From Planctomycetota bacterium (GTDB lineage: Bacteria; Planctomycetota; Planctomycetia; Pirellulales; Lacipirellulaceae): 64,000 nt of DNA. Position numbers and translations under genes: made by a program. Positions 1 through 64,000 of this stretch are shown here, piece after piece. How positions within the stretch are numbered: position 1 is the first letter of the stretch; each line of letters begins with the position of its first letter. Below the pieces are notes generated by a model that was not told where the DNA came from, searched no databases, and saw only the letters and a program-made list of their open reading frames with translations. The DNA lies in NCBI GenBank assembly GCA_013286045.1, contig JABDGM010000010.1, positions 1 to 64,000 on the forward strand, read 5' to 3'.

Positions 1-86
1 GACACCGGAATCGCTCAACGAAGTGGCACATCGGCCGCCCCACCATCAGCGTTTCTCAATCGCTAGATTGACCAGCACTAACGGCA

Positions 87-118
87 ATAAAAAAGGCGAA
101 CGTCCAAGACGTCCGCCT
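87..118 (-). terminator. Rho-independent terminator
   Basis: Read on the minus strand, a 10-bp stem (GGCGGACGTC paired with GACGTTCGCC, one G-T pair) with a short TTG-type loop is followed directly by six T. It lies just beyond the stop codon of the small gene at 145-498 and fits as that gene's intrinsic terminator. Confidence 0.8.
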
Positions 119-144
119 TACGAGTACATTGGTTTCAAGCTGCT

Positions 145-498
145 CTAGCCCTCGACCGCCTTCAGAATCGCAATCGCATTGGGAACGCTGCCCGTGAGTT
201 GTAGTAGTTGACGAGCAGCCTTGATCGCGTCTACCCACATGGCGGCGGTGGTCATTGGAGTACCGTTATTGGAAGGATGAGCCACGCGTGGGCGCCCGTC
301 TGCCGCCATGTTGGTCTTCGTCTTGACCATGTAGACGAGATTTGGGCTCACCGAGTGGCCGTACTCTTTCTTTACCATAGCCGCTATTTCTGTCGCCTTC
401 GCTGTTGGCTTCTTTTTCAGCACGGTGCGAACGGCGAGCGTTTTGTTTTTCTTGGGGTCAGAGCGGTCGGATTTCGATTGGAGTGGTTTCTTCGCCAT
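145..498 (-). CDS. Small basic hypothetical protein, possible DNA-binding
   Basis: A 117-residue protein with a strongly basic, Lys/Ser-rich first 35 residues, followed by a helical stretch (about residues 32-65) that reads like a winged-helix or homeodomain-type fold, with repeated alanine and lysine and a YGHSVSPNLVY segment. The C-terminal third (about 85-117) is a hydrophobic helical segment. The start is supported by a GAAAGG Shine-Dalgarno about 6 nt upstream, and an intrinsic terminator follows. I recognise the style of small paralogous planctomycete proteins of this kind but know no function. It stands alone on the minus strand in an accessory region; a regulatory or DNA-binding role is inference from composition. 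Confidence 0.7.
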   Translation of the reverse strand: MAKKPLQSKSDRSDPKKNKTLAVRTVLKKKPTAKATEIAAMVKKEYGHSVSPNLVYMVKTKTNMAADGRPRVAHPSNNGTPMTTAAMWVDAIKAARQLLQLTGSVPNAIAILKAVEG

Positions 499-661
499 TG
501 GTTACCTTTCATGAGATGTCGATAGCGATCTAATAGTAATAGGTATACTACTCTATCTATCGATACCCCTGTTTGGCTTCCCCCCGATTGTTTCTATCAG
601 CATTAGTTTTGAGCGAATGACCTGAAGTTAATCCGCTCATGTTGGACGGCGACAGGTAAGT

Positions 662-1102
662 ATGAATAGTGACAACCTCAATCGAATCGCTTTAGTTACG
701 GGTGCCAATCGCGGCATCGGATTTGAAACGGCGAAGCAGCTTTGCCAACGCGGATTTCACGTGGTGGTGGCTGGACGCAATGATTCGAGCGGCCACGAGG
801 CGGTGCAAGCCATTAAGGCAAATGGGGGCACCGCTACATTTCTTTTGCTGGACGTGAGCTCGTCGGAGAGCACCAAAGCAGCGGCCCGTGATTTCGCAAA
901 GATTGGGGACCGGCTGGAGGTGCTGATTAATAACGCTGGCATCTATCCCGACGAGGGCCTATCTATCTTGACGATACCAAGAGACCAGATGGTGGGCACC
1001 TTCCAGACGAATACGTTCGGCCCACTCGAGGAAATGCAAGCGTTCCTGCCCTACTTAAAGAAAGCATCTGCCCCTCGAGTTATCAATGTCTCTAGCGGTT
1101 AA
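662..1102 (+). pseudogene. Truncated short-chain dehydrogenase/reductase
   Basis: The 146 residues match the N-terminal half of an SDR Rossmann fold: the cofactor motif TGANRGIG at residues 13-20, NNAG at 90-93, an Asn near 117 and the catalytic-Ser strand INVSS at 141-145. The frame then stops at once. Family members are normally 230-250 residues with a Tyr-x-x-x-Lys pair about 12 residues after that Ser, and this pair is missing. The DNA after the stop does not continue an SDR in any frame that I can see. The gene therefore lacks its catalytic Tyr and Lys and is most likely a relic. The start ATG at 662 is the plausible original start. Confidence 0.8.
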
Positions 1103-1230
1103 GGATCACGACGCTTTGCAGCCTTGCGTGGAATTCGGGCAGGCCTTCTATGGCCGACAGCCACGCGGATGCCTGTTCGTTCATCCCCCGCCGCTGTAGA
1201 ATAGCTGGCTAACGCATCGAGGGGGAATCG

Positions 1231-1983
1231 ATGGCGCATAACCAACGCAACTTCTGGACGAATATCTGGATCATCCGGCTCTCGGTCGTTAGTGTTTCGC
1301 TATTGGCGACTTGGTTCGTTTACTTGGTTGTAGCGATCTTTCTGCTCGGACTTGTCGGCTATGGTCAGACGTCGTGGATTCCGTTCGCGACCTTCGAGCT
1401 TCACTCCAGCAATCGGTTCGTCCGCCAAATTGCTGCACAAGCGTTGGGGACAATCGGGCCTAAAGCCGCTTCGACCGTTCCTGAGTTGATTGCTAGTTTG
1501 CAACACGACACGTGGAATGTTGCGGCGGATTCAGCCTGTGCCCTGGGGAATATCTTGGCCAGGAACGCAAACGGCGGGAAAGAGCCAGATCCCAATGCCA
1601 TCGCAGCGTTAATTCAGGCGCTCAATCATTCAAACGGCGAAGTTAGACGATACGCGGCCTATGCGATCAGTCTCATCGGGCCGCAGGCAGCGGCGGCTAC
1701 ACCAAGGCTTACTCAACTGCTGAGCGACCCACATATGGGATCTACGGCTGCTGAGGCTCTTGGAGAAATGGGAGTGGCGGGCCAAAGCGCCATTCAACCG
1801 ATGACCGCATTACTTTCGGATCCAGACTGGAGCGTGAAACTTGAAACAATCTTAGCATTGTCGCGACTTGGACCGCTGCCAGATAAAACGATCTCAGCAA
1901 TTCGAAACTGTCGGAGTGACAGCGACGAACATGTTCGAGATGCGGCCAAGAGCGTTTTGGCCATACTCGATGCAACCCAATAA
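1231..1983 (+). CDS. Membrane-anchored HEAT-repeat protein
   Basis: A 250-residue protein. Residues about 12-45 form a hydrophobic membrane segment after a short polar N-terminus. From about residue 60 onward come five or so HEAT/PBS-lyase-type repeats (recurring patterns such as RQIAAQALGTIGPKAA, RRYAAYAISLIGPQAA and AAEALGEMGVAG), which form an alpha-solenoid for protein binding. It has a complete start and stop and no visible frame damage. The stop codon lies within a few bases of the decayed Argonaute fragment, so the 3' end of this gene marks a rearrangement junction. Binding partner unknown. Confidence 0.8.
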   Translation: MAHNQRNFWTNIWIIRLSVVSVSLLATWFVYLVVAIFLLGLVGYGQTSWIPFATFELHSSNRFVRQIAAQALGTIGPKAASTVPELIASLQHDTWNVAADSACALGNILARNANGGKEPDPNAIAALIQALNHSNGEVRRYAAYAISLIGPQAAAATPRLTQLLSDPHMGSTAAEALGEMGVAGQSAIQPMTALLSDPDWSVKLETILALSRLGPLPDKTISAIRNCRSDSDEHVRDAAKSVLAILDATQ

Positions 1984-1984
1984 G

Positions 1985-2540
1985 AAGGCGACCGCTCTAG
2001 ACGGCACAATCGAAACCTACATGCAGCAACATGGTCGTAAGCTTAGTGAAGTCTTTCTGCATGCACGGTCCGGTCTGAAACACGAAGAATTTGCAGGTTT
2101 CACGAAGGCTTGCCCGCCAGGTGTAAAACTCGTTGGCATTCGCGTCCGCAAAGACCGTTCGGGGCCGCGCTTGTTTCAATACGACGATCACCCGAAGCCG
2201 GCTCGACGGGGAAAGTATCCAGTCCTTCGCGGCACCATTTGGCAACAGACCAAACGACACGGTCTTATTTTCACTTCGGGCTTTAAGCCTCGTATCGCAT
2301 CTTACGATGGTTGGGAGATTCCCAGTTCCCCTTTCGATCACGGTACAGTACGGCGAAGCTGACCTGGTTTAGGTTGCAACTGATATTCTTGGGCTGACCA
2401 AGCGTAAGTACAACGCATGCAAACTAGGGGAGAGTCAGCCTATCACCGTCAAGTATTCTGATCGCATCGGGGAGGTACTGCTTGCCAATCCGGAAGTCCC
2501 TCGCTCTAAGTGGAGGCACAATTTGAAATTTTACGTCTAA
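1985..2540 (+). pseudogene. Decayed C-terminal PIWI part of a prokaryotic Argonaute
   Basis: Read in two frames, this stretch gives about 185 residues resembling the end of a PIWI domain: an EVFLHARS strand, the segment GVKLVGIRVRKD, GKYPVLRGT, a FTSGFKPRIASYDGWEIP stretch, then PLSITVQYGEADLV, TDILGLTK, ITVKYSDRIGEVLLANP and a terminal LKFYV. One extra base (the A at 2324) shifts frame inside the conserved GWEIP-VPL junction. A TAG at 2370-2372 stands where a CAG (Gln) codon is expected, after which the frame stays open to TAA at 2538-2540. The N, PAZ, MID and early PIWI parts are absent, because the HEAT-repeat gene ends immediately upstream. This is a dead remnant. The HARS strand has no Asp where slicing Argonautes carry the third catalytic acid, so the parent may already have been catalytically inactive (inference). 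Confidence 0.85.
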
Positions 2541-2585
2541 GTTTCGAAAACTGAATTGAAGTTGACGCACCTCATTGCAGTGCGG

Positions 2586-2834
2586 TCAAGTTGTATTCCG
2601 AGTCATACTTGGAAGTGGCCAACTCACAGCGTCTACCAAGTCCCTAAGATGGACGTGCCGCTCATTCTCAGCAACAACGTCGCTCAACGGCGGCAGCTCC
2701 ACTGCTCCCCAATCAGTCTCATCGATAGCCTGCTGAAGCCCAGCCCAGGACGCCGCTACAGCTCGTTCCTCAGCTGAAATCAGCTCGCCAGCCTTACGGG
2801 AGGCTGGCGGCGAAGTATATTGCCTGTCGTTCAT
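2586..2834 (-). CDS. Small hypothetical protein, doubtful
   Basis: An 82-residue frame with balanced composition (Ala, Glu, Asp rich, with a helical middle part). I recognise no family. No convincing Shine-Dalgarno precedes the ATG; an AAGGAGCACC sequence about 25 nt upstream instead serves an overlapping 17-codon frame. It may be real or a fragment of a decayed gene, as its surroundings are full of relics. Confidence 0.3.
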   Translation of the reverse strand: MNDRQYTSPPASRKAGELISAEERAVAASWAGLQQAIDETDWGAVELPPLSDVVAENERHVHLRDLVDAVSWPLPSMTRNTT

Positions 2835-3249
2835 AGTTTCGCGTCCTTGCGATTTTCATGTGGTGCTCCTTCAGTTGCTGGGATAGATGTGGGCTTGGCA
2901 GATTCTCAATTGAGGATCGACTTAATAAGAAAAGGCCTATGCGCTAATTCCTCGCACCAACTTCAGCGACTTCATCGCCGTTTGGAGCCGCTTCTCGCTG
3001 GCCTCGATGAGCTTCGGCAACCCCGTAACTCGGTCGCCGTTAATCGCGTAAGCCACGCGGCGATCTACGATGCCTTTAGAGCAAATCAAAGTCTGACTTA
3101 CGATGACTGTAAGCCATCTGATGCTCGATCAATTGCCGCAGCAATCGTTGCCCGATTCGAGTTTTAGTGCGATCTGTCCGAGCTTGCGAGCCTCACGAAG
3201 AATGCGGGCATAGCCCCTTTGCGACCAATTTTGGAATCTAGTTGAGCGA
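2835..3249. other. Gap with possible gene debris
   Basis: No intact gene is seen. On the minus strand, roughly 2937-3130, an open stretch reads as a plausible protein end (a segment like VDRRVAYAINGDRVTGLPKLIE and a Lys-rich helix), but it has no good start codon and a TGA lies just upstream. This looks like another decayed fragment rather than a working gene. Confidence 0.3.
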
Positions 3250-4164
3250 TCATTGGGGCGCGCCAATTCGAGCTGTCTGTTCGGTTGAGCCTATGCTTCT
3301 TGGTATATTGGAACTTGGCGTGGATTTAACAGAATTGTCAAACGATACCTTCGTCGTATAGCTTTGCAGCCCTGGCGGATTCTTTATTGAGATCGGGCCC
3401 GCAACGATCTTCCCGTTAACACACGCATAGGATTGCTCAGCCGGCAACATATTCGTCACGTTATTTTTATCGTCGCCAGATTGCACCGATACCAATGGAG
3501 CCTGCAATGCCAACGAGGATGGATCGAGCGTCGCAATATCTAAAATCACGAGCGTAAATTCCGAAAGCCCCGACATCCCCTCTGGCATAATCCATGCATA
3601 GGTATGGCCGCTATGGGCCGAATAAGAAGCGCATCGCGGCACATCCTTCCGACAACCAAGGTGTAACCAGCCGGGCGAAATCCGACGCAATTGGTCGGCG
3701 ACGCCGACGTGGTATCCAGTGTATTCGCCGTACATCGGAGCTCGAAGAAGGCTCATGCTTTCGCTTCCTTCAGGCGGAGGACCGTACAGTTGCCATAGGC
3801 ACGCATTCCGAATCGCTTCCAATTGTGGCTTGCTTGCAACGGGCGCTAAAGTCCATTGCAAATCAGGGCTCCGTTTGGCAACTCCGGTAAGCGTCTCACG
3901 CGAAAATCCGTGTACAGCATGGTCCCAGAGCGTTTGAGTTTCGCCCTGGACGGTATCTGTCACCCTTGCCGTGCCGCCATCGATTATAGAAAATGACACT
4001 AGGGTCCCCGGTTCGTCAGCCAAGATCGCAAGATTGTTGACGACCTCTTGATATCTCAGGTCCGTAACGGTCTCAGCCTGATTTACCGCGTGACGCCGAA
4101 GTGCAATCGATGTACAACCTTGGCCGACTGCGACTAGCGCGGCTACGAGAATTATTAACTTCAT
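3250..4164 (-). CDS. Planctomycete-type lipoprotein, paralogue A
   Basis: A 304-residue protein with a short signal peptide ending in a lipobox (VGQG before Cys17), so it is probably lipid-anchored after export. The mature part begins with a segment on the pattern DLRYQEVVNNLAIL and carries RVTDT, WTLAP and a WQLYGP motif near the middle, then Cys-containing segments around residues 195-205 and a YAWIMPEG stretch. The same order of motifs occurs in the neighbour at 4231-5265, so the two are tandem paralogues on the same strand separated by 66 bp. I associate this family with Planctomycetes; its function is unknown to me. Confidence 0.8.
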   Translation of the reverse strand: MKLIILVAALVAVGQGCTSIALRRHAVNQAETVTDLRYQEVVNNLAILADEPGTLVSFSIIDGGTARVTDTVQGETQTLWDHAVHGFSRETLTGVAKRSPDLQWTLAPVASKPQLEAIRNACLWQLYGPPPEGSESMSLLRAPMYGEYTGYHVGVADQLRRISPGWLHLGCRKDVPRCASYSAHSGHTYAWIMPEGMSGLSEFTLVILDIATLDPSSLALQAPLVSVQSGDDKNNVTNMLPAEQSYACVNGKIVAGPISIKNPPGLQSYTTKVSFDNSVKSTPSSNIPRSIGSTEQTARIGAPQ

Positions 4165-4230
4165 CGGGTACCTTCCCTTTCACGCGGCTCGAAGCGAATG
4201 TTTGCCGCGCTTCTCAATTGCCCCTGCGCT

Positions 4231-5265
4231 TTACGGGCTGGATTTCGAGTTGGCGATTTGACTACGCAGCGCGGCATCACTCGCCAAGTTATCCATCCTC
4301 ACTCGCTGCTGAATAGCGGTGCCTCTGTCAGCTGGCACCAAGAACCCGTTCAGATCTACGTAGACGGTAGCTTTTTCCTTTTCGCCGTTGATTTCTGTCG
4401 ATGCAACGATTTTTCTCGTTGCTGGCTGTGGAAAGTACGTCGAGGTCACGACGACTCGCGAGATCTCCTGGATGATAAGCGTGAACTTCGTCAGCTCTTC
4501 CACGTCACTAGGCAGCACCCACACGCTTGTGTCGCCGCAGCGTGCCCAATACGCAGCACAACTTGGCACGCTGCAGTTTCGGCCCACGCGAACCCAGTTA
4601 GGCCTCAGCTGCTGCAATTGATCCGCCACTCCGAAATAAAATCCAGCCCGCTCCGGCTCGCCATTGCAGTCGGAGGGCATCTGGCGAACGAAGACCGCGT
4701 CCGTTGCTGGTGGTAGTTGCTCTGTATTGCCTGGCCAATTTGAGTCAATGAACGCGACAGTTGTCGTCCCTTCTAACTTCGGGGTCGGATTAACTGTCTG
4801 GCCAGTTTCCGATGCCGGCGCTGACGCCAGATAAACATTGAAGTCCGAAACTGCCTCCACCGGGCCGTAAATAGCCCACCGGCATGCGCACCGCATCGCT
4901 CGGATTTTTTCTGGCGCGATGGATGGATCAAGCGTCCAGTTCTGTTGTATAGCGCGCGAATAAGGCACATCGAGCAGCTGCGTACCAAACTTCGTCCCCG
5001 CCAATGTGCGAACAGCAGGAACTGTTGTGGATGTGACGGACGCCAGATCCGTGACATCCGAGGTACCCGCATAGATACTGGAGTAGGACGGAAGAGCGTA
5101 GAGGTCGTTCGCCACCAGTGCCAAGTTGTTCATTACTTCTTGGATGCGCAGCTCGGTCAGTGACTCGGATTGGCGAAGCGTATTGCGCTCAAGAGATGTG
5201 GCCACGCACCCGCAGCTCGCAATTATCGCTACGACAATAAGCGTCCACCGAATCATGCTAGTCAC
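4231..5265 (-). CDS. Planctomycete-type lipoprotein, paralogue B
   Basis: A 344-residue protein with an N-terminal hydrophobic signal and a lipobox (IAS before Cys18). It shares an ordered set of motifs with the neighbour at 3250-4164: ELRIQEVMNNLAL near the N-terminus, VTDLAS, WTLDP, a CRWAIYGP segment, GVADQLQQL, a Cys pair in a CSVPSCAAYW segment, and a FTLII strand. Similarity is clear but well diverged, so the duplication is old. It is upstream in transcription and probably co-transcribed. An alternative start at the internal Met4 would only shorten the signal peptide. Function unknown. Confidence 0.8.
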   Translation of the reverse strand: MTSMIRWTLIVVAIIASCGCVATSLERNTLRQSESLTELRIQEVMNNLALVANDLYALPSYSSIYAGTSDVTDLASVTSTTVPAVRTLAGTKFGTQLLDVPYSRAIQQNWTLDPSIAPEKIRAMRCACRWAIYGPVEAVSDFNVYLASAPASETGQTVNPTPKLEGTTTVAFIDSNWPGNTEQLPPATDAVFVRQMPSDCNGEPERAGFYFGVADQLQQLRPNWVRVGRNCSVPSCAAYWARCGDTSVWVLPSDVEELTKFTLIIQEISRVVVTSTYFPQPATRKIVASTEINGEKEKATVYVDLNGFLVPADRGTAIQQRVRMDNLASDAALRSQIANSKSSP

Positions 5266-6365
5266 CCTCGCATCCTACGAGTCGCCTGCGGTTAACGAAT
5301 GGACGGCTTGTGAGCTTGGTGCCATTCGCTCTGATTGTGATAGATCTATCGACTAGAATCCTGAAAGCGCCAAAGGGTTTAGCCCCCCTAATGGCGCAGC
5401 TGGGACCACTTGCACGATGCAATCGTTAAATTCGGTAAAACTTTGCACGACGACAATTCGCGGAGTGCGCAAAACCTAAAGTGCCCAGCAACACAAACTT
5501 TCCATCCTCGCACGCCGAAACCGGAGACAGGTATAGCTAGCAGCTCGACCCGCGATAGATCGCGAGTTGGGTATTCCGGAGGAAGCAGGGCGTCAGCTCG
5601 GCTCCGTCGCTCGCGGCAACACCGAAGTCAAAGTAAGTTTGTCCTTCCAGGGAGCGGTACTGCCTCTTCTGCGTAATTGGCGGTGCTCCTCTTCTGTGCT
5701 GCTGAATTCGTTTTCGTTCGTCTTCGGTTAGCCTGTTCTTCACTACTCTTCCTTTGCGGCTCCTGCCGCGACTTGTGCTGCGTCGAGGACCGGCTTGGGG
5801 TCGGCCCGGCGTGTAGGCCACCCACAAATGCAGGGCGACCGATTGCCTCGTATATTCCCAAAGTAGCGCAATGATCTTGTAAGCGCAATAGCGTCCGGTG
5901 GCGCCGGGAACGGGGTTGGCAACGGTTAGTGCCCAACAGATAAACCTGGGCCCCAGGTGGTCAGCGAGGTTAGATCGGCGGTGTCGTCGCCGAGTAACCT
6001 CATGCCCGCTCTTAGGCGGTACGTATGACTTGCCAGACGTCGTTTCGCATCCACCTCATGTGCCCTTCCAACTGGCGTTTTGGAGTTCAAGACCGCTCTC
6101 GGACCCATGGGTTAGGTATCAACGATAACTATCAAGTCACTGGCAGCGAAGTTTGACGATGGCGTTCGCTCTAAAATGGATGTGGCCATGAAGAACAAAG
6201 TGCTTTGCAAGTGCTGGTGTCACAATATCTGCTGTTTGATTCAGGCGACTCACGAGTTAGAGCCAGTGTTTTTGACAGCGGCTTAGGTCGCGGGGCGAGC
6301 GATTGGTTTAAATATTGGTCGTGCTATAATCGCGGCTTTCAACTTTACGAATGGGAGGGTACGAG
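5266..6365. other. 1.1-kb stretch without a supported gene
   Basis: Overlapping frames in this stretch have Arg- and Pro-rich compositions typical of non-coding readings. The least implausible is a minus-strand frame near 5537-5744 that could start at GTG behind AGGAAGAG, but it has no recognisable features. A hairpin (GCGCCA paired with TGGCGC, with GGG and CCC inside) lies at about 5367-5397 beyond the 5' end of the lipoprotein pair. Nothing else was recognised. Confidence 0.5.
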
Positions 6366-6857
6366 ATGAAATTTTTATGTTGTTGTGTGCTATTAGTTAT
6401 TGGATGCGACAAGGCGAAGGCTCCCATTAATCCAACACCGGCAGTCGCTACAGGGGCAGCGACTGCTCCTACGCCAGTTCCGATGGCTCCCGTCGCAATT
6501 CCGGCTGCACCAGCCATACGACAACGATTCCATGACGGACTTGAAGCTTTTCTCACGGAGGCGAGAGTGATAACGAACCTTCCTTCCACAGGCGCATCGA
6601 GCGCAAACATCAAAGACCAACAGGCCAAAGTTGAACAAGCATTTGCTAGGATTTCCGATCCCCAAAATGCACTTGAAAAAACTCTTTATGCCAAAGCTAA
6701 ACAGTTCACCGTTGATACGTGGGGTATCGTCAACGCGGTAGAAGTACACCATCAGGCTCTCGCCTATGGAGATCCGGGCGGCAAGAAAGACATTGATGAC
6801 ACGGCAAAATTTCTCAAAGAGGAACTAAAACCTATTGAAGATGAACTGGACAAATAG
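6366..6857 (+). CDS. Small lipoprotein, Pro/Ala-rich linker
   Basis: Starting at the ATG at 6366 (GGGAGGG lies about 10 nt upstream; the in-frame ATG at 6351 is less likely because it would put charged residues before the signal), the 163-residue product has a short signal peptide with a lipobox (VIG before Cys14). Next comes a Pro/Ala/Thr-rich linker of about 45 residues and a helical C-terminal domain of about 100 residues rich in Lys, Glu and Ala. No family recognised. It is probably anchored to a membrane. It stands alone between the gene-poor stretch and a methyltransferase remnant. Confidence 0.75.
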   Translation: MKFLCCCVLLVIGCDKAKAPINPTPAVATGAATAPTPVPMAPVAIPAAPAIRQRFHDGLEAFLTEARVITNLPSTGASSANIKDQQAKVEQAFARISDPQNALEKTLYAKAKQFTVDTWGIVNAVEVHHQALAYGDPGGKKDIDDTAKFLKEELKPIEDELDK

Positions 6858-6858
6858 G

Positions 6859-7095
6859 TTACACGGCTAGAGCGCAGGCCGGTTCCGCCGCCAGGAATTC
6901 CTCAAACACACCCTTCTGAGCAAGTTCTAAATACGGCCGGTTGAGTTCCACCCCGACGGCCTTTCGTCCGTTCCTAATAGCAAGCGCAATAGCGCCCACT
7001 GGCGGCGCGGAGAAAGGGAATGGCGGCCAAACTGGCGACATCCGCCCAATGACGGCGGGTGATTTGCACGTCCGGCAGTTCGGACACGACCTCAT
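6859..7095 (-). pseudogene. C-terminal remnant of a DNA methyltransferase
   Basis: The 78-residue frame ends with a segment on the pattern IRNGRKAVGVELNRPYLELA, which is how adenine-specific DNA methylases of the DNA_methylase_4 type run after their DPFxGSGTT motif. Here that motif has degenerated to PFPFSAPPVG. Other frames upstream carry further protein-like pieces (for example HEVVSELPDVQITRRHW), implying frameshifts. The catalytic D/N-PP-Y part is absent. This is best read as the tail of a broken methyltransferase gene, common cargo in phages and islands. Confidence 0.55.
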
Positions 7096-7472
7096 GTGGG
7101 TTCAAAGGCGTGCTGGCGGCGACCCTAGACCGCCGTTTACACCCATCTCACCTGCCCTTCTAGCCGGATTCTGCGGGCCATGAGCGGGCCTAACTCCAGT
7201 AGCGGAGCCGTTTGGTTAAGTACCTCTTTCGTACCCTCTTTTCCACAAATTTTGCCGTGGTAAGACGCTGCTTTGATAGTGCGTCGTAGATGTGCTTAGG
7301 CCCTTCGACGACACGATTGGGGGAGCGTGAATACCTGCACTTATAGCCGCTCACCGTCCAACGACGTCGTTAAATATGTACCTTTCATGGCAGGTCACCG
7401 ACCGTCCGACGACGACGTCATAGTCGTTTCGACCCGGGCTTAGGTGAGCTCATTCAGAGAATCTGCCTTATG
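7096..7472. other. Gap, no gene seen
   Basis: No coding frame, tRNA or strong hairpin was recognised. It separates the relic-rich left end from the minus-strand block of the integrated element, so a left attachment site could lie here, but no copy of the tRNA-Arg sequence was found by eye. Confidence 0.4.
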
Positions 7473-7805
7473 TTAGGCAACCCGTGCACTTGGTCCCGGG
7501 CTCAGATTTTCGCTGGCTAAGTAGTCTTGAACCTTACGCTGAAACTTGCGAAATGATTTATCGGAGGCCTTCTGGCTCAGCGCCCAGATCAAGTAGTTCG
7601 TGGGTACTTCCTTGAGCTTCTGTCCCTTGTATTTCCCGAAGTAGATCTGCTGCTCACCGATTGAAGTGCGTAAGTTTACGGGTAGGTGATGTGGGCCTTC
7701 TCCCTGGGCCGCGTGATCAACGTGCAGGCGATCAGGGGGCACGTCGAGGACCTGGTGAGGTTGGCAATGAACGAGTTCTAAAAACGCTACTAGGTTGGTT
7801 TTCAT
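7473..7805 (-). CDS. DUF3820-like small protein
   Basis: Reading from the ATG at 7805 gives 110 residues. The C-terminal half holds a segment on the pattern FGKYKGQKLKEVPTNYLIWAL followed by a basic helix, which resembles the DUF3820 (putative quorum-sensing-regulated virulence factor) family; that family's role is uncertain and members occur in phages and mobile elements. The open frame extends about 470 nt further upstream, but that extension overlaps the primase gene and looks non-coding, so I chose the internal ATG. It is last in the minus-strand block of the element. N-terminal residues 1-60 are not recognised. Confidence 0.6.
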   Translation of the reverse strand: MKTNLVAFLELVHCQPHQVLDVPPDRLHVDHAAQGEGPHHLPVNLRTSIGEQQIYFGKYKGQKLKEVPTNYLIWALSQKASDKSFRKFQRKVQDYLASENLSPGPSARVA

Positions 7806-7930
7806 GCTATTGATCTCAATAGCTCCTGGCGTCCGTATAGGACGCCGGGAGCGTTCTATTGTGTTTGTGATATTCGTGATCTTGAGCTCCACTGGTCTCG
7901 GTCGAGAGGCCTGAGAGCACAACGGGCAAT

Positions 7931-9235
7931 TTAGGCAGCGCAGTATCTGTACCGTGCCGCCTTCACCTTCGTGCCTGGCTCCACGAGCTCCAGGACTTCC
8001 CTTTGTATCAGCAGCCTGAGGAACTTCGCGGCGGCTGGATACTCCACGCCGATGACTGCTGCAGCGGAGCGGCAGGATAGGTACCAAACGCCTCTGTCGT
8101 CGGCGTGGTCGCGTTGTAGCACGTGGCAAAGCCCGACGAGACGCTGGATTGCCCTTACCGAAAACGCTTGTGCAATTGCCGGCAGGGGCTCTTGCTGCGA
8201 TGTCTCGTAGGCTAACTGCACCACGTCGTGGCCGGTCTCCGCCCATCCCCAGAGATACAACCAGCGCCCCCAAACCTCATTCCAGTCCTTTTCTTTCATG
8301 TGCGGAACGGAGACGTAGTACCAAGCCCGAATAAAGGGCTCTAGGTCCTCGCCCATTACCCCCTTCAGTCCGGCGATACTTTTCAGACCGATGACCAGGG
8401 ACAGGAATTTGGCATTGGTTGTGCCGGCACCTTTGACAACACACCGCTGCACCACTGCTCTGGCTTGTTGGTTGGTGGTGTCGTCGAGCGTGGATACAGA
8501 TACAACAGATACTACTGATACAACAGAAGTAGGACACCTATCTGTAATCAGCAGAGCTGATGAGGCACGCTCAGCTCCCTCCTCTCCAAGGGTACAGCCT
8601 AACTGCAGGAGCACACTGTCAGGGATCACAGCTGCATCCAGTGCCTGGGTGCCCTCGACCCACTCCCGTTTCATACCCACGTAGCTCGGTGGCAGAAGTG
8701 TCTGGACGTTGGGGCCGATCAGAATCTCGACCTTGCCGTCATCTTCACCGATGACGAGTTTATTCTTGCCTAGCCTTTCAAGGGCAGGATGCCACTTGAA
8801 GAGCCGGTGTAACCCTCGCTGGCTTTGCCACGAGGGGGTAGTTGGGATTTCACCGTCAAAGAGCTCCAGCAGCGTGCGTTCGGCATCTGGGCCGTCGCAA
8901 TCGAAGTCAACGAGACCTGAACGTTGGCCCAGGACCACGCCGACGTTTGCAGCAGGGCGCTGCTGGTATGCCTTATCTATAGACTCGGGCGTCCACTCGA
9001 GCGTCTGCCAGCCGGTATGCCAGGGAGCCTTCCCCATGCACAGCGTTATGGGCAGTCCGAGAGCAAGATACGCAAGTGCCGCCGCGTGCAGATAGTTGAT
9101 CGGCTGCTTACTCTTGCGAGATTGGCGTCTGGGGTGACGTCCGGATGTCTTTTTCCTAGCCGTTGCGGTAGACGAGACCGAGCATAAAGCGCTACGATCT
9201 AAATTGGTGTCACTGACTGATATTTCAGCAGACAT
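7931..9235 (-). CDS. Primase-polymerase (prim-pol) domain protein
   Basis: From the ATG at 9235 (GGAG 8 nt upstream) the product is 434 residues. After a basic N-terminus (about residues 1-45) comes a prim-pol domain of the bifunctional primase/polymerase type: LGLPITLC, a metal-binding VDFDCDG motif near residue 110, the RGLHRLFK motif that supplies the conserved His, and a VEIL strand leading to LPPS. The C-terminal third looks like a winged-helix domain. A short Val-Ser repeat lies between the two. No helicase domain is fused, unlike many phage and satellite primases; the DUF3987 protein upstream could supply an ATPase (inference). It would start replication of the element. Confidence 0.85.
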   Translation of the reverse strand: MSAEISVSDTNLDRSALCSVSSTATARKKTSGRHPRRQSRKSKQPINYLHAAALAYLALGLPITLCMGKAPWHTGWQTLEWTPESIDKAYQQRPAANVGVVLGQRSGLVDFDCDGPDAERTLLELFDGEIPTTPSWQSQRGLHRLFKWHPALERLGKNKLVIGEDDGKVEILIGPNVQTLLPPSYVGMKREWVEGTQALDAAVIPDSVLLQLGCTLGEEGAERASSALLITDRCPTSVVSVVSVVSVSTLDDTTNQQARAVVQRCVVKGAGTTNAKFLSLVIGLKSIAGLKGVMGEDLEPFIRAWYYVSVPHMKEKDWNEVWGRWLYLWGWAETGHDVVQLAYETSQQEPLPAIAQAFSVRAIQRLVGLCHVLQRDHADDRGVWYLSCRSAAAVIGVEYPAAAKFLRLLIQREVLELVEPGTKVKAARYRYCAA

Positions 9236-9380
9236 CGTGATACTCCATGTGAATGTTGGTGCTTGCTCATTAACATTTCCTTGGGGTTCGGCTGCGTCTA
9301 AGACCACCTCAGAACGCAGCAAGGGTGTACGTAGCCGGCACAGCAAACGCGTGCCGGCTATTTCTTTGTCAGACAAGCGC

Positions 9381-9611
9381 CTAACAGCATCCCGTCGCGG
9401 TAACCCGTGCTGGGTTACCATTGATCGCTGCCACAAAAGCTTCTGCGGCCTGGCGACTCGTGAACCGTCTCTTCCCCAGCCTAAAGCTGGCGAGACGGTG
9501 ACCGTCATAGCCAATGTCAGCCCAACGAATGATCGTCTTCGGACTGACGCCAAGCTCGGCAGCAAGTGCTGCCAAAGGGACGCGGTCGGTGAGTTGGATT
9601 GACTCGGTCAT
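9381..9611 (-). CDS. Small helix-turn-helix protein, excisionase/regulator-like
   Basis: From the ATG at 9611, preceded by a strong AGGAGGG Shine-Dalgarno, the protein is 76 residues. A MerR/AlpA-like helix-turn-helix is visible: VPLAALAAELGVSPKTIIRWA, followed by a wing with SFRLGKRRFTSRQAAEAF. Small proteins like this act as excisionases or as regulators of integrase and replication genes in islands and satellites; in Planctomycetes they resemble DUF1580-type proteins. It sits directly upstream of the primase in the same direction, so it probably controls or is co-expressed with it. Confidence 0.75.
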   Translation of the reverse strand: MTESIQLTDRVPLAALAAELGVSPKTIIRWADIGYDGHRLASFRLGKRRFTSRQAAEAFVAAINGNPARVTATGCC

Positions 9612-9785
9612 ATTACCCTCCTGGTAGTTAAAAGCTCCAATGTTCCCAATGTAGCGCAATACGCCCTCTCGGCCAATAGTAGCTAGGGAACATATGTGCG
9701 CTATTGTGGGCTACGCCGCACAACTTGTCGCCAGGCGCACCAGGGGCGCGATAGGCGAGCTTTGAGCTGCCGCTGAGGTAGAAAG

Positions 9786-9822
9786 CTCAGCGCCTCGGCG
9801 AACGCGTCACCGAGGCGCTGAG
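9786..9822. other. Perfect 13-bp hairpin
   Basis: CTCAGCGCCTCGG and CCGAGGCGCTGAG pair perfectly around an 11-nt loop. It lies 104-140 nt beyond the stop of the DUF3987 gene on the minus strand. Only a weak T-rich run (CTTTCT) follows on that strand, so it may be an imperfect terminator or an RNA-stabilising hairpin. The rest of 9612-9925 shows no gene. Confidence 0.6.
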
Positions 9823-9925
9823 AGCGTCAGGCGGGCGCCCGCTGTTAGCACCCATGACCTGAGCTGTGAGACTAACTACAAATTAGAAGGTGGCGCGATC
9901 TAACAAAGCCAGGACACGGCGATTC

Positions 9926-11695
9926 TTACGTCGCCACTGACAAAACCGCTTCAGCTTCGGGATCGGCGGAGGTTGTGTCGGCGGTCTCCACACCATACAG
10001 CTGAAACGTTTGGGAAGGACGTCCTCCCTTGGCGGTTGGTTTCTTCGCCTCCCACTCGCCGCATTTACGTGCGACAAGTCTGTGAAGAGCTTTTTCGGTT
10101 GTATCAGCGTTAGCGAAGCGCCTGGAATTTCGCATCAGATCTCGAACGGTGACTCGGCCACCCATGCGAGTAACCAGTTGAAAGAGTTCCCGATCTTCTC
10201 GATCACGCTCTTCCTCTGAAAATAAGCGATATACGCGCCGAGCCTCGTTGCCGAACCATTCGCTGAGCTTGATTGCGCTGAGCATGGCCGATTCATCAAT
10301 TTCGTCGGCAGAAGCGCGCTGTTCCCCAGAAGCGCAATCCACAAGCTGAAAGATCAACGCAAATCTGGCAGTGTATGCCTCTAGCTTGGACCATGCCGCC
10401 TTGAGATCGACGTCGAGTACCTCCATTTCGGCATGGTGGTGGTTGTAATACTTGATCCACTCAGTTTTAGCGCCGGAAGAAAGGGGGATTGCGACTGGAC
10501 TCGGACCCGTCGACTCATCGTCAGCGGCTTCAAGTGCCAGAAGCCGGTCGAAAACATCCGACACAGCGGCGGAACATTCTGGAGATATCGTGTCGTCAGT
10601 CCACTGGACCGGCTTCGGATCCGGCATGGCCAATAATAAGCGGGCGCACAGCCCATCTTCCATATGCTCGTCCCCCATCGCTCTGGCGAGCACATCCGGC
10701 TGGATGCCTCCGACGATAGATACTGAGGCGCGAGGAATGTGCATTAACCGTCGATCCCCAGTCTTTCGATCCACGGTCAATGGAGCTGCTGACCAGAACG
10801 ACAGCCAGTGCCCTAAGTCACCCCCTACGCCACCTTTATATTCCGCGATGCTGCCTAACCAGCCCGAAAGCTCATCTCGTACGATAAGGATACTATCGAA
10901 CTGGTTGGACTGAAGCGCTGTCAATGCTTCCATCGTGGTGTCGGTCGTCATATACCGAAGGCACACCGGCGCCTTCGGGAGCTGTGGAAGTTTTTTCTTA
11001 GAGTCCTCGCGTTTCTTTCTCCACGAAGCGAGTTTTCGCTCGTAGTTGAGCAAGTCCTTTTGATATTCAGCTTGGGCGATTCCAAAACTTTTGTGAGACT
11101 TCTCCTCTAGGCTCGTAATGAAGGAAGTACCGGCTTTTAACGCCGGCGATTTGTGCGTGCCACTTGGAGAGACAATCACTGCCCAGATGATGGCGGGTTC
11201 AGTCCATGTCTCCTTCAATTCGATTACCCTGCGATTGCTAATAGCGCGGGCAACGGATGCCAACAGGGGCAGCGCAATTAGGGAGGAGTCACAACCAATC
11301 GCCACCGACGCTTCCAAGACGTAATTCTGTATGACTTCAGGAAGTACACCCACGGGAAATGGGGTGTACGGTTCGACCCATGACCATGGATCCACGAACG
11401 CCTCTTCGCCTTCAGGGGTCGACAGAACCTCCTGATTCAACGACCAAGCAGCGGTTTTGTCACGATGCATGGTGAGACCGCCACGTTTACGGGCCTCGGC
11501 GGGAATATCGGCACCGGTGGATTCAGCACAAGGAGTTTCAACGAGCTCGTCCGGGAATGGTTCTCCCGTATTGACGCTGAGGTTTTCCGGTACGCGGCCC
11601 AGATCCGAAGTTGCTTCGGGTAAGTTGTCCTCCTCGGCTGCTGCCTTTGCAGCAAGCAGATTGTCGATATTAACGTTCGTTAAAACATCCTTCAT
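9926..11695 (-). CDS. DUF3987 domain protein (YfjI-like ATPase family)
   Basis: From the ATG at 11695 (GAGGG 9 nt upstream) the product is 589 residues. After an acidic N-terminus (about 1-110) a DUF3987 domain follows: PWSWVEPYTPFPVGVLP, a strand ending in SPSGTHKSPAL at the place of a P-loop, a long charged insertion with a basic coiled-coil-like helix, then ILIVRDELSGWLGS and SIVGGIQPDVLA, which fit the Walker B and sensor regions. The C-terminus (about 500-589) looks like a winged-helix domain. DUF3987 proteins occur with prim-pol proteins in phages and satellites and are thought to be helicase-like. The P-loop is degenerate (THKS rather than GKS). Probably the replication partner of the primase. 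Confidence 0.8.
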   Translation of the reverse strand: MKDVLTNVNIDNLLAAKAAAEEDNLPEATSDLGRVPENLSVNTGEPFPDELVETPCAESTGADIPAEARKRGGLTMHRDKTAAWSLNQEVLSTPEGEEAFVDPWSWVEPYTPFPVGVLPEVIQNYVLEASVAIGCDSSLIALPLLASVARAISNRRVIELKETWTEPAIIWAVIVSPSGTHKSPALKAGTSFITSLEEKSHKSFGIAQAEYQKDLLNYERKLASWRKKREDSKKKLPQLPKAPVCLRYMTTDTTMEALTALQSNQFDSILIVRDELSGWLGSIAEYKGGVGGDLGHWLSFWSAAPLTVDRKTGDRRLMHIPRASVSIVGGIQPDVLARAMGDEHMEDGLCARLLLAMPDPKPVQWTDDTISPECSAAVSDVFDRLLALEAADDESTGPSPVAIPLSSGAKTEWIKYYNHHHAEMEVLDVDLKAAWSKLEAYTARFALIFQLVDCASGEQRASADEIDESAMLSAIKLSEWFGNEARRVYRLFSEEERDREDRELFQLVTRMGGRVTVRDLMRNSRRFANADTTEKALHRLVARKCGEWEAKKPTAKGGRPSQTFQLYGVETADTTSADPEAEAVLSVAT

Positions 11696-11753
11696 CGTAT
11701 TATCCCTCGTGCTCTCCGGCTGTTTTGTGCAAATTGGGAGTCTGTCTCGGTGC

Positions 11754-12050
11754 TTATGGGTACTCTTCGACTTTGCGACCCGTGATGACTTCACCCGTCG
11801 CGGCGCCAGGAGTGAGCTCATACCACTCCCCCGGCCCGTCGCCACGCGTCATCACGATCCTGAATGGAGCGATGTTGATCGTGATCTTCCCGGGTTCGGT
11901 TGCTGACGCCACCTGACCGTAAAGTGTCCCTGACACTTGCAGCGCGAATGCGTCGCCGACTTCAACGGCCGATTCGATGTCATCATCGCGGTCATCAGCG
12001 AAGGCACTTGGGGACTCTAATTGTCTGATTTGCGAGTGAAAAATAGTCAT
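11754..12050 (-). CDS. Small acidic hypothetical protein
   Basis: A 98-residue acidic protein. Residues about 18-35 are very rich in Asp and Glu; the rest is predicted beta-rich with segments such as GKITINIAPFRIVMTRG and EWYELTPG. No family recognised. The ribosome-binding site is weak (AGAGAAC). It lies 58 nt upstream of the DUF3987 start and 26 nt downstream of the next gene, so it is probably co-transcribed with both. Some short patterns (EPGK, and an acidic start followed by beta strands) recall the other small proteins of this block, but I would not claim homology. Confidence 0.6.
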   Translation of the reverse strand: MTIFHSQIRQLESPSAFADDRDDDIESAVEVGDAFALQVSGTLYGQVASATEPGKITINIAPFRIVMTRGDGPGEWYELTPGAATGEVITGRKVEEYP

Positions 12051-12076
12051 AAGTTCTCTAGCATGGGCGTCGAAGT

Positions 12077-12490
12077 CTATGTGTTGGCGCTTGGCTTCGT
12101 TGGTTCTTCGAGGTTATAAAAAACCATTCCTTCTACATTGAAGCGCGCAACACCAAGGGAATTGACCTCGATAAATCTCGTGTAGATTGAGCCCAGCTTC
12201 TCCAAGTCACCTGCGCCGTTATCTATAACAAACGGAAACACATAGTCCTGACCCGCTTTGAGACGAGCAAAATCTGAAGTGCAAAAGGTCGCATAGGGGT
12301 CGCCCAAGTCGACCCAGCGCGCTTTGAGCTTGGGGCTCTGAGAACTAGCGTCCTCGACTTCAACGACAGCTGTGGCATCAGTTAATAGGTTCTCTTCGCC
12401 AACACGAATGACTTGGCGGCCGTCGGGGGAAATCTCGAGATGCATGTTTTTTGGAAATACTCCGTCTGCGTCTGGTAGTTGGCTAGTCAT
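12077..12490 (-). CDS. Small hypothetical beta-rich protein
   Basis: A 137-residue protein starting MTSQLPDADG. It looks beta-rich throughout (IRVGEENLL, TAVVEVED, DYVFPFVIDNG, ARFNVEGMVFYNL). The first residues share the SQLPD string with the protein at 13624-14157, the only similarity I see. The start follows AAGGAC, and an intrinsic terminator of the upstream transcription unit ends 25 nt before it, so it probably has its own promoter in a very short gap or is reached by read-through. Function unknown; cargo of the element. Confidence 0.6.
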   Translation of the reverse strand: MTSQLPDADGVFPKNMHLEISPDGRQVIRVGEENLLTDATAVVEVEDASSQSPKLKARWVDLGDPYATFCTSDFARLKAGQDYVFPFVIDNGAGDLEKLGSIYTRFIEVNSLGVARFNVEGMVFYNLEEPTKPSANT

Positions 12491-12514
12491 AGTGAAAATG
12501 TCCTTGGGTTATAC

Positions 12515-12554
12515 GTAAAAAGTGCAGCGCGCCGTTGACTCCCCGGCGCGCTGC
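12515..12554 (-). terminator. Rho-independent terminator, GGCGCGCT-type
   Basis: On the minus strand GCAGCGCGCC pairs perfectly with GGCGCGCTGC around an 11-nt loop and is followed by ACTTTTTACG. It closes the short unit at 12649-12726 and lies just before the start of the gene at 12077-12490. The design is nearly the same as at 13511-13557 and 14213-14250. Confidence 0.75.
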
Positions 12555-12648
12555 GTACTGCCAGCAGTTTTGTCCGCCCCATAGGAATGGCGGAGACAAT
12601 GCCGGCGTCGGAGAGGTCTGGTGGCGACATCATTGGGACGCGTACCCC

Positions 12649-12726
12649 TCAGCACTTAGTGCGGAACAAACGTGATCCACCGAGCTGACTGCCGAAAGCG
12701 TCCATTTGCGAAGCGCAAGCGCTCAT
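12649..12726 (-). CDS. Possible 25-residue micro-ORF
   Basis: The ATG at 12726 follows AGGAAAGGA at a usable distance and opens 25 codons before TGA. The peptide starts MSACASQMD and is rich in Ser, Gly and Cys. It lies between two intrinsic terminators (12778-12826 and 12515-12554), so it appears to form a transcription unit of its own. Alternatively the segment encodes a small RNA. Nothing in the peptide is recognised. Confidence 0.3.
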   Translation of the reverse strand: MSACASQMDAFGSQLGGSRLFRTKC

Positions 12727-12777
12727 AATGATGTATTCCTTTCCTCGCGACTGCCCTTCTCGGCAGGCAGCGCTCTG

Positions 12778-12826
12778 AAAAAGAGGTCAGCGGGCCGAGC
12801 GAATTTGTCAGCTCGGCCGCTGACCT
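12778..12826 (-). terminator. Rho-independent terminator
   Basis: On the minus strand AGGTCAGCGGCCGAGC pairs with GCTCGGCCCGCTGACCT (one bulged base) and is followed by CTTTTTC. It begins 15 nt beyond the stop codon of the gene at 12841-13389 and clearly serves it. Confidence 0.75.
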
Positions 12827-12840
12827 ACGTTCCTCAGCGG

Positions 12841-13389
12841 CTAAAAACTGAAACTCCACTCTTCGTGGTTTTCGTCCCACTCCATTTCAGCCGCATGGAT
12901 TTGAATCTCCTTTCGCAAATACTTCGCGGCTTGCTTGTCCCAGTCTCGCACTTCGTCATCGTCGTACTCGAAGTGGTCGAAACAAACACGGACCATGCCG
13001 TAATCTTCAATTGCGACCACCTTCCCCCAGTACTTAATCCAGACTGCTTGCTCGCCGAATTTGAGATCGGTCTCGCCCGACACCAAATCATTCGCTTTCG
13101 CTCGTCGCCCTCCCTTCGAGTAGTGCAGCATCAGTCTTATCTGGTTGTGAAATTTATCGAATTCGGCTTGCAGGCCCTCGGAGAGTTTGGAATCGTCTGC
13201 GAAGCAGGTATTAGCGATTTGCGCGCCCATTCGATGAAGCGACCCCAGCATGCTCCACCTCGGATCGATGTGGTCAGGCTTCTGAACAGCTTGGGGCTTA
13301 GGTTTGGGTTTGGGCTTAACTTTGGCCTTCGCAGGCCGCTTGGCCGGTACTGACTTTCGTTTTGGGCGTTGCATTGTATGCGTCGCCAT
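12841..13389 (-). CDS. Small hypothetical protein, paralogous to 14332-14850
   Basis: The second ATG (13389) is preferred because AAGGAAG lies about 8 nt before it, giving 182 residues. The first 40 are a Lys/Pro/Ala-rich basic tail. A helical part follows (LHRMGAQIANTCF, EFDKFHNQIRLMLHY), then a beta part with FGEQAVWIKYWGKVVAI and VRVCFDHFEYDDD, and a C-terminal helix and EEWSFSF end. The order of helix, GD/GE-x-x-W, V-x-V-x-FD and a terminal EWSxxx matches the gene at 14332-14850, so they look like distant paralogues. It has its own Shine-Dalgarno and terminator. Function unknown. Confidence 0.65.
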   Translation of the reverse strand: MATHTMQRPKRKSVPAKRPAKAKVKPKPKPKPQAVQKPDHIDPRWSMLGSLHRMGAQIANTCFADDSKLSEGLQAEFDKFHNQIRLMLHYSKGGRRAKANDLVSGETDLKFGEQAVWIKYWGKVVAIEDYGMVRVCFDHFEYDDDEVRDWDKQAAKYLRKEIQIHAAEMEWDENHEEWSFSF

Positions 13390-13510
13390 GATCATTCTTC
13401 CTTGCCCTGAGGGCGTTTAGTGCGGCCAACAAAAGTTGCTCGCTGCATGGCCGCGGTGCGCGAGCAGGTGTGTTAGGGTTTAGGTGGAGAAGCTCTCGGT
13501 CATCGTTGTA

Positions 13511-13557
13511 TAAAAGTGCGGCGCGCCGTAGGAAATGACGAAATGCCGGCGCGCCGC
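13511..13557 (-). terminator. Rho-independent terminator, GGCGCGCC-type
   Basis: GCGGCGCGCC pairs perfectly with GGCGCGCCGC around a 20-nt loop; on the minus strand ACTTTTATAC follows. It lies about 67 nt beyond the stop of the gene at 13624-14157. Confidence 0.75.
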
Positions 13558-13623
13558 GGTCACCAGCCATCCGGGCCCCGCACTAGATCAGCGGAGCCGG
13601 ATGGCGGCGGCGGGGACGAGCAA

Positions 13624-14157
13624 TTAAATACTTGGACCGGCTGGCGATTCAACGTTTTCAAGTCCGGCCCCAGAGTTGGTTGCCGATGCTACGGCAGTGA
13701 TTTTCATGGCTTTTTGCCAACCGTTGGTCAGGCGGATTTGCCTGAGCAACTCGCTGCCGAGCTCCGTGCTTTTAAATTCAATAATGGCGGTCTTTCGATC
13801 CTTCTCCTCAATGACAACCCCGGACAATGGCAAACCCACGATGTCCGCTCCGCCATTCCCGTGGCCTGGCGCCCAGAGAAACGCATTGATCGTGATTTCG
13901 TCGCCTGGCCGCCATGGGTGATGCATCGTGTAAAATGCGTCAGCCCACAGATCATCCTTACCCGCTCGGACCCATTTACCGGGCTCTGTTTTGCTACGGA
14001 CCGCGCAAACTATCCGGCCATCCTCCGTCCGGACATCGACTAGTTGAGCGCTGCATATCCGATCAATAATGCCGCTTATCTTTTTGTCACCCCAATACAC
14101 CTCTACCGGTTTGTCGAGATCGGAGTAAATATCTTCTGAGTCTGGTAGCTGGGACAT
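13624..14157 (-). CDS. Small hypothetical protein
   Basis: From the ATG at 14157 (AGGAGAAC about 5 nt upstream, a strong site) the protein is 177 residues, starting MSQLPDSEDI. It appears beta-rich in its first two thirds (PVEVYWGDKKISGIIDRI, DGRIVCAVR, GDEITINAFLW, SGVVIEEKDRKTAIIEF) and has a helix near residue 145. No family recognised. It has its own Shine-Dalgarno and its own hairpin terminator. I infer cargo of the integrated element. Confidence 0.65.
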   Translation of the reverse strand: MSQLPDSEDIYSDLDKPVEVYWGDKKISGIIDRICSAQLVDVRTEDGRIVCAVRSKTEPGKWVRAGKDDLWADAFYTMHHPWRPGDEITINAFLWAPGHGNGGADIVGLPLSGVVIEEKDRKTAIIEFKSTELGSELLRQIRLTNGWQKAMKITAVASATNSGAGLENVESPAGPSI

Positions 14158-14212
14158 ACAGTTCTCCTGCGTGAAAGTTCGTAAAAAGGGTGGCGTGTTG
14201 CGCGATTCGAGC

Positions 14213-14250
14213 AAAAAGTGCGGCGCGCCGGAATGTCGACGGCGCGCCGC
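14213..14250 (-). terminator. Rho-independent terminator, GGCGCGCC-type
   Basis: GCGGCGCGCC and GGCGCGCCGC pair perfectly around an 11-nt loop; on the minus strand ACTTTTTGC follows. It closes the gene at 14332-14850 (about 80 nt beyond the stop). Confidence 0.8.
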
Positions 14251-14331
14251 GACCACCACCTGACTGACGCCGACACGATCGGCGGCGACAGATGGCGGCG
14301 AGGATAGGTCAAATTAGGAGTCAGCCCGCCG

Positions 14332-14850
14332 TCAAAGGTACACGGACCATTCGTCACCGAAGTCGTGCCCCATCTCAGCGATAGTGAAGTTGAGATATAC
14401 GTTTAGGTTCTTAGCGGCGGCGGCGTCGCTAGCGTCAGTTGATGTGGTCCTGCAATCAAGTTGATCGAACCTCACGCAAACATTCCCGTGGTTTTCGCGA
14501 GCTACTATGCATCCGAACAAGAGATAGTCTACGGTGACCCCACCGTCTTCGACTGCGAGGCCTCCCCAGACGGAATCGCCAACCTGAGGGTTACACTGAT
14601 CACGCACCTCCTGTCGCAGCGCCTCAAGATTTTTTTGATGTCTCTGAATTTCACCGTTGAGCTTCTTCGCGTGCTGGGTTTCTGGTGGTGCGGGGCCGAT
14701 CGATTCAACGCGGCCGATGGCGTCTTGGAGTAGCGCGACATAGCTAGAAGTTAGTTTCTCCGCGTTGATTCGGCATCGCTCGGCCGGAGTCAGTGTCGTC
14801 TCGCGCGTTTCAGTGGATTGAGGCATATTGAACTCAGTTTGAGAAAGCAT
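14332..14850 (-). CDS. Small hypothetical protein, paralogous to 12841-13389
   Basis: Several in-frame ATGs exist; the one at 14850 follows GGAG 7 nt upstream and gives 172 residues. The N-terminal half is helical (INAEKLTSSYVALLQDAI, KKLNGEIQRHQKNLEALRQEV), then comes a beta part (GDSVWGGLAV, YLLFGCIVARENHGNVCVRFDQLD), an Ala-rich helix and a terminal DEWSVYL. The layout and endings match the gene at 12841-13389, suggesting a duplicated cargo family. Function unknown. Confidence 0.65.
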   Translation of the reverse strand: MLSQTEFNMPQSTETRETTLTPAERCRINAEKLTSSYVALLQDAIGRVESIGPAPPETQHAKKLNGEIQRHQKNLEALRQEVRDQCNPQVGDSVWGGLAVEDGGVTVDYLLFGCIVARENHGNVCVRFDQLDCRTTSTDASDAAAAKNLNVYLNFTIAEMGHDFGDEWSVYL

Positions 14851-14946
14851 TAGATAGCTCCATTTCAAAGGAAAACGGGTGGTACGAATCACCGCGAAAC
14901 TCACTTTATCGCGGCGAAGCTTAAGATTGACGTGTCGGTTCTTCTC

Positions 14947-15372
14947 TCAACGATTACTCCGCCAAATTAGGTCACACTCGACATCAACCCGCCCGAGTTC
15001 GCTCCCTCCCCAAACGGCGCCGATCTTGCTTTTGGGGAAACTTATCTCGGGCGTCTCGACTTCGATGCCGGCGTCAATGCTCCGAACTTTTCCGGGCCGT
15101 TCAGACGTGATAAAGAGATCGCCACGAGGACCTAACTCAAGGAACTTGACGACAGCTGGGTCGCCGCCCTTGATTCGTGGCGGAGCGTCAGGGCTTAGAA
15201 AGCCGCGTTGTTCTTCATATTGGCGCTTAATCGCGCTTCGCCGATCGATCGCCGAATTAGAGGTCGGGAGGGCGTGCGCCACCCCTAGCATTTCATCAAT
15301 TTGTTGTCCGAGTTCGACGTACTGAGTAATCAGTTGGTTTATGGTTTGATTGTGCCATAGTGAGTTTGACAT
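14947..15372 (-). CDS. Small hypothetical protein
   Basis: A 141-residue protein starting MSNSLWHNQ. It has an N-terminal helix (QLITQYVELGQQIDEML), a basic middle helix, then a beta-rich C-terminal part (VVKFLELGPRGDLFITSE, IGAVWGGSELGRVDVECDLIW). The GxVWGGxE segment resembles DSVWGGLAVE in the neighbour at 14332-14850, so distant kinship within the block is possible. The ribosome-binding site is weak (AAGGGC). A modest hairpin (CGCCGCGA with TCGCGGTG) follows on the minus strand. Function unknown. Confidence 0.6.
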   Translation of the reverse strand: MSNSLWHNQTINQLITQYVELGQQIDEMLGVAHALPTSNSAIDRRSAIKRQYEEQRGFLSPDAPPRIKGGDPAVVKFLELGPRGDLFITSERPGKVRSIDAGIEVETPEISFPKSKIGAVWGGSELGRVDVECDLIWRSNR

Positions 15373-15494
15373 GTGGGTGCCCTTTTACTTGCTTGACACA
15401 TCGTCTCGCCGCGACGAACAGCTAGCCTGTCCGGATCTGGGGAATGGCGACTGTTGTTGCGAGACCCCGATTCGTGACGTTCTCGCGTGCGTAA

Positions 15495-15827
15495 TCAGAA
15501 GAATTTTTTGATCCCCGATGGTTCTTTATGCCTCCGCCTGCGCGTCGGTCGGTCTATGCCCTCAACACGGCGGCGCAATTCGAATTCCAACAGTGACGAC
15601 TCCGAAATTCGCCAACGCGGCCTCATCGCCTTACTGGACCGCGCTACTGAAAAGGCCCGCAGCTCTCGATTGCGAATCAAAGTGCGGACGCCACCTTCGC
15701 TCAACTGTAGCCGCTCGGCCACTTGCTTTACGGTGAGCGCCAAGTCGCCAGCTCCCAGGCGAACGACGTCATCTGCGGTTGGCACAGAAATCGATGGTTT
15801 TAGATGTACGTCAGGCATCGCCGGCAC
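15495..15827 (-). CDS. Helix-turn-helix protein, excisionase family
   Basis: A 110-residue protein. Residues about 30-75 form an excisionase-type (MerR-like) helix-turn-helix: LTVKQVAERLQLSEGGVRTLI, then a wing with PRWRISESSLLEFE. The C-terminus is strongly basic (RRRRHKE). Proteins like this bind attachment sites to direct excision or regulate element promoters. A second in-frame ATG three codons in could also be the start. It is the second such protein in the element, the other being at 9381-9611. Confidence 0.75.
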   Translation of the reverse strand: MPAMPDVHLKPSISVPTADDVVRLGAGDLALTVKQVAERLQLSEGGVRTLIRNRELRAFSVARSSKAMRPRWRISESSLLEFELRRRVEGIDRPTRRRRHKEPSGIKKFF

Positions 15828-16028
15828 AGAGTCGACGGGGAATTGAGCGGATGTCAGGGAACCGACGCGATGCTTAAACGAGCAAGCGGCGGTGTTTTTA
15901 GAATCCCTGCAAAGTTCACTGCGCCTGAGCAGTGATTTTGCATTTCGAGCAAGCGTATCCGCGAGAAAAAAATCTATGGTAATCAGAGATGTAAACGCTG
16001 CGCTTACATCACGAACGACCGACGCCGG

Positions 16029-16961
16029 TTACATCTCAACATATCCGTCCAAGCGGCCGTTCTCTTTGGCGCCACGAACTAGTCGCTTGGTCGGATCGTT
16101 TTTGGCCCGATGCGCATGATAAGCCCTATTGAACAGCGGACAACGTTTCTGTGATAAGGACTGGATCGGGACGGGCGTCCGAAGGAGTCTCGCAACTTCC
16201 GTTTTCGTGCACTTTCCGCCTGACCGCTGCAAACTCATGAAAATCGTGACCGCCTCCAAATCTCGTTCCGTTGCCTTAGTCAAGTTACTTCTTACTGGAG
16301 GCGACGTAGATTCGGTTATTGCAAGCGCGTCCGCCTCATTCGGGACTTCGCCCTTCAGCAAATCACGTGCAAGTTTTAGCTCGGAAGTTAGCTCCGAAAG
16401 CATTTCGCAATCGAGTTTGAGCAGCCGGGACTGATATTTTCTCGCGGCATTCGCCAGCCGCGCGACGTCCCCCATCCATGCTGGGAATCGCCAGGAACTA
16501 CTTTCGTCTGGTGATAAATCCCAATACGAAGGTTTGAAGGGCTTCAGGAAGTAGTGCGCTGAATTTAAGAGGGAGCCATGATTACTTAAGAAGAGCCGGT
16601 TACACGATTTTTCCGGGTGTCGTTTTGAATATGCGCTCATAAACCAGTAGTGAAGCTCGACTTTCGTTCTGGAGCCGTTGACTCGGTTCCACAGACGGCG
16701 AATTTCCGCCTTCGCGCCTCGCGGAGTTTTTTGATTTTTTACTAGATCGCTACACAGCCTCTCTGTCCGTCGGAAAAAACGAAGAGCACTCCGATGAAAC
16801 TGATCCAGTTTGAGCACACTTTCTGAGTCATTGTCGATGAACACGTTACCGACTCCTTCGCGATTCTTATCGCACCAAAAGCGTAATTCACCCCTGCTCA
16901 AATGCATTAAACGGTCGGCAGGGTCGGCCAGTCCAGCGTGTAAGGCTAATTGCCGAATCAC
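16029..16961 (-). CDS. Hypothetical protein of the integrated element
   Basis: A 310-residue basic protein. It looks helical, with Arg- and Lys-rich segments (residues about 60-110), several Trp residues around the middle (RLWNRV, HYWFMSAY, PSYWDLSP), and a C-terminal part (about 225-310) that contains a possible winged-helix segment (LQRSGGKCTKTEVARLL). No family recognised. It lies between the integrase and the excisionase-like gene, a position that often holds replication or regulatory genes. Sequence between 15828-16028 and 16962-17189 shows no gene. Confidence 0.6.
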   Translation of the reverse strand: MIRQLALHAGLADPADRLMHLSRGELRFWCDKNREGVGNVFIDNDSESVLKLDQFHRSALRFFRRTERLCSDLVKNQKTPRGAKAEIRRLWNRVNGSRTKVELHYWFMSAYSKRHPEKSCNRLFLSNHGSLLNSAHYFLKPFKPSYWDLSPDESSSWRFPAWMGDVARLANAARKYQSRLLKLDCEMLSELTSELKLARDLLKGEVPNEADALAITESTSPPVRSNLTKATERDLEAVTIFMSLQRSGGKCTKTEVARLLRTPVPIQSLSQKRCPLFNRAYHAHRAKNDPTKRLVRGAKENGRLDGYVEM

Positions 16962-17189
16962 CTTGAATGGATATTTTCGCGTTAAAAGTCTACGTTTCGT
17001 CGAGATTTATGACCCAGCGCTTACACACCAGCAGACGCCAATCAACACCCACTGGTTGCCCAACTAAGTAAGCAATTTGACACGCTCACGCGTATTGGTA
17101 AGCAACCCGGACGCAATTAATCGCATACAAAAGCGTTGATGCCGTCGCCGGAGCTCCGTAGACGCGCCGACCGATAGGCTGTGCCGAGC

Positions 17190-18413
17190 CTATTTGGCTC
17201 TGTTATTGGGATAAAGCCATTGTCTTACGTGACCGGCTACTGCCCTCAAGCGTTCATCGCCTATCTTCTCGCGGTAGACGCCCGCCATCGAATTGTCGGC
17301 GTGCCCCATGATATGGTTAACTGCGACTTGATCCTTCGATTCGCCGGCGATCGTCTCGAAAGTGTGGCGCAAGGCGTAGAACCCGATGCCGCGCCGGTAG
17401 ATTTTCGGGGGCACTTTTACGCGACGCTTCCGTGCTTCCTCCGCCGCCTCGGAATCGATCGAATCAATGAGCTTGCGGAACTCTTTCGTCACTGGACTGT
17501 CCGATGTCTCTTTGGCCCAGGGCTGTCCATATTTTGTAATGAAGACCAAATGCTCGAATGCTTCATCTCTCGACGGTCGCCGCGAGTGCAATGCTTCCTG
17601 AATCGCCAAAGCTGTTTCGGGCCACAGCGGGCACCGCCGTTCTACAGCAGTCTTCGGCCTCGGAAAATCGACCCATCCGTGCTTCAGATCAAGGGCGCTC
17701 CTGGGAAGCGTGCCACAATCATAGTTCCCGAACCCACAATTGATGCCAAGTAGGATCATCGCCTTGAGCGGCTGATCAGCGCTCGCAATGATTATGCGGA
17801 GCGCGTCGGCCTCTAGCAGACGTTGCCCCACTTTCTGTCGATGGGCCCGCATGATCCGCTTTTCAGGACGCTTGAAAGTCGGACCGAATCGCACTGGTTT
17901 TTCGATCAATGCTGCATCGAATCCGTATTTGAACAGCGTGCGGATTCCCTGCACTTCTCGGCTAAGAGCGTGTGGTCCTAGTCGCTTCGCTAGTGTCGCA
18001 CGTAGAGCTTGAAAATCATTGGCCGCAAGATCATCGACGAGACGGTTTTTACCAAACGCCTTTACGACGACTTTGCATGTAGCGTGGTAGTCCCGAAACG
18101 TTCGCAGCTTGATCTCACCTGAATCCACTTGGTGCGACTTGGCATCCAGGAAGTGGTTACAGAGGTCAGCTACACAAAGGCTGTCTGAATCAACGCGAGG
18201 TGTACGGCCGGCAAGCAAATCGTCCTTTTGTTCGAGCCATTGATCCAGCGCTGCCTCGCCGCGAGGGTCATTGGCGATTTTGCCGAAGTAATGGAGCTTG
18301 CCCCGAACCTTTTTTGCCCAGTATCCCCTGGCGTGCGGAAACAGCGGAAAGTCGGCATGGGGTTTCTTGGGCGGTCGGCGCCGAATAGAATCTGGCATAG
18401 TGAGGACATCCAT
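17190..18413 (-). CDS. int: Tyrosine recombinase (integrase) of the element
   Basis: A 407-residue site-specific recombinase. The N-terminal part (about 60-190) looks like a core-binding domain (DLCNHFLDAKSHQVDSGEIK, TFRDYHATCKVVVKAFG). The catalytic domain shows a beta-strand Lys region (RPKTAVERRCPLWPE), the box II segment YALRHTFETIAG with its Arg, and GHADNSMAGVYRE with the GH pair and Tyr nucleophile. The usual first Arg (TGxR) seems replaced: the text reads NCGFGNYDCGTLP. The box II His before LRHT is Tyr. It is the last gene of the element, 126 bp from tRNA-Arg, which it probably uses as integration site. Confidence 0.9.
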   Translation of the reverse strand: MDVLTMPDSIRRRPPKKPHADFPLFPHARGYWAKKVRGKLHYFGKIANDPRGEAALDQWLEQKDDLLAGRTPRVDSDSLCVADLCNHFLDAKSHQVDSGEIKLRTFRDYHATCKVVVKAFGKNRLVDDLAANDFQALRATLAKRLGPHALSREVQGIRTLFKYGFDAALIEKPVRFGPTFKRPEKRIMRAHRQKVGQRLLEADALRIIIASADQPLKAMILLGINCGFGNYDCGTLPRSALDLKHGWVDFPRPKTAVERRCPLWPETALAIQEALHSRRPSRDEAFEHLVFITKYGQPWAKETSDSPVTKEFRKLIDSIDSEAAEEARKRRVKVPPKIYRRGIGFYALRHTFETIAGESKDQVAVNHIMGHADNSMAGVYREKIGDERLRAVAGHVRQWLYPNNRAK

Positions 18414-18460
18414 GCAGAGAATGGTATATGTTCGGCAGGTGCTTACTCTTGAAAGCTTAC

Positions 18461-18482
18461 CGGGTGTACAAACGGGTGTACA
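18461..18482. repeat. Two direct repeats CGGGTGTACA
   Basis: CGGGTGTACA occurs twice, 12 bp apart start to start, separated by AA, between the integrase start and the tRNA-Arg gene. The spacing and position would suit a binding site for the recombinase or its regulator. No other copy was seen by eye in the window. Confidence 0.6.
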
Positions 18483-18538
18483 GGGGACGAGTTCGGTGGC
18501 TGTTGAAATCGCTGTTTATCCTTAATTTTCCGATGTTT

Positions 18539-18612
<74 letters not shown>

Positions 18613-18651
18613 CTGTACTTTCGCAAACCATGGATGCGCGGACGGGCACGG

Positions 18652-19089
18652 ATGACGCTGCAAGAGGCTGAGGAATTGGTGAACCACTTGATGCGAGAGC
18701 ATCGGCTGATTCCGAAATGGATTTTCCGATTCGATCGCTCTAAAGTTCGCTTTGGCAAGTGCGACTATACGAACCGAGTCATCTCGCTCTCGAGGTATTT
18801 GGTCGAGTTAAACAGTGAGCAGGAAGTACGCGATACGGTCCTGCACGAGATTGCTCACGCCTTGGCACCGCGCGGAGCTGGGCATGGCGAGGCTTGGCGA
18901 ACGGTCGCACGGTCGATTGGCTGTAATGCGGCACGATGCTATGGCGAAGAGGTAATTCGACCTACGCCGCGGTATAAAGGAACTTGTCCTAAGTGCCAAC
19001 GCGTGATTTTCCGGCATCGGCGAGCCGTCATTGCCTGCGGTCGCTGCACCCCCGTGTTTGATATGAAGTACGCATTCATCTGGTCTTAG
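18652..19089 (+). CDS. SprT-like zinc metalloprotease domain protein
   Basis: From the ATG at 18652 (a second ATG at 18634 would add six residues) the product is 145 residues. The catalytic HEIAH motif (residues 65-69) sits on a helix preceded by a strand (NRVISLSRYLV), and a C-terminal zinc ribbon is visible (CPKC and CGRC, about 20 residues apart). This is the arrangement of the SprT/SPRTN family; bacterial functions are poorly known, with DNA-protein crosslink repair shown for eukaryotic relatives. It starts 40 nt after tRNA-Arg. Confidence 0.85.
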   Translation: MTLQEAEELVNHLMREHRLIPKWIFRFDRSKVRFGKCDYTNRVISLSRYLVELNSEQEVRDTVLHEIAHALAPRGAGHGEAWRTVARSIGCNAARCYGEEVIRPTPRYKGTCPKCQRVIFRHRRAVIACGRCTPVFDMKYAFIWS

Positions 19090-19107
19090 AGCAACGTGCG
19101 CCGAGTG

Positions 19108-21381
19108 ATGAGAGCTTCTTGCAGATTGATTTTTGTTGTCACAATTGAAATTGTGGCTTGCAGCACGATTAGCGCACTCGCAGTGGCAACGGAACCGCCG
19201 TCGTCCCCTGCTCTGTCAACGGTGCAAGAGATGATCGCGGCTCGCACGGACGTGTGGGGCGATGCGGCGATGCGGCAGCCGAACGGTCCGAGCTTTAAAT
19301 TCTTTAAAGACCTCATGCCGCCGCTGCGGTGGGTAAATGCGGAGTTTCGGCATTATCCGATCGTGTTGAGCGCGCCACGCGCGCGGAAAAAGGCGCGGTT
19401 CGAATCCAACGGCGGGGCCGTGAACCCGCGGGCGAATAAGAAGCCCATGTGGTTCGAAGACGGAGATCCGATCACATTCGAAGTAGGAAATCCGTCGGAA
19501 CCGTTCGGCGGCGACCTTGAACGGTTGAGTCAGCCGGAATACTTGGATGGCTTCCTGCCAGTGGTAACCGTTCGATATCGAACCAAGGGCGCAACGGTCA
19601 TCGAGGAGGCATTCGCTCCGGCGGTTGAATCGTACGCGGCCCGCGGCACGGCGATGGTGCGGTTTACGTTGGCGAAAGGCGTGGGCGACGAGCGCATTCA
19701 GGCGCGAATCGGTTCAGAGGACGCGCTGCACGTTGCCGATAGTTGCGTACAAAACCCGAAAGGAGAAACGCTTGTCGCTTTTTCTGCCGGGTGGAAGTGG
19801 GACGGTGAGCTGAAGGCGCTTGTCGCGGATCTGAAGGGAGACGCAACGACGGAGCTTGCGATTTTTACGAAACCGAATTCTTCGGCCACTCGGGTTTCAG
19901 CCGAGGAATTCGAAGGTCAGAAAAAGGCGTGCGTTCAGAGCTGGAACAAGCTGCTAGATGATGGCACTAAGCTCATCACGCCCGAGCCAATCGTCAACGA
20001 CGCTTGCCGCGCGCTCCTTGTTGGCATTTACATGCTGACTGTAAATGATCGGCTGAATTACAGCGCCGGCAACGCTTACGCGAAATTGTATGAAGGAGAA
20101 TGCGGCGACACGCTACGGTCGCTGATGATGTTCGGCCACTTGGGCGATGCGCCTGCGATGCTCAAACCACTACTGCAGTTTGACCGCAAAGCGACGCGAT
20201 TTCATGTCGCCGGACACAAACTTCAGCTGCTCTCCTACTTTTATTGGATGACGCGCGACGGCCACACCGTGCGCGAGTATGAGACGCTGTGGCGACCTTC
20301 GGTCGATCTGATCCTTGCGAGCCGCGAATCGGAAAGCGGATTGTTGCCGAAGGACAATTATGCCGGGGATATCGCCGAGCAAGTGTACTCGCTGAATTCG
20401 AATGCCAACTGCTGGCGCGGATTGCGGGATGTGGCAGCAATGCTGGAAGACATGGGTTCGGTCGAAGAAGCTGAAAATCTACGCAAGACTGCCGCGGAAT
20501 ACCGCGAGGCGATCCTTGATGCGGCCAGTAAAAGTATCCAAATGGATGCCCAGCCGCCCTTCGTACCGGTGGCGTTGCTGGCCGACGAACCGGCTCACGA
20601 TCCGCTCACAGCCACGCGAACCGGCAGCTATTACGATTTGATTTGCCCGTATGTCATCGGCTCGGAGATTTTCGGACAAGGGTCCAAGCAGGAAGATTGG
20701 CTGCTCGGCTACATGCAGCAGCACGGTGGAATTGCGATGGGAATGGTTCGCACGATGCCGGCCCAGGGAGAATTCAAAGACACGCCGGGCGTCGTTCCGC
20801 TTTACGGAATTCGCTACCAACTGGCGCTATTGCGACGCGACGAACGTGAAAAGGCGCTCGTAGGATTTTACGGTCAGCTCGCCCAGGGCATGACGCGCGG
20901 CACGTTTATCGGCGGCGAAGGCACGCGTTTTTTGGGCGGCGATGCGAACGGCAGAACGCTTTATCTCCCGCCGAACGCCTCGACCAATGCGGCTTGGCTT
21001 GTAGCTCTCCGCTATCTCCTCATTCAAGACTGGGATTTGGATGAAGATGGCAAGCCCGACACGCTGCGGTTACTCTATGGCGTGCCGAGAAGCTGGTTGG
21101 TGGATGGAGCGCACACGACTATTGACGACGCGCCGACTATGTTCGGTCCAGTGTCGCTCGACGTGAGCTCGAAGGTGAGCGACGGCCTCGTCGAGATGCG
21201 GCTTGCCCCGCCGAAAACCGCGGCAAAACAAATGCTGCTTCGCGCGCCCGTTCCGGCTGGCTATCAAATAGAGTCGGTGGAAGTCGATGGGGCGAAATTG
21301 GAACTCGTCGGCGGGAATTCGGTGGATCTATCTCGCCGAACGAAACCCACGGTCGTTAGATTTCGAGTTCGTCGAGACTAA
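19108..21381 (+). CDS. Secreted protein with six-hairpin glycosidase-like fold
   Basis: A 757-residue protein from the ATG at 19108 (a GTG at 19096 is also in frame). It begins with a signal peptide (hydrophobic core up to about residue 25). The N-terminal third is beta-rich, the middle (about 280-640) is rich in alternating helices of the alpha/alpha type (AYAKLYEGECGDTLRSLMMFG, TNAAWLVALRYLLIQDW), and the end is beta-rich. This layout resembles GH-type (alpha/alpha)6-barrel proteins, but I see no motif that fixes a family, so the substrate is unknown. It is probably exported and acts on polysaccharide (inference). Confidence 0.65.
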   Translation: MRASCRLIFVVTIEIVACSTISALAVATEPPSSPALSTVQEMIAARTDVWGDAAMRQPNGPSFKFFKDLMPPLRWVNAEFRHYPIVLSAPRARKKARFESNGGAVNPRANKKPMWFEDGDPITFEVGNPSEPFGGDLERLSQPEYLDGFLPVVTVRYRTKGATVIEEAFAPAVESYAARGTAMVRFTLAKGVGDERIQARIGSEDALHVADSCVQNPKGETLVAFSAGWKWDGELKALVADLKGDATTELAIFTKPNSSATRVSAEEFEGQKKACVQSWNKLLDDGTKLITPEPIVNDACRALLVGIYMLTVNDRLNYSAGNAYAKLYEGECGDTLRSLMMFGHLGDAPAMLKPLLQFDRKATRFHVAGHKLQLLSYFYWMTRDGHTVREYETLWRPSVDLILASRESESGLLPKDNYAGDIAEQVYSLNSNANCWRGLRDVAAMLEDMGSVEEAENLRKTAAEYREAILDAASKSIQMDAQPPFVPVALLADEPAHDPLTATRTGSYYDLICPYVIGSEIFGQGSKQEDWLLGYMQQHGGIAMGMVRTMPAQGEFKDTPGVVPLYGIRYQLALLRRDEREKALVGFYGQLAQGMTRGTFIGGEGTRFLGGDANGRTLYLPPNASTNAAWLVALRYLLIQDWDLDEDGKPDTLRLLYGVPRSWLVDGAHTTIDDAPTMFGPVSLDVSSKVSDGLVEMRLAPPKTAAKQMLLRAPVPAGYQIESVEVDGAKLELVGGNSVDLSRRTKPTVVRFRVRRD

Positions 21382-21396
21382 TCCAAAGCGACCAGC

Positions 21397-21957
21397 TCAA
21401 TCTTCGATTAACGGACGGGCCCACAATGCGCGAATCTGGTCCTGCAGTTGGCCGAGTTCCCATTGAATGCGGACTTCGGGCGGTTGCTGATCCAGCGATT
21501 TGAGCGCCGCCAGTCGGGCCTTGGCGACGTCGATCGAGGCTTTCTCGCGGCGCAATAGAACGTCGGTAACCGTGCCGGCTTGAATCTTATTCGCCTTCAA
21601 GGCTTCGTCGTAATTATTTTGCATGGCGCTCACTGCGTCTTGCGTCGCTTGGATTTGAGGGCCGTATGGATTTTCTCGGCCATTGGCATCGAGCTGCTTC
21701 AATCGACCTTGCGCGAGCTGCACGCCAGCCTTCAGCTCGGAAGTCATCTCCTGCGATACGGAGTCTGCCACAGCCTGGTTTTGGCTGTTGGCCTGCGCCA
21801 AACGAGCTTCCGCAAGTTCCACGTTGGCGGCGGCGTAATCTCGCTCAAGCTTCTTCCAGGAGTTCGAATCCGTTCCGCCCGCGAATAGCATATTGAGGGT
21901 CGCCCCAAACGCGATACAAGACAGCACCAGGAATACGAATTTGCATCGCTTGAACAT
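21397..21957 (-). CDS. Secreted coiled-coil hypothetical protein
   Basis: A 186-residue protein with an N-terminal signal peptide or anchor (about residues 7-27) and an Ala/Gln/Glu-rich remainder that should form long helices or a coiled coil (VELAEARLAQANSQNQAVAD, GVQLAQGRLKQLDANG, ASIDVAKARLAALKSL). It lies tail to tail with the gene at 19108-21381. Planctomycetes carry many such exported coiled-coil proteins; function unknown. Confidence 0.7.
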   Translation of the reverse strand: MFKRCKFVFLVLSCIAFGATLNMLFAGGTDSNSWKKLERDYAAANVELAEARLAQANSQNQAVADSVSQEMTSELKAGVQLAQGRLKQLDANGRENPYGPQIQATQDAVSAMQNNYDEALKANKIQAGTVTDVLLRREKASIDVAKARLAALKSLDQQPPEVRIQWELGQLQDQIRALWARPLIED

Positions 21958-22108
21958 GAGAGTAGCTCCAAAAGCATTTTTGGCGTGAAGTGTCGCACTT
22001 GTCAGTTTAGTCAGAGCGAAATCAGAAAAGCAACGAGGGGGTAGGCTAATTACGCTTCTGCGGGAAGTGACCTATAATAAACAGGTAACGTCAAAAGATG
22101 AGGTCGTG

Positions 22109-23236
22109 ATGCCGCTCGAACTGGATATGCCGTCGCTCACCGCGGGCGAGTCGATATTTCTTTGCCCGGAGACGAAGCTGCCACTGCGGGCTTTGTCGCT
22201 GCAAGATGCACAAGCAGCTTTGGGGGCGAGCGAGTTAGTCACGCGAACGAATGTCGACCCAGCCCCCACCGGCGTGACTTCGCGGCTGATGGTGCGCTCC
22301 GATAACGCTTGCGCGTATCCGATTGTTGACGGTATCCCGATCTTGCTGGCGCCGGAGCAAATCATGCCGGCCGGCCGCGCTCGGGCGTTTGACCTCAAGA
22401 ACCCGAAATATGCCGAAGCGTACGAGGAGATGACGCATTACAACCAGGTTGCGAAGGCCGAGGCGGCTGCGATCCGGGAGTCGGAATCCTACCACGTCAT
22501 CGAACCGGTATTGCGATTGCCGGCCGATGGCCGCGGCGATTTTCCCGAACCCAAGGTCAATTGGGTTGATTGCGTTCCCGACTGCAAAGCCCAGTACGAG
22601 GCCTACCGCTACTTGAGTCCCGTGGCAGGCAAGCGCGTACTGCAGCTTGGCGGCAAAGGAATTCACGCCGTTAAAAGCCTGCTCGCAGGCGCAACGGAAG
22701 CCTGGGTGATCACACCGATGCTGGGCGAGATCTATTGCTCGATTGCGCTTGCTGAGGAAGCCGGCGTGCGCGAGCGGTTGCGGTGCGTCGTTGGCGTGGC
22801 GGAGGAAATTCCGCTTGTCGACAATATGTTCGACGCGATCTATTCCGGCGGTTGCGTTCATCACATGACCACCGAAGTGGCGATGCCGGAGATCGCGCGC
22901 GTGCTCAAACCAGGCGGGCGATTTGCCTGCACTGACCCGTGGCGAGCGCCGCTGTACGCCATCGGGACGAAGATTCTCGGTAAGCGCGAGGTGAACGTCT
23001 ATTGTCGTCCACTGACGCCCGCGCGGGTGGCCCCGCTGTTTTCCAGCTTTAAGACCGCTGAGAAAGTACAGTATGGAACGCTGACTCGCTACCCCGCGAT
23101 CGCGCTCAGCAAATTTGGGATCAACGTATCATTCGATACGATGTGGCAGCTCTACCGCATGGATGACGCGGTCTGTTCGTTCATCCCAGGCATGCGGGGC
23201 TTCGGCAGCAGCGTCGCACTGTTTGCCATGAAGTAG
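22109..23236 (+). CDS. SAM-dependent methyltransferase
   Basis: The ATG at 22109 has GAGG 7 nt upstream and gives 375 residues (a GTG at 22067 would add 14). The N-terminus has a Trm112-like region (LCPETKLPL, YPIVDGIPILL near residues 75-90). The methyltransferase domain follows: GKRVLQLGGKGIHAVKSLL is the SAM-binding glycine loop, EEIPLVDNMFDAIYSGGCVHHM covers motifs III-IV, and EIARVLKPGGRFACTDP is the LKPGG strand typical of Methyltransf_11. Substrate unknown. Divergent from the coiled-coil gene and tail to tail with apgM. Confidence 0.85.
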   Translation: MPLELDMPSLTAGESIFLCPETKLPLRALSLQDAQAALGASELVTRTNVDPAPTGVTSRLMVRSDNACAYPIVDGIPILLAPEQIMPAGRARAFDLKNPKYAEAYEEMTHYNQVAKAEAAAIRESESYHVIEPVLRLPADGRGDFPEPKVNWVDCVPDCKAQYEAYRYLSPVAGKRVLQLGGKGIHAVKSLLAGATEAWVITPMLGEIYCSIALAEEAGVRERLRCVVGVAEEIPLVDNMFDAIYSGGCVHHMTTEVAMPEIARVLKPGGRFACTDPWRAPLYAIGTKILGKREVNVYCRPLTPARVAPLFSSFKTAEKVQYGTLTRYPAIALSKFGINVSFDTMWQLYRMDDAVCSFIPGMRGFGSSVALFAMK

Positions 23237-23237
23237 C

Positions 23238-24443
23238 TTACGCCCCAAATTTGCCGAGGCGCTGCGCGTTGGCGAGCGCCAACGTCATCAAGTGCTTGGC
23301 TTCGAATTGCCCGAGACCTCCGCGGAGGCATTCACTCTCGCCAAAGCGTTCGCAGCCGTCGGTGCGGCAGAACTTGGCGGAAAGAAGCGTCGGCACCGGA
23401 TGCCAGCTGTGACTCGCAAGCATGCTGGGCGTGCTGTGGTCGCCGGTGACGATGAGCACATCGGGCTTGAGCGCCGTGATGCGGGAAACGGCGGCGTCGA
23501 AGTCTTCGATCCGCTTCACTTTGCTATCGAAATTGCCGTCTTCGCCGGTGCTGTCGGTGTATTTGTAGTGGATGAAGAAGAAGTCGTACTTCTGCCAATG
23601 CTCTTCGAGTACGGTCATTTGCTCGGCAATTGTTTGTGCCTTGCCAAGGATGTCCATCCCCACCAACCGCGCGAGGCCCTTGTACATCGGATAGACGGCG
23701 ATCGCGGCGGCCTTCAGGCCGTACACTTCTTCGTAACTCGGCAAAGCCGGCTTGCCGGAAAAACCGCGCAGCGTAAGGCCATTGGCTTTCGTCTCCGATT
23801 TCAGCAGCTCGCGCGCCTGGCGGACGAATTCTTTGGCGACCTCGGCCGTTTTCTTGCTTTGCGAATCACTCGCGACCGGATCCAATGGCGGCACGCCGGT
23901 GATTTGTGGATCGGTATCTTGAACGCTGCCATGTAAACCGGCGCCGCGTAGGACTACGACGAATCGATGTTCTTTGACCGGTTCGACAAAGACCTCAACT
24001 CCCGGGATTTTAACGGCGCGAAGCTTGATCGCCAGCGGCGCACTTTCTTCCGTTGGAATTCGGCCCGCGCGGCGGTCGCTGATATTGCCCTTCGCATCGA
24101 GCGAGCAGAAGTTCGCGCGGATCGCGACGTCGCCCTCTTTAAGCTCGAAGCCAATCCCGGTCGCTTCGAGCGCGCCGCGGCCGATCATGTACTGCAGCGG
24201 GTCGTAGCCGAACAAGCCGAGATGCCCCGGGCCGCTTCCGGGGCTAATTCCCGGCAGCACAGGGATGCTGCTGCCCAGCACGCCGGCTTTGGCGAGTGCA
24301 TCGAGGTTCGGCGTCTTCGCGGTTTCGAGCTCGGTGCGACCGCCCGGCTGTTGCGGAAGGCCGCCGAGGCCGTCGCCGACGTACATCACGATCTTGGTCG
24401 AGTTTTTGACATGCAGTTCACGCGTGAGACGATGTAAATCCAT
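23238..24443 (-). CDS. apgM: 2,3-bisphosphoglycerate-independent phosphoglycerate mutase, archaeal type
   Basis: A 401-residue alkaline-phosphatase-superfamily protein of the ApgM type. It interconverts 2- and 3-phosphoglycerate in glycolysis. Visible hallmarks are the N-terminal metal site VGDGLGGLP, a conserved TPNLDALAKAG segment, SPGSGPGHLGLFGYDP with the catalytic Ser, RANFCSLD, the metal-binding HYKYTDSTGEDGNFD segment, and GDHSTPSMLASHSWHPVP near the end. Length matches the family. The stop codon lies beside that of the methyltransferase gene. Confidence 0.92.
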   Translation of the reverse strand: MDLHRLTRELHVKNSTKIVMYVGDGLGGLPQQPGGRTELETAKTPNLDALAKAGVLGSSIPVLPGISPGSGPGHLGLFGYDPLQYMIGRGALEATGIGFELKEGDVAIRANFCSLDAKGNISDRRAGRIPTEESAPLAIKLRAVKIPGVEVFVEPVKEHRFVVVLRGAGLHGSVQDTDPQITGVPPLDPVASDSQSKKTAEVAKEFVRQARELLKSETKANGLTLRGFSGKPALPSYEEVYGLKAAAIAVYPMYKGLARLVGMDILGKAQTIAEQMTVLEEHWQKYDFFFIHYKYTDSTGEDGNFDSKVKRIEDFDAAVSRITALKPDVLIVTGDHSTPSMLASHSWHPVPTLLSAKFCRTDGCERFGESECLRGGLGQFEAKHLMTLALANAQRLGKFGA

Positions 24444-24695
24444 GTGCCGGAGTCGAAAATCGGGTGCCTAAGAATTGTCGAATGAGATTTCATCGTCGCA
24501 AAAATCGGAACCGCCGCAAGGGGATGCGGCCGCCTTCACGGCAATTGGCATCAGGCTCATTGTTTGGACCGCCACGTGGAGTTACGGTATTAAGCCGGTG
24601 GGAACCGTGTTCAGGTTGGCGTAGCGTTTGCAGCCGCTTATCGGGGACCGCTCAGCGTAGACGCAATTTGCTTTTAAAAAGAAGAGGCCATCGCG

Positions 24696-25385
24696 ATGGG
24701 TACCAACGTTACCTGGCTAGGACACAACGCCTGGTCAATTGAAACTTCAGGCAAAACGTTGTTGCTCGATCCTTTTTTGAACGACTCGCCGACGGCGCCC
24801 GTCAAAGCGGACGCCGTGACGGCCGATTACATTTTGTTGTCGCACGGCCACGGGGATCATCTCGGCGACACGGTCGACATCGCCAAGCGGACCGGCGCTG
24901 TCGTGCTGACGAATTTTGAAGTGAGCCAGTGGCTTGGGAAAAAAGGAGTGCCTGCGGAGAAGTTAATCGGCTTGAATCCCGGCGGCGGCAGCAAGCAACC
25001 TTTCGGCCATGCGAAATTCACGATTGCCCACCATAGCTCCAGCATGCCAGATGGAAGTTACGGCGGCGTACCCGGCGGGTTCCTGTTAACACTCGAAGAC
25101 GCGCGAATCTATTTTGCTTGTGATACGGCGTTGTTTTTGGATATGAAGCTCATTGGCGCCAGTCCGCTCGATCTGGCCGTGTTGCCGATCGGCGACATGT
25201 TCACGATGGGTCCGGAAGATTCGATCGATGCGATCAAGCTGCTCAACCCGAAACGAGTCGCGCCGTGCCATTACAATACCTGGCCACCGATCGCACAGGA
25301 TGCGGCCGCTTGGGCGGCAACGGTTCAGTCGCATACCGCAGCTACGCCGGTGGTTCTCGAGCCGGGGGGCGTGATCAATCTGTAG
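24696..25385 (+). CDS. UPF0173 metal-dependent hydrolase
   Basis: A 229-residue metallo-beta-lactamase-fold protein of the UPF0173 (YtkL/UlaG-like) family. The metal-binding SHGHGDHLGD motif lies near residues 49-58, an earlier GHNAWSIE strand is typical of the family's N-terminus, and further conserved His and Asp appear as IAHHSSS, FACDTALF and APCHYNTWP. The start has GAAGAGG about 9 nt upstream. Substrate unknown. About 250 bp of upstream sequence (24444-24695) shows no gene. Confidence 0.9.
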   Translation: MGTNVTWLGHNAWSIETSGKTLLLDPFLNDSPTAPVKADAVTADYILLSHGHGDHLGDTVDIAKRTGAVVLTNFEVSQWLGKKGVPAEKLIGLNPGGGSKQPFGHAKFTIAHHSSSMPDGSYGGVPGGFLLTLEDARIYFACDTALFLDMKLIGASPLDLAVLPIGDMFTMGPEDSIDAIKLLNPKRVAPCHYNTWPPIAQDAAAWAATVQSHTAATPVVLEPGGVINL

Positions 25386-25576
25386 GCGGGCAGCCGCCTG
25401 GTGCGAGTGCAAAACAAGCTCGTTTTGCCGGGTAAAATCGCGCCCCCAAAGCTCCAGCGATGTCGATTTCCAGGCCTGATTTCAGGCCCCAACGCCTACC
25501 GAACGGGGCGAGCGGGGGTAATAATAGTGGTTCTCATTCTTGCCTCTAATCGTCAGTGCTTCCCGAGGAACCAACC

Positions 25577-26611
25577 ATGCGTACTCGTTTTCCGTTTTTA
25601 GCATTACTCGAAGCCACTGCGGCTTTTGCCGTGTTGTGGATCGGGTACGCAGGCGCCTTGCGCGCGGATGAACCATTGCGGTGGAAGTTCGAAGTTGGGG
25701 AAAAACTCAACTACAACATGGTGCAAGATATGAACGTCGCGGTCGGCGAGCAGGTGATCGCAAAGATGCACCAGGAAATGGAAATGATTTGGGATGTGGA
25801 AGGCGTCGATACGGCAACGGGAGAGGCGGTGATCAATCAGAAATTCGACCGCATCAAACTCAAGCTGACGTCACCGCGAGGCAATATCGACTACGACTCG
25901 AAAGACGACAAAGTGGCCACGGGCCTGGAAGCCCAGATCGCTCCGCTTTATAAGGCCATCTCACAAGGCGATTTCGAGCTCACGGTGACTTCCCGGGGCG
26001 AAATCAAGGACGCGAAAATTCCTAAAGACGTGCTTGCGGCGCTCAAGAGTTTGGCGGACTCGACGGCCGGAGCCAGTGCGCAAAAGGAAACCAAAAAGGA
26101 AGGGACGGCCGAGGACCTGAGCAATTCGCCTTTTGGCGATTACGCTACGGAGAGCGGCTTCAAGAAAATGATTTCGAAGAGCGTGTTCGTCCTGCCTAAG
26201 GACGCTCCGAAGCAAGGAGAGGCTTCAAAAACCAGTGTCCAGTTGACGAACAACGACGGGGACAAACAAGTCGTGGAATCGTCTTACACCTACGAGGGTA
26301 CGAAAGATGTGGACGGCGTCACACTAGCGGTGTTCAAGCCTCAGTTAACGCTGAGCTTTGCGGATGGAGGCGGAGCCGGAAAATCCACGATCGAGCAGCA
26401 AAGTTCTGACGGCGAAGCGCTGTTTGATATTGCGAAAGGTCGTCTGCGGTCCATGAAACTTGAGCAACACGTGACGATCAATTCGACTTCAGCCGGCCAA
26501 CCGGCGCAAGAAAAACTTGATCAGACCATCGACGTCCAGGTTTCCCCGAGAACTGAAAAGGATGGCGAAACGAAATCCGCGGCCGCAACTGAGCCGGCAT
26601 CGAAGAAATGA
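25577..26611 (+). CDS. Secreted DUF6263-like protein
   Basis: From the ATG at 25577 (GAGGAACC upstream) 344 residues. A signal peptide or single anchor lies at about residues 7-35, then a beta-rich domain starting WKFEVGEKLNYNMVQDMNV, with EMEMIWDVEGVD and a DFELTVTSRGEIKDAK stretch, fits the pattern of DUF6263 proteins of Planctomycetes. The C-terminus is low-complexity and charged. Function unknown; presumably acts outside the cytoplasm. Confidence 0.65.
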   Translation: MRTRFPFLALLEATAAFAVLWIGYAGALRADEPLRWKFEVGEKLNYNMVQDMNVAVGEQVIAKMHQEMEMIWDVEGVDTATGEAVINQKFDRIKLKLTSPRGNIDYDSKDDKVATGLEAQIAPLYKAISQGDFELTVTSRGEIKDAKIPKDVLAALKSLADSTAGASAQKETKKEGTAEDLSNSPFGDYATESGFKKMISKSVFVLPKDAPKQGEASKTSVQLTNNDGDKQVVESSYTYEGTKDVDGVTLAVFKPQLTLSFADGGGAGKSTIEQQSSDGEALFDIAKGRLRSMKLEQHVTINSTSAGQPAQEKLDQTIDVQVSPRTEKDGETKSAAATEPASKK

Positions 26612-26634
26612 TATTCGGAGTTGTTCCCAAGGAT

Positions 26635-26967
26635 TTATTTTGCTGTCGGCCGAACTTGAATTTGGTCAGCGACGACGCGAACTTCGAATGTCTCGACACC
26701 GAGGCGGGGATTGTCTGCCCATTTGCCGTCTGTTATTCGAAATCGCCACGCGTGCCACGGGCAGGTTACGGTGCCGTCGCAATCCAAATAACCCGCGCCC
26801 AGCGAGGCGCCCATGTGAGGGCACAAATCGTCGATTGCGTAATACTTACCCGATTGCAGAAACACTGCCACGAGTCGATCGCCAACTTGAAATGAGCGTC
26901 CTTCGCCCTCGGGGATTGCGCCGACTTTAGCGACGGTTACGAATTCTGCTTCGGTGGGGTCGGACAT
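26635..26967 (-). CDS. Rieske-type [2Fe-2S] ferredoxin
   Basis: A 110-residue soluble Rieske domain. Cluster ligands are visible as CPHMGA and, 16 residues later, CPWHAW, the C-x-H...C-x2-H pattern. The remainder (VAKVGAIPEGEGRSFQVGD, FEVRVVADQIQV) matches small electron carriers of the NirD or ferredoxin-component type. No oxygenase or nitrite reductase gene adjoins it, so its partner is unknown. Confidence 0.9.
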   Translation of the reverse strand: MSDPTEAEFVTVAKVGAIPEGEGRSFQVGDRLVAVFLQSGKYYAIDDLCPHMGASLGAGYLDCDGTVTCPWHAWRFRITDGKWADNPRLGVETFEVRVVADQIQVRPTAK

Positions 26968-27128
26968 TACAACGCGGACACTTTACTTGAGATTTGTTGC
27001 AGCAGAGTCCAGCGCACGTTTTGCGGTGCGACGACCTGCGGCCCAACTGCTAAAATAAACAATTATGCTGCACGACGACAGATGAGGAATAAACCTTGTC
27101 GTCGTCATCGCCGTAGAACGAAGTTGCC

Positions 27129-27449
27129 GTGTCGCACGATCCTGATTCCATCTCGTTTTCAGATTTTCAGTCGCTTATACGCCGGATGTACTTTGATAAA
27201 GACCGAGCGCGGGGCGTCGATGGCACATTCATGTGGCTCATGGAGGAAGTCGGCGAACTGGCTGCCGCACTTCGCGAAGGGACGCCGGAAGAGCAAGCCG
27301 CTGAATTCGCTGACGTACTGGCTTGGCTGACGACAATCGCCAACGTCGCTGAGATCGACTTAACCGCCGCCGTTCGCAAAAAATATGGCGCTGGCTGCCC
27401 TGGTTGTAAACAACTTGTCTGTCGCTGTGACGATGCCGGCAAGCCGTAG
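27129..27449 (+). CDS. MazG-like nucleotide pyrophosphohydrolase
   Basis: A 106-residue protein reading from GTG at 27129. It contains the MazG-like helix pair with the metal-binding acids: FMWLMEEVGELAAALREG and EEQAAEFADVLAWLTTIANV. These proteins hydrolyse nucleoside triphosphates to monophosphates and pyrophosphate. The C-terminus adds a possible metal site (CPGCKQLVCRC), seen in many planctomycete versions. Substrate not determinable from sequence. Confidence 0.88.
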   Translation: MSHDPDSISFSDFQSLIRRMYFDKDRARGVDGTFMWLMEEVGELAAALREGTPEEQAAEFADVLAWLTTIANVAEIDLTAAVRKKYGAGCPGCKQLVCRCDDAGKP

Positions 27450-27509
27450 CACGCAACTACCCGAAAATTCATCGAGAGCAGGATTCGTCGCCGACGCATA
27501 GCCACGACA

Positions 27510-29765
27510 ATGATGCGAAACATCCGTCATCGGAAACGAACTCATCGCCGCTTGTTGCCATTGGTCGCGGTCATCTGCGTATTTCAATGCTGCTCTCCAG
27601 CGATTGCTGATGAAGCAGCCGCTGGGCCGACGATAGCGCGTGTAGTAGTCGGTTTCAAGGGTTGTTATAAGCTCGGATTTTGGACACCCGTTTTCGTCGA
27701 TGTGACAAACGCGGAGGGCGATCACGGCAGCAGCCTGCGGGTTAGCGTCACGGTGTCGGACAGCGACGGGGTGCCTACGACGTCGACTGTCGCGGTACCA
27801 ATTTCAACCGATAGTCACGGACAACGAACGGTCACGGTTTACACCCAGATTGGCCGGATCGCTAGCTCCGTTCAGGTAAGTCTTCTCGCGGGCGACCGTC
27901 AGATTGATTCTCGCACAGTACTGCCTTCCGAAAACCAAAATGTGGATTCGGCCGTCCATCCGATCGCGGCGACGAGCGAATTCGTCATATCGTTAGGCAA
28001 CAGCCCGTACGGCCTGCCAGAAGCCGTTGGAAATCGAACAGCGAACAGCGGACACACCGGGCGCCGCATACTTGATCTCGATCAAGTATCGTCATTGCCG
28101 ACGGAATGGTACGGGTACGATGCCGTGGATGTGCTCGTCATTTCGGTAGGGAATGGTCAAGCGTGCCGCGAGTTGGCCGCCGACAAAGCCAAGCTAACCG
28201 CGATCGAGCGGTGGGTGGAACTCGGCGGTCGATTGGTGATTCTATGCGATGGCAAGAATGCGGAGGCTATGTTGGGGTCCGGCGGTCCGCTCGCCTCGTT
28301 CGCTCCGGGCAAGTTTGCGGGAACGATTCATTTGCCGGAGACCAGCTCGCTTGAGCGTTTCGCCGTGTCGACCGCGATCACCGGCGGCGCCGTAGAGGTT
28401 CCCAACATTACCGAGCCGCAGGGGAACATCGAAGCTTATGCCGGCAATCGTTCGTCAGAATTGCCGATCGTCGTTCGCACACCGCGCGGGTTCGGCGAGA
28501 TTGCATTCGCAGGCGTTGAATTCAGCCAGCCGCCTCTCTCGCTTTGGACAGGGCGTATTTCGTTTCTACGCGCGTTGCTGCAACCCTATTTACGCAGCTC
28601 AGACGCGGTTGATTCCACACAGAAGTTAGTGGCCACCGGATCGAACGATCTCTCCGGTGCGCTGCGACAGCAACTTGGCCAGGCTTTTTCTGCCGTCGTG
28701 CCGATTGGTTTTCCGCTCGTGGCCGCTCTTGCGATCGCGTATTTCTTTTTTTTGGGACCGATCGATTACTTGCTCGTCAAACGCTGGTTGCGCCGACCGC
28801 TTTTTGCTTGGATTTCGCTGCCGCTGCTGATCGCAATTTTCTCCGCCGCTGCGCTCGCGATGAATGGATGGTCGAAAGGGCCGCCGGGGGCGCGACTAAA
28901 CCGCCTTGAGCTTGATGATTTCGATACCATTAGCGGCCAGGCTCGGGGTACGTTGTGGGCGACGATTTACAGTCCGAAAGCGTCTGAATTTGACCTCACC
29001 GCCCAGCCGCAGCGCGACAAACAGAGTTCGCTCGCGGAAAACGGCAACATGCTGTTTTCGTGGTGGGGACTTCCGGGAAACGGAATCGGTGGGATGCAGT
29101 CCTCCACAAGCGATTTGGGGCTCATTCGCAATGGGTATGAATATGGCCCCGAGTTGAGCTCGCTTGCCCAAATGCCGGTGTTGGAGTCGGGCACGAAGTC
29201 CTTGCTCGCACGATGGGCAGGTTCGTCCCCGACGAAGATCGGAGCTCAACTAACCGATGTCGACGGCCTCATCGCGGGCACGATTACAAACGACACGGGC
29301 ACAAGGCTTCGTAACGCGCGGCTGCTGTATGGTTCTTGGGCATACCGTTTGGGTATCTTAAACGCGGGGGAGCGGGTCGAAGTCAGCGATCAACTCAGCC
29401 CCCGGCGAGTGAAGACCGTTGTCACGCACGATGCGCTTGGAGAATCCGCAACTGGCGCAACGCCGGTGGAAGGGCGAGCTTTTTCCGCAGAGCAGGCGTC
29501 GCCAACTCAAATTCTAAACTTAATGATGTTTTACGAAGCCGCCGGAGGTATTGCATTCGCGCATCTCCCGAACCGCTATCAAGCCTATTGTGATCTTAGC
29601 CGGCAGCTCGATTTGGGACGGGCAATCCTGGTTGCCGAAAATGCTGAGGGTCAGGTTCAACTGGTCGATAGCAAGACGAACGCAGCAATCGGAAATGAAA
29701 ACTTGAATACGTCCGCAGTCATTCAGAGATATATTCTGCCCGTCGAGAAGCCGAGCACGCGGTAG
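27510..29765 (+). CDS. Large membrane protein paired with an ABC ATPase
   Basis: A 751-residue protein. An N-terminal signal (about 14-34) is followed by a large extracytoplasmic part (about 35-390) that starts with ARVVVGFKGCYKLGFWTPV and has a DVLVISVG plus VELGGRLVILCDG stretch like a glutamine-amidotransferase-type fold. Two transmembrane helices lie at about 395-455 (IGFPLVAALAIAYFFFLGP, AWISLPLLIAIFSAAALAM), then a C-terminal domain of about 290 residues. It is 28 bp upstream of an ABC ATPase gene, so the two probably form one transporter, as in the gliding-type ABC clusters of Planctomycetes. Function unknown. Confidence 0.7.
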   Translation: MMRNIRHRKRTHRRLLPLVAVICVFQCCSPAIADEAAAGPTIARVVVGFKGCYKLGFWTPVFVDVTNAEGDHGSSLRVSVTVSDSDGVPTTSTVAVPISTDSHGQRTVTVYTQIGRIASSVQVSLLAGDRQIDSRTVLPSENQNVDSAVHPIAATSEFVISLGNSPYGLPEAVGNRTANSGHTGRRILDLDQVSSLPTEWYGYDAVDVLVISVGNGQACRELAADKAKLTAIERWVELGGRLVILCDGKNAEAMLGSGGPLASFAPGKFAGTIHLPETSSLERFAVSTAITGGAVEVPNITEPQGNIEAYAGNRSSELPIVVRTPRGFGEIAFAGVEFSQPPLSLWTGRISFLRALLQPYLRSSDAVDSTQKLVATGSNDLSGALRQQLGQAFSAVVPIGFPLVAALAIAYFFFLGPIDYLLVKRWLRRPLFAWISLPLLIAIFSAAALAMNGWSKGPPGARLNRLELDDFDTISGQARGTLWATIYSPKASEFDLTAQPQRDKQSSLAENGNMLFSWWGLPGNGIGGMQSSTSDLGLIRNGYEYGPELSSLAQMPVLESGTKSLLARWAGSSPTKIGAQLTDVDGLIAGTITNDTGTRLRNARLLYGSWAYRLGILNAGERVEVSDQLSPRRVKTVVTHDALGESATGATPVEGRAFSAEQASPTQILNLMMFYEAAGGIAFAHLPNRYQAYCDLSRQLDLGRAILVAENAEGQVQLVDSKTNAAIGNENLNTSAVIQRYILPVEKPSTR

Positions 29766-29793
29766 CAAATTAATTGTCTAGGCAACGAAAGTA

Positions 29794-30738
29794 GTGCCGG
29801 CCATGGAAACAATGATCGAGACCCGCGACTTAACGAAGAAGTACGGGGAGCTGTATGCGATCAAGTCGATCAATTTGAATTTGCAACGCGGCGACCTATT
29901 CGGATTCATCGGGCCGAATGGCGCGGGCAAGACGACGACGATGCGAATTCTTGCCACACTGCTCAACCCCACTTGGGGCGAGGGCTACGTCGGCGGCAAC
30001 TCGATCTACACGCGCCCGAAGGAAATTCGCCGCATGATCGGCTACATGCCCGACTTCTTCGGCGTGTACGACGACATGAAGGTCATCGAGTACCTCGAGT
30101 TTTTTGCGGCTGCGTATCGCATCCGCGGTCCGAAACGCCGGCAAGTTTGCGACGAGGTGCTAGACCTCGTCGAGCTAGGATACAAACGCGAAGCGCTCGT
30201 CACCAGTTTGTCGCGCGGCATGACGCAGCGTCTCGGCCTGGCGCGGGTGCTGCTGCACGATCCGCAAGTTCTGTTGCTCGATGAACCAGCGAGCGGCCTT
30301 GATCCTCGCGCGCGCATCGAAATCCGAACGTTGCTGAAACGGCTCGGCACGATGGGTAAAACGATCATGGTTTCCAGCCACATTTTGCCGGAGCTGGCCG
30401 ATATCTGTAACAAAGTCGGCATCATCGAGCGCGGCGAACTGCTGTTCAATGACACGGTGGCCGAGTTGCTTCATCGTGTTCGCCCGCACAAAGTGCTCAA
30501 CATCGGAGTGGCCGGCGACGGCCAAGCGGCTTCTCAGATACTTCGTAGTAACTCGATCGTTTCGCGAGTCGATGTCGGCCAGGACCATCTCACGGTCACG
30601 CTCGTGAACGGACAGGCCGACTACAGCGAGTTGGCCACCATGCTCGTGAACGCCGGCCATCGCATCGTGCTGTTCCGCGAAGAGGAGTTGAACCTGGAAA
30701 CAGCGTTTATGGCGCTAACAAAGGGCATTACGTCGTAA
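29794..30738 (+). CDS. ABC transporter ATP-binding protein
   Basis: A 314-residue ABC-2-type ATPase: Walker A GPNGAGKTTT (about residues 47-56), signature LSRGMTQRLGLA, Walker B LLLDEPASGLDP and the H-loop SSHILPELADI. A C-terminal domain of about 100 residues follows, as in exporter ATPases. The start may be the ATG nine bases further in (METMIE). It is coupled to the upstream membrane-protein gene, but no conventional six-helix permease is adjacent: tRNA-Glu follows. Confidence 0.9.
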   Translation: MPAMETMIETRDLTKKYGELYAIKSINLNLQRGDLFGFIGPNGAGKTTTMRILATLLNPTWGEGYVGGNSIYTRPKEIRRMIGYMPDFFGVYDDMKVIEYLEFFAAAYRIRGPKRRQVCDEVLDLVELGYKREALVTSLSRGMTQRLGLARVLLHDPQVLLLDEPASGLDPRARIEIRTLLKRLGTMGKTIMVSSHILPELADICNKVGIIERGELLFNDTVAELLHRVRPHKVLNIGVAGDGQAASQILRSNSIVSRVDVGQDHLTVTLVNGQADYSELATMLVNAGHRIVLFREEELNLETAFMALTKGITS

Positions 30739-30863
30739 GGCTTTCGCACGAATCGAGCCGTGGCGATCGCCTTGTCAGCCGACGTAGAATCTCGGATACT
30801 AACTAGCTCGGAATCGCCGATTTTTGGGTGCTCTGACGCCCGCCTTCGGCCATCCGTAAATGG

Positions 30864-30936
30864 GCCCCCATCGTCTAGAGGCCCAGGACACCGCCCTCTC
30901 ACGGCGGCGACAGGGGTTCGAATCCCCTTGGGGGTA
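30864..30936 (+). tRNA. tRNA-Glu(CTC)
   Basis: A 73-nt cloverleaf: acceptor GCCCCCA pairs with TGGGGGT (first pair G-T), anticodon stem CCGCC/GGCGG with loop CTCTCAC and anticodon CTC, and T-arm GGGGTTCGAATCCCC. No CCA encoded. Confidence 0.95.
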
Positions 30937-30963
30937 CTTTCGTTTCCCGCGGTTTCGGGCGAC

Positions 30964-31137
30964 TTACTGCTTGCCCGTCGTGCGTTGGAGCAAATGGCCG
31001 ATCGAAAAAATCAGCACCGAAGCAATGAGGAAGCCCAACATTTTGCTGGCGGTGATCGTCTGATTGAGCTGGGCAAGAATCGCCAAAATCGGAATCGTTA
31101 GCCCAACCATCTGCAGAAATCTCGCCACCGTGTACAT
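30964..31137 (-). CDS. Small two-helix membrane protein
   Basis: From the ATG at 31137, 57 residues with two transmembrane helices (FLQMVGLTIPILAILAQL and MLGFLIASVLIFSIGHLL) and a basic end. I recognise this as a small conserved planctomycete membrane protein; function unknown. A longer frame starts at 31197, but the internal ATG matches the expected N-terminus. Confidence 0.65.
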   Translation of the reverse strand: MYTVARFLQMVGLTIPILAILAQLNQTITASKMLGFLIASVLIFSIGHLLQRTTGKQ

Positions 31138-31214
31138 CTGATGCACGGTAACATTCGAGGCCCGGCTTGGCAACTTGATTGAGCTGAGTGATCCCAACTG
31201 AGGATAGCGGCGCT

Positions 31215-31631
31215 ATGACGGAAGACTCGGAACCGAGGCCATTCGGCCTTTTACAATGGCGAGCCCTGCGTTTGAAATGTCCGAAGTGCGGCAAAGCACC
31301 GATCTTCCGTGGCTGGTTTTCGATGAACGACGCTTGTGCTGGCTGCGGCCGACGATTCAATCGCGAAGCCGGTTATCTACTGGGATCAATCTATTTCAAC
31401 TACGGCATCACCGCTTCGCTGGTGGTGATCATGTACTTCGCGATGTTCTTCGGGAACGTGCTGACCGACACGCAACGATTGATCCTACTCACGTCCTTCG
31501 GCGTACTATTTCCGATGTGGTTCTTTCGCTACGCGCGAGCGTTGTGGATCGCGTTCGACGAACTTTGGGATCCGTGGCCCAATGAAGAGGAAGTTCGGCG
31601 AATGCAAGCGGAGCGAGGCACGCAACGCTAA
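31215..31631 (+). CDS. DUF983 family membrane protein
   Basis: From the ATG at 31215, 138 residues. A zinc-ribbon-like head (CPKCGK, CAGCGRRF) precedes two transmembrane helices (TASLVVIMYFAMFF and ILLTSFGVLFPMWFF) and a charged tail. This is the layout of DUF983, a family often found near cytochrome oxidase genes; here the oxidase operon lies just downstream on the other strand. Function not established. Confidence 0.85.
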   Translation: MTEDSEPRPFGLLQWRALRLKCPKCGKAPIFRGWFSMNDACAGCGRRFNREAGYLLGSIYFNYGITASLVVIMYFAMFFGNVLTDTQRLILLTSFGVLFPMWFFRYARALWIAFDELWDPWPNEEEVRRMQAERGTQR

Positions 31632-31685
31632 GCGACCTCAATCGCCACGATTACAGTCGTGCCGCGCAGAGCGACGACAGCCCTC

Positions 31686-32003
31686 TTAGCCCGTGACGTC
31701 GGGAACTTCTGAAATCTCGACGCCGTCCGCCGCCGCATTGGCATTCCGGGCGCGTCGAATCGTAAGGTAGGCCATGCTGCCCATCGTACAAAGCACGAGG
31801 TACGGCATCGACATCATGAACAGCACGCTGTAGGCGTAGCCAGCCGCGAGAGCCTGGCCATGCGGATCGTTTTGTGCCAGGCCGTCTTTGCAGGTCGGGC
31901 ACGCCGCTGCCACGCTCGCCAGCATCAGCACCAACACCACCACAATAGCGGCGATGATCCATCGCAGAATCACGGGCTCGAATTGGTGATATATTGCTTT
32001 CAT
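31686..32003 (-). CDS. Small membrane protein at the end of the respiratory operon
   Basis: The ATG at 32003 follows AGGTGA 7 nt upstream and gives 105 residues (32018 is also in frame). Two transmembrane helices flank a CPTCKDGLAQNDPHGQAL loop: about residues 14-34 and 57-80. The Cys pair recalls metal or haem-handling sites, but no family is known to me. As the last gene of the respiratory operon it may assist oxidase assembly (inference). Confidence 0.75.
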   Translation of the reverse strand: MKAIYHQFEPVILRWIIAAIVVVLVLMLASVAAACPTCKDGLAQNDPHGQALAAGYAYSVLFMMSMPYLVLCTMGSMAYLTIRRARNANAAADGVEISEVPDVTG

Positions 32004-32056
32004 GACTTCACCTGGCAAGACTTCGCGGAGTCGGCAACTAATGCGTTAATTCTATT

Positions 32057-32557
32057 TTATTGCCCAACGGGCGGCCATAGGTGATAGAGCATCACGTACA
32101 CGACGACGCCCGTCACCGAAACATACAACCAAATCGGAAATGTCCATTTTGCTAGCCGCACGTGCTTTTCTCGATATAAGGCGGAAACTGCGGCCCGCTC
32201 AGGCTCCGGCAGCTTGCCATCGCAGCAACCTAGAGCACGATAGCCCAGGTAGATTTGGCGAACTGCGAAGAACGGGACCGTCGCGGCTAGGATGACGTGC
32301 GAAGCCAAGATGGCCAAGTATACGTAACGCACGACACCGGGATGCGTGAAGCGCACGCTGCCAACATGTGCGTGATACCACAAATAGCAACCAAGGAACG
32401 CGATCGACACAACAAACGCGGCGAGCATTGTGCGTTTGTGCGCTTCCACGCGACCACGCTTGATGAAAAACAGTCCGGCGAGCAGCAGCACGGCGGCGAG
32501 GGAGTTGAGCGCCGCATTCAAGTGTACGATCGGATGAGCTGCAGCGAGAAGCGTCAA
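32057..32557 (-). CDS. DUF420 (CtaM-like) membrane protein
   Basis: A 166-residue protein with four or five transmembrane helices and the conserved His of DUF420: PIVHLNAALNSLAAV, CYLWYHAHVGSVRFTH, ASHVILAATVPFFAVR, and HVRLAKWTFPIWLYVSVTGVVVYVML. The family includes CtaM, needed for haem A-containing oxidases in Bacillus and Staphylococcus. It overlaps the sco gene by 4 bp. Assembly of the neighbouring oxidase is the likely role. Confidence 0.88.
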   Translation of the reverse strand: MTLLAAAHPIVHLNAALNSLAAVLLLAGLFFIKRGRVEAHKRTMLAAFVVSIAFLGCYLWYHAHVGSVRFTHPGVVRYVYLAILASHVILAATVPFFAVRQIYLGYRALGCCDGKLPEPERAAVSALYREKHVRLAKWTFPIWLYVSVTGVVVYVMLYHLWPPVGQ

Positions 32558-33345
32558 TTCGTTTTCTCTTTCGCGGCTTCGGCGGCAGGCTTGTTATCGG
32601 CCGCTTTCTCGGCGGAATCTTTTGCGGCGGCCGGTTTGTCTGCCGCATTATTTTCGCCAACCACTTTCTCGTCCGCCGCGTTGTCCTCGGTCGCGTCTTC
32701 GTCGAGGCATTTGAGCAGCAACTTGTGGAAGCGATCGCATTCGCTTTCGCTGGTGCCGTCCACAACCGTGCGAATTTTGCCCTTCTTATCAATCAAGATG
32801 AGATAGTCCTGGTGCCCCTTCAGGCTCAGGAAAATCTTCATGCCCTTCGCGACGCGCTGGGTGTACTCCAAATCGCCGCGGCAGAAAAGCCAGTGCTCCG
32901 GATCGGCGTTCCAACGCTCGGCATATTTTTGCAGGGCTTCGACCGAGTCGTTATCGGGATCGCATGTGATGCTGACCCAGGTGACATCTTTCAGATCAGG
33001 CTGATTGGCCAAAATCTGCACGTTCGCGTTTAATCGCAAACATTGGCCGGGGCACGACGTGTAAAAGTAACTGGCCACCCACACCTTGCCACGCATATCG
33101 GTGGACTTGAATGGCTTGCCGCTACGTTCGGTGAGCTCGAATTCTTTCAGCGGCGGGCCGATAGCGTTCGCGGGGATCGCTTCGCTCTTGGCGATTGCGA
33201 ATTGGTGGACCTGATACCACTTCCAGCCGCCGAAACCCATGGCAATAAGCACCGCGGCGCAAAGCGCGAATGGCAAGGCGGCGCTGTTCACCGCTTGGGA
33301 GGGCGTTGGTTGACGCGAAGTGCCGGGTTGGGCTTGCGAACTCAC
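32554..33345 (-). CDS. SCO1/SenC copper chaperone
   Basis: The GTG at 33345 overlaps the stop of the ABC permease gene (GTGA) and has GGAG 7-8 nt upstream; the product is 263 residues. A membrane anchor at about residues 22-45 is followed by a thioredoxin-fold domain with the copper ligands Cys98 and Cys102 (SCPGQC) and His178 (KGHQDYLILID). The last 50 residues are a low-complexity Ala/Lys/Glu tail. Sco proteins deliver copper to the CuA site of cytochrome oxidase subunit II, encoded in the same operon. Confidence 0.92.
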   Translation of the reverse strand: MSSQAQPGTSRQPTPSQAVNSAALPFALCAAVLIAMGFGGWKWYQVHQFAIAKSEAIPANAIGPPLKEFELTERSGKPFKSTDMRGKVWVASYFYTSCPGQCLRLNANVQILANQPDLKDVTWVSITCDPDNDSVEALQKYAERWNADPEHWLFCRGDLEYTQRVAKGMKIFLSLKGHQDYLILIDKKGKIRTVVDGTSESECDRFHKLLLKCLDEDATEDNAADEKVVGENNAADKPAAAKDSAEKAADNKPAAEAAKEKTN

Positions 33346-34181
33346 AGCAAATCTCCCGTCGATCTCGTTCCTGCGATGGACCACGCCGCGGCGAAGATCA
33401 CGGCAGCAAAAGCCAGCGATACGATCCAGCAAAGCGAGAGCGACGGCAGGCCGACGCCCACGCTTTCATTTTGGAGGCAATGTCGCAGGCCGGCCACCCC
33501 GTAAGTAAGCGGGTTTAGGCGAACGATCCAGCCCAGCCAGCCCCCCACGTCCATCGGGAAAAAGGCGCCGGAGAGTAGCCACATGGGTAGAAGGAAAACG
33601 CTCATGATGGCGTGGAAACCTTGCGTCGAATCCATTCGCCAAGCGATCAGGAAACCTAGCGCGGTAAGCGCGATCGAGATCACGAACATCAGCGCGATTG
33701 CGGCAACCCATTGCAGAGCCGTTGTGGAGGGTGAAATCACCTGAAACCAGCCGAGCTTGCCGGTGATCCAGCCGAGGAACAAGAACACGATTCCTTGCAG
33801 CATGGCGATCGCCGATCCGCCCAATACTTTTCCCATTACGATCGACCATCGCGGAACGGGGGCCACCAACACACCCTGCAAGAAACCTTCGCGGCGATCT
33901 TCGATGATCGAGATCGTGGCGAAGATCGCGGTGAAGAGGAGGATCATCACCAGCGTGCCGGGAAAGAAATGAGAGTAGTCGAGACGGTTCGAGTCAGCGC
34001 CACCGACGCGTGCCGTGCCGAGACCCGCACCAAACAACAGCCAAAAGATGATTGGTTGTACCAGCGCGCCGAACACTCGGTTCTTCTGGCGGAAAAACCG
34101 CACCAGTTCGCGCTGGCTGAGCGTGAAGATCACGGGCCAGGCGGATACGGTCGCGGGTTTATTTACTGAAATGGTAGACAT
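33342..34181 (-). CDS. ABC-2 type transporter permease
   Basis: A 279-residue permease with six transmembrane helices in the ABC-2 arrangement: an N-terminal LSQRELVRFFRQKNRVFGAL region, the IIEDRREGFLQGVLVAPVPR coupling segment after the second helix, and the end with LNPLTYGVAGLRHCL. It overlaps sco by 4 bp and follows its ATPase by 24 bp. It probably exports something required for the oxidase, such as a lipid, haem or a copper ligand (inference from context only). Confidence 0.9.
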   Translation of the reverse strand: MSTISVNKPATVSAWPVIFTLSQRELVRFFRQKNRVFGALVQPIIFWLLFGAGLGTARVGGADSNRLDYSHFFPGTLVMILLFTAIFATISIIEDRREGFLQGVLVAPVPRWSIVMGKVLGGSAIAMLQGIVFLFLGWITGKLGWFQVISPSTTALQWVAAIALMFVISIALTALGFLIAWRMDSTQGFHAIMSVFLLPMWLLSGAFFPMDVGGWLGWIVRLNPLTYGVAGLRHCLQNESVGVGLPSLSLCWIVSLAFAAVIFAAAWSIAGTRSTGDLL

Positions 34182-34205
34182 GGGCGTTCGATTCGGACCA
34201 CAAGT

Positions 34206-35189
34206 TTAGTGGCCAGATTTTTTCTTTCTGCCACGTCCCTTTGGCTGCGTTTCAGGGTCAACTTCATTCCAGAATCGGTGACCAGTGAAGTGAATAAAAA
34301 CATCTTCGAGCGTTGGCTTACCGAGCGTGATCGACTCGGTGCGATCCGGGAACGCTTCGACCAGCCGCGGAATCCATTGATGGCCATTTGGCTGCTCGAG
34401 GCGGACTGAGTTGTCGAGCACCATTGCCGGAATGTTAAACTGCTTTTGAATTTCGGCCGACAGCCCGGCCGGATCCTTGGTACGGATCGTGATCGAGTCT
34501 CCGCCAACAGCCGCCTGCAGGGCATCCGGCCTATCTAGCGCCGCGAGTTGCCCTTTGTGCATAATCGCGATCCGGTCGGCCCGTTCAGCCTCTTCCAGCA
34601 AATGCGTAGTGACGACGACCGTCACGCCGTCGTTATCGCGAACCTGCTCCAGATATTGCCACAAATCGCTACGAGCGCCCGGATCGAGACCCGTCGACGG
34701 CTCGTCCAGTAGCAAAAGCCGCGGACGATGCAACATGCCGGTGGCCAATTCGACGCGCCGCCGCATGCCGCCGGAAAGCTTTTCGACAAGGTCTCGGCTT
34801 CGCTCGGCGAGTCCCAGCCGGCTTAGCATTTCCTCGGCCCGCGTGTGCAGTTCGCGGCCGCCTAAACCATACAGCCGGCCATGGTGAATCACGTTTTCGA
34901 GCACCGTGAGTTTCTTATCTATGCTCGGCGATTGAAAGACCACGCCCAACTGCGCACGAATGGCGCTGGCTTCGCGACGGAGGTCGAGCCCCAGGATGCG
35001 AACTTCTCCCTGCTGAATGGGGATCAGCGTCGAAAGGACGCGAAAGAGTGTTGTCTTGCCGCTGCCATTAGGGCCGAGAATGGCGAAGACTTCGCGCTCG
35101 GCAATGCCCAATGTTAGATCACGAATCGCCTCGTGCTCGCCGTAGCGGTAAGCAAGGTGGGAAATATCGACGGCGGGCGCGCTAGACAT
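34206..35189 (-). CDS. ABC transporter ATP-binding protein of the respiratory operon
   Basis: A 327-residue ATPase: Walker A GPNGSGKTTLF (about residues 39-49), signature LSGGMRRRVELA, Walker B LLLLDEPSTGLDPG and H-loop VVTTHLLEEAERAD. The C-terminal domain ends in a short basic tail (GRGRKKKSGH). It lies 12 bp after coxD and 24 bp before its permease. The two together are an ABC-2 exporter embedded in the oxidase operon. Confidence 0.92.
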   Translation of the reverse strand: MSSAPAVDISHLAYRYGEHEAIRDLTLGIAEREVFAILGPNGSGKTTLFRVLSTLIPIQQGEVRILGLDLRREASAIRAQLGVVFQSPSIDKKLTVLENVIHHGRLYGLGGRELHTRAEEMLSRLGLAERSRDLVEKLSGGMRRRVELATGMLHRPRLLLLDEPSTGLDPGARSDLWQYLEQVRDNDGVTVVVTTHLLEEAERADRIAIMHKGQLAALDRPDALQAAVGGDSITIRTKDPAGLSAEIQKQFNIPAMVLDNSVRLEQPNGHQWIPRLVEAFPDRTESITLGKPTLEDVFIHFTGHRFWNEVDPETQPKGRGRKKKSGH

Positions 35190-35201
35190 ACAGTGCGACG
35201 A

Positions 35202-35657
35202 TCAGTTCGCGCCTTCCCGCTGGAGGTCTTTTTCCGCCGCTTTCAAATCGGACGCTTCGACCTTATGCGGATCGGCTGCATAAACCCAACGCTCCTCGGA
35301 ATACCGCGCATATCCATTGTTTATGCGCCAACCAACATCGGGCACCAACATCAGCCCCAAAAACACGGACATGAACGTGGCCGGAATTGTGAGCACCCAT
35401 TTCCAGTTAGCTTCCCACAACAAGTGCATGAAGAACATGATCACAAGCATGGCCTTCGTGCAGGAAATCGCCATCATCAGCGCGCGGCTTGCCGGCACCG
35501 GCACGTGCGCTCGCCAAAACGGAAAGTACGTGAGGAACGAGCCCGTGGTGAGCAAGCACAACGCCACAAACACGAGCAGGTATTTGCCATTGCCGCCATG
35601 ATGGGCGTGGTCGTGGCTGTCGTGGCCGACTTCGGTATGTTGATCGTGATCAGACAT
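35202..35657 (-). CDS. Cytochrome c oxidase subunit IV-like
   Basis: From the ATG at 35657, 151 residues. A His-rich N-terminus (several His in the first 22 residues) precedes three transmembrane helices (KYLLVFVALCLLTTGSFLTYF, ALMMAISCTKAMLVIMFFMHLLWE, WVLTIPATFMSVFLGLMLVP), as in prokaryotic subunit IV. A charged tail follows. It is 44 bp downstream of coxC and is the smallest oxidase subunit of the operon. Confidence 0.85.
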   Translation of the reverse strand: MSDHDQHTEVGHDSHDHAHHGGNGKYLLVFVALCLLTTGSFLTYFPFWRAHVPVPASRALMMAISCTKAMLVIMFFMHLLWEANWKWVLTIPATFMSVFLGLMLVPDVGWRINNGYARYSEERWVYAADPHKVEASDLKAAEKDLQREGAN

Positions 35658-35701
35658 AATCGTTAACTTCGTGGTCCGATGGGAGCGGCGAAAAAGCCCA
35701 C

Positions 35702-36715
35702 TTAAAACAGGTATAAGAGCGGGAATAGGAATATCCAAACCAGATCAACAAAGTGCCAATATAGCCCAACGTTCTCTACTAACGTGGCGCGGCTCCGGTC
35801 GAGCGTCGTAAACAGCATCAACGCGAAAGCGATCAACCCCACAATCACGTGGATCGCATGGAATCCGGTCAGCAGAAAATAAGTGCTGGCCCACATCGGC
35901 CCGCCCGGAATCATGATCGGCAGCCGCAACCAAGGATTCTTTTCATTGATGCCTTCGCGCTCCTCGCCCTTCCCTTCCGATTTTCCATCGGCCGTTGGTT
36001 GTTCGTAGGCGGCATACTTCACGACGATGGCCGGTGGAATGGCGCCCGCTTCGGCGGCTTGAATGACCGTTCCTTGATCATGCGGCGGATAGATTTCGTA
36101 CGCCAGTTCGGTGAGCTTTATGACGCCTTCCGGCGAATCCGGCTGATTGCGAACCGCGGTTTCCGCCGCGTCAACTTTCTTCATCACCTCGTCGATGACC
36201 AGGATCCGGGCTTTGTCGTCTTCCGTGGCGTTGGGTCCCTTCGCCGTGAGAGGCGTTTTCAAATCATTAAGCCGCTTCCGAACGGCCGCCGAGTAGTAGA
36301 CATCGGCCTTGTCATACACCATGCCGTGCGGCTTCACTGGGTAAATGCCGTGTTCAAATTTGTGCGAGTACTCGTACATCTTCACGCCCAGGAACACGCA
36401 GCCAAGGAGCAGCGTGAGCGTGATGTACCCTTTGGCCTTGCCGGATTGATTCATCTTGGCGGCTTCGAACGCGAGCACAACCGTCACGCTGGAACAAATC
36501 AGCACGAAGGTGTTGAAGGCGCCGAGCGGTTCGCTCAGGAGCACATCGTGCGGCGCAGGCCACGCAACAGCCCCGAACCGAAGCACGATGTACGTGCCTA
36601 TCAGCCCCGCGAAGAACATGATCTCGGTCGAGAGGAACAACCACAGGCACGTCTTCCCATTGGGAATAGGCAGTGCCGGCTGATACGATAATCTTGGACC
36701 GTGTGAGTCGCTCAT
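35702..36715 (-). CDS. coxC: Cytochrome c oxidase subunit III
   Basis: From the ATG at 36715, 337 residues. The first helix segment ([20 protein letters not shown]) and the last helices ([37 protein letters not shown]) are diagnostic of subunit III. Compared with the usual length near 200, a hydrophilic insertion of about 130 residues sits between the third helix and the GFHAIH helix, rich in Lys, Glu and Pro. The fold around it is intact, so it is an added loop, not damage. Confidence 0.92.
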
Positions 36716-36746
36716 ATTTAAATCGATAAATCGGAAGTTTGCGTAA

Positions 36747-37670
36747 TTATACGGCAACCATTAACAGTAGCCCCATCCAGCAAACCAAATACAATAAGCT
36801 GGCTCGCAACAACCGGCGGGCCGAAAAATCATCGCGTCGGAATAAAAACAGGACCGAAGCCGCGAGCTGCATAACGCCGAGCATCAAGGTCCAAAAGACG
36901 TAGATCGTGGGGCTGCCGGCCCAAGGCGTCATCGCCGGCACGAGGCTAACAGGGATCAAGGCCAGGGCGCCGATAACCGCTTGTGCCCCTGCCCGCAAAC
37001 CAGTGGGTTCGACGACCGTCAGCATGCGGTGGCCCGCCCGAACGTATTCGCCGCGGTACAACCACGCGATCGCCATAAAATGTGGGAACTGCCACAGGAA
37101 CATCACGCCGACGAGAGCAAGCGCTCGCATATCGATCGCAGCGCCGGTGGCCGTCCAACCAATAAGAATCGGCGACGCCCCGCTCACAGCGCCCACCGTA
37201 GTGTTCAACGGTGACCGCGTCTTTAGCGGCGTGTAGGCCAGAACATAAATCAACCAGGTTGCAAGAGCGACGCCGGCTGTCGTTAGGCCGACGGTAAACG
37301 CAAGCTCGGGCAGCCCGATGGCGAGCGTTATCACGCCGAACCAAATCACTTGTCGCGAGGTGAGGCGACCCGCCGGCAGTGGGCGAGTCGCCGTTCGTGT
37401 CATGAGTGCGTCGGTCGATTGCTCCCACCATTGATTGAACGCCCCCGCGCTGGCAGCGACCAATGCCGCTCCCATCACCGCGTTCAACAATACTACTGCA
37501 GCAATGCCGGACGGAGCAGCAAGGTGCGCCGCGACGACGATCGTGACCAGCTCGAGCATCACGATCCGCGGCTTTGTGAGCTCGACGTAATCGCGGACGC
37601 GGGCCGCCCAACTCGCGCGATCGCGAGTGGAGGCGAGCGAAACCCCGGCAGTGCTGGTAAGGCGACTCAT
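36747..37670 (-). CDS. ctaB: Protohaem IX farnesyltransferase (haem O synthase)
   Basis: A 307-residue UbiA-type prenyltransferase with about eight transmembrane helices. The first Asp-rich motif is visible as [15 protein letters not shown] followed by RPLPAG, and [11 protein letters not shown] near the N-terminus is typical of CtaB/CyoE. It adds a farnesyl group to haem B to make haem O, the precursor used by CtaA, whose gene overlaps it by 4 bp. It supplies the haem A route for the oxidase of this operon. Confidence 0.92.
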
Positions 37671-38680
37671 ATGGCGGCCCCCAATTCGCGTCGGACGACG
37701 AGCGGAAGTGGAGATTCAATGAGCAGTCGTTGGGCGTACAGCGCTAGCGCGACGGCGGCCCCTAATATCAGTGAGCCGACGGCGACGTGTGCCGTGACAA
37801 TGTGCGTTTGCGTCCAACCGCCTTGAATCACCGCGACACTCTGGGGTGAAATCCAATGACTGGCCCACGTGGGCACGGCGAATTTCACGATCCAAGTGCT
37901 CGCGCCGAGCACGATCTGCAAAACGACCAATCCCACCAGGGCCAGCGAAAGATTGCGCAATCGGGGAACTTGCCGGGCACGCGTCTGAATGATCCAAGCC
38001 ACACCGATGATGTGCAGCGTGAGAATGGCCGCCAAGAACAAGTGAAACCGCACAGCCAACATGAACGTATCAGGCTGGGCATCGACCGGAACGTGACGGA
38101 CGACCGCGCCCAGAACGAGTTGTAAGTAGGCCAGCACTGCGACAACCAGCGTCAGCCGTCGGATGATCCCAGCGCCATCGGTCGGCGATGAATCTGTTGC
38201 GCGGAGCCAACTGCGCGAAGTGAAAACAGCCATCGCGACGGTGACCGCGAAGAATGCGGGACCGGTGCAGCCATGCAACATCGCGAGCGTTCGCTCGTCG
38301 AGCAACACGCGCATACCACCCAGCACACCTTGAAGGATGACCAGTGCCAGCGCGGCGAAACCGATTCCCTTCATCCAGCGACGATTTTCATTCCGCAGAA
38401 TGAGCACGAGCAAACCGATCGTCAGCATGCCGACGGTGGAGGCCAAAAGCCGATGACCGTGTTCGATGAACAAATCCCAAGGCCCAAGCAGCCAGGTTTG
38501 CCACGGATACAAGAACAAATTGTAGCCGTAGGTATTCGGCCAATCGGGAACCGCCATGCCCGCGTCGGTAGTCGTCACCAAACCGCCGATCCAAAGTAGC
38601 GGAAACGTTGCGCACGCCAGCACCACGGCCCAGCGGTGGGTCCAGGTGGAGTAGCCAGCGAGTGGTTCCGAGGCAGGCAT
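37667..38680 (-). CDS. ctaA: Haem A synthase (COX15/CtaA)
   Basis: A 337-residue membrane protein with about eight helices and the conserved His positions of the CtaA/COX15 family: LWIGGLVTTTDAGMAVPDWP, EHGHRLLASTVGMLTIG, MLHGCTGPAFFAV, AVRFHLFLAAILTLHIIGV and VTAHVAVGSLILG. It oxidises haem O to haem A. It starts 4 bp beyond coxA and overlaps ctaB, an arrangement that ties haem A supply to oxidase synthesis. Confidence 0.92.
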   Translation of the reverse strand: MPASEPLAGYSTWTHRWAVVLACATFPLLWIGGLVTTTDAGMAVPDWPNTYGYNLFLYPWQTWLLGPWDLFIEHGHRLLASTVGMLTIGLLVLILRNENRRWMKGIGFAALALVILQGVLGGMRVLLDERTLAMLHGCTGPAFFAVTVAMAVFTSRSWLRATDSSPTDGAGIIRRLTLVVAVLAYLQLVLGAVVRHVPVDAQPDTFMLAVRFHLFLAAILTLHIIGVAWIIQTRARQVPRLRNLSLALVGLVVLQIVLGASTWIVKFAVPTWASHWISPQSVAVIQGGWTQTHIVTAHVAVGSLILGAAVALALYAQRLLIESPLPLVVRRELGAAI

Positions 38681-38684
38681 GCGG

Positions 38685-40457
<1,773 letters not shown>

Positions 40458-40517
40458 GGCGAAAAGTCTTGGTCAGAGGTCTCGTTCTAATCCGTATCTG
40501 TACTTAGTGGTTGCCGT

Positions 40518-41321
40518 TTACGGGGTGGCTTGGGTGATGCGATGCGCCTGTTGCTCGGCAGATTTTTTCGCGAGCCAGGCGTTGAATTCGCTGCGCGGTT
40601 CAAACGTCGCCCGGCCACTCATCTTGTAGTGCCCCCAGCCGCACAACTCGGCACACACAATATCCACTTCCGCTTTCGATTCGCGGCATTTAAACCACAT
40701 ATACTGCTGCATACCGGGCACCACGTCTTGCTTCATCCGAATGTTGGGCAGGAAGAAGCTATGGAGCACATCAGCCGCCTTGATGCTCAGCAATATTTCT
40801 TCACCCGCGGGGAAATGAATCTCACCATCGACCAGAATGATGTCGTCTGGCGTGTGCAGAATTCCATCGGGCCCCGGGTAGCGCACATCCCAATTGAACT
40901 GGCGGCCCGTGATCTCGGCCGTCACCGGGATATCCGGCTTCCGCATTTTGGCATCCGCCCACGCATTCATCTGATAAATGGCGATGAACAGCAGCGTGAC
41001 GGCTGGCAAAATCGTCCACACGACTTCCAGCGTGTGGCTGCCGTGCGAATACTTCACCGGCTCGCGATTCGTTCGGCCGTTGTACTTCCACATGAAGTAG
41101 AACAGCGCGCCTTCCGTAGCGACAAACAGGACGCCGGTCAGGTAGAGAATGAAATAAAATAGCTGGTCGATAACGCGGCCGTTCTCCGAAATATCGCGCG
41201 GGAACGAATGGTTGTAGTACGGCGCAAGCACAAATGTCAGGACGCCGAAAATCGGCACCAACAAAAACAGCAATGCCCAGAAGTGCTTCACGACAATCGA
41301 TCTCCCACTTGCAGGATTCAA
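40518..41321 (-). CDS. coxB: Cytochrome c oxidase subunit II
   Basis: A 267-residue subunit II. Two N-terminal transmembrane helices (LLFLVPIFGVLTFVLAP, LYLTGVLFVATEGALFYFMW) precede a cupredoxin domain with the CuA site: His near 188 (DVLHSFF), then Cys223, Glu225, Cys227, His231 and Met234 in a CAELCGWGHYKM segment. No cytochrome c domain is fused, so electrons must arrive from separate carriers. It opens the oxidase part of the operon. Confidence 0.96.
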   Translation of the reverse strand: MNPASGRSIVVKHFWALLFLLVPIFGVLTFVLAPYYNHSFPRDISENGRVIDQLFYFILYLTGVLFVATEGALFYFMWKYNGRTNREPVKYSHGSHTLEVVWTILPAVTLLFIAIYQMNAWADAKMRKPDIPVTAEITGRQFNWDVRYPGPDGILHTPDDIILVDGEIHFPAGEEILLSIKAADVLHSFFLPNIRMKQDVVPGMQQYMWFKCRESKAEVDIVCAELCGWGHYKMSGRATFEPRSEFNAWLAKKSAEQQAHRITQATP

Positions 41322-41366
41322 ACCGCGGCGCCGAACGCAATACGAAGGCGCGTGTCCGATTCCTGC

Positions 41367-42680
41367 CTATTCGCCCGTACTTACCTCAGACGCGTTGATT
41401 GGCCGCTTTTGCGGCAAGCTCGCGGGTTCGAACGGTAACGAATGAACGTAATCTACAATCTGCCAAATTTCTTTTTGAGTTAGCGTGCCTTGGGCGCCCT
41501 CGCCGGCAGGACCGCTCGCCGGCATCGGCGTGCCGGGGATGCCCGACGAAATACGCCAGAAAACGTCGATCGGGCGCCGACCGCCGCGAAATACGCCTTC
41601 GCGCAAATTTCGAGGAATCGCGTTGCGCGGCAGCAGTAAGCTGCTGAGCAGCGCGTGACGCTCGTTGAATTCCTTCTGAGCATCAACAATCTGTTGCCGA
41701 ATTTGAGTTGCGTCATCCCCCTGCGCTTTAGCCAAATCAGTCTTGAGTGAGGCGATCTGCCCGATCTTATCGTCCGTCGCTTTGAAGAAGTCGTTGATCG
41801 CTTTGTTCCAAACGTCGTAATCGTCTTGCTGTCCGTCGCCCAGCGCGGTCGGACCATGGCACTTCACGCAGTTGGCGCGAGTGCCGTAGAAGAGCTCACG
41901 GCCGGCTTTCACAGAGGCCTCGAGCTCTTTCGCCGGTCGGTTATCCGGCGGAATCGAGGCGTCCTCCGGATTGATAACCTGCTCCTTCGCGCCGTTCCAT
42001 GATTCCATGATCGGGCCAAGCATATCTTGCATTACTAGTTTTTGAACTGCCGGATCATTGGCGGGGTCAAACTTGTCGCCCGCGTTCAACTCGACGGATG
42101 CATGATCCTCAAGGAGCCGTTCCATTTGTCCGCGAATGCTGAGGTACTTCACATATTCCACCAGTGCGGCAACTTCATCCGGCGGCAACAATGCGAACGA
42201 CGGCATCGCCGTGCCCGGGATCCCTTCGTGCAACGTTTTCGTCAAATCGAGGTTGGTCGGCTCTGCAGCGGTGTAGGTGCTTTTGAACTTAAAGACGCCC
42301 ATTCGATAATCGCGAGGATACGGGTTGAGCACCGCCGCCGTCGGCCCGCGGCCGTCGCCCGAAATGCCGTGGCAATGCACGCAATGGCGACGATATAGAC
42401 CATGCTTCGCCCCAACCTTGTCGCTCCACACTGGCCCGGCGGCCATATCTAACTTTTTCTGATCGAGCCCAGTCTCTTTAAGTGCGATTGGCTCGTCTGG
42501 CGTGCCGAACATCGCGCCGAGAATATTCGCAATTGCCTGCTGATGCTCCGGCGCGATTTGTTTCGCAACCACGTTCGTCATGTTCAACCGGAACGGCGGC
42601 GGATCGCTCTTCCCACAACCGACCAATGCCGCAGTAGCGGTGACAAGTGCCAAGGCTCGCATTGAATATCTATCGTTCAT
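41367..42680 (-). CDS. Dihaem c-type cytochrome lipoprotein
   Basis: From the ATG at 42680 (GTG at 42695 lies inside the repeat and is less likely) the product is 437 residues. Lipobox ALVG before a Cys near residue 21 suggests a membrane anchor. Two haem-binding sites are visible: CVHCH about a quarter along and CVKCH in the middle. Between and after them lie typical cytochrome c segments (GIPGTAMPSFALLPPDEVAALVEY, ASGIPGTPMP-like). The gene lies between the cupredoxin-like genes and coxB, so it is the likely electron donor to CuA (inference). Confidence 0.9.
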   Translation of the reverse strand: MNDRYSMRALALVTATAALVGCGKSDPPPFRLNMTNVVAKQIAPEHQQAIANILGAMFGTPDEPIALKETGLDQKKLDMAAGPVWSDKVGAKHGLYRRHCVHCHGISGDGRGPTAAVLNPYPRDYRMGVFKFKSTYTAAEPTNLDLTKTLHEGIPGTAMPSFALLPPDEVAALVEYVKYLSIRGQMERLLEDHASVELNAGDKFDPANDPAVQKLVMQDMLGPIMESWNGAKEQVINPEDASIPPDNRPAKELEASVKAGRELFYGTRANCVKCHGPTALGDGQQDDYDVWNKAINDFFKATDDKIGQIASLKTDLAKAQGDDATQIRQQIVDAQKEFNERHALLSSLLLPRNAIPRNLREGVFRGGRRPIDVFWRISSGIPGTPMPASGPAGEGAQGTLTQKEIWQIVDYVHSLPFEPASLPQKRPINASEVSTGE

Positions 42681-42686
42681 CGATTG

Positions 42687-42784
42687 GTTAACCACTGAGG
42701 CACGGAGTTCACGGAGACCCGATTGGATATTCCACGAACTTTATTCCAGCCCAATAACTCGGTGACCTCGGTGTTCTCTGTGGC
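42687..42784. repeat. Dispersed palindromic repeat
   Basis: The left arm GTTAACCACTGAGGCACGGAG (continuing TTCACGGAGA) and the right arm with AACTCGGTGACCTCGGTG and TTCTCTGTGGC are imperfect inverted copies of each other, about 40 bp apart. The same arms occur at 59979-60130. It fills the gap between the dihaem cytochrome gene and the cupredoxin-like gene, and overlaps the former's upstream region. Confidence 0.7.
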
Positions 42785-42801
42785 AAAAACAAACTATCGG
42801 A

Positions 42802-43704
42802 TTACAGCCGGAACGCCTTCGCTGGCACTACGACTTTTAGTTCTTTCACATCATCCGGCTTGAGCGTGACCGCGACGCGGCCACGGTTCGACCACTTTAC
42901 ATCCGGTGCATCCGGCGTCGTGCCCACCAGGCCGTTGCCCGGAGCTGCGCCGCTCTCATGCCATACCTGAAATTCGAGCGGCTCGCCGGCCGGCACGTTG
43001 GCGATCTCGAATTTGCCGTCAGCATCGCTGACCGCAAAGTACCCATCCTTGCGCGGCAGCATGTAAGCCGTCATCCAAGGGTGGATGCTACACGTGACTT
43101 TGTTCGGCACCTGGGCATCCTTCTGCACCTTGTAAGGAATGGCGCCGCCGGCCGGAATCAATTGATTAAATCCCGATCCGAGAATGTTCGTGTTGTGACC
43201 AGTGTTATCGCTGTTCTTGATATCGAGCGCCTGCCCAACCGTGAGCCCCACGACGTGCGTGAGAAACAAGCAATGCTTTTGATCGAACTCGACCCGGTCG
43301 GTCTTCGGCTTGGCTGAATCATTTACCCGCGATGCATCGCGAAGAAACACCACGACATTCTTGATGGCCTTCGAACCCGGCGTGACAACCAACATTTCTT
43401 GCGGTGGGGCTTGGCCATTGATAGTGCAAATCTCCGCTTCTTTTGTCACGTTGTACGGCGGCATCGTGGGCGGATCGCCATCGAATACAAACTGCCCTTT
43501 GATTGTGGCCCAACCCGTGCCCGTCGCGGCAGCCGCTTGTTCGCTACCGGCGCCTTTCGACGTGGCCAGCACATCGCGAATGGCTTTGACGTTCGCCGCA
43601 TCCGCAACCGGCCCCATGTCCGCGCGACCGCTGCAACCGGAGAGCCCAGACAGCGACACCGCCAACATCCACAAAAAGCCACTAATCCCGAAAAGTCTTT
43701 TCAT
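42802..43704 (-). CDS. Cupredoxin-like lipoprotein
   Basis: From the ATG at 43704, 300 residues. Signal peptide with lipobox ending at Cys24 (LSG before CSG). The domain has features of a type-1 copper protein with a carboxypeptidase-regulatory-like end: an SDNTGHNTN motif, a CSIHPWM segment with Cys, His and Met in cupredoxin order, then a KFEIANVPAGEPLEFQVWHE stretch. It parallels the neighbour at 43755-44525 and was probably duplicated from it. It may carry electrons to the oxidase or bind copper, but copper binding is only inferred. Confidence 0.75.
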   Translation of the reverse strand: MKRLFGISGFLWMLAVSLSGLSGCSGRADMGPVADAANVKAIRDVLATSKGAGSEQAAAATGTGWATIKGQFVFDGDPPTMPPYNVTKEAEICTINGQAPPQEMLVVTPGSKAIKNVVVFLRDASRVNDSAKPKTDRVEFDQKHCLFLTHVVGLTVGQALDIKNSDNTGHNTNILGSGFNQLIPAGGAIPYKVQKDAQVPNKVTCSIHPWMTAYMLPRKDGYFAVSDADGKFEIANVPAGEPLEFQVWHESGAAPGNGLVGTTPDAPDVKWSNRGRVAVTLKPDDVKELKVVVPAKAFRL

Positions 43705-43754
43705 CTTATTTGTCAATCGCCAACGATACTCCATTCGCCCGAAACTCGCGGCGG

Positions 43755-44525
43755 CTACTTCAACGCGCTCGCGGGCACTTTGATGTCGCCCAAGTCGAGC
43801 GTTTTTCCCGCTTCGATGTTCAGCTCCGCACGGCCTTTCTTATCTGTCGCGCCGCCCTTCAGCTTCACGTTCTTCAAATAGCCGCCTGCCTCGTGCCAAA
43901 ACTGGAACTCGTGCTTGCCGGCCGGGATATCTTTGATTTCAAACGTGCCGTCCTCTCCAGTCGTTGCCGTGTACGGATGATCCTGCACGAGAATCCACGC
44001 TTTCATGAACGGGTGGATGTTGCATGCGATTTCGGTCGGCAACGCTCCGCCGGTGCTCACTTTCACTTTGGCATCGCTGTTCGAAGGAATCACTTGATTG
44101 AACGACAGCACATTCACGTTCGTGTTGTGCCCGACCGGATCTGAATTCTTGATATCGAGCGTCTGCCCAATTCGCGCCAGGACCGCGTGTGGATGAAACT
44201 CGCACCCGTTGTTATCGAGTGTGACTGGTTCCGCTTCCTTGGACGCATACTCTGGATTTATGTCGATTTTCTGCCCCGCCGGCACTCGCAAGTACACAAA
44301 CACGTTTTCTAGCGCATTGTCTTTGCCGACAACGATCGAGTTATTCACCGGCATCTTGTCGATGCAAAATTGGTCCTTGGTGACGACCAGCGGCGCGGGC
44401 TTGGCAGGCGTGCCATCGACGACGATCCGACCCTTGATCGAACCCCAATCGGCCGCATTGGAAGTAGCGGCGAACGTTGCAACGCAAATCGCACCGACGG
44501 CAATGGCTTTAAAAGTGTTATTCAT
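43755..44525 (-). CDS. Cupredoxin-like periplasmic protein
   Basis: A 256-residue protein with a signal peptide (cleavage near Ala25). It shows VGHNTNVNV with His133, and CNIHPFM with Cys168, His171 and Met174, the ligand set of type-1 copper proteins. An additional CEFHPH (Cys108, His111, His113) lies earlier. The end has FEIKDIPAGKHEFQFWHE, a carboxypeptidase-regulatory-like strand. It follows the octahaem cytochrome gene by 113 bp and precedes its paralogue. Electron transfer between the complex and the oxidase is plausible (inference). Confidence 0.78.
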   Translation of the reverse strand: MNNTFKAIAVGAICVATFAATSNAADWGSIKGRIVVDGTPAKPAPLVVTKDQFCIDKMPVNNSIVVGKDNALENVFVYLRVPAGQKIDINPEYASKEAEPVTLDNNGCEFHPHAVLARIGQTLDIKNSDPVGHNTNVNVLSFNQVIPSNSDAKVKVSTGGALPTEIACNIHPFMKAWILVQDHPYTATTGEDGTFEIKDIPAGKHEFQFWHEAGGYLKNVKLKGGATDKKGRAELNIEAGKTLDLGDIKVPASALK

Positions 44526-44638
44526 GTAGAAGTCTCATTCTTCTTCAGGCCCGCGGGCCATCATCAATCGGTCAACCGTCGTGGTCATGCCTTGCGAGCC
44601 GTCATGATCCTCGCGACAAACGAACTACCCTTCAAATC

Positions 44639-47600
44639 TCATTGCTGAGCCGACGCGTTATTCGGCGGTGAAGCCTCTGCCGACTTACCGGCCGGTGCCG
44701 CTTGATGGCCCCCAGCGGGCTCCTTCACCATTCCCTTCACCGAAGTCTTGCGACGCGTGTACTCGTCAAAGTTCATCAGCAAATCGACCACGCCTTCCAA
44801 CTGTGCAGTACTCGGCCCCGGGAACAACGCTTGGTTCACACCGCCGAAGTTCGCGGCCGACGCATCGTACGGAATGTTCACCGGCATGCCCGTGTACGGC
44901 AGGATGCGCTGCGGATTCGCAACCCAGCGGTGCACATACTCCGGCCGCAGCCGGCGATACACCTGATCCAAATTCGGCCCCGCGGTCTTCGTCGCACCCT
45001 TTACCTGATAATCGCCCACCGAATGGCACTTCACGCAGTAGTTGCCGTCGGTCACGATCTTCATCGCGTCGTTCAGCATCTCGGGATGTCCCTGTTCGAT
45101 ACCGGACAAATAGCTGGTGCGATGCCGGCTGTTGTACTCGTACGGAAACTCGGAGTTGCCTTTGGCCGCAAAGTAGTCGACAAGCTTGCTCGCTTCGTCG
45201 CTCGTCATGTGGAAGTTCGGCATCCGCAGCACGACCGCGGGACGAATCTGAGTTGGGTCCATCAAGAAGTCGTGCAGCCAAGGGGTCTGCACCTTCTCAC
45301 CTTCATTGTGCAGCGGCGGCGGCAGCCAACCCCACGCTTCCGTCGCGACGACGTTCGGATTGTTCTTCTTCTCATCCGCGATCACATGCGGATAGAGGTA
45401 TTTAGCTAGGTCGCCGCCCAACGTTGGGTACGCATGTCCCCGCAGCGGAGCTTTGCCATCCATCGTGGCGGGAATCTTCAAATTCTGCAGGCCGACCTTG
45501 CGAACCTCGCCATTGAGGACCGCCGGTTGGAACGGAGTGAACTCGAAGAACCGCGGTGAATCCTTATCATCCGGCTCAATGGCCACGCCATCTGCATCCA
45601 CGAGCCGCGGCTGACCGGTCGCTTCGTCGCGCGCCGGCATACCGTGAATTTCGCTACGCAGCAGGCCACGCTTATCCGTTCTTACCGACGCCTCGATTTG
45701 CTCCGGCTTAACGTCCGGTCGCAGGAACGGATAGTCGCTCGTGGTCGGCGGCGATTCGAACTGCTTCGGAGAGAACGCAACGTCCCACCGCTCCATATCC
45801 AGAATGTGGCAGCCGGCGCAGTTGTACTTCTCGAGCACATGCCGACCTTCGACAATCGCCTTCTGTCGCGGTTGCGGCTGATAGACGTACCTGGCTGCCG
45901 GCGTTTCGCTGGTCAGCCCAAGCACGAATGTCATCACTGCCTCGCGCTCCGTCGCATCGAACGGGAACTTCGGCATGCGGAGCCGCTCGTCGTAACGCTT
46001 CGTGCGAGTGGTTTCGTAGTCGAAGCTTCGCGGCATACGGAGCTTTTGCCACAAGAAACCGTTCCGCTCGTGACTGCTCAGTGATTGCAGGAAGTAACCT
46101 GTGTCGCCATCGATCTTATCGTCCAGCGGATTCAGCCCACGCTGCTCAACGTGCTCACCGCCCGGATTCGCAGAGAGTGTCGCGCCCTTGCCTGCCGCGG
46201 TATTCGCATGATGCGCGGCCTCATGCATGGCCACTGCGCCGGCGTCCGTCCCGTTGCCCATATCGCGCTTGGGTACGAACTCGCCGTGTGCGGACAAGAA
46301 TTCGTCGATATTTTCAAATGCTAATTGCGAAGTATCCTTGCGACCCCAATTCGCGAGCGGCGTACCGATCGGCTTCTGGCCTTCGTAACCCGGAATATCG
46401 TGGCAGCCGAAGCAGCCATATCGGCCGATCGAGCGACGGCCAACATACTCGAGCTGGCGCTGCGCCAGTTCGTTCGGATTGTTCTTGAAATCGCCAATCA
46501 GGATCTTCTCGTCCACTTTGACCGAGGATGCGAGGTCGGCGGGAATGCCCTCTTTTGCAAACCGCTCCGCCCGCAGGCGCGGGAACGAGGCCGACAACCA
46601 CACGGTGGTCAGATCGGTGAGCGCAGCTTTTTCATCCGGCGAAAGCGCCGTCGACTGAGCGTCGACCGCCGGCTTCCAATCGGTGGGAACGCTCAACAGG
46701 TAGGCCATCACATCGGCGGCCGGATCGGTTACTTTGCCGGTCGGCGTGCCCGTCGGATCCTTCTCGGCGATCGGATCGAGGAACAAATTTGGCATCGCCG
46801 TCCGCGGATAGTAATGATTCGGCGCCTTGACCCAGCTGTAGAGCCACTTGCGGCCCTTATCCGTGTTGAGCTTCGCCGCCAGGCGCGACAAATCGGGGCC
46901 TTGAGTCGAATGAATGCCTGGGAAATCCTTGTGCGAGTGGCACGCAAGGCACCCGCGCGTTTCGAACAGCTGTTTACCCCGTTCGGGCGACGGGGATTCG
47001 GTAATCCCCTGCGGCGGGCCGATGTACTCGAACGGCTGGCTGCTTGTTAGCAGCAAATTGGCGAGCGCGCGAACTTCGATTTGCTCGAATCGCTGAGTGT
47101 AGTCGAGATCGGAGACGTCCTGCTCCTTGCCCTCCGTGTCATGAATCTTGAAGTTTTTATTCTCTTTGTCGAGATGCTCGTAGTTCAAGAAGAATTGTGG
47201 CATCCGCGTCGTCGGCCGGAAATCCGACGGCTTACGAATCCAGTTCACAACCCACGAGTAGTCGACCTTCGACGATAAGTGCCGCAAGCTCGGCCCAACT
47301 TTTCGGAATGGGCCCGGCGTGTCGTTGTCTTTTAGCCCGTCTGCCAAGGCGTGCGTCGCCGGAGTAAGCCGTGGCTTAGCCGCCGGCTGTTTGCCGTCGC
47401 CGCCGGCATTTTTCTCGGCGTCAGCGTCGGCACTGATGGATCGCAGCAATTCGGTGCGGGCCTCGGTCGAATCGATTCGCTCACTCAGCTTCGTGGCCGC
47501 TTCACGCTCCGCGGGATTTAACCCCGGATCGCTCAGAATTTGGGCTGCCACTTCGGTGTAGTTTGGCTCAAGCCGCAGATCGGGTCCGACGCGCTTCGTA

Positions 47601-49279
47601 GGCCCATCGAAGCCCGCGATTTCGTGGCATCCATAGCAACCGTACAGCCGAATGGTTTCGTAACCTTTCACCAACTTGGGCGCCGGCGGCTCGGGAAACC
47701 GCTCACTCGGCTCCAGATCAACCACATCGTGATGGCATTTCAGACAGTTGCTCTCGATGAACCGCTCCGGGGTCATCGGGAAAATCCAATGATGGTTATC
47801 GAACCAACCGTACTTGCGCGACCAATCGAGCGCTTGCTGCGGGTCATCCGGCGTGTGCGATGCCCACTTGAAGTCAGTCGCACTCCCCTGCCCGTCGTGG
47901 CAAATCGTGCAACCAACGTCCCCTTTTTTATGCGGGCTCGTGCTGCCGACGAACAAATCCAACCGCGGGTGCGACGTAAACGGCTGATCCAAACCGCGGC
48001 GAATCTTGACTGACTGCGGCTTACCCCACTCGGCGATATCGAGCAGATAATGATAAGCATCGTCTTGCGACGTGATCGGACCACCGTTCACTTCTTGCAG
48101 GATGTCGCCCATCTGCAGCCCGGCCATCGCCCCGAGGCTGTTCGGAGAAACGACTTGAACCGTCACCGCGCTCGCCTCAACTTGCCCGCGCGGAGCGAGC
48201 GTAATTCCGTAGATCGTCGCGAGCGCGTCGGCTCGGCTGTCGCTCGAAAGCTCTTTCGGCGTTTCAGCCGGCGTCGTCAACTGCACGGTCCGCTCACGAT
48301 CCATCCGCGGAATCGCCGGGTAGGCTGGGTCCGTTGCCGACCCGGGCGCCGACTTATCAATCGCCCGGTGGCACACGATGCAGCGGTCATACCGAGCGAC
48401 CGAGCTGAAGTTGTAATTGATCTTCATATCCGGCAACCAAATCTGGTCGAGCTTGATATTGCCGGTATAGAGCGCGTCCAGCACGGGACCGCGGTTCACC
48501 CACTCGCCCGCCGAATTCGAATACTTGCCCAGGTTCTCGCGTAAGCGGGTTTGCTCGGTCTGCAACGCCCCGATTTGTTTCTGCAAATCCGTTTCAACGG
48601 CTTGGATTTGCTTCACAATTCCTTCTAAGCTCAGGCGATAATCCTTCGCCAAGTTAACAGCCGCATCGAGCTGGGCGATTTCGTCCTTGAGATTTTCGAT
48701 TTTCGCATCGATTTCCGCCGTTGGCTTCCCTTCGCCGACCGCGATGCCTCGTGTGCTCACTGCCGCTGTCTGATCCGCCGCCCGGAACTTCTTCTTGGTG
48801 AGCAGCGCGCCTTCACGCCGTCTGGCTTCGCGCACAAACACGCTCATTTGATCGAGCACGTCCTGCCGAGCATCGAGTGCGGCTGGCGAGCCGTTCTCGA
48901 CCTTCTCAAGATCCGTGGCCGCGTTATCAAGCTTCGTAAAGTTCGCCGCTGCCTCGGCCCCCTTTAACCGCGCGTCCTCAGCCGTAACCTTGGCCTTGAA
49001 ATCATCGATGAGCGCTTTGTCAACTTTCGTGCTCCGCGAGGCAATCAAATCTTTTTGCAGACGATCGAGCGCAACGGTCGAATCGGCCTTCGCCTGGGCT
49101 AGCTGCGCTTGGATCGTCCAGCTCTCGCGGGCCCGATCATCCAACTGCCATTTTATCCATTCGCGATTGTGATCCTTGGACAGCATCCAGATCGTGCCGG
49201 CCAGCATCACCAGCGCGGAGATGCCGAACACCACGTGCATCATCGCCTGATCGCGCCAAGTTTTTTCAGTTGCGGGCAT
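44639..49279 (-). CDS. Giant octahaem c-type cytochrome with PDZ domain
   Basis: A 1546-residue protein, the largest in the window. Residues about 12-33 form one transmembrane helix. Residues about 45-260 are predicted helical and coiled-coil. Eight haem c sites are visible at about 300 (CIVCH), 456 (CTICH), 511 (CLKCH), 547 (CYGCH), 777 (CLACH), 956 (CFGCH), 1154 (CAGCH) and 1415 (CVKCH). Between sites 1 and 2, residues about 370-435 read as a PDZ domain (NSLGAMAGLQMGDILQEVNG). The end is Ala/Pro-rich and disordered-looking. It follows the cytochrome b genes by 64 bp, so it probably replaces cytochrome c1 and the soluble cytochrome in a Rieske/b complex. It is not recognisably part of alternative complex III. 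Confidence 0.9.
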   Translation of the reverse strand: MPATEKTWRDQAMMHVVFGISALVMLAGTIWMLSKDHNREWIKWQLDDRARESWTIQAQLAQAKADSTVALDRLQKDLIASRSTKVDKALIDDFKAKVTAEDARLKGAEAAANFTKLDNAATDLEKVENGSPAALDARQDVLDQMSVFVREARRREGALLTKKKFRAADQTAAVSTRGIAVGEGKPTAEIDAKIENLKDEIAQLDAAVNLAKDYRLSLEGIVKQIQAVETDLQKQIGALQTEQTRLRENLGKYSNSAGEWVNRGPVLDALYTGNIKLDQIWLPDMKINYNFSSVARYDRCIVCHRAIDKSAPGSATDPAYPAIPRMDRERTVQLTTPAETPKELSSDSRADALATIYGITLAPRGQVEASAVTVQVVSPNSLGAMAGLQMGDILQEVNGGPITSQDDAYHYLLDIAEWGKPQSVKIRRGLDQPFTSHPRLDLFVGSTSPHKKGDVGCTICHDGQGSATDFKWASHTPDDPQQALDWSRKYGWFDNHHWIFPMTPERFIESNCLKCHHDVVDLEPSERFPEPPAPKLVKGYETIRLYGCYGCHEIAGFDGPTKRVGPDLRLEPNYTEVAAQILSDPGLNPAEREAATKLSERIDSTEARTELLRSISADADAEKNAGGDGKQPAAKPRLTPATHALADGLKDNDTPGPFRKVGPSLRHLSSKVDYSWVVNWIRKPSDFRPTTRMPQFFLNYEHLDKENKNFKIHDTEGKEQDVSDLDYTQRFEQIEVRALANLLLTSSQPFEYIGPPQGITESPSPERGKQLFETRGCLACHSHKDFPGIHSTQGPDLSRLAAKLNTDKGRKWLYSWVKAPNHYYPRTAMPNLFLDPIAEKDPTGTPTGKVTDPAADVMAYLLSVPTDWKPAVDAQSTALSPDEKAALTDLTTVWLSASFPRLRAERFAKEGIPADLASSVKVDEKILIGDFKNNPNELAQRQLEYVGRRSIGRYGCFGCHDIPGYEGQKPIGTPLANWGRKDTSQLAFENIDEFLSAHGEFVPKRDMGNGTDAGAVAMHEAAHHANTAAGKGATLSANPGGEHVEQRGLNPLDDKIDGDTGYFLQSLSSHERNGFLWQKLRMPRSFDYETTRTKRYDERLRMPKFPFDATEREAVMTFVLGLTSETPAARYVYQPQPRQKAIVEGRHVLEKYNCAGCHILDMERWDVAFSPKQFESPPTTSDYPFLRPDVKPEQIEASVRTDKRGLLRSEIHGMPARDEATGQPRLVDADGVAIEPDDKDSPRFFEFTPFQPAVLNGEVRKVGLQNLKIPATMDGKAPLRGHAYPTLGGDLAKYLYPHVIADEKKNNPNVVATEAWGWLPPPLHNEGEKVQTPWLHDFLMDPTQIRPAVVLRMPNFHMTSDEASKLVDYFAAKGNSEFPYEYNSRHRTSYLSGIEQGHPEMLNDAMKIVTDGNYCVKCHSVGDYQVKGATKTAGPNLDQVYRRLRPEYVHRWVANPQRILPYTGMPVNIPYDASAANFGGVNQALFPGPSTAQLEGVVDLLMNFDEYTRRKTSVKGMVKEPAGGHQAAPAGKSAEASPPNNASAQQ

Positions 49280-49343
49280 CGCGATTAAACGTCGGCATCA
49301 ATGCCGAATCCCCTTCATCCAGCCGGCAAGTCGCCGTGTTGCA

Positions 49344-50762
49344 TTAAAAATTTAAAAAATACTCTGGGATCGCAATCAAATACTTCAGGTTAAAGCTCCA
49401 GCGTAAAACCATCTTGATCGGCAGCGCCGCCATGAACAGCAGCAGGTTCGCGAGCACCATGTAACGGATGAATCCCATCCGCTGGTAGAAATTGCGAAAC
49501 ACCGTGATCGCCCCCAGCGGCGGCAAAATGATGAAGTAGCTGAGCACAAGCAGCGTGCCCACCACCTCGCGCGTGAACAGGATGCTGACGAACTGTGCGA
49601 CCGGCTGGAACCAACCGGAAATCCACGTCGGCAGATATTCGGGAATCCACTGCAGCTGCGGCACCATCGGCAAGCTACGGCCCAGGCCGCGCTGCCAGAA
49701 GTATTCTGACAGGTTGATGTTGTTAAGCGCTTCGACCTTGTGTGCGTCCCAGTGTTCGTAAGGCCCGAAGAAATTCCAGTTCGGACCGCGCAGCAGCGTC
49801 CCCAGAACAATAAGTGTCACCCAGAGTTCTAAGAACCCTAACTGAAAAACTATGTACGCGAACTTGCGCTGCTTGATTGTGTAGTAGCCGTTGCCCTGCT
49901 TGTTGAAGTCGATGTACGGAATCGCCATCAAACCCACGATGATCAGGCTCGGGAGTACCACGCCCGCCATCCAGGGATCGTAGTACACGAGCATTTCCTG
50001 CAGCCCGAGGAAGTACCACGGCGCCTTCGAGGGATTCGGCGTCTTCACGCTGCTCGCCGGTTCTTCGAGCGGAGCTTGCAGCCACATCGCCCAGAAGATG
50101 AGGACCGCCGTCAGGGCGATCATGCAGATCATTTCGGTGTAAACTAAGTCCGGCCACACCAGGATTTTCTCGTCGTCGAGCTTCTCGAGCGGCGGCTCGC
50201 CCGCTTCCATCCGCTTGTCGTTCTGCACGGCTTTCCACGTCGCCAACCACGTAAAAAACGCCAGCAAGAACACGAGCGCCACGATCGGCACGTTATCCGG
50301 CTTCGCCACAATTGCGAAAAAGTTCGGATCGGGCATCGAAAGTCCCAGGAACAACAGCATCAAATTCCAAATCGACCACGCCACCGCCGGCTTCACGAAC
50401 CACGAGCGAAACAAAAACAGAATGACGAGCACTGTTGTTGTGCCGAGCGTGTAGATAACCGGCCCTGTCTGCGAATTGACAAATTCGCGGAACGACTCGG
50501 GCATCTTCGGCATCATGCTCAGGTTGGCCCCAGCCGCCATCGCCGAAAGCACTGCAAACCCGAGAGCGACGATCGTCCAAACAAGCGCGTTCGTAACCGG
50601 AAAACTGAAGCCGGGCGTTCGTAACCGGAAATAGGTGACCGGCCCAAACTTTCGCCACATGAGTAGCGCCGCAATTCCGTTCATCGCCGCTAGCGCGATG
50701 TAAAACGGCACCAAGAACGCGGAAACCGATTCGGCAAACTGTTGGGGTGAGATTCCGTGCAT
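49344..50762 (-). CDS. Cytochrome b C-terminal part (subunit IV-like), with extra helices
   Basis: A 472-residue protein with about ten transmembrane helices. The segment NPSKAPWYFLGLQEML (about 242-257) matches the quinol-oxidation (Qo) region of subunit IV or the cytochrome b C-terminal domain. The usual PEWY is APWY (Ala247, Trp249, Tyr250). Helices before it (about 15-175) and after it exceed a normal subunit IV of 160 residues. Together with the b6-type protein it forms a split cytochrome b. The gene sits between the b6-like and octahaem genes. Confidence 0.88.
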   Translation of the reverse strand: MHGISPQQFAESVSAFLVPFYIALAAMNGIAALLMWRKFGPVTYFRLRTPGFSFPVTNALVWTIVALGFAVLSAMAAGANLSMMPKMPESFREFVNSQTGPVIYTLGTTTVLVILFLFRSWFVKPAVAWSIWNLMLLFLGLSMPDPNFFAIVAKPDNVPIVALVFLLAFFTWLATWKAVQNDKRMEAGEPPLEKLDDEKILVWPDLVYTEMICMIALTAVLIFWAMWLQAPLEEPASSVKTPNPSKAPWYFLGLQEMLVYYDPWMAGVVLPSLIIVGLMAIPYIDFNKQGNGYYTIKQRKFAYIVFQLGFLELWVTLIVLGTLLRGPNWNFFGPYEHWDAHKVEALNNINLSEYFWQRGLGRSLPMVPQLQWIPEYLPTWISGWFQPVAQFVSILFTREVVGTLLVLSYFIILPPLGAITVFRNFYQRMGFIRYMVLANLLLFMAALPIKMVLRWSFNLKYLIAIPEYFLNF

Positions 50763-50836
50763 TTATTTGTTCGAGCTAAACGGCAAGCCAATGGCCGAGG
50801 ACCGCGATTTGTCCGCCTTCAATAATCCGAGCTTCC

Positions 50837-51610
50837 TTACAGCGGTCCGCTGATGCCGCCATCCTTGCGAACGCGCCAAAAGTGAATCGCCAGTAGCAAC
50901 GAAACTGCAAGCGGGATCGCAATGCAGTGCAAAATATAAAATCGATTCAGCGTTTCTTCACCCACGTTGCGCGCACCGAGTAGCGCAAAGCGCGCATCGC
51001 TCCCACTGGTGATCATGGGATACCCCAACGTAAGCAATTGATGCCCCGGCCCTTCATGCCCAAGGATCGGAGTAGCGCGGGCCATATTCGAACCGACCGT
51101 GATAGCCCACACCGCCAACTGGTCCCACGGCAACAAATAGCCCGTGAACGAGAGCAGCAATGTGAGCAGTAGCAGAATAACGCCGACGACCCAGTTGAAT
51201 TCGCGTGGCGGTTTGTAGCTGCCTGTGAGGAACACGCGGTACATGTGCAGCCAAACGGTGATCACCATCGCATGTGCTCCCCACCGATGGATTTCGCGCA
51301 TGATGCCGAGCGAGTAAATATCGCGCAGGGCCAAAATATCGTTGTACGCCCACTCCAACGTCGGGCGGTAATAGAACATGAGCAGAACGCCCGTCACCGT
51401 CTCCACCAAAAACAGGAAGAACGTGACGCCACCCATGCACCAGGTGTAAGACAGCGCAATGCCCTGCTTCTTGATCGAAACCGGATGGAGGTGCAGGAAG
51501 AAGTTCGTCAGCATCACCACGATGCGATTGCGACGATCGACCGGCATCGGGTGCCGAAAGATACTTTTCCAAATCTGCGATTCGGTGATGATTTCGCCTA
51601 AACCGGCCAT
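50837..51610 (-). CDS. Cytochrome b6-type haem b protein
   Basis: From the ATG at 51610 (AGGA just upstream) 257 residues with four core helices. The four haem b ligands are His108 and His122 in the second helix ([15 protein letters not shown]) and His228 and His243 in the fourth ([16 protein letters not shown]). The second pair is spaced 14 residues apart, as in b6 rather than mitochondrial cytochrome b. Cys58 in a SYTWCMGG segment occupies the place of b6 Cys35, which covalently binds an extra haem. [11 protein letters not shown] also matches b6. It is a menaquinol- or plastoquinol-type b, here presumably menaquinol (inference). Confidence 0.93.
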
Positions 51611-51663
51611 GGCTTCCTGAATGTGCTGTTGTTTCTCGAAATTCTTTCGATACCCGCCTGGAA

Positions 51664-52695
51664 TTACACCGGAATGTAGCAACCCGGGTTGTCCCAGTCA
51701 CCCATTTCCTGCTGGAACGTGCGGCTTTTGTCAACTTCGATCGAACCGTCGCTGCCGATCGAAATCGCATATCGCTCGAGCGGCCGCGGTGCGGGACCTT
51801 CGAAATTAATGCCGTCCTTGTAGTAACCGCTACCGTGGCATGGGCATTTGAACTTCTGCTCCGCATCCAACCAGTTCGGCGTGCAACCCAAGTGAGTGCA
51901 GACCGATTTGAGCGCAAAGATTTCTTGCTGCCCGTTGTATTCCGTATTCACGATCCAAACGCCGAACTGCGCCTTATACCGCTCTTCAACTTGACCAGGC
52001 GGAAACTTATCGGGCGTGCCCACGCTGAACTTGCTCGGCGGCTCACGTAGAATATTCGGGAACATGAACCGCACGGTGCCGAGCGTCCAAGCCGCGGCCG
52101 TTGCGGTTAGTGCTGTGAATCCGACCGCCAAAGCCGACATGCCGAATATGAACGCACGCCGCTCGGCAACTGCCGCGTCCTTCGCAGCCTTTAGTGCACC
52201 CGGCTTTGCATAGCCCGGTCGCACCGGCATCGGCGGCACAACGATCGCTTCTTTCGCCTTCGCCTTCTTCGCGTCTGGCGCGGCAGGCGATGCCTTAGCG
52301 GCCGCTTCGGCCTTAGTCATCGGCCCAGGTTTCGCCGTCGTTCGCGCGGCAGCCAGAATGCTCTGTGTGTCGACCGGCTCGCTTTTGGCAGCGACCGCTT
52401 CTTTCTTCGCAGGCGCCGCTTTCGCAGCCGCCGGCTTGGCGGCCGGCTTCTCTTTTGGCGCAGCAGGAGCAGCGGCCTTCTCGCCGCGCGCCATCGCCAT
52501 CATATCGGCAACGCTCGGTCGAGCCCCGCCCACAGCAGCAGCAGGTTTCTTCGGAGCTGGAGCCGCGGGCTTCGGCGCGGCAGCCGACTCTTCCGCAGGC
52601 GCATCCGCTTTGGGCTCTTCGGCAGCACCGCCTTTTGCATCGGCCTTGCGTGCAGCCGCCAACATTTCTGCGACTGTTAGTTTTTTGTCAGCCAT
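51664..52695 (-). CDS. Rieske iron-sulphur protein with long N-terminal extension
   Basis: A 343-residue protein. Cluster ligands are Cys266-His268 (CTHLGC) and Cys284-His287 (CPCHGSG), and the disulphide Cys are present. A transmembrane helix lies at about residues 180-205. Before it come about 165 residues rich in Ala, Lys and Pro. Three short copies of a motif like [11 protein letters not shown] are spaced through this extension. The gene starts with GAGG upstream of the ATG at 52695 and leads the operon's known subunits. It transfers electrons from quinol to haem c. Confidence 0.92.
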
Positions 52696-52704
52696 ACCTC
52701 GTCC

Positions 52705-52890
52705 TTACACCCAGGCTGCACGCACATCCGTGTGGCAACCTTGGCGGCAGAATAGCGACCGCCTAAACCGCTCGCGCAGTCGCGATTGAAGGCTCGCGAC
52801 ATGCCCGCGCAATGTCCCGAAGTCCATTACGCTGCAACAGGTTATAAGAACTGCGATGCCGGCCAGGCAGGGGATTGTGACTTTTTTCAC
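52705..52890 (-). CDS. Possible 61-residue lipoprotein leader of the respiratory operon
   Basis: A short frame opens with GTG at 52890 behind AGAGAGAAG. Residues 1-22 look like a signal peptide (MKKVTIPCLAGIAVLITCC) with two Cys that could serve as a lipobox, then a helical region and a CRQGCH motif, which is a CX3CH spacing variant of a haem c site. It ends 9 nt before the Rieske start. It could be the operon's first gene or a chance frame in a long leader. Peptide evidence would settle it. Confidence 0.4.
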   Translation of the reverse strand: MKKVTIPCLAGIAVLITCCSVMDFGTLRGHVASLQSRLRERFRRSLFCRQGCHTDVRAAWV

Positions 52891-52893
52891 AAT
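52874..52893. promoter_or_regulatory. Perfect palindrome ATTGTGA-N6-TCACAAT
   Basis: A 7-bp inverted repeat separated by 6 bp, whose core TGTGA-N6-TCACA equals the CRP/FNR-family consensus. It lies between the divergent respiratory operon and purD (52696-53183), about 180 nt before the Rieske start and overlapping the start codon of the possible leader frame. It may be an operator or, in RNA, a hairpin over that start. Confidence 0.5.
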
Positions 52894-53183
52894 CTTCTCT
52901 CTATTTCTTAAACCTGTTGCGTCGTCTTGTCAACCGCCAATCAGAATTCCTGGTGCCCCTCAAGGCGGCTTCGTTGCCCAATTCTGTGCCTCGAGACATC
53001 GATCGTAAAGATCAAATTGCGTCGTCGCGAGAAAAACATCGCGCGATTCGCGTCACTGCTGCGACTTCGTTTCGATTGACGCTCGCCTGCCTCGCGCCGA
53101 CACTGGTTCATTCCAACTTCGACGAACAAATCACATTCGCAGCGCACCGCACGCATCGATTTTCGTACAATTACATCGATACC

Positions 53184-54467
53184 ATGAACATCCTAGTCGT
53201 CGGAAATGGTGGTCGAGAACACGCGCTGGCGTGGAAGCTCCGTCAAAGCGCCCGCGCCGACCGCGTGTTCGTCGCGCCCGGCAACGCTGGTACGGCACTC
53301 GACGCCGAGAACGTGGACATTCCCGCCACCGATGTAAAAGGGCTCCTCGCTTTTGCGAAGCAAAACAAAATCGAGTTCACCGTCGTCGGCCCAGAAGCCG
53401 CCCTGGCCGTTGGACTCGTCGATGCCCTCCAGAAAGAGGGCCTCCGCGCATTCGGCCCTTCGAAGGCAGCCTCGGAGCTCGAAACCAGCAAAGTCTTCTG
53501 CAAAAACTTGCTCCGTCACGCCGATGTCACAACCGCGGACTACCGCGTCTTCCGCGACGCGCGCGCCGCCAACAATTATCTCACCAATCGCGACGACACA
53601 CCCGTCGTCATCAAGGCCGATGGTCTCGCCGCCGGCAAGGGCGTATTCGTTTGCGACAATCGCGAACAGGCGCTCGACGCCATCGAACGCATCGGGATCC
53701 AAAAAGAATTCGGCGACGCCGGCAATCAAATCGTGATCGAAGAACGCCTCCACGGCCAAGAGGCCAGCGTGCTCGCCATCACCGACGGCCACACGATCAT
53801 CACCATGCCCGCCTGCCAGGACCACAAGCGCGCCCGCGACGGCGACCGCGGCCCCAATACCGGCGGCATGGGCGCCTACTGCCCCACGCCGCTCGTCACC
53901 GACCAAATGCTGGCCAGCGTTGAAGAACGCATTCTGGTCCCCACGATCCACCAAATGAAACGCTCGCGCCGCCCCTTCCGCGGCATCCTCTATGCCGGCC
54001 TCATGGTCACGAACCAGGGCATCGAGGTCCTCGAATACAACGTCCGGTTCGGCGACCCCGAATGCCAACCGCTGCTCATGCGGCTGCAAAGTGACTTGCT
54101 CGACTTACTGGAAGCGACCGCCGACGGACGCCTCGACGAAGTCGCGCCGCCGGTTTGGGACACGCGCCCCGCGGTCTGCGTCGTCATGGCCAGCGAAGGC
54201 TACCCCGGCGCTTACGAACGGGGCCAACCCGTCCGCGGCCTCGACGAAGCCGCTAAGGTGCCCGACGTAAAAGTCTTCCACGCCGGCACCAAAATGAAGG
54301 ACGGCAACGTCGTCACCGACGGCGGCCGCGTGTTCGGCGTCACCGCGCTTGGCTCAAGCATCTCCGCGGCAAAACTCCAAGCCTACACCGCCGTAAAATG
54401 CATCCGCTTCAGCGGCGCATGGTGCCGCAAAGATATCAGCGACAAAGCGCTCACCTACAATGCGTAG
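53184..54467 (+). CDS. purD: Phosphoribosylamine-glycine ligase
   Basis: From the ATG at 53184, 427 residues, the normal PurD length. The N-terminus MNILVVGNGGREHALAWKL is diagnostic, and the ATP-grasp core shows VVIKADGLAAGKGVFVC, a DHKRARDGDRGPNTGGMGAY segment, and EVLEYNVRFGDPECQPLL. It makes glycinamide ribonucleotide in purine synthesis. A longer open frame upstream (from 52917) is Arg- and Ser-rich and not part of the protein. It is divergent from the respiratory operon. Confidence 0.95.
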   Translation: MNILVVGNGGREHALAWKLRQSARADRVFVAPGNAGTALDAENVDIPATDVKGLLAFAKQNKIEFTVVGPEAALAVGLVDALQKEGLRAFGPSKAASELETSKVFCKNLLRHADVTTADYRVFRDARAANNYLTNRDDTPVVIKADGLAAGKGVFVCDNREQALDAIERIGIQKEFGDAGNQIVIEERLHGQEASVLAITDGHTIITMPACQDHKRARDGDRGPNTGGMGAYCPTPLVTDQMLASVEERILVPTIHQMKRSRRPFRGILYAGLMVTNQGIEVLEYNVRFGDPECQPLLMRLQSDLLDLLEATADGRLDEVAPPVWDTRPAVCVVMASEGYPGAYERGQPVRGLDEAAKVPDVKVFHAGTKMKDGNVVTDGGRVFGVTALGSSISAAKLQAYTAVKCIRFSGAWCRKDISDKALTYNA

Positions 54468-54501
54468 CGCGGTTTAGCTCCACCGCCCCGTCTCGCCTCG
54501 C

Positions 54502-55572
54502 TCACACCGTCGCCGGCCGCGCCGCCGGCGCGTCACCCCGCGGCGCCATCACCAGCACCAGCGCCGCCCCAACAACGACAAGAATTAATCCCGCCCAAAA
54601 GAACGGACTCACGTTGCTCCATTGGTGGGTCGAAGAAACCGCGACAAGCGTATTAATCACCGGCGCGCCGCCAAAAACGAGCGGCATCACGAATACGGGC
54701 TTCCCGCCGGAATTGAACGCCAGAATAATCCCGAGCGCCCCGACAGCGCCGAACGCCCCTCCCAAGAGCGCCCAAAACGTACCCACACTGCGATAAGTGC
54801 TCGCCTCGCCCATTTCGCCGAGGAAGAAATACGGCACGATCACCGCGATCACAAAGTACGCGATGCCAACGCAAATCAACGGCCGCAACCGGCTGTGGCT
54901 CATCGCCGCCTGCCCCTTATGCAGCACCGGCCCGTAAGCGCCCCAACTCCCAATCGCCAACGCGATCGAAAGCACACGCAAAATCCAAATCCAAGCGCTC
55001 TCCGAAGCGGTAGCCGTCGGCGCCGGCGGCTTCACCGGCTCCGGCGCTGTCTGAACATTTTGGTCCGCTGCCTCGACGACGGCCTTAGGCGGCGCTCCAT
55101 GCGGCGCGGCGAGCATCACCAACACTGCGCCGAGCACCACAATAATCAGCCCCGCCAGGAACCACGGGCCGATGTCTTTGATCCGGTCCGCCAGGTAAAT
55201 CGTCAGAAACGCATTCACGACTGGCGCACCACCAAACACGAGCGGCATCACGTACACGGGCTTACCACCAAACGTGAAAGCGAGAATGATGCCCAGTGCC
55301 CCAAGCGCGCCCATCGCCCCGCCCGCGATGCTCCAGATCAATCCGAGGACCGTCCATTCCCCTTTCTCGCCCTTGTAATACAGCCAAAGCGCGGGAACGA
55401 TGATTCCCACCAAAAAATACGCCAAGCCCACGCACACGAACGGCCGAAACTTCGCCGGCACGTGATCGATCGTCGACATCCCAAACTGTCCCATCTGGAG
55501 CGTGGGCCCGTACACTCCCCAGCAAAGAACGGTGAGGGCAATCGCCGCAAACAACAAAATCGTATTCCGCAT
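54502..55572 (-). CDS. Membrane protein made of two tandem copies
   Basis: A 356-residue protein with about ten transmembrane helices. The two halves (about 1-155 and 190-345) align through LCWGVYGPTLQMGQ versus GSWGAYGPVLHKGQ, RPFVCVGLAYF versus RPLICVGIAYF, and GALGALGIILAF plus GGKPVYVMPLVFGGAPVVN versus the same words in the second copy. A polar linker lies between. This looks like an internal gene duplication in a small-transporter-like (EamA/DMT) fold. Substrate unknown. Confidence 0.75.
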   Translation of the reverse strand: MRNTILLFAAIALTVLCWGVYGPTLQMGQFGMSTIDHVPAKFRPFVCVGLAYFLVGIIVPALWLYYKGEKGEWTVLGLIWSIAGGAMGALGALGIILAFTFGGKPVYVMPLVFGGAPVVNAFLTIYLADRIKDIGPWFLAGLIIVVLGAVLVMLAAPHGAPPKAVVEAADQNVQTAPEPVKPPAPTATASESAWIWILRVLSIALAIGSWGAYGPVLHKGQAAMSHSRLRPLICVGIAYFVIAVIVPYFFLGEMGEASTYRSVGTFWALLGGAFGAVGALGIILAFNSGGKPVFVMPLVFGGAPVINTLVAVSSTHQWSNVSPFFWAGLILVVVGAALVLVMAPRGDAPAARPATV

Positions 55573-55777
55573 CGAATCTTCCTGTCGTGAACAAGTGAAT
55601 CAAACGCTCATCCTTTAGCGTCGGCCGCCAGGCCGAATCCCCCCACCTTCGCGCCCCTACTCTAATCCGCATCGCGAAAAACAGCTAGTCGCCTCAATTC
55701 TGTGGCTCGCCTCTGTGAGGCCAGCCGCGCCAAAACGCGGCCTTACCGCCTCAACCCAAGGCATAGCACAAGTCCAG

Positions 55778-58700
55778 CTAGTCGCCTCTCAGCGCCGCCA
55801 ACACCGGCCCCCGCACCGCCGTCCTCGTCGACAACCAACCCGCCACCAGCCCCACGATCGCGATCACCCCCAACAAGGTCGCAAGAGTTCCCCACGGTAC
55901 GCTCGCCCCGCGCGGCATCCATTGCGGAATGAGAGCGATCCCCGCCGCCGCGCACCCGATCGCAAGTCCGCCCAAGAGCAAAATCGCATTTTCCTCGACT
56001 ACCATTCTCACGAGCCTGGCGGGCGCAAATCCCTCCGCCCGCATCAACGCCAATTCCGCCCGTCGCTCCAGAACGCTCCGAAGCTGCACCACGGCAAGCC
56101 CGATCGTGCCCAGCAACAACCCGAGCCCACCCAGACTCTGGAACGTCGCCAGATACGTATTTTGCACCGCCAGGAATTGAGCCAACTGCTCTCGCGCGTC
56201 CTTTGCGTCGAACCCTTCATCCGCCAGCGTCGATTCCAATACCTGCGCAACTGCCAACGCATTCGGCTCAGCAGTAGCCTTGCCCTCATGCGGGCTCTTC
56301 ACCGGTTCGATTAAGAAATATCGGTAACCCGCGACATCAGGAAACAACTTCACAAAGTTCGATTCGCTCACAAGAACATTGCCTTGCAGCACGCTGTTCT
56401 CGAGCAATCCGACAATCTGCAGCGTCACGTCTTTTCCCGCCGAGTCGCGAATGGGAAACCGCTTTCCCACGCCGCCAACCTGCAACGTGTACTCCGCCAT
56501 ACTCGCGTCCATCACAACGGGGATGACCTCGCGCCCCGCGTCATCCCTCCCCAAAGTCGCTTCGAGCGCAGACATCGGCGCACTCGAATTCGTCGTCGCG
56601 GCCCACGCAAACGTGTCACGGTCAATCATTGATTGCGGCACGCCGAACACGGTCGGCTGCTTCGGCTGATAAAGATTGAGACAGCTCGCATTCTCACCCG
56701 CTGCCACACGCAGCGAATAGAATCGCCAATCCGCGAGCTTCTTGTTCGCCTCATCCGAAAAACCCAACTCGCGCCGCCCGTCTGCCGTATCAAGATCGTA
56801 GTGAATCGGCAAATCGCTGGTTGCCGTCAGCTCGAAGCCGCCGGTTCCCCCTTCGCTTGTTTTCAATTGAAACACGCTCACCGCCGCAATCAAAAAACTC
56901 GCCGCCGCCACCAGCCCAATCGTCAGCGTGCTGCGGCCCGGATTCCGGGCAATGTTGAAGACCGACAACTGCTGCAAGGAGAAGGACCGATCAATTCTTC
57001 GCTCGCCCTGCAATCGCCGCAGCCGATAACGCAGTTCTCCAAGCAGCAGCACAAGCGCCGTCGCCCCGCTGCCAAAAAAACTCCCGGCCTTCGCTTCCCC
57101 TTCCAGAAAAAAACCGGCCGCACACTGAATCACAACCAGCGCCAGCAAAACAACACTCGCGGCGCGCCAAATCCATCCACGCCGCAACTCCCCGACCGAC
57201 TCCCACATCGACCCCGATGCATTTCCCGCCATAAGCCGCGTCGCCGGCTGGCGCACCAATCGGCGAATCGACCAGCGAATCGTCACCCACGAAACCACGA
57301 TTCCCGTCACCCACCCGATGACCAAACTCATCCACCCCACATGCAACCGGATGAACGGCGTCGAAACCGCCGCCAGCCACCAAGTGCGCAACCCGAACAC
57401 CATCAACCACGCGTACAAAACGCCCAACACGACGCCCACGCTCGCGCCAACCGCCGCGACCCCCGTCCCCTCGCGCGCGAGCAGCCGAGAAGTCGCCCGC
57501 CGATCAACGCCAACAGCCGCCAGCGTTCCAAGTTCGCTCGCCCGCTGTTCGATCCCCAGCCGAAACAAGAGCGCCACGAGCATCACTGCCGCTGCGATCA
57601 AAAAGAAGCTGAAACCGAGAAACAGCCACTCGAAGGGAGTCGTCCCACCAGATGCGGCAAGCCCCTGCTCTCTCACGGGAAGAAATGTCATGCCCATCGC
57701 GGTCCAGTCGACGAGCCCTCCAAGCTGCCGCTCGGCGAGATGCCGTTCGTACTCGAAATTTGATTTGTCCAGCTCGTAGTCTTCCGGATCGAAATCACTG
57801 CGATGCGCCCAAAAAAACCCATCTGTCGGAAACCGAATCAGACTAATCGCCCCCCACCGGCTCGCCCACAATCGCTTCGCCGTGGCGAGCGAAACGAACG
57901 CTTTCGGCGTCGTGCGGTACTCATGCCAATAATCCTCATCCTTCTTCCGCACTTTTTCGACCAACTCAAACGGCAAATCCCAATCGCTGATCGATTTCTG
58001 ATCCGTCACGCCCGGTAGCTCCGGCGTCAAATTCGGATCGGCTGCGAGTTTCGGCTTTCCGTCCGCAGTCTTCAATTCCGCTATCGCCCGCAGCTTGAAA
58101 ACCGGCGCCGGCTCATGCTCGTGCAGTTTTCCGTGTGTGCTCTCCGGTTCGTAGTAAGTCACCGCAATCGGGTCGCCCACTTTGACTTTCAAATCTTCTG
58201 CCGCCCAGCGATTTAGCGCAATCTCATCATCGGCAAGCTTGATCGCCTTGCCTTTGTCATCCCGCAACGGCCCCAGCCGGTCGGTTGAGTCCACACCCGT
58301 GATCGTCGAGTAAGGAATCGTTCGCTTCGAAGGTCCTTCGCCCGCTGAAATCGTATTCGCCAAATACGTAACGACCGGCTGTGAGTATGGAGCAGGCATA
58401 TACTGATCGACGGCCTTCACAACAGCTTCTGGCAGCACCAACTGATCTGCCGAAACAACAAAAGCACCCGTCGGTGACGGGTCCGTTGAGACGGTGACCC
58501 CGAAGTCTTCCAGCTGCGGCCTAAACGAGTTCGCGAGCGCGACGGACCTCTTCCACTCCGTGGCCTTATCCACCGTATTCAAAGTGATGAGTACTGCGTT
58601 CGCCATCTTCGGCTGCTTAAGCAGCTTCTGAATGGTCGCCAACGGCACGAACACATTGCGCGGCAATTGCTGCGTCGGCGCTAGCCCGAACCGAGCGAGC

Positions 58701-59281
58701 CCAGACACCGGAAGCACGGCCCCGACCTTCATCACGCGACTGAGCGATGTATCGTTCTTTTTTCCGAGCGTGCTATCTGCCGGAATCGCTGTCGCGATCG
58801 GAACTCGCAATAGAATCTCGTCGTCTTCGTGCACGCCGAGTTCCCGCGCGATCGGTTCGGTGATCGCGACTTGATCGGCATCCAATCCCATCGCAGGGCC
58901 ACCCTCGCCCAGCGACCAGAAGCTCGACGTGATGCCGAGCACCGATATGTTGGTCGCCCGCCGCGCGTCTTTCCCGCTTCCAGCTTGCAGCGAACCATTC
59001 AAAAAAAAGGCCGGCTCAGCCTCAGAAAAAAATGGCTTCAACGCGGAGTTCGTCGTAAACTCGTTCGCCAGCGCCGCTCGAAACGGATGCTGTGCCACAA
59101 GGACGGTATCAATATTGCCGAGCCGCTCCAGCGTCAAATCACGCAGACTGCCGCGCACAGAATCGCCGACAAGCAAAGCCCCCGTAAGCACAGCCGTAGC
59201 CACCGCCACGCCCAAGATAACGGCAATGTGAATCCTTCGATAATGCCGCAAGCTCGCGAACGTGTAGCGCCAGGCATCCAT
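55778..59281 (-). CDS. Large FtsX-like ABC permease
   Basis: From the ATG at 59281 (adjacent to queE, whose stop lies 2 nt away) 1167 residues. One transmembrane helix lies near the N-terminus (about 15-35) with a large extracytoplasmic domain, then clusters of helices at about 575-725, a second large domain, and three helices near the C-terminus (about 1060-1160) with FtsX-type patterns (LGLLLGTIGLAVVQLRSVLERRAELALMRA-like). It resembles two FtsX/MacB-type modules joined. No ABC ATPase gene is next to it. Transport of lipoproteins or lipids is plausible but not shown. Confidence 0.8.
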   Translation of the reverse strand: MDAWRYTFASLRHYRRIHIAVILGVAVATAVLTGALLVGDSVRGSLRDLTLERLGNIDTVLVAQHPFRAALANEFTTNSALKPFFSEAEPAFFLNGSLQAGSGKDARRATNISVLGITSSFWSLGEGGPAMGLDADQVAITEPIARELGVHEDDEILLRVPIATAIPADSTLGKKNDTSLSRVMKVGAVLPVSGLARFGLAPTQQLPRNVFVPLATIQKLLKQPKMANAVLITLNTVDKATEWKRSVALANSFRPQLEDFGVTVSTDPSPTGAFVVSADQLVLPEAVVKAVDQYMPAPYSQPVVTYLANTISAGEGPSKRTIPYSTITGVDSTDRLGPLRDDKGKAIKLADDEIALNRWAAEDLKVKVGDPIAVTYYEPESTHGKLHEHEPAPVFKLRAIAELKTADGKPKLAADPNLTPELPGVTDQKSISDWDLPFELVEKVRKKDEDYWHEYRTTPKAFVSLATAKRLWASRWGAISLIRFPTDGFFWAHRSDFDPEDYELDKSNFEYERHLAERQLGGLVDWTAMGMTFLPVREQGLAASGGTTPFEWLFLGFSFFLIAAAVMLVALLFRLGIEQRASELGTLAAVGVDRRATSRLLAREGTGVAAVGASVGVVLGVLYAWLMVFGLRTWWLAAVSTPFIRLHVGWMSLVIGWVTGIVVSWVTIRWSIRRLVRQPATRLMAGNASGSMWESVGELRRGWIWRAASVVLLALVVIQCAAGFFLEGEAKAGSFFGSGATALVLLLGELRYRLRRLQGERRIDRSFSLQQLSVFNIARNPGRSTLTIGLVAAASFLIAAVSVFQLKTSEGGTGGFELTATSDLPIHYDLDTADGRRELGFSDEANKKLADWRFYSLRVAAGENASCLNLYQPKQPTVFGVPQSMIDRDTFAWAATTNSSAPMSALEATLGRDDAGREVIPVVMDASMAEYTLQVGGVGKRFPIRDSAGKDVTLQIVGLLENSVLQGNVLVSESNFVKLFPDVAGYRYFLIEPVKSPHEGKATAEPNALAVAQVLESTLADEGFDAKDAREQLAQFLAVQNTYLATFQSLGGLGLLLGTIGLAVVQLRSVLERRAELALMRAEGFAPARLVRMVVEENAILLLGGLAIGCAAAGIALIPQWMPRGASVPWGTLATLLGVIAIVGLVAGWLSTRTAVRGPVLAALRGD

Positions 59282-59282
59282 G

Positions 59283-59969
59283 TCACGTCCCGCGAACCGG
59301 CCCGAACCATTCAATCTGCTTCCGCGGGCAGAAAACGAATCCCTCCGCCTCGCAAAACGGCTTCAGCCAGTCGCCCCTCGCTTCGAGCTGCTCCTGCTTC
59401 GTCCCCTGCGGCATGACGAGCACTCGGTCGCGACTGATCTCCGGAAACTCCACCACATATTCGCGAACCGCCTGCAAATCGTCCCCCGAATCAACGACAA
59501 ACTTTAATTGGTACTGATATTCGCTCACCAACTTTCGAATCACCCCCGGCCGATGTCGCTCCCGTTCATGCCGACGATGCCAATGCGGTTCGTCCTTCGC
59601 GTCCGGTGCCGAGCTCGCAAACTTCGGACTGATCGACATCAAATCGCACTCAACATTCAGATGTAGCGTGCCCGCAGTCTCGATCGTCACGTGCCGCCCA
59701 ATCTCTCGCAGCCGCCCACACAGTGGAATCAACTCCGCAAACAACATCGGCTCGCCACCGGTGACGACGACATGCTCCGAATCCCACTCCTCCACCTGCG
59801 ACACGATCTCATCCGTCGACATATCCCGCCCCTCAGGCTCCCAAGAGGCGTACGGCGTATCGCAAAACCAACACCGCAAGTTGCACCCACTCGCCCGCAC
59901 AAACACACTCGGCACTCCCGTCAGGAAGCCTTCACCCTGCACCGAACGATAAATCTCAGCAATTCGCAT
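59283..59969 (-). CDS. queE: 7-carboxy-7-deazaguanine synthase
   Basis: A 228-residue radical-SAM enzyme. The iron-sulphur site CNLRCWFC (Cys29, Cys33, Cys36) follows an N-terminus starting RIAEIYRSVQGEG, typical of QueE. HVVVTGGEPMLF is the GGEP motif. It converts 6-carboxytetrahydropterin to 7-carboxy-7-deazaguanine in queuosine synthesis. queC and queF lie close by; queD and folE are not in the window. Confidence 0.95.
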   Translation of the reverse strand: MRIAEIYRSVQGEGFLTGVPSVFVRASGCNLRCWFCDTPYASWEPEGRDMSTDEIVSQVEEWDSEHVVVTGGEPMLFAELIPLCGRLREIGRHVTIETAGTLHLNVECDLMSISPKFASSAPDAKDEPHWHRRHERERHRPGVIRKLVSEYQYQLKFVVDSGDDLQAVREYVVEFPEISRDRVLVMPQGTKQEQLEARGDWLKPFCEAEGFVFCPRKQIEWFGPVRGT

Positions 59970-59978
59970 TCGAACTAA

Positions 59979-60130
59979 TTAACCACGGAGGCACGGAGAT
60001 GAAATACATTCGACAGGATTAACAGGATTTACGGGATGCAAGAAAACGAACCGCAGCATCCTGTCGATCCTGTTTATCCTGTCAGAATAAAACTGTCTTC
60101 CTCCGTGACCTCCGAGCCTCCGTGGTTAAT
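59979..60130. repeat. Dispersed palindromic repeat, nested
   Basis: Outer arms: TTAACCACGGAGGCACGGAG at the left and CTCCGTGACCTCCGAGCCTC plus CGTGGTTAA at the right. Inner arms: GACAGGATTAACAGGATT... at about 60012-60038 and its inverse ATCCTGTCGATCCTGTTTAT... at about 60057-60083. The outer arms match the repeat at 42687-42784. It fills the gap between queE and queC; such repeats are seen in many bacterial genomes. Confidence 0.85.
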
Positions 60131-60138
60131 TTCTTTCT

Positions 60139-60846
60139 TTACTTCGTTTGATACGCAATCGGATCTTTCACGCCTGCTTCCGCAAATCCTTTGAGTCGCA
60201 ACTGGCACGCATCGCACCGCCCGCACGAAATGCCCTTCTCATCCGGCGCATAACAGCTGTGCGTAAGTCCATAGTCGACGCCAAGCTCTTCTCCGCGGCA
60301 AATGATGTCCGCCTTCGTCATACGAATCAGCGGCGTGTGAACGTGAAACTCCAGCGTCCCTTCCACCCCCGCTTTGGTGGCGAGGTTGGCCAGCTTTTCG
60401 AACTCGGCAATGAATTCTGGCCGGCAGTCGGGATAGCCCGAGTAGTCGACCGCATTCACGCCGAGAAACAAATCTGCGGCCCCGACCACTTCAGCATATC
60501 CCAGCGCCAAGGACAAAAACACAGTGTTCCGCGCCGGCACATAAGTGATCGCAATCCCGTAACCGATCGCCGCCTCATCTCGATCGAGCGGCACATCGAT
60601 TTCGTCCGTCAACGCGCTCCCGCCAAACTGATCGAGCCCCACTTGCGCCACAACATGCCGCGCTACATCAAGCGACTCACCCACCCGCTTTGCCGCCTGC
60701 AACTCAAATCGATGCCGCTGCCCATAATCGATTGAGAGCGCATAAAGCTCGTACCCATCATGCCGCGCAATCGCCGCCGTCGTCGCCGAGTCCAACCCGC
60801 CGGACAATAAGACCACAGCTTTTCGCTTCGGCGCAGAACTCATCAT
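60139..60846 (-). CDS. queC: 7-cyano-7-deazaguanine synthase
   Basis: A 235-residue ATP-pyrophosphatase-type enzyme. SGGLDS at residues 15-20 is the P-loop; the zinc site lies at the end as a Cys set (one Cys, then CGRCDAC). [17 protein letters not shown] and [17 protein letters not shown] are typical of QueC. It makes preQ0 from 7-carboxy-7-deazaguanine, ammonia and ATP, between the QueE and QueF steps. It is on the same strand as queE, separated by the repeat. Confidence 0.95.
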
Positions 60847-60960
60847 TCAATCCCAAATCCCCAATCCGAAATCCGCAATCGCCTTCCCCCTTCCGCCCTC
60901 CACCTTCCCCCTTACGCTCCATCATGCCACAATGCACGACCCGCCAAAAGGAGCGGCATT

Positions 60961-61320
60961 ATGAGCGATTTCCGCAATTTACTAGAAACCTTCGACAACC
61001 AGTTCCCCGACCGCGATTACCAAATCGAAATCGTGTCGCCGGAATTTACATCTGTTTGCCCACGCACCGGCCAGCCCGATTTCGGCACCATTACGATCAA
61101 CTACACGCCCGACAAACTGTGCGTCGAACTCAAAAGCCTGAAGTTCTACCTCCAAAGCTATCGCAATCAGGGCATCTTTTACGAGCACGTCACGAACACG
61201 ATCCTCGATGACCTCGTCGCCGTCCTGCGCCCGCGCTGGATGAAAATCGAAGCCGCCTTCAACGCCCGCGGCGGTATGACCGAAACCGTCACCGCCAAAT
61301 ACGCCGACACGTACGTTTAG
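60961..61320 (+). CDS. queF: NADPH-dependent 7-cyano-7-deazaguanine reductase
   Basis: A 119-residue short-form (YkvM-type) QueF. The catalytic Cys33 ([15 protein letters not shown]) and the Asp nearby are visible, with [15 protein letters not shown]-type and [11 protein letters not shown] segments. It reduces preQ0 to preQ1, the last step before insertion into tRNA. It is divergent from queC. Confidence 0.95.
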
Positions 61321-61366
61321 CCGCGACGCGGAGCGCGCCCCCGCGCCCAACTACCAGAACCATCCC

Positions 61367-62395
61367 ATGCCCGATCGCCCCCAAGTCGTGCTCTCCGGTT
61401 TCGGCGATGAAGCCGCCGTCAACAAGACGGCCGTCGAACAATTCGCCGCGATGTCCGCCGCCGGCCTGCAGTATTACAGCCTGCGGTTTGTCGATCTTGG
61501 CAGCGGCGTCAAGAACGTGATGAAGCTCACGAAGAGCGAAATCACCGACCTCCGCCACATCGAAGACGAATACGGCATGAACGTCGCCTCGATCGGCTCA
61601 CCCATCGGCAAGGTAAAGCTGCGCGATGTCGACGATGGCACCTCAAACCAGTTCGTCCCCTTCGATCGCTACTTGGAGAAGGACGTCGCCCGCGCCTGCG
61701 AGCTCGCCCACGCCTTCGAAACGAAGCTCATCCGTGGCTTCTCCTTCTACCCGCCCAAAGGCGAAGATCCCCGCGAGCACATCGCCCAAACGGCCGACCA
61801 GCTCGGCCAAATCGCCGAGATGTGCCACCGCAGCGACCTAACCTTCGGCCTAGAAATCGAAGCAAATCTGGTCGGCCAAACCGGCGAGCTCATCGCTGAA
61901 CTTCACCGCCGCGCTAACCACCCCGCCCTCGTCACGATCTTCGACGGCGGCAACATCATCAGCCAAGGCTACACTCCGGAAGAAACTTTCCAGCAGTATC
62001 TTGCGATGAAACCCAGCATCGGCTGGATGCACATCAAAGATTACCACGACCCCAAAGCCGCAAAAGGCCGTTCGAAGGGCGGCAACCGGCATGTTGAAGA
62101 GGACGCCCTCAAACACTTCGTGCCGGTCGAGCTCGGCGCGAGCGACCACGAACGCATCCTCCGCGATTTCGCCGGCACGATCCCACAGCTTCAGCAAAAA
62201 CTCACCAAACGCGGCATCCCCGGCGTCATCCTCGACTTGGAACCGCACCTCAAGGGCGGCGGTCAGTTCGGCGGCTTCAGTGGCCCCGATGGCATGGGCG
62301 TCGCCCTCCGTAGCCTTTGCCGCACGCTGGACAAAGTCGAAATCGACTACCATCTGCGCGACTTCGACGACGTCCGTGCCGAGCGCGGCTTCTAG
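61367..62395 (+). CDS. Sugar phosphate isomerase/epimerase-like protein
   Basis: A 342-residue xylose-isomerase-like TIM-barrel protein. GFGDEAAVNKTAVEQFAAMS and LQYYSLRFVDL mark the first strands, IRGFSFYPPKG and LTFGLEIEAN further strands with candidate metal ligands (Glu, His, Asp), and WMHIKDYHD the His-Asp pair typical of this family. It starts 46 bp after queF on the same strand. Substrate unknown. Confidence 0.82.
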   Translation: MPDRPQVVLSGFGDEAAVNKTAVEQFAAMSAAGLQYYSLRFVDLGSGVKNVMKLTKSEITDLRHIEDEYGMNVASIGSPIGKVKLRDVDDGTSNQFVPFDRYLEKDVARACELAHAFETKLIRGFSFYPPKGEDPREHIAQTADQLGQIAEMCHRSDLTFGLEIEANLVGQTGELIAELHRRANHPALVTIFDGGNIISQGYTPEETFQQYLAMKPSIGWMHIKDYHDPKAAKGRSKGGNRHVEEDALKHFVPVELGASDHERILRDFAGTIPQLQQKLTKRGIPGVILDLEPHLKGGGQFGGFSGPDGMGVALRSLCRTLDKVEIDYHLRDFDDVRAERGF

Positions 62396-62442
62396 CAAGA
62401 TCGACGTAACGACCCAGAATGCAACCTAGCGTCGCCGGTGGC

Positions 62443-63957
62443 TCAGCCTTCGACGTCAATCGGCAGCGAAGCGTCTACTTCACCCGCACCCGGTCCGACG
62501 TACGTAACACGCATCGATCGCAGCATCTCGCGGAACGCCTCTCCCGCCCACCAAGCGGCCACGAGCAGCGAGATACATGCGGTGATGAACTGAAGGCTCC
62601 GCCAATTCCCAGCGTCTAGCATCAACCACAAGCTGGTCATGCCAGCCAATGTCGAAACAATCACCTTCGTTTTCGTATCGCGGCGATGCTTTTTTAATTG
62701 ATGAACGTTGATATCGCGCCGCGCGGTCGCATTCGCGAGCGCTCGCAGTGCCCCCAAATCCGTCGCCGGTGCGGTCACAGCGCGGCGGACGAACGCGTCC
62801 CAATTCACCGCAACGTCGGCGTGTTCTTCTTTGGCATCGACAACTTCATCGCTAGAGATTGCCACCCCATTCTGATCGACCTCGTCCGGCGTAGGTGAGT
62901 CCGTTGATGCTGCACAACTTTCTTCCTTCGATGGCGACACAACAGGCGCCCCCTGAGACGCCGCAACGACCGGGTTATCTCCCCGCACGCGCTTCATCAG
63001 CTTCGCCATGTACTGCTCGATCGATTCTTCATCGTCGCCGCCAGTCGTTGGCTTCGGCGCCGGCCCCGTCAACGCGCGGGCGGGCAACAGCGTGGGCTTT
63101 ACCGGTTCAGGCACAAATGGCTCAACCTTACCCGCCGAAGCTGAATCTGCTTCTTCTGCAAACAAGTGCGAATACCGCTCAATGAACGAGGCGGGCTGCG
63201 CCGCAGCGACTGGAGCTTCAATATCACGAACCGATTCTGGGCTTGCGTCGACGGCCGGCGTTTTTTTGCTCACCGCCCACGGATTGCCTTCCTCCGCGGG
63301 AAGGAAAGGATTCTCCGTCTCGGGCTCTGCAGTATTGCTACCCGCGGATTCGCCAAAAGTTCCGCCACCCCAAATCGCCGCCACATCTGTCGCCGCCTCT
63401 GCTTCGCGCGGTTTCGCTGGTTCCTCAAAGCCTGCTTGCCCCGATAGCGCGCCTTGTTTCCAAATTGAAAACTCGGCAAAGGGCGAGAGATCGTCTTGGC
63501 CTTCGTCCGCGGCGCTCGAATTTTCGCCGACGGTTACAGCGTCCTCCCGGCCCGATGGCATCGCCGGTGCCGTCCAGTCGGTTTTCCGCTCGGTCGGCAT
63601 ATCCCAAGGATCGTCCGATTCAGACGCAACCTCCGCGATGTCTTCGACCGGCGCGTCCACGAGTTCGTGATCCGACCGCGCGGACGCCTCCGTACGATCA
63701 ACGTCCTGCTCAATTGGCAAATCCCAAGGCTCAGCTGCGTCTGCACTGACCACCGCCGGCCGGCTCTCTTCGAACACGCTCGGCAACGAAGCCGTCTCCG
63801 CCAGTTGCTCTTCCTCACGGACCTCACCGCCCAACGAGATGACATCCTGCTCAACTGCAATGGAAGCCACGGCGTCGACCGACAACGGCGCACATGCTTC
63901 GCTCGTCACCACACGATTCTCAGCGGCAAACTGCGACTCGTATGGCATGTCAACCAA
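62443..63957 (-). CDS. Acidic membrane protein, possibly partial at the right edge
   Basis: A 504-residue frame. The N-terminal 400 residues are acidic and low-complexity, with recurring PWDLP/PWDMP-type motifs (AEPWDLPIEQDVD, DDPWDMPTERKTD). The C-terminal part (about 405-470) contains a basic helix and two transmembrane helices (VSTLAGMTSLWLMLDAG and FITACISLLVAAWWAG). The frame is open to the window edge without a stop, so the true start may lie beyond position 64000; the chosen start is TTG at 63957 and the first ATG lies three codons in. Function unknown. Confidence 0.65.
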   Translation of the reverse strand: MVDMPYESQFAAENRVVTSEACAPLSVDAVASIAVEQDVISLGGEVREEEQLAETASLPSVFEESRPAVVSADAAEPWDLPIEQDVDRTEASARSDHELVDAPVEDIAEVASESDDPWDMPTERKTDWTAPAMPSGREDAVTVGENSSAADEGQDDLSPFAEFSIWKQGALSGQAGFEEPAKPREAEAATDVAAIWGGGTFGESAGSNTAEPETENPFLPAEEGNPWAVSKKTPAVDASPESVRDIEAPVAAAQPASFIERYSHLFAEEADSASAGKVEPFVPEPVKPTLLPARALTGPAPKPTTGGDDEESIEQYMAKLMKRVRGDNPVVAASQGAPVVSPSKEESCAASTDSPTPDEVDQNGVAISSDEVVDAKEEHADVAVNWDAFVRRAVTAPATDLGALRALANATARRDINVHQLKKHRRDTKTKVIVSTLAGMTSLWLMLDAGNWRSLQFITACISLLVAAWWAGEAFREMLRSMRVTYVGPGAGEVDASLPIDVEG

Positions 63958-64000
63958 AAGCGATGTCTCGCGCGGTTCAACATCGTGCGCGAAAACAAGC

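Follow-up and report, generated by a model that had tools for sequence, protein, structure and literature searches.

A PDZ-bearing octahaem cytochrome as the probable c1/f-position subunit of a b6f-like complex in Planctomycetota

The window, i.e. the whole stretch of 64,000 nucleotides analysed here, carries on its (-) strand a cluster of genes centred on a large c-type cytochrome. Its upstream neighbours, encoded on the same strand, are a Rieske protein, a b6-like cytochrome b and a subunit-IV-like protein, and downstream the genes run from two cupredoxins to those of a caa3-type oxidase:

51664..52695, (-) strand: Rieske [2Fe-2S] protein (Pfam PF00355; motif CTHLGC..CPCHGSG; C-terminus ...CYIPV)
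50837..51682, (-) strand: b6-like cytochrome b, with invariant Cys82 (haem c_n type) and His64
49344..50762, (-) strand: subunit-IV-like (Cytochrom_B_C) membrane protein (Pfam), with the C-terminal tail PEYFLNF
44639..49279, (-) strand: octahaem c-type cytochrome in the c1/f position; intact open reading frame of 1546 aa
43755..44525, (-) strand: cupredoxin-like protein A, with a C..H..M copper-type motif
42802..43734, (-) strand: cupredoxin-like protein B, a paralogue of A, also with C..H..M
41367..42695, (-) strand: dihaem cytochrome c (family search)
40518..41321, (-) strand: CoxB, oxidase subunit II, with the CuA motif CAELCGWGHYKM
38685..40457, (-) strand: CoxA, oxidase subunit I (family search)
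32554..38680, (-) strand: the remaining oxidase cluster, namely CtaA, UbiA/CtaB, CoxC, an ABC transporter pair and SCO1

All 19 long loci examined in relatives show the order Rieske-cytbN-cytbC-octahaem, and this order recurs in nearly every sufficiently long locus of a contig scan of the collection, of which the best 80 loci were considered, all carrying the planctomycete operon. Matching cytochrome b (86-98% identical) and octahaem proteins occur in the same genomes. The C..H..M motif is present in nearly all of 79 related cupredoxin-like frames, and the tandem cupredoxin-like proteins may take over from cytochrome c as mobile electron carriers. PADLOC returned no match. As for the individual frames, the true start of the b6-like cytochrome b is probably an internal ATG near 51610, and the Rieske protein has an Ala/Pro/Lys-rich N-terminal extension of ~170 residues, presumably cytoplasmic; its open frames measure 347-477 aa in most Pirellulales versus 168 aa in the anammox homologue of locus L187.

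The octahaem protein itself can be divided into a membrane anchor, a region of long helices, eight haem sites and a PDZ domain lodged between the first two haems:

49184..49249, (-) strand: N-terminal transmembrane anchor, aa 11-32 (hydropathy; helix in AF2)
48521..49162, (-) strand: long-helix region, aa 40-253 (~210 residues; AF2)
48368..48382, (-) strand: haem 1, CIVCH, aa 300-304 (motif)
47987..48316, (-) strand: PDZ domain, aa 322-431, inserted between haems 1 and 2 (Pfam, AF2, PDB match)
47897..47911, (-) strand: haem 2, CTICH, aa 457-461 (motif)
47732..47746, (-) strand: haem 3, CLKCH, aa 512-516 (motif)
47624..47638, (-) strand: haem 4, CYGCH, aa 548-552 (motif); candidate distal Met693, by conservation
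46937..46951, (-) strand: haem 5, CLACH, aa 777-781 (motif); candidate distal Met829
46400..46414, (-) strand: haem 6, CFGCH, aa 956-960 (motif); candidate distal Met1102
45806..45820, (-) strand: haem 7, CAGCH, aa 1154-1158 (motif); candidate distal Met1353
45023..45037, (-) strand: haem 8, CVKCH, aa 1415-1419 (motif); candidate distal Met1465; SoxX-like module

The first-pass annotation had described a membrane anchor and eight CxxCH sites, and both are borne out. A single hydrophobic segment is found at ~aa 10-35, and the anchor would be oriented N-in/C-out, given that the haems are periplasmic. The CxxCH motifs, starting at aa 300, 457, 512, 548, 777, 956, 1154 and 1415, take up 16 of 16 cysteines, so that no other cysteine is left in the chain, and 200 shuffles of the protein gave a mean CxxCH number of 0. 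Outside these motifs, H437, H450 and H475 are invariant in 51 homologues across the phylum, and M693, M829, M1102, M1353 and M1465 are invariant in 48, again phylum-wide: in other words, three His and five Met, one candidate distal ligand per haem. This pattern predicts bis-His coordination for haems 1-3 and His/Met coordination for haems 4-8, and with a candidate ligand for every haem the protein seems made to conduct electrons, as a wire would, and not to catalyse a reaction.

How widespread is this architecture? With a threshold of E<=1e-20, a profile search picked up octahaem matches in 148 of the 392 Planctomycetota genomes searched, and every complete homologue examined (53 across the phylum) has eight CxxCH motifs; the MPATE-type start of the protein is common to nearly all of its Pirellulales relatives. 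Dozens of independent genomes share the architecture, and all the features of the window protein return in its relatives, which rules out chance or an assembly artefact. Planctomycetales-like members (f18) have the same operon and an octahaem protein with long helices and no PDZ domain, and their haem 1-haem 2 spacing is 55-67 aa versus about 150-220 in the PDZ type. Two homologues from other classes, L177 (1866 aa) and L190 (1810 aa), are unusually long, and no Rieske or cytochrome b match was seen within the stretch fetched around them. Five metagenome-assembled genomes titled 'Candidatus Kuenenia stuttgartiensis' (L068, L071, L087, L099 and L103) carry a Pirellulales PDZ-type operon with oxidase genes, and these titles look wrong.

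Five genomes whose octahaem protein is ~950 aa long also encode hydrazine synthase (PF18582), for which reason we regard them as anammox bacteria; their protein is an eight-haem, long-helix homologue of that in the window. In one of these hydrazine-synthase-positive genomes (L187), the genes stand in the order Rieske, b6-like cytochrome b, NAD(P) oxidoreductase, subunit IV and octahaem. A complex with this layout is described for Kuenenia stuttgartiensis, Kustd1480-1485, in which a cytochrome c with six or eight haems substitutes for cytochrome f (PMC12954380, which cites Kartal et al. 2013 for the complex). The link between L187 and Kustd1480-1485 rests on the cluster layout, on the hydrazine-synthase marker and on the cytochrome b residues named in PMC12954380 (His62, Arg266, Lys267), which are found at the same numbers in L187.

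The window shares with Kustd1480-1485 a b6-like cytochrome b, a subunit-IV-like protein and an octahaem protein with an N-terminal helix followed by long helices, and its cytochrome b His64 is the equivalent of Kustd1481 His62, proposed for an interface haem. However, the window operon has no NAD(P) oxidoreductase gene (none lies between cytbN and cytbC), it has caa3 oxidase and cupredoxin genes instead, its octahaem subunit is 1546 rather than about 950 aa long, and the PDZ domain is found only in the window type. Since the oxidoreductase is missing from the cluster, the gene content places the window complex as a variant of the Planctomycetota octahaem Rieske/cytochrome b complex, outside the anammox subtype.

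This comparison also bears on the long helices. The first-pass annotation had seen here a coiled coil of 200 residues; the helical character of the region stands, its continuity does not. AF2 (residues 1-749, 51 aligned sequences, neither haems nor partners in the model, mean pLDDT 88.6) gives helices at 11-37, 40-82, 88-104, 115-126, 132-182 and 188-253, with short turns or loops between them that rule out one unbroken coiled coil, and a clear 3.5-residue (heptad-like) period occurs in helix 188-253 only. In the light of the model, the region is more aptly described as several long helices, which would be able to fold back on each other. In the AlphaFold3 model of the Kuenenia complex (PMC12954380), the long helices wrap round the complex and the Rieske protein; by analogy, this wrapping offers the best available account of those in the window protein, and it speaks against the earlier proposal of a mere spacer or of an oligomerisation device. 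For the C-terminal part (536-1546), AF2 likewise predicts a confident fold (pLDDT 86.9, again with no haems in the model). Its sequence profile resembles those of SoxX, cbb3 subunit II and further cytochrome c modules. The resemblance in fold is weak: when the C-terminal half was compared by Foldseek, all matches to cytochromes c of the SoxX or cbb3-subunit-II type stayed above E 0.001.

The PDZ domain, another feature of the first-pass annotation, holds up well. Pfam PDZ_6 falls just under its cut-off when the whole protein is scanned (E=1e-5) and above it when the haem 1-haem 2 segment is scanned alone (7.8e-7). Structure prediction, in turn, gives a PDZ fold: most 10-residue blocks of the domain have a pLDDT of 84-98 in AF2, and solved PDZ domains match the model of residues 327-434 with a best Z of 11.8 (rmsd 2.3, 89 residues aligned). 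In the AF2 model, the loop between beta1 and beta2 is extended and includes helices. Y357, G358 and L412, invariant in the 21 closest homologues, are expected to lie in the carboxylate loop and the peptide groove. The matches of the domain in Pfam, NCBIfam and PDB sequences are largely bacterial PDZ domains of the HtrA/DegP/RseP type. Weak Pfam matches to magnetochrome (MCR) appear in 13 of 24 homologue segments, with none listed for that of the window.

With regard to its distribution, PDZ_6 is found in all 24 Pirellulales-type haem 1-haem 2 segments scanned and in 0 of 30 segments from other lineages plus L191. A tree of the haem part groups the PDZ carriers in a single clade that includes the f17 lineage, and this is most simply read as a single insertion into the haem 1-haem 2 loop in the Pirellulales lineage. 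One of the two f17 members (L191) is also devoid of PDZ, and both are long branches. This fast-evolving Pirellulales lineage (L142 and L191) has no long helices, its haem 1 lies at aa 108-126, and its cupredoxin-like genes are without the C..H..M motif.

Which type of complex, then, does the octahaem protein serve? Its position in the operon, in all 19 long loci, supports the earlier suggestion that it replaces cytochrome c1, i.e. that it stands where cytochrome c1/f would be. Cytochrome c1 (PF02167) had no match in the organism's own genome, which is 59% complete, while a control genome matched, and the cytochrome f family is absent among the operon proteins scanned. The "bc complex" of the first-pass annotation needs to be revised, however. 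In place of a one-piece eight-helix cytochrome b, the operon has a cytochrome b split into two genes, and its Cys82 and His64 are invariant in 47 of 47 homologues, Cys82 being, as we take it, equivalent to the b6 Cys for haem c_n. The split and this invariant cysteine assign the complex, at the level of sequence, to the b6f type rather than the bc1 type. With cytochrome b6f it shares the division into b6 and subunit IV, the haem c_n Cys and the Rieske protein; it differs in having an octahaem subunit instead of cytochrome f and in a larger subunit IV. With cytochrome bc1 and the bcc-aa3 supercomplex it has in common quinol oxidation coupled through c-type haems to an oxidase, but not cytochrome c1 or an undivided cytochrome b.

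Alternative complex III likewise oxidises quinol with a multihaem c subunit; its core is molybdopterin-family and NrfD-like and unrelated to the octahaem complex. TIGR04519, which we take to mark alternative complex III, is present in 12 of 13 genomes without the octahaem protein versus 6 of 27 with it (40 genomes, i.e. the organism's own and 39 relatives; Fisher p=3.5e-5, not corrected for kinship). This suggests that the two complexes functionally replace each other. The organism's own genome also has the marker (G000, contig C16, 34996-35118) and may run two quinol-oxidising complexes, perhaps with different jobs.

Taken as a whole, and leaving aside any clamping role of the PDZ domain, the reading that we favour, at a probability of roughly 80%, is that the octahaem protein is the c-type (c1/f-position) subunit of a Planctomycetota b6f-like complex coupled to a caa3-type oxidase. 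The N-terminal helix would anchor it beside cytochrome b, and its long helices, if they follow the published anammox model, would embrace the complex together with its Rieske protein. The bis-His trihaem group (haems 1-3) would take the high-potential electron from the Rieske cluster, the electron would then pass along the five His/Met haems, presumably in the order 4 to 8, and from there it could proceed by way of the cupredoxins and the dihaem cytochrome c to the CuA centre of the operon's own oxidase. The supercomplex, the haem potentials, the electron path and its order are all proposed on this basis.

Large multihaem cytochromes often serve extracellular electron transfer, and the protein might be such a conduit that merely shares the operon, the more so as the cytochrome b resembles ExtP, below the cut-off of that model. 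This is very unlikely: no porin or outer-membrane partner is seen among the operon proteins scanned, the octahaem gene is fixed beside those for Rieske and cytochrome b, followed by the cupredoxins and the oxidase, and five His/Met haems suit a high-potential chain. Even less is to be expected of a multihaem enzyme of the HAO/ONR/nitrite-reductase kind. Eight haems would fit such an enzyme, and another Kuenenia complex does carry an additional HAO-like octahaem protein; but the window protein matched no such family, all its sites are CxxCH, and the open distal haem site that marks the octahaem enzymes HAO and ONR is not apparent by sequence, the eight invariant candidates for eight haems speaking against a catalytic haem.

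Another intriguing question is what the PDZ domain does within this b6f-like complex. The first-pass annotation proposed to look for its ligands among the C-termini of the operon proteins, and this yielded one lead. The subunit-IV-like protein ends in Phe (...NF) in 77 of 84 PDZ carriers versus 0 of 24 non-carriers, PDZ status of the collection-scan loci in this count being set by clade and haem 1-2 spacing. The correlation is a lead only, not a demonstration: it reflects about one evolutionary event, since the PDZ carriers form a single clade; the collection-scan loci were assigned by clade and spacing rather than by Pfam; and the early-branching L046 and f17 are exceptions whose tails end in Ile/Leu. 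The tail is also hydrophobic where PDZ is absent. The helix count, read by analogy with b6f topology and with the five helices that PMC12954380 gives, would put this C-terminus on the positive (p) side. The Rieske C-terminus, in turn, is rejected as a specific ligand, for the ending ...F(I/V/L)xV also occurs in PDZ-less relatives, including the anammox ones. The best candidate ligand is the subunit-IV-like ...PEYFLNF.

From this comes a guess, more probably wrong than right: the PDZ domain may be a positive-side docking clamp on a partner's hydrophobic C-terminal tail, for which ...PEYFLNF is the candidate. By clasping the subunit-IV-like (or Rieske) tail, it might, with the same modest odds, set the entry haems relative to the Rieske cluster or lock the complex to the oxidase; if true, no earlier quinol:cytochrome complex held or gated by a PDZ domain is known within the literature searched. 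Assembly or structural roles are about as likely. The domain could serve assembly or quality control, by recruiting a chaperone or HtrA-type protease or by sensing subunits not yet assembled, instead of acting as a permanent clamp; its HtrA/DegP/RseP-type relatives are consistent with this, and a domain most simply gained once and absent in L191 is one that the core does not need. Such a role is nonetheless doubtful, for every other Pirellulales homologue scanned retains the PDZ, with Y357, G358 and L412 invariant, and its place in the haem 1-2 loop is one where a module that comes and goes could endanger the redox core. An equally tentative view makes it a structural filler or a dimer contact with an unused groove. 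PDZ and c-type haem are known together in MamP and MamE, PDZ contacts make the MamP dimer (PMC3971196), and the helices in the long beta1-beta2 loop could block the groove; a filler, however, should drift, and the expected groove residues are invariant in the closest homologues. The MamP/MamE resemblance extends to a His before haem 2, as in the magnetochrome motif, but those proteins have small single-haem domains, a magnetosome function and no Rieske/cytochrome b partner.

How new is all this? The first-pass annotation knew of no such combination, which is true in part: anammox bacteria, Kuenenia among them (PMC12954380), were already known to have an octahaem subunit with long helices, and the new part, within the open-licence literature, is the PDZ domain as an addition of the Pirellulales lineage. 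That literature yielded no description of a PDZ domain in a Rieske/cytochrome b or bc complex, or of a Pirellula bc1 complex with its Rieske protein.

Collectively, these data suggest that the quinol-oxidising complex of many planctomycetes is a b6f-like enzyme with an eight-haem wire, one that apparently alternates with alternative complex III. They extend an architecture so far discussed for anammox bacteria to aerobic, culturable relatives, and Adhaeretor mobilis carries the complex. Finally, the PDZ-bearing and PDZ-lacking versions of one and the same complex amount to a natural experiment on the role of a PDZ domain in a respiratory enzyme.
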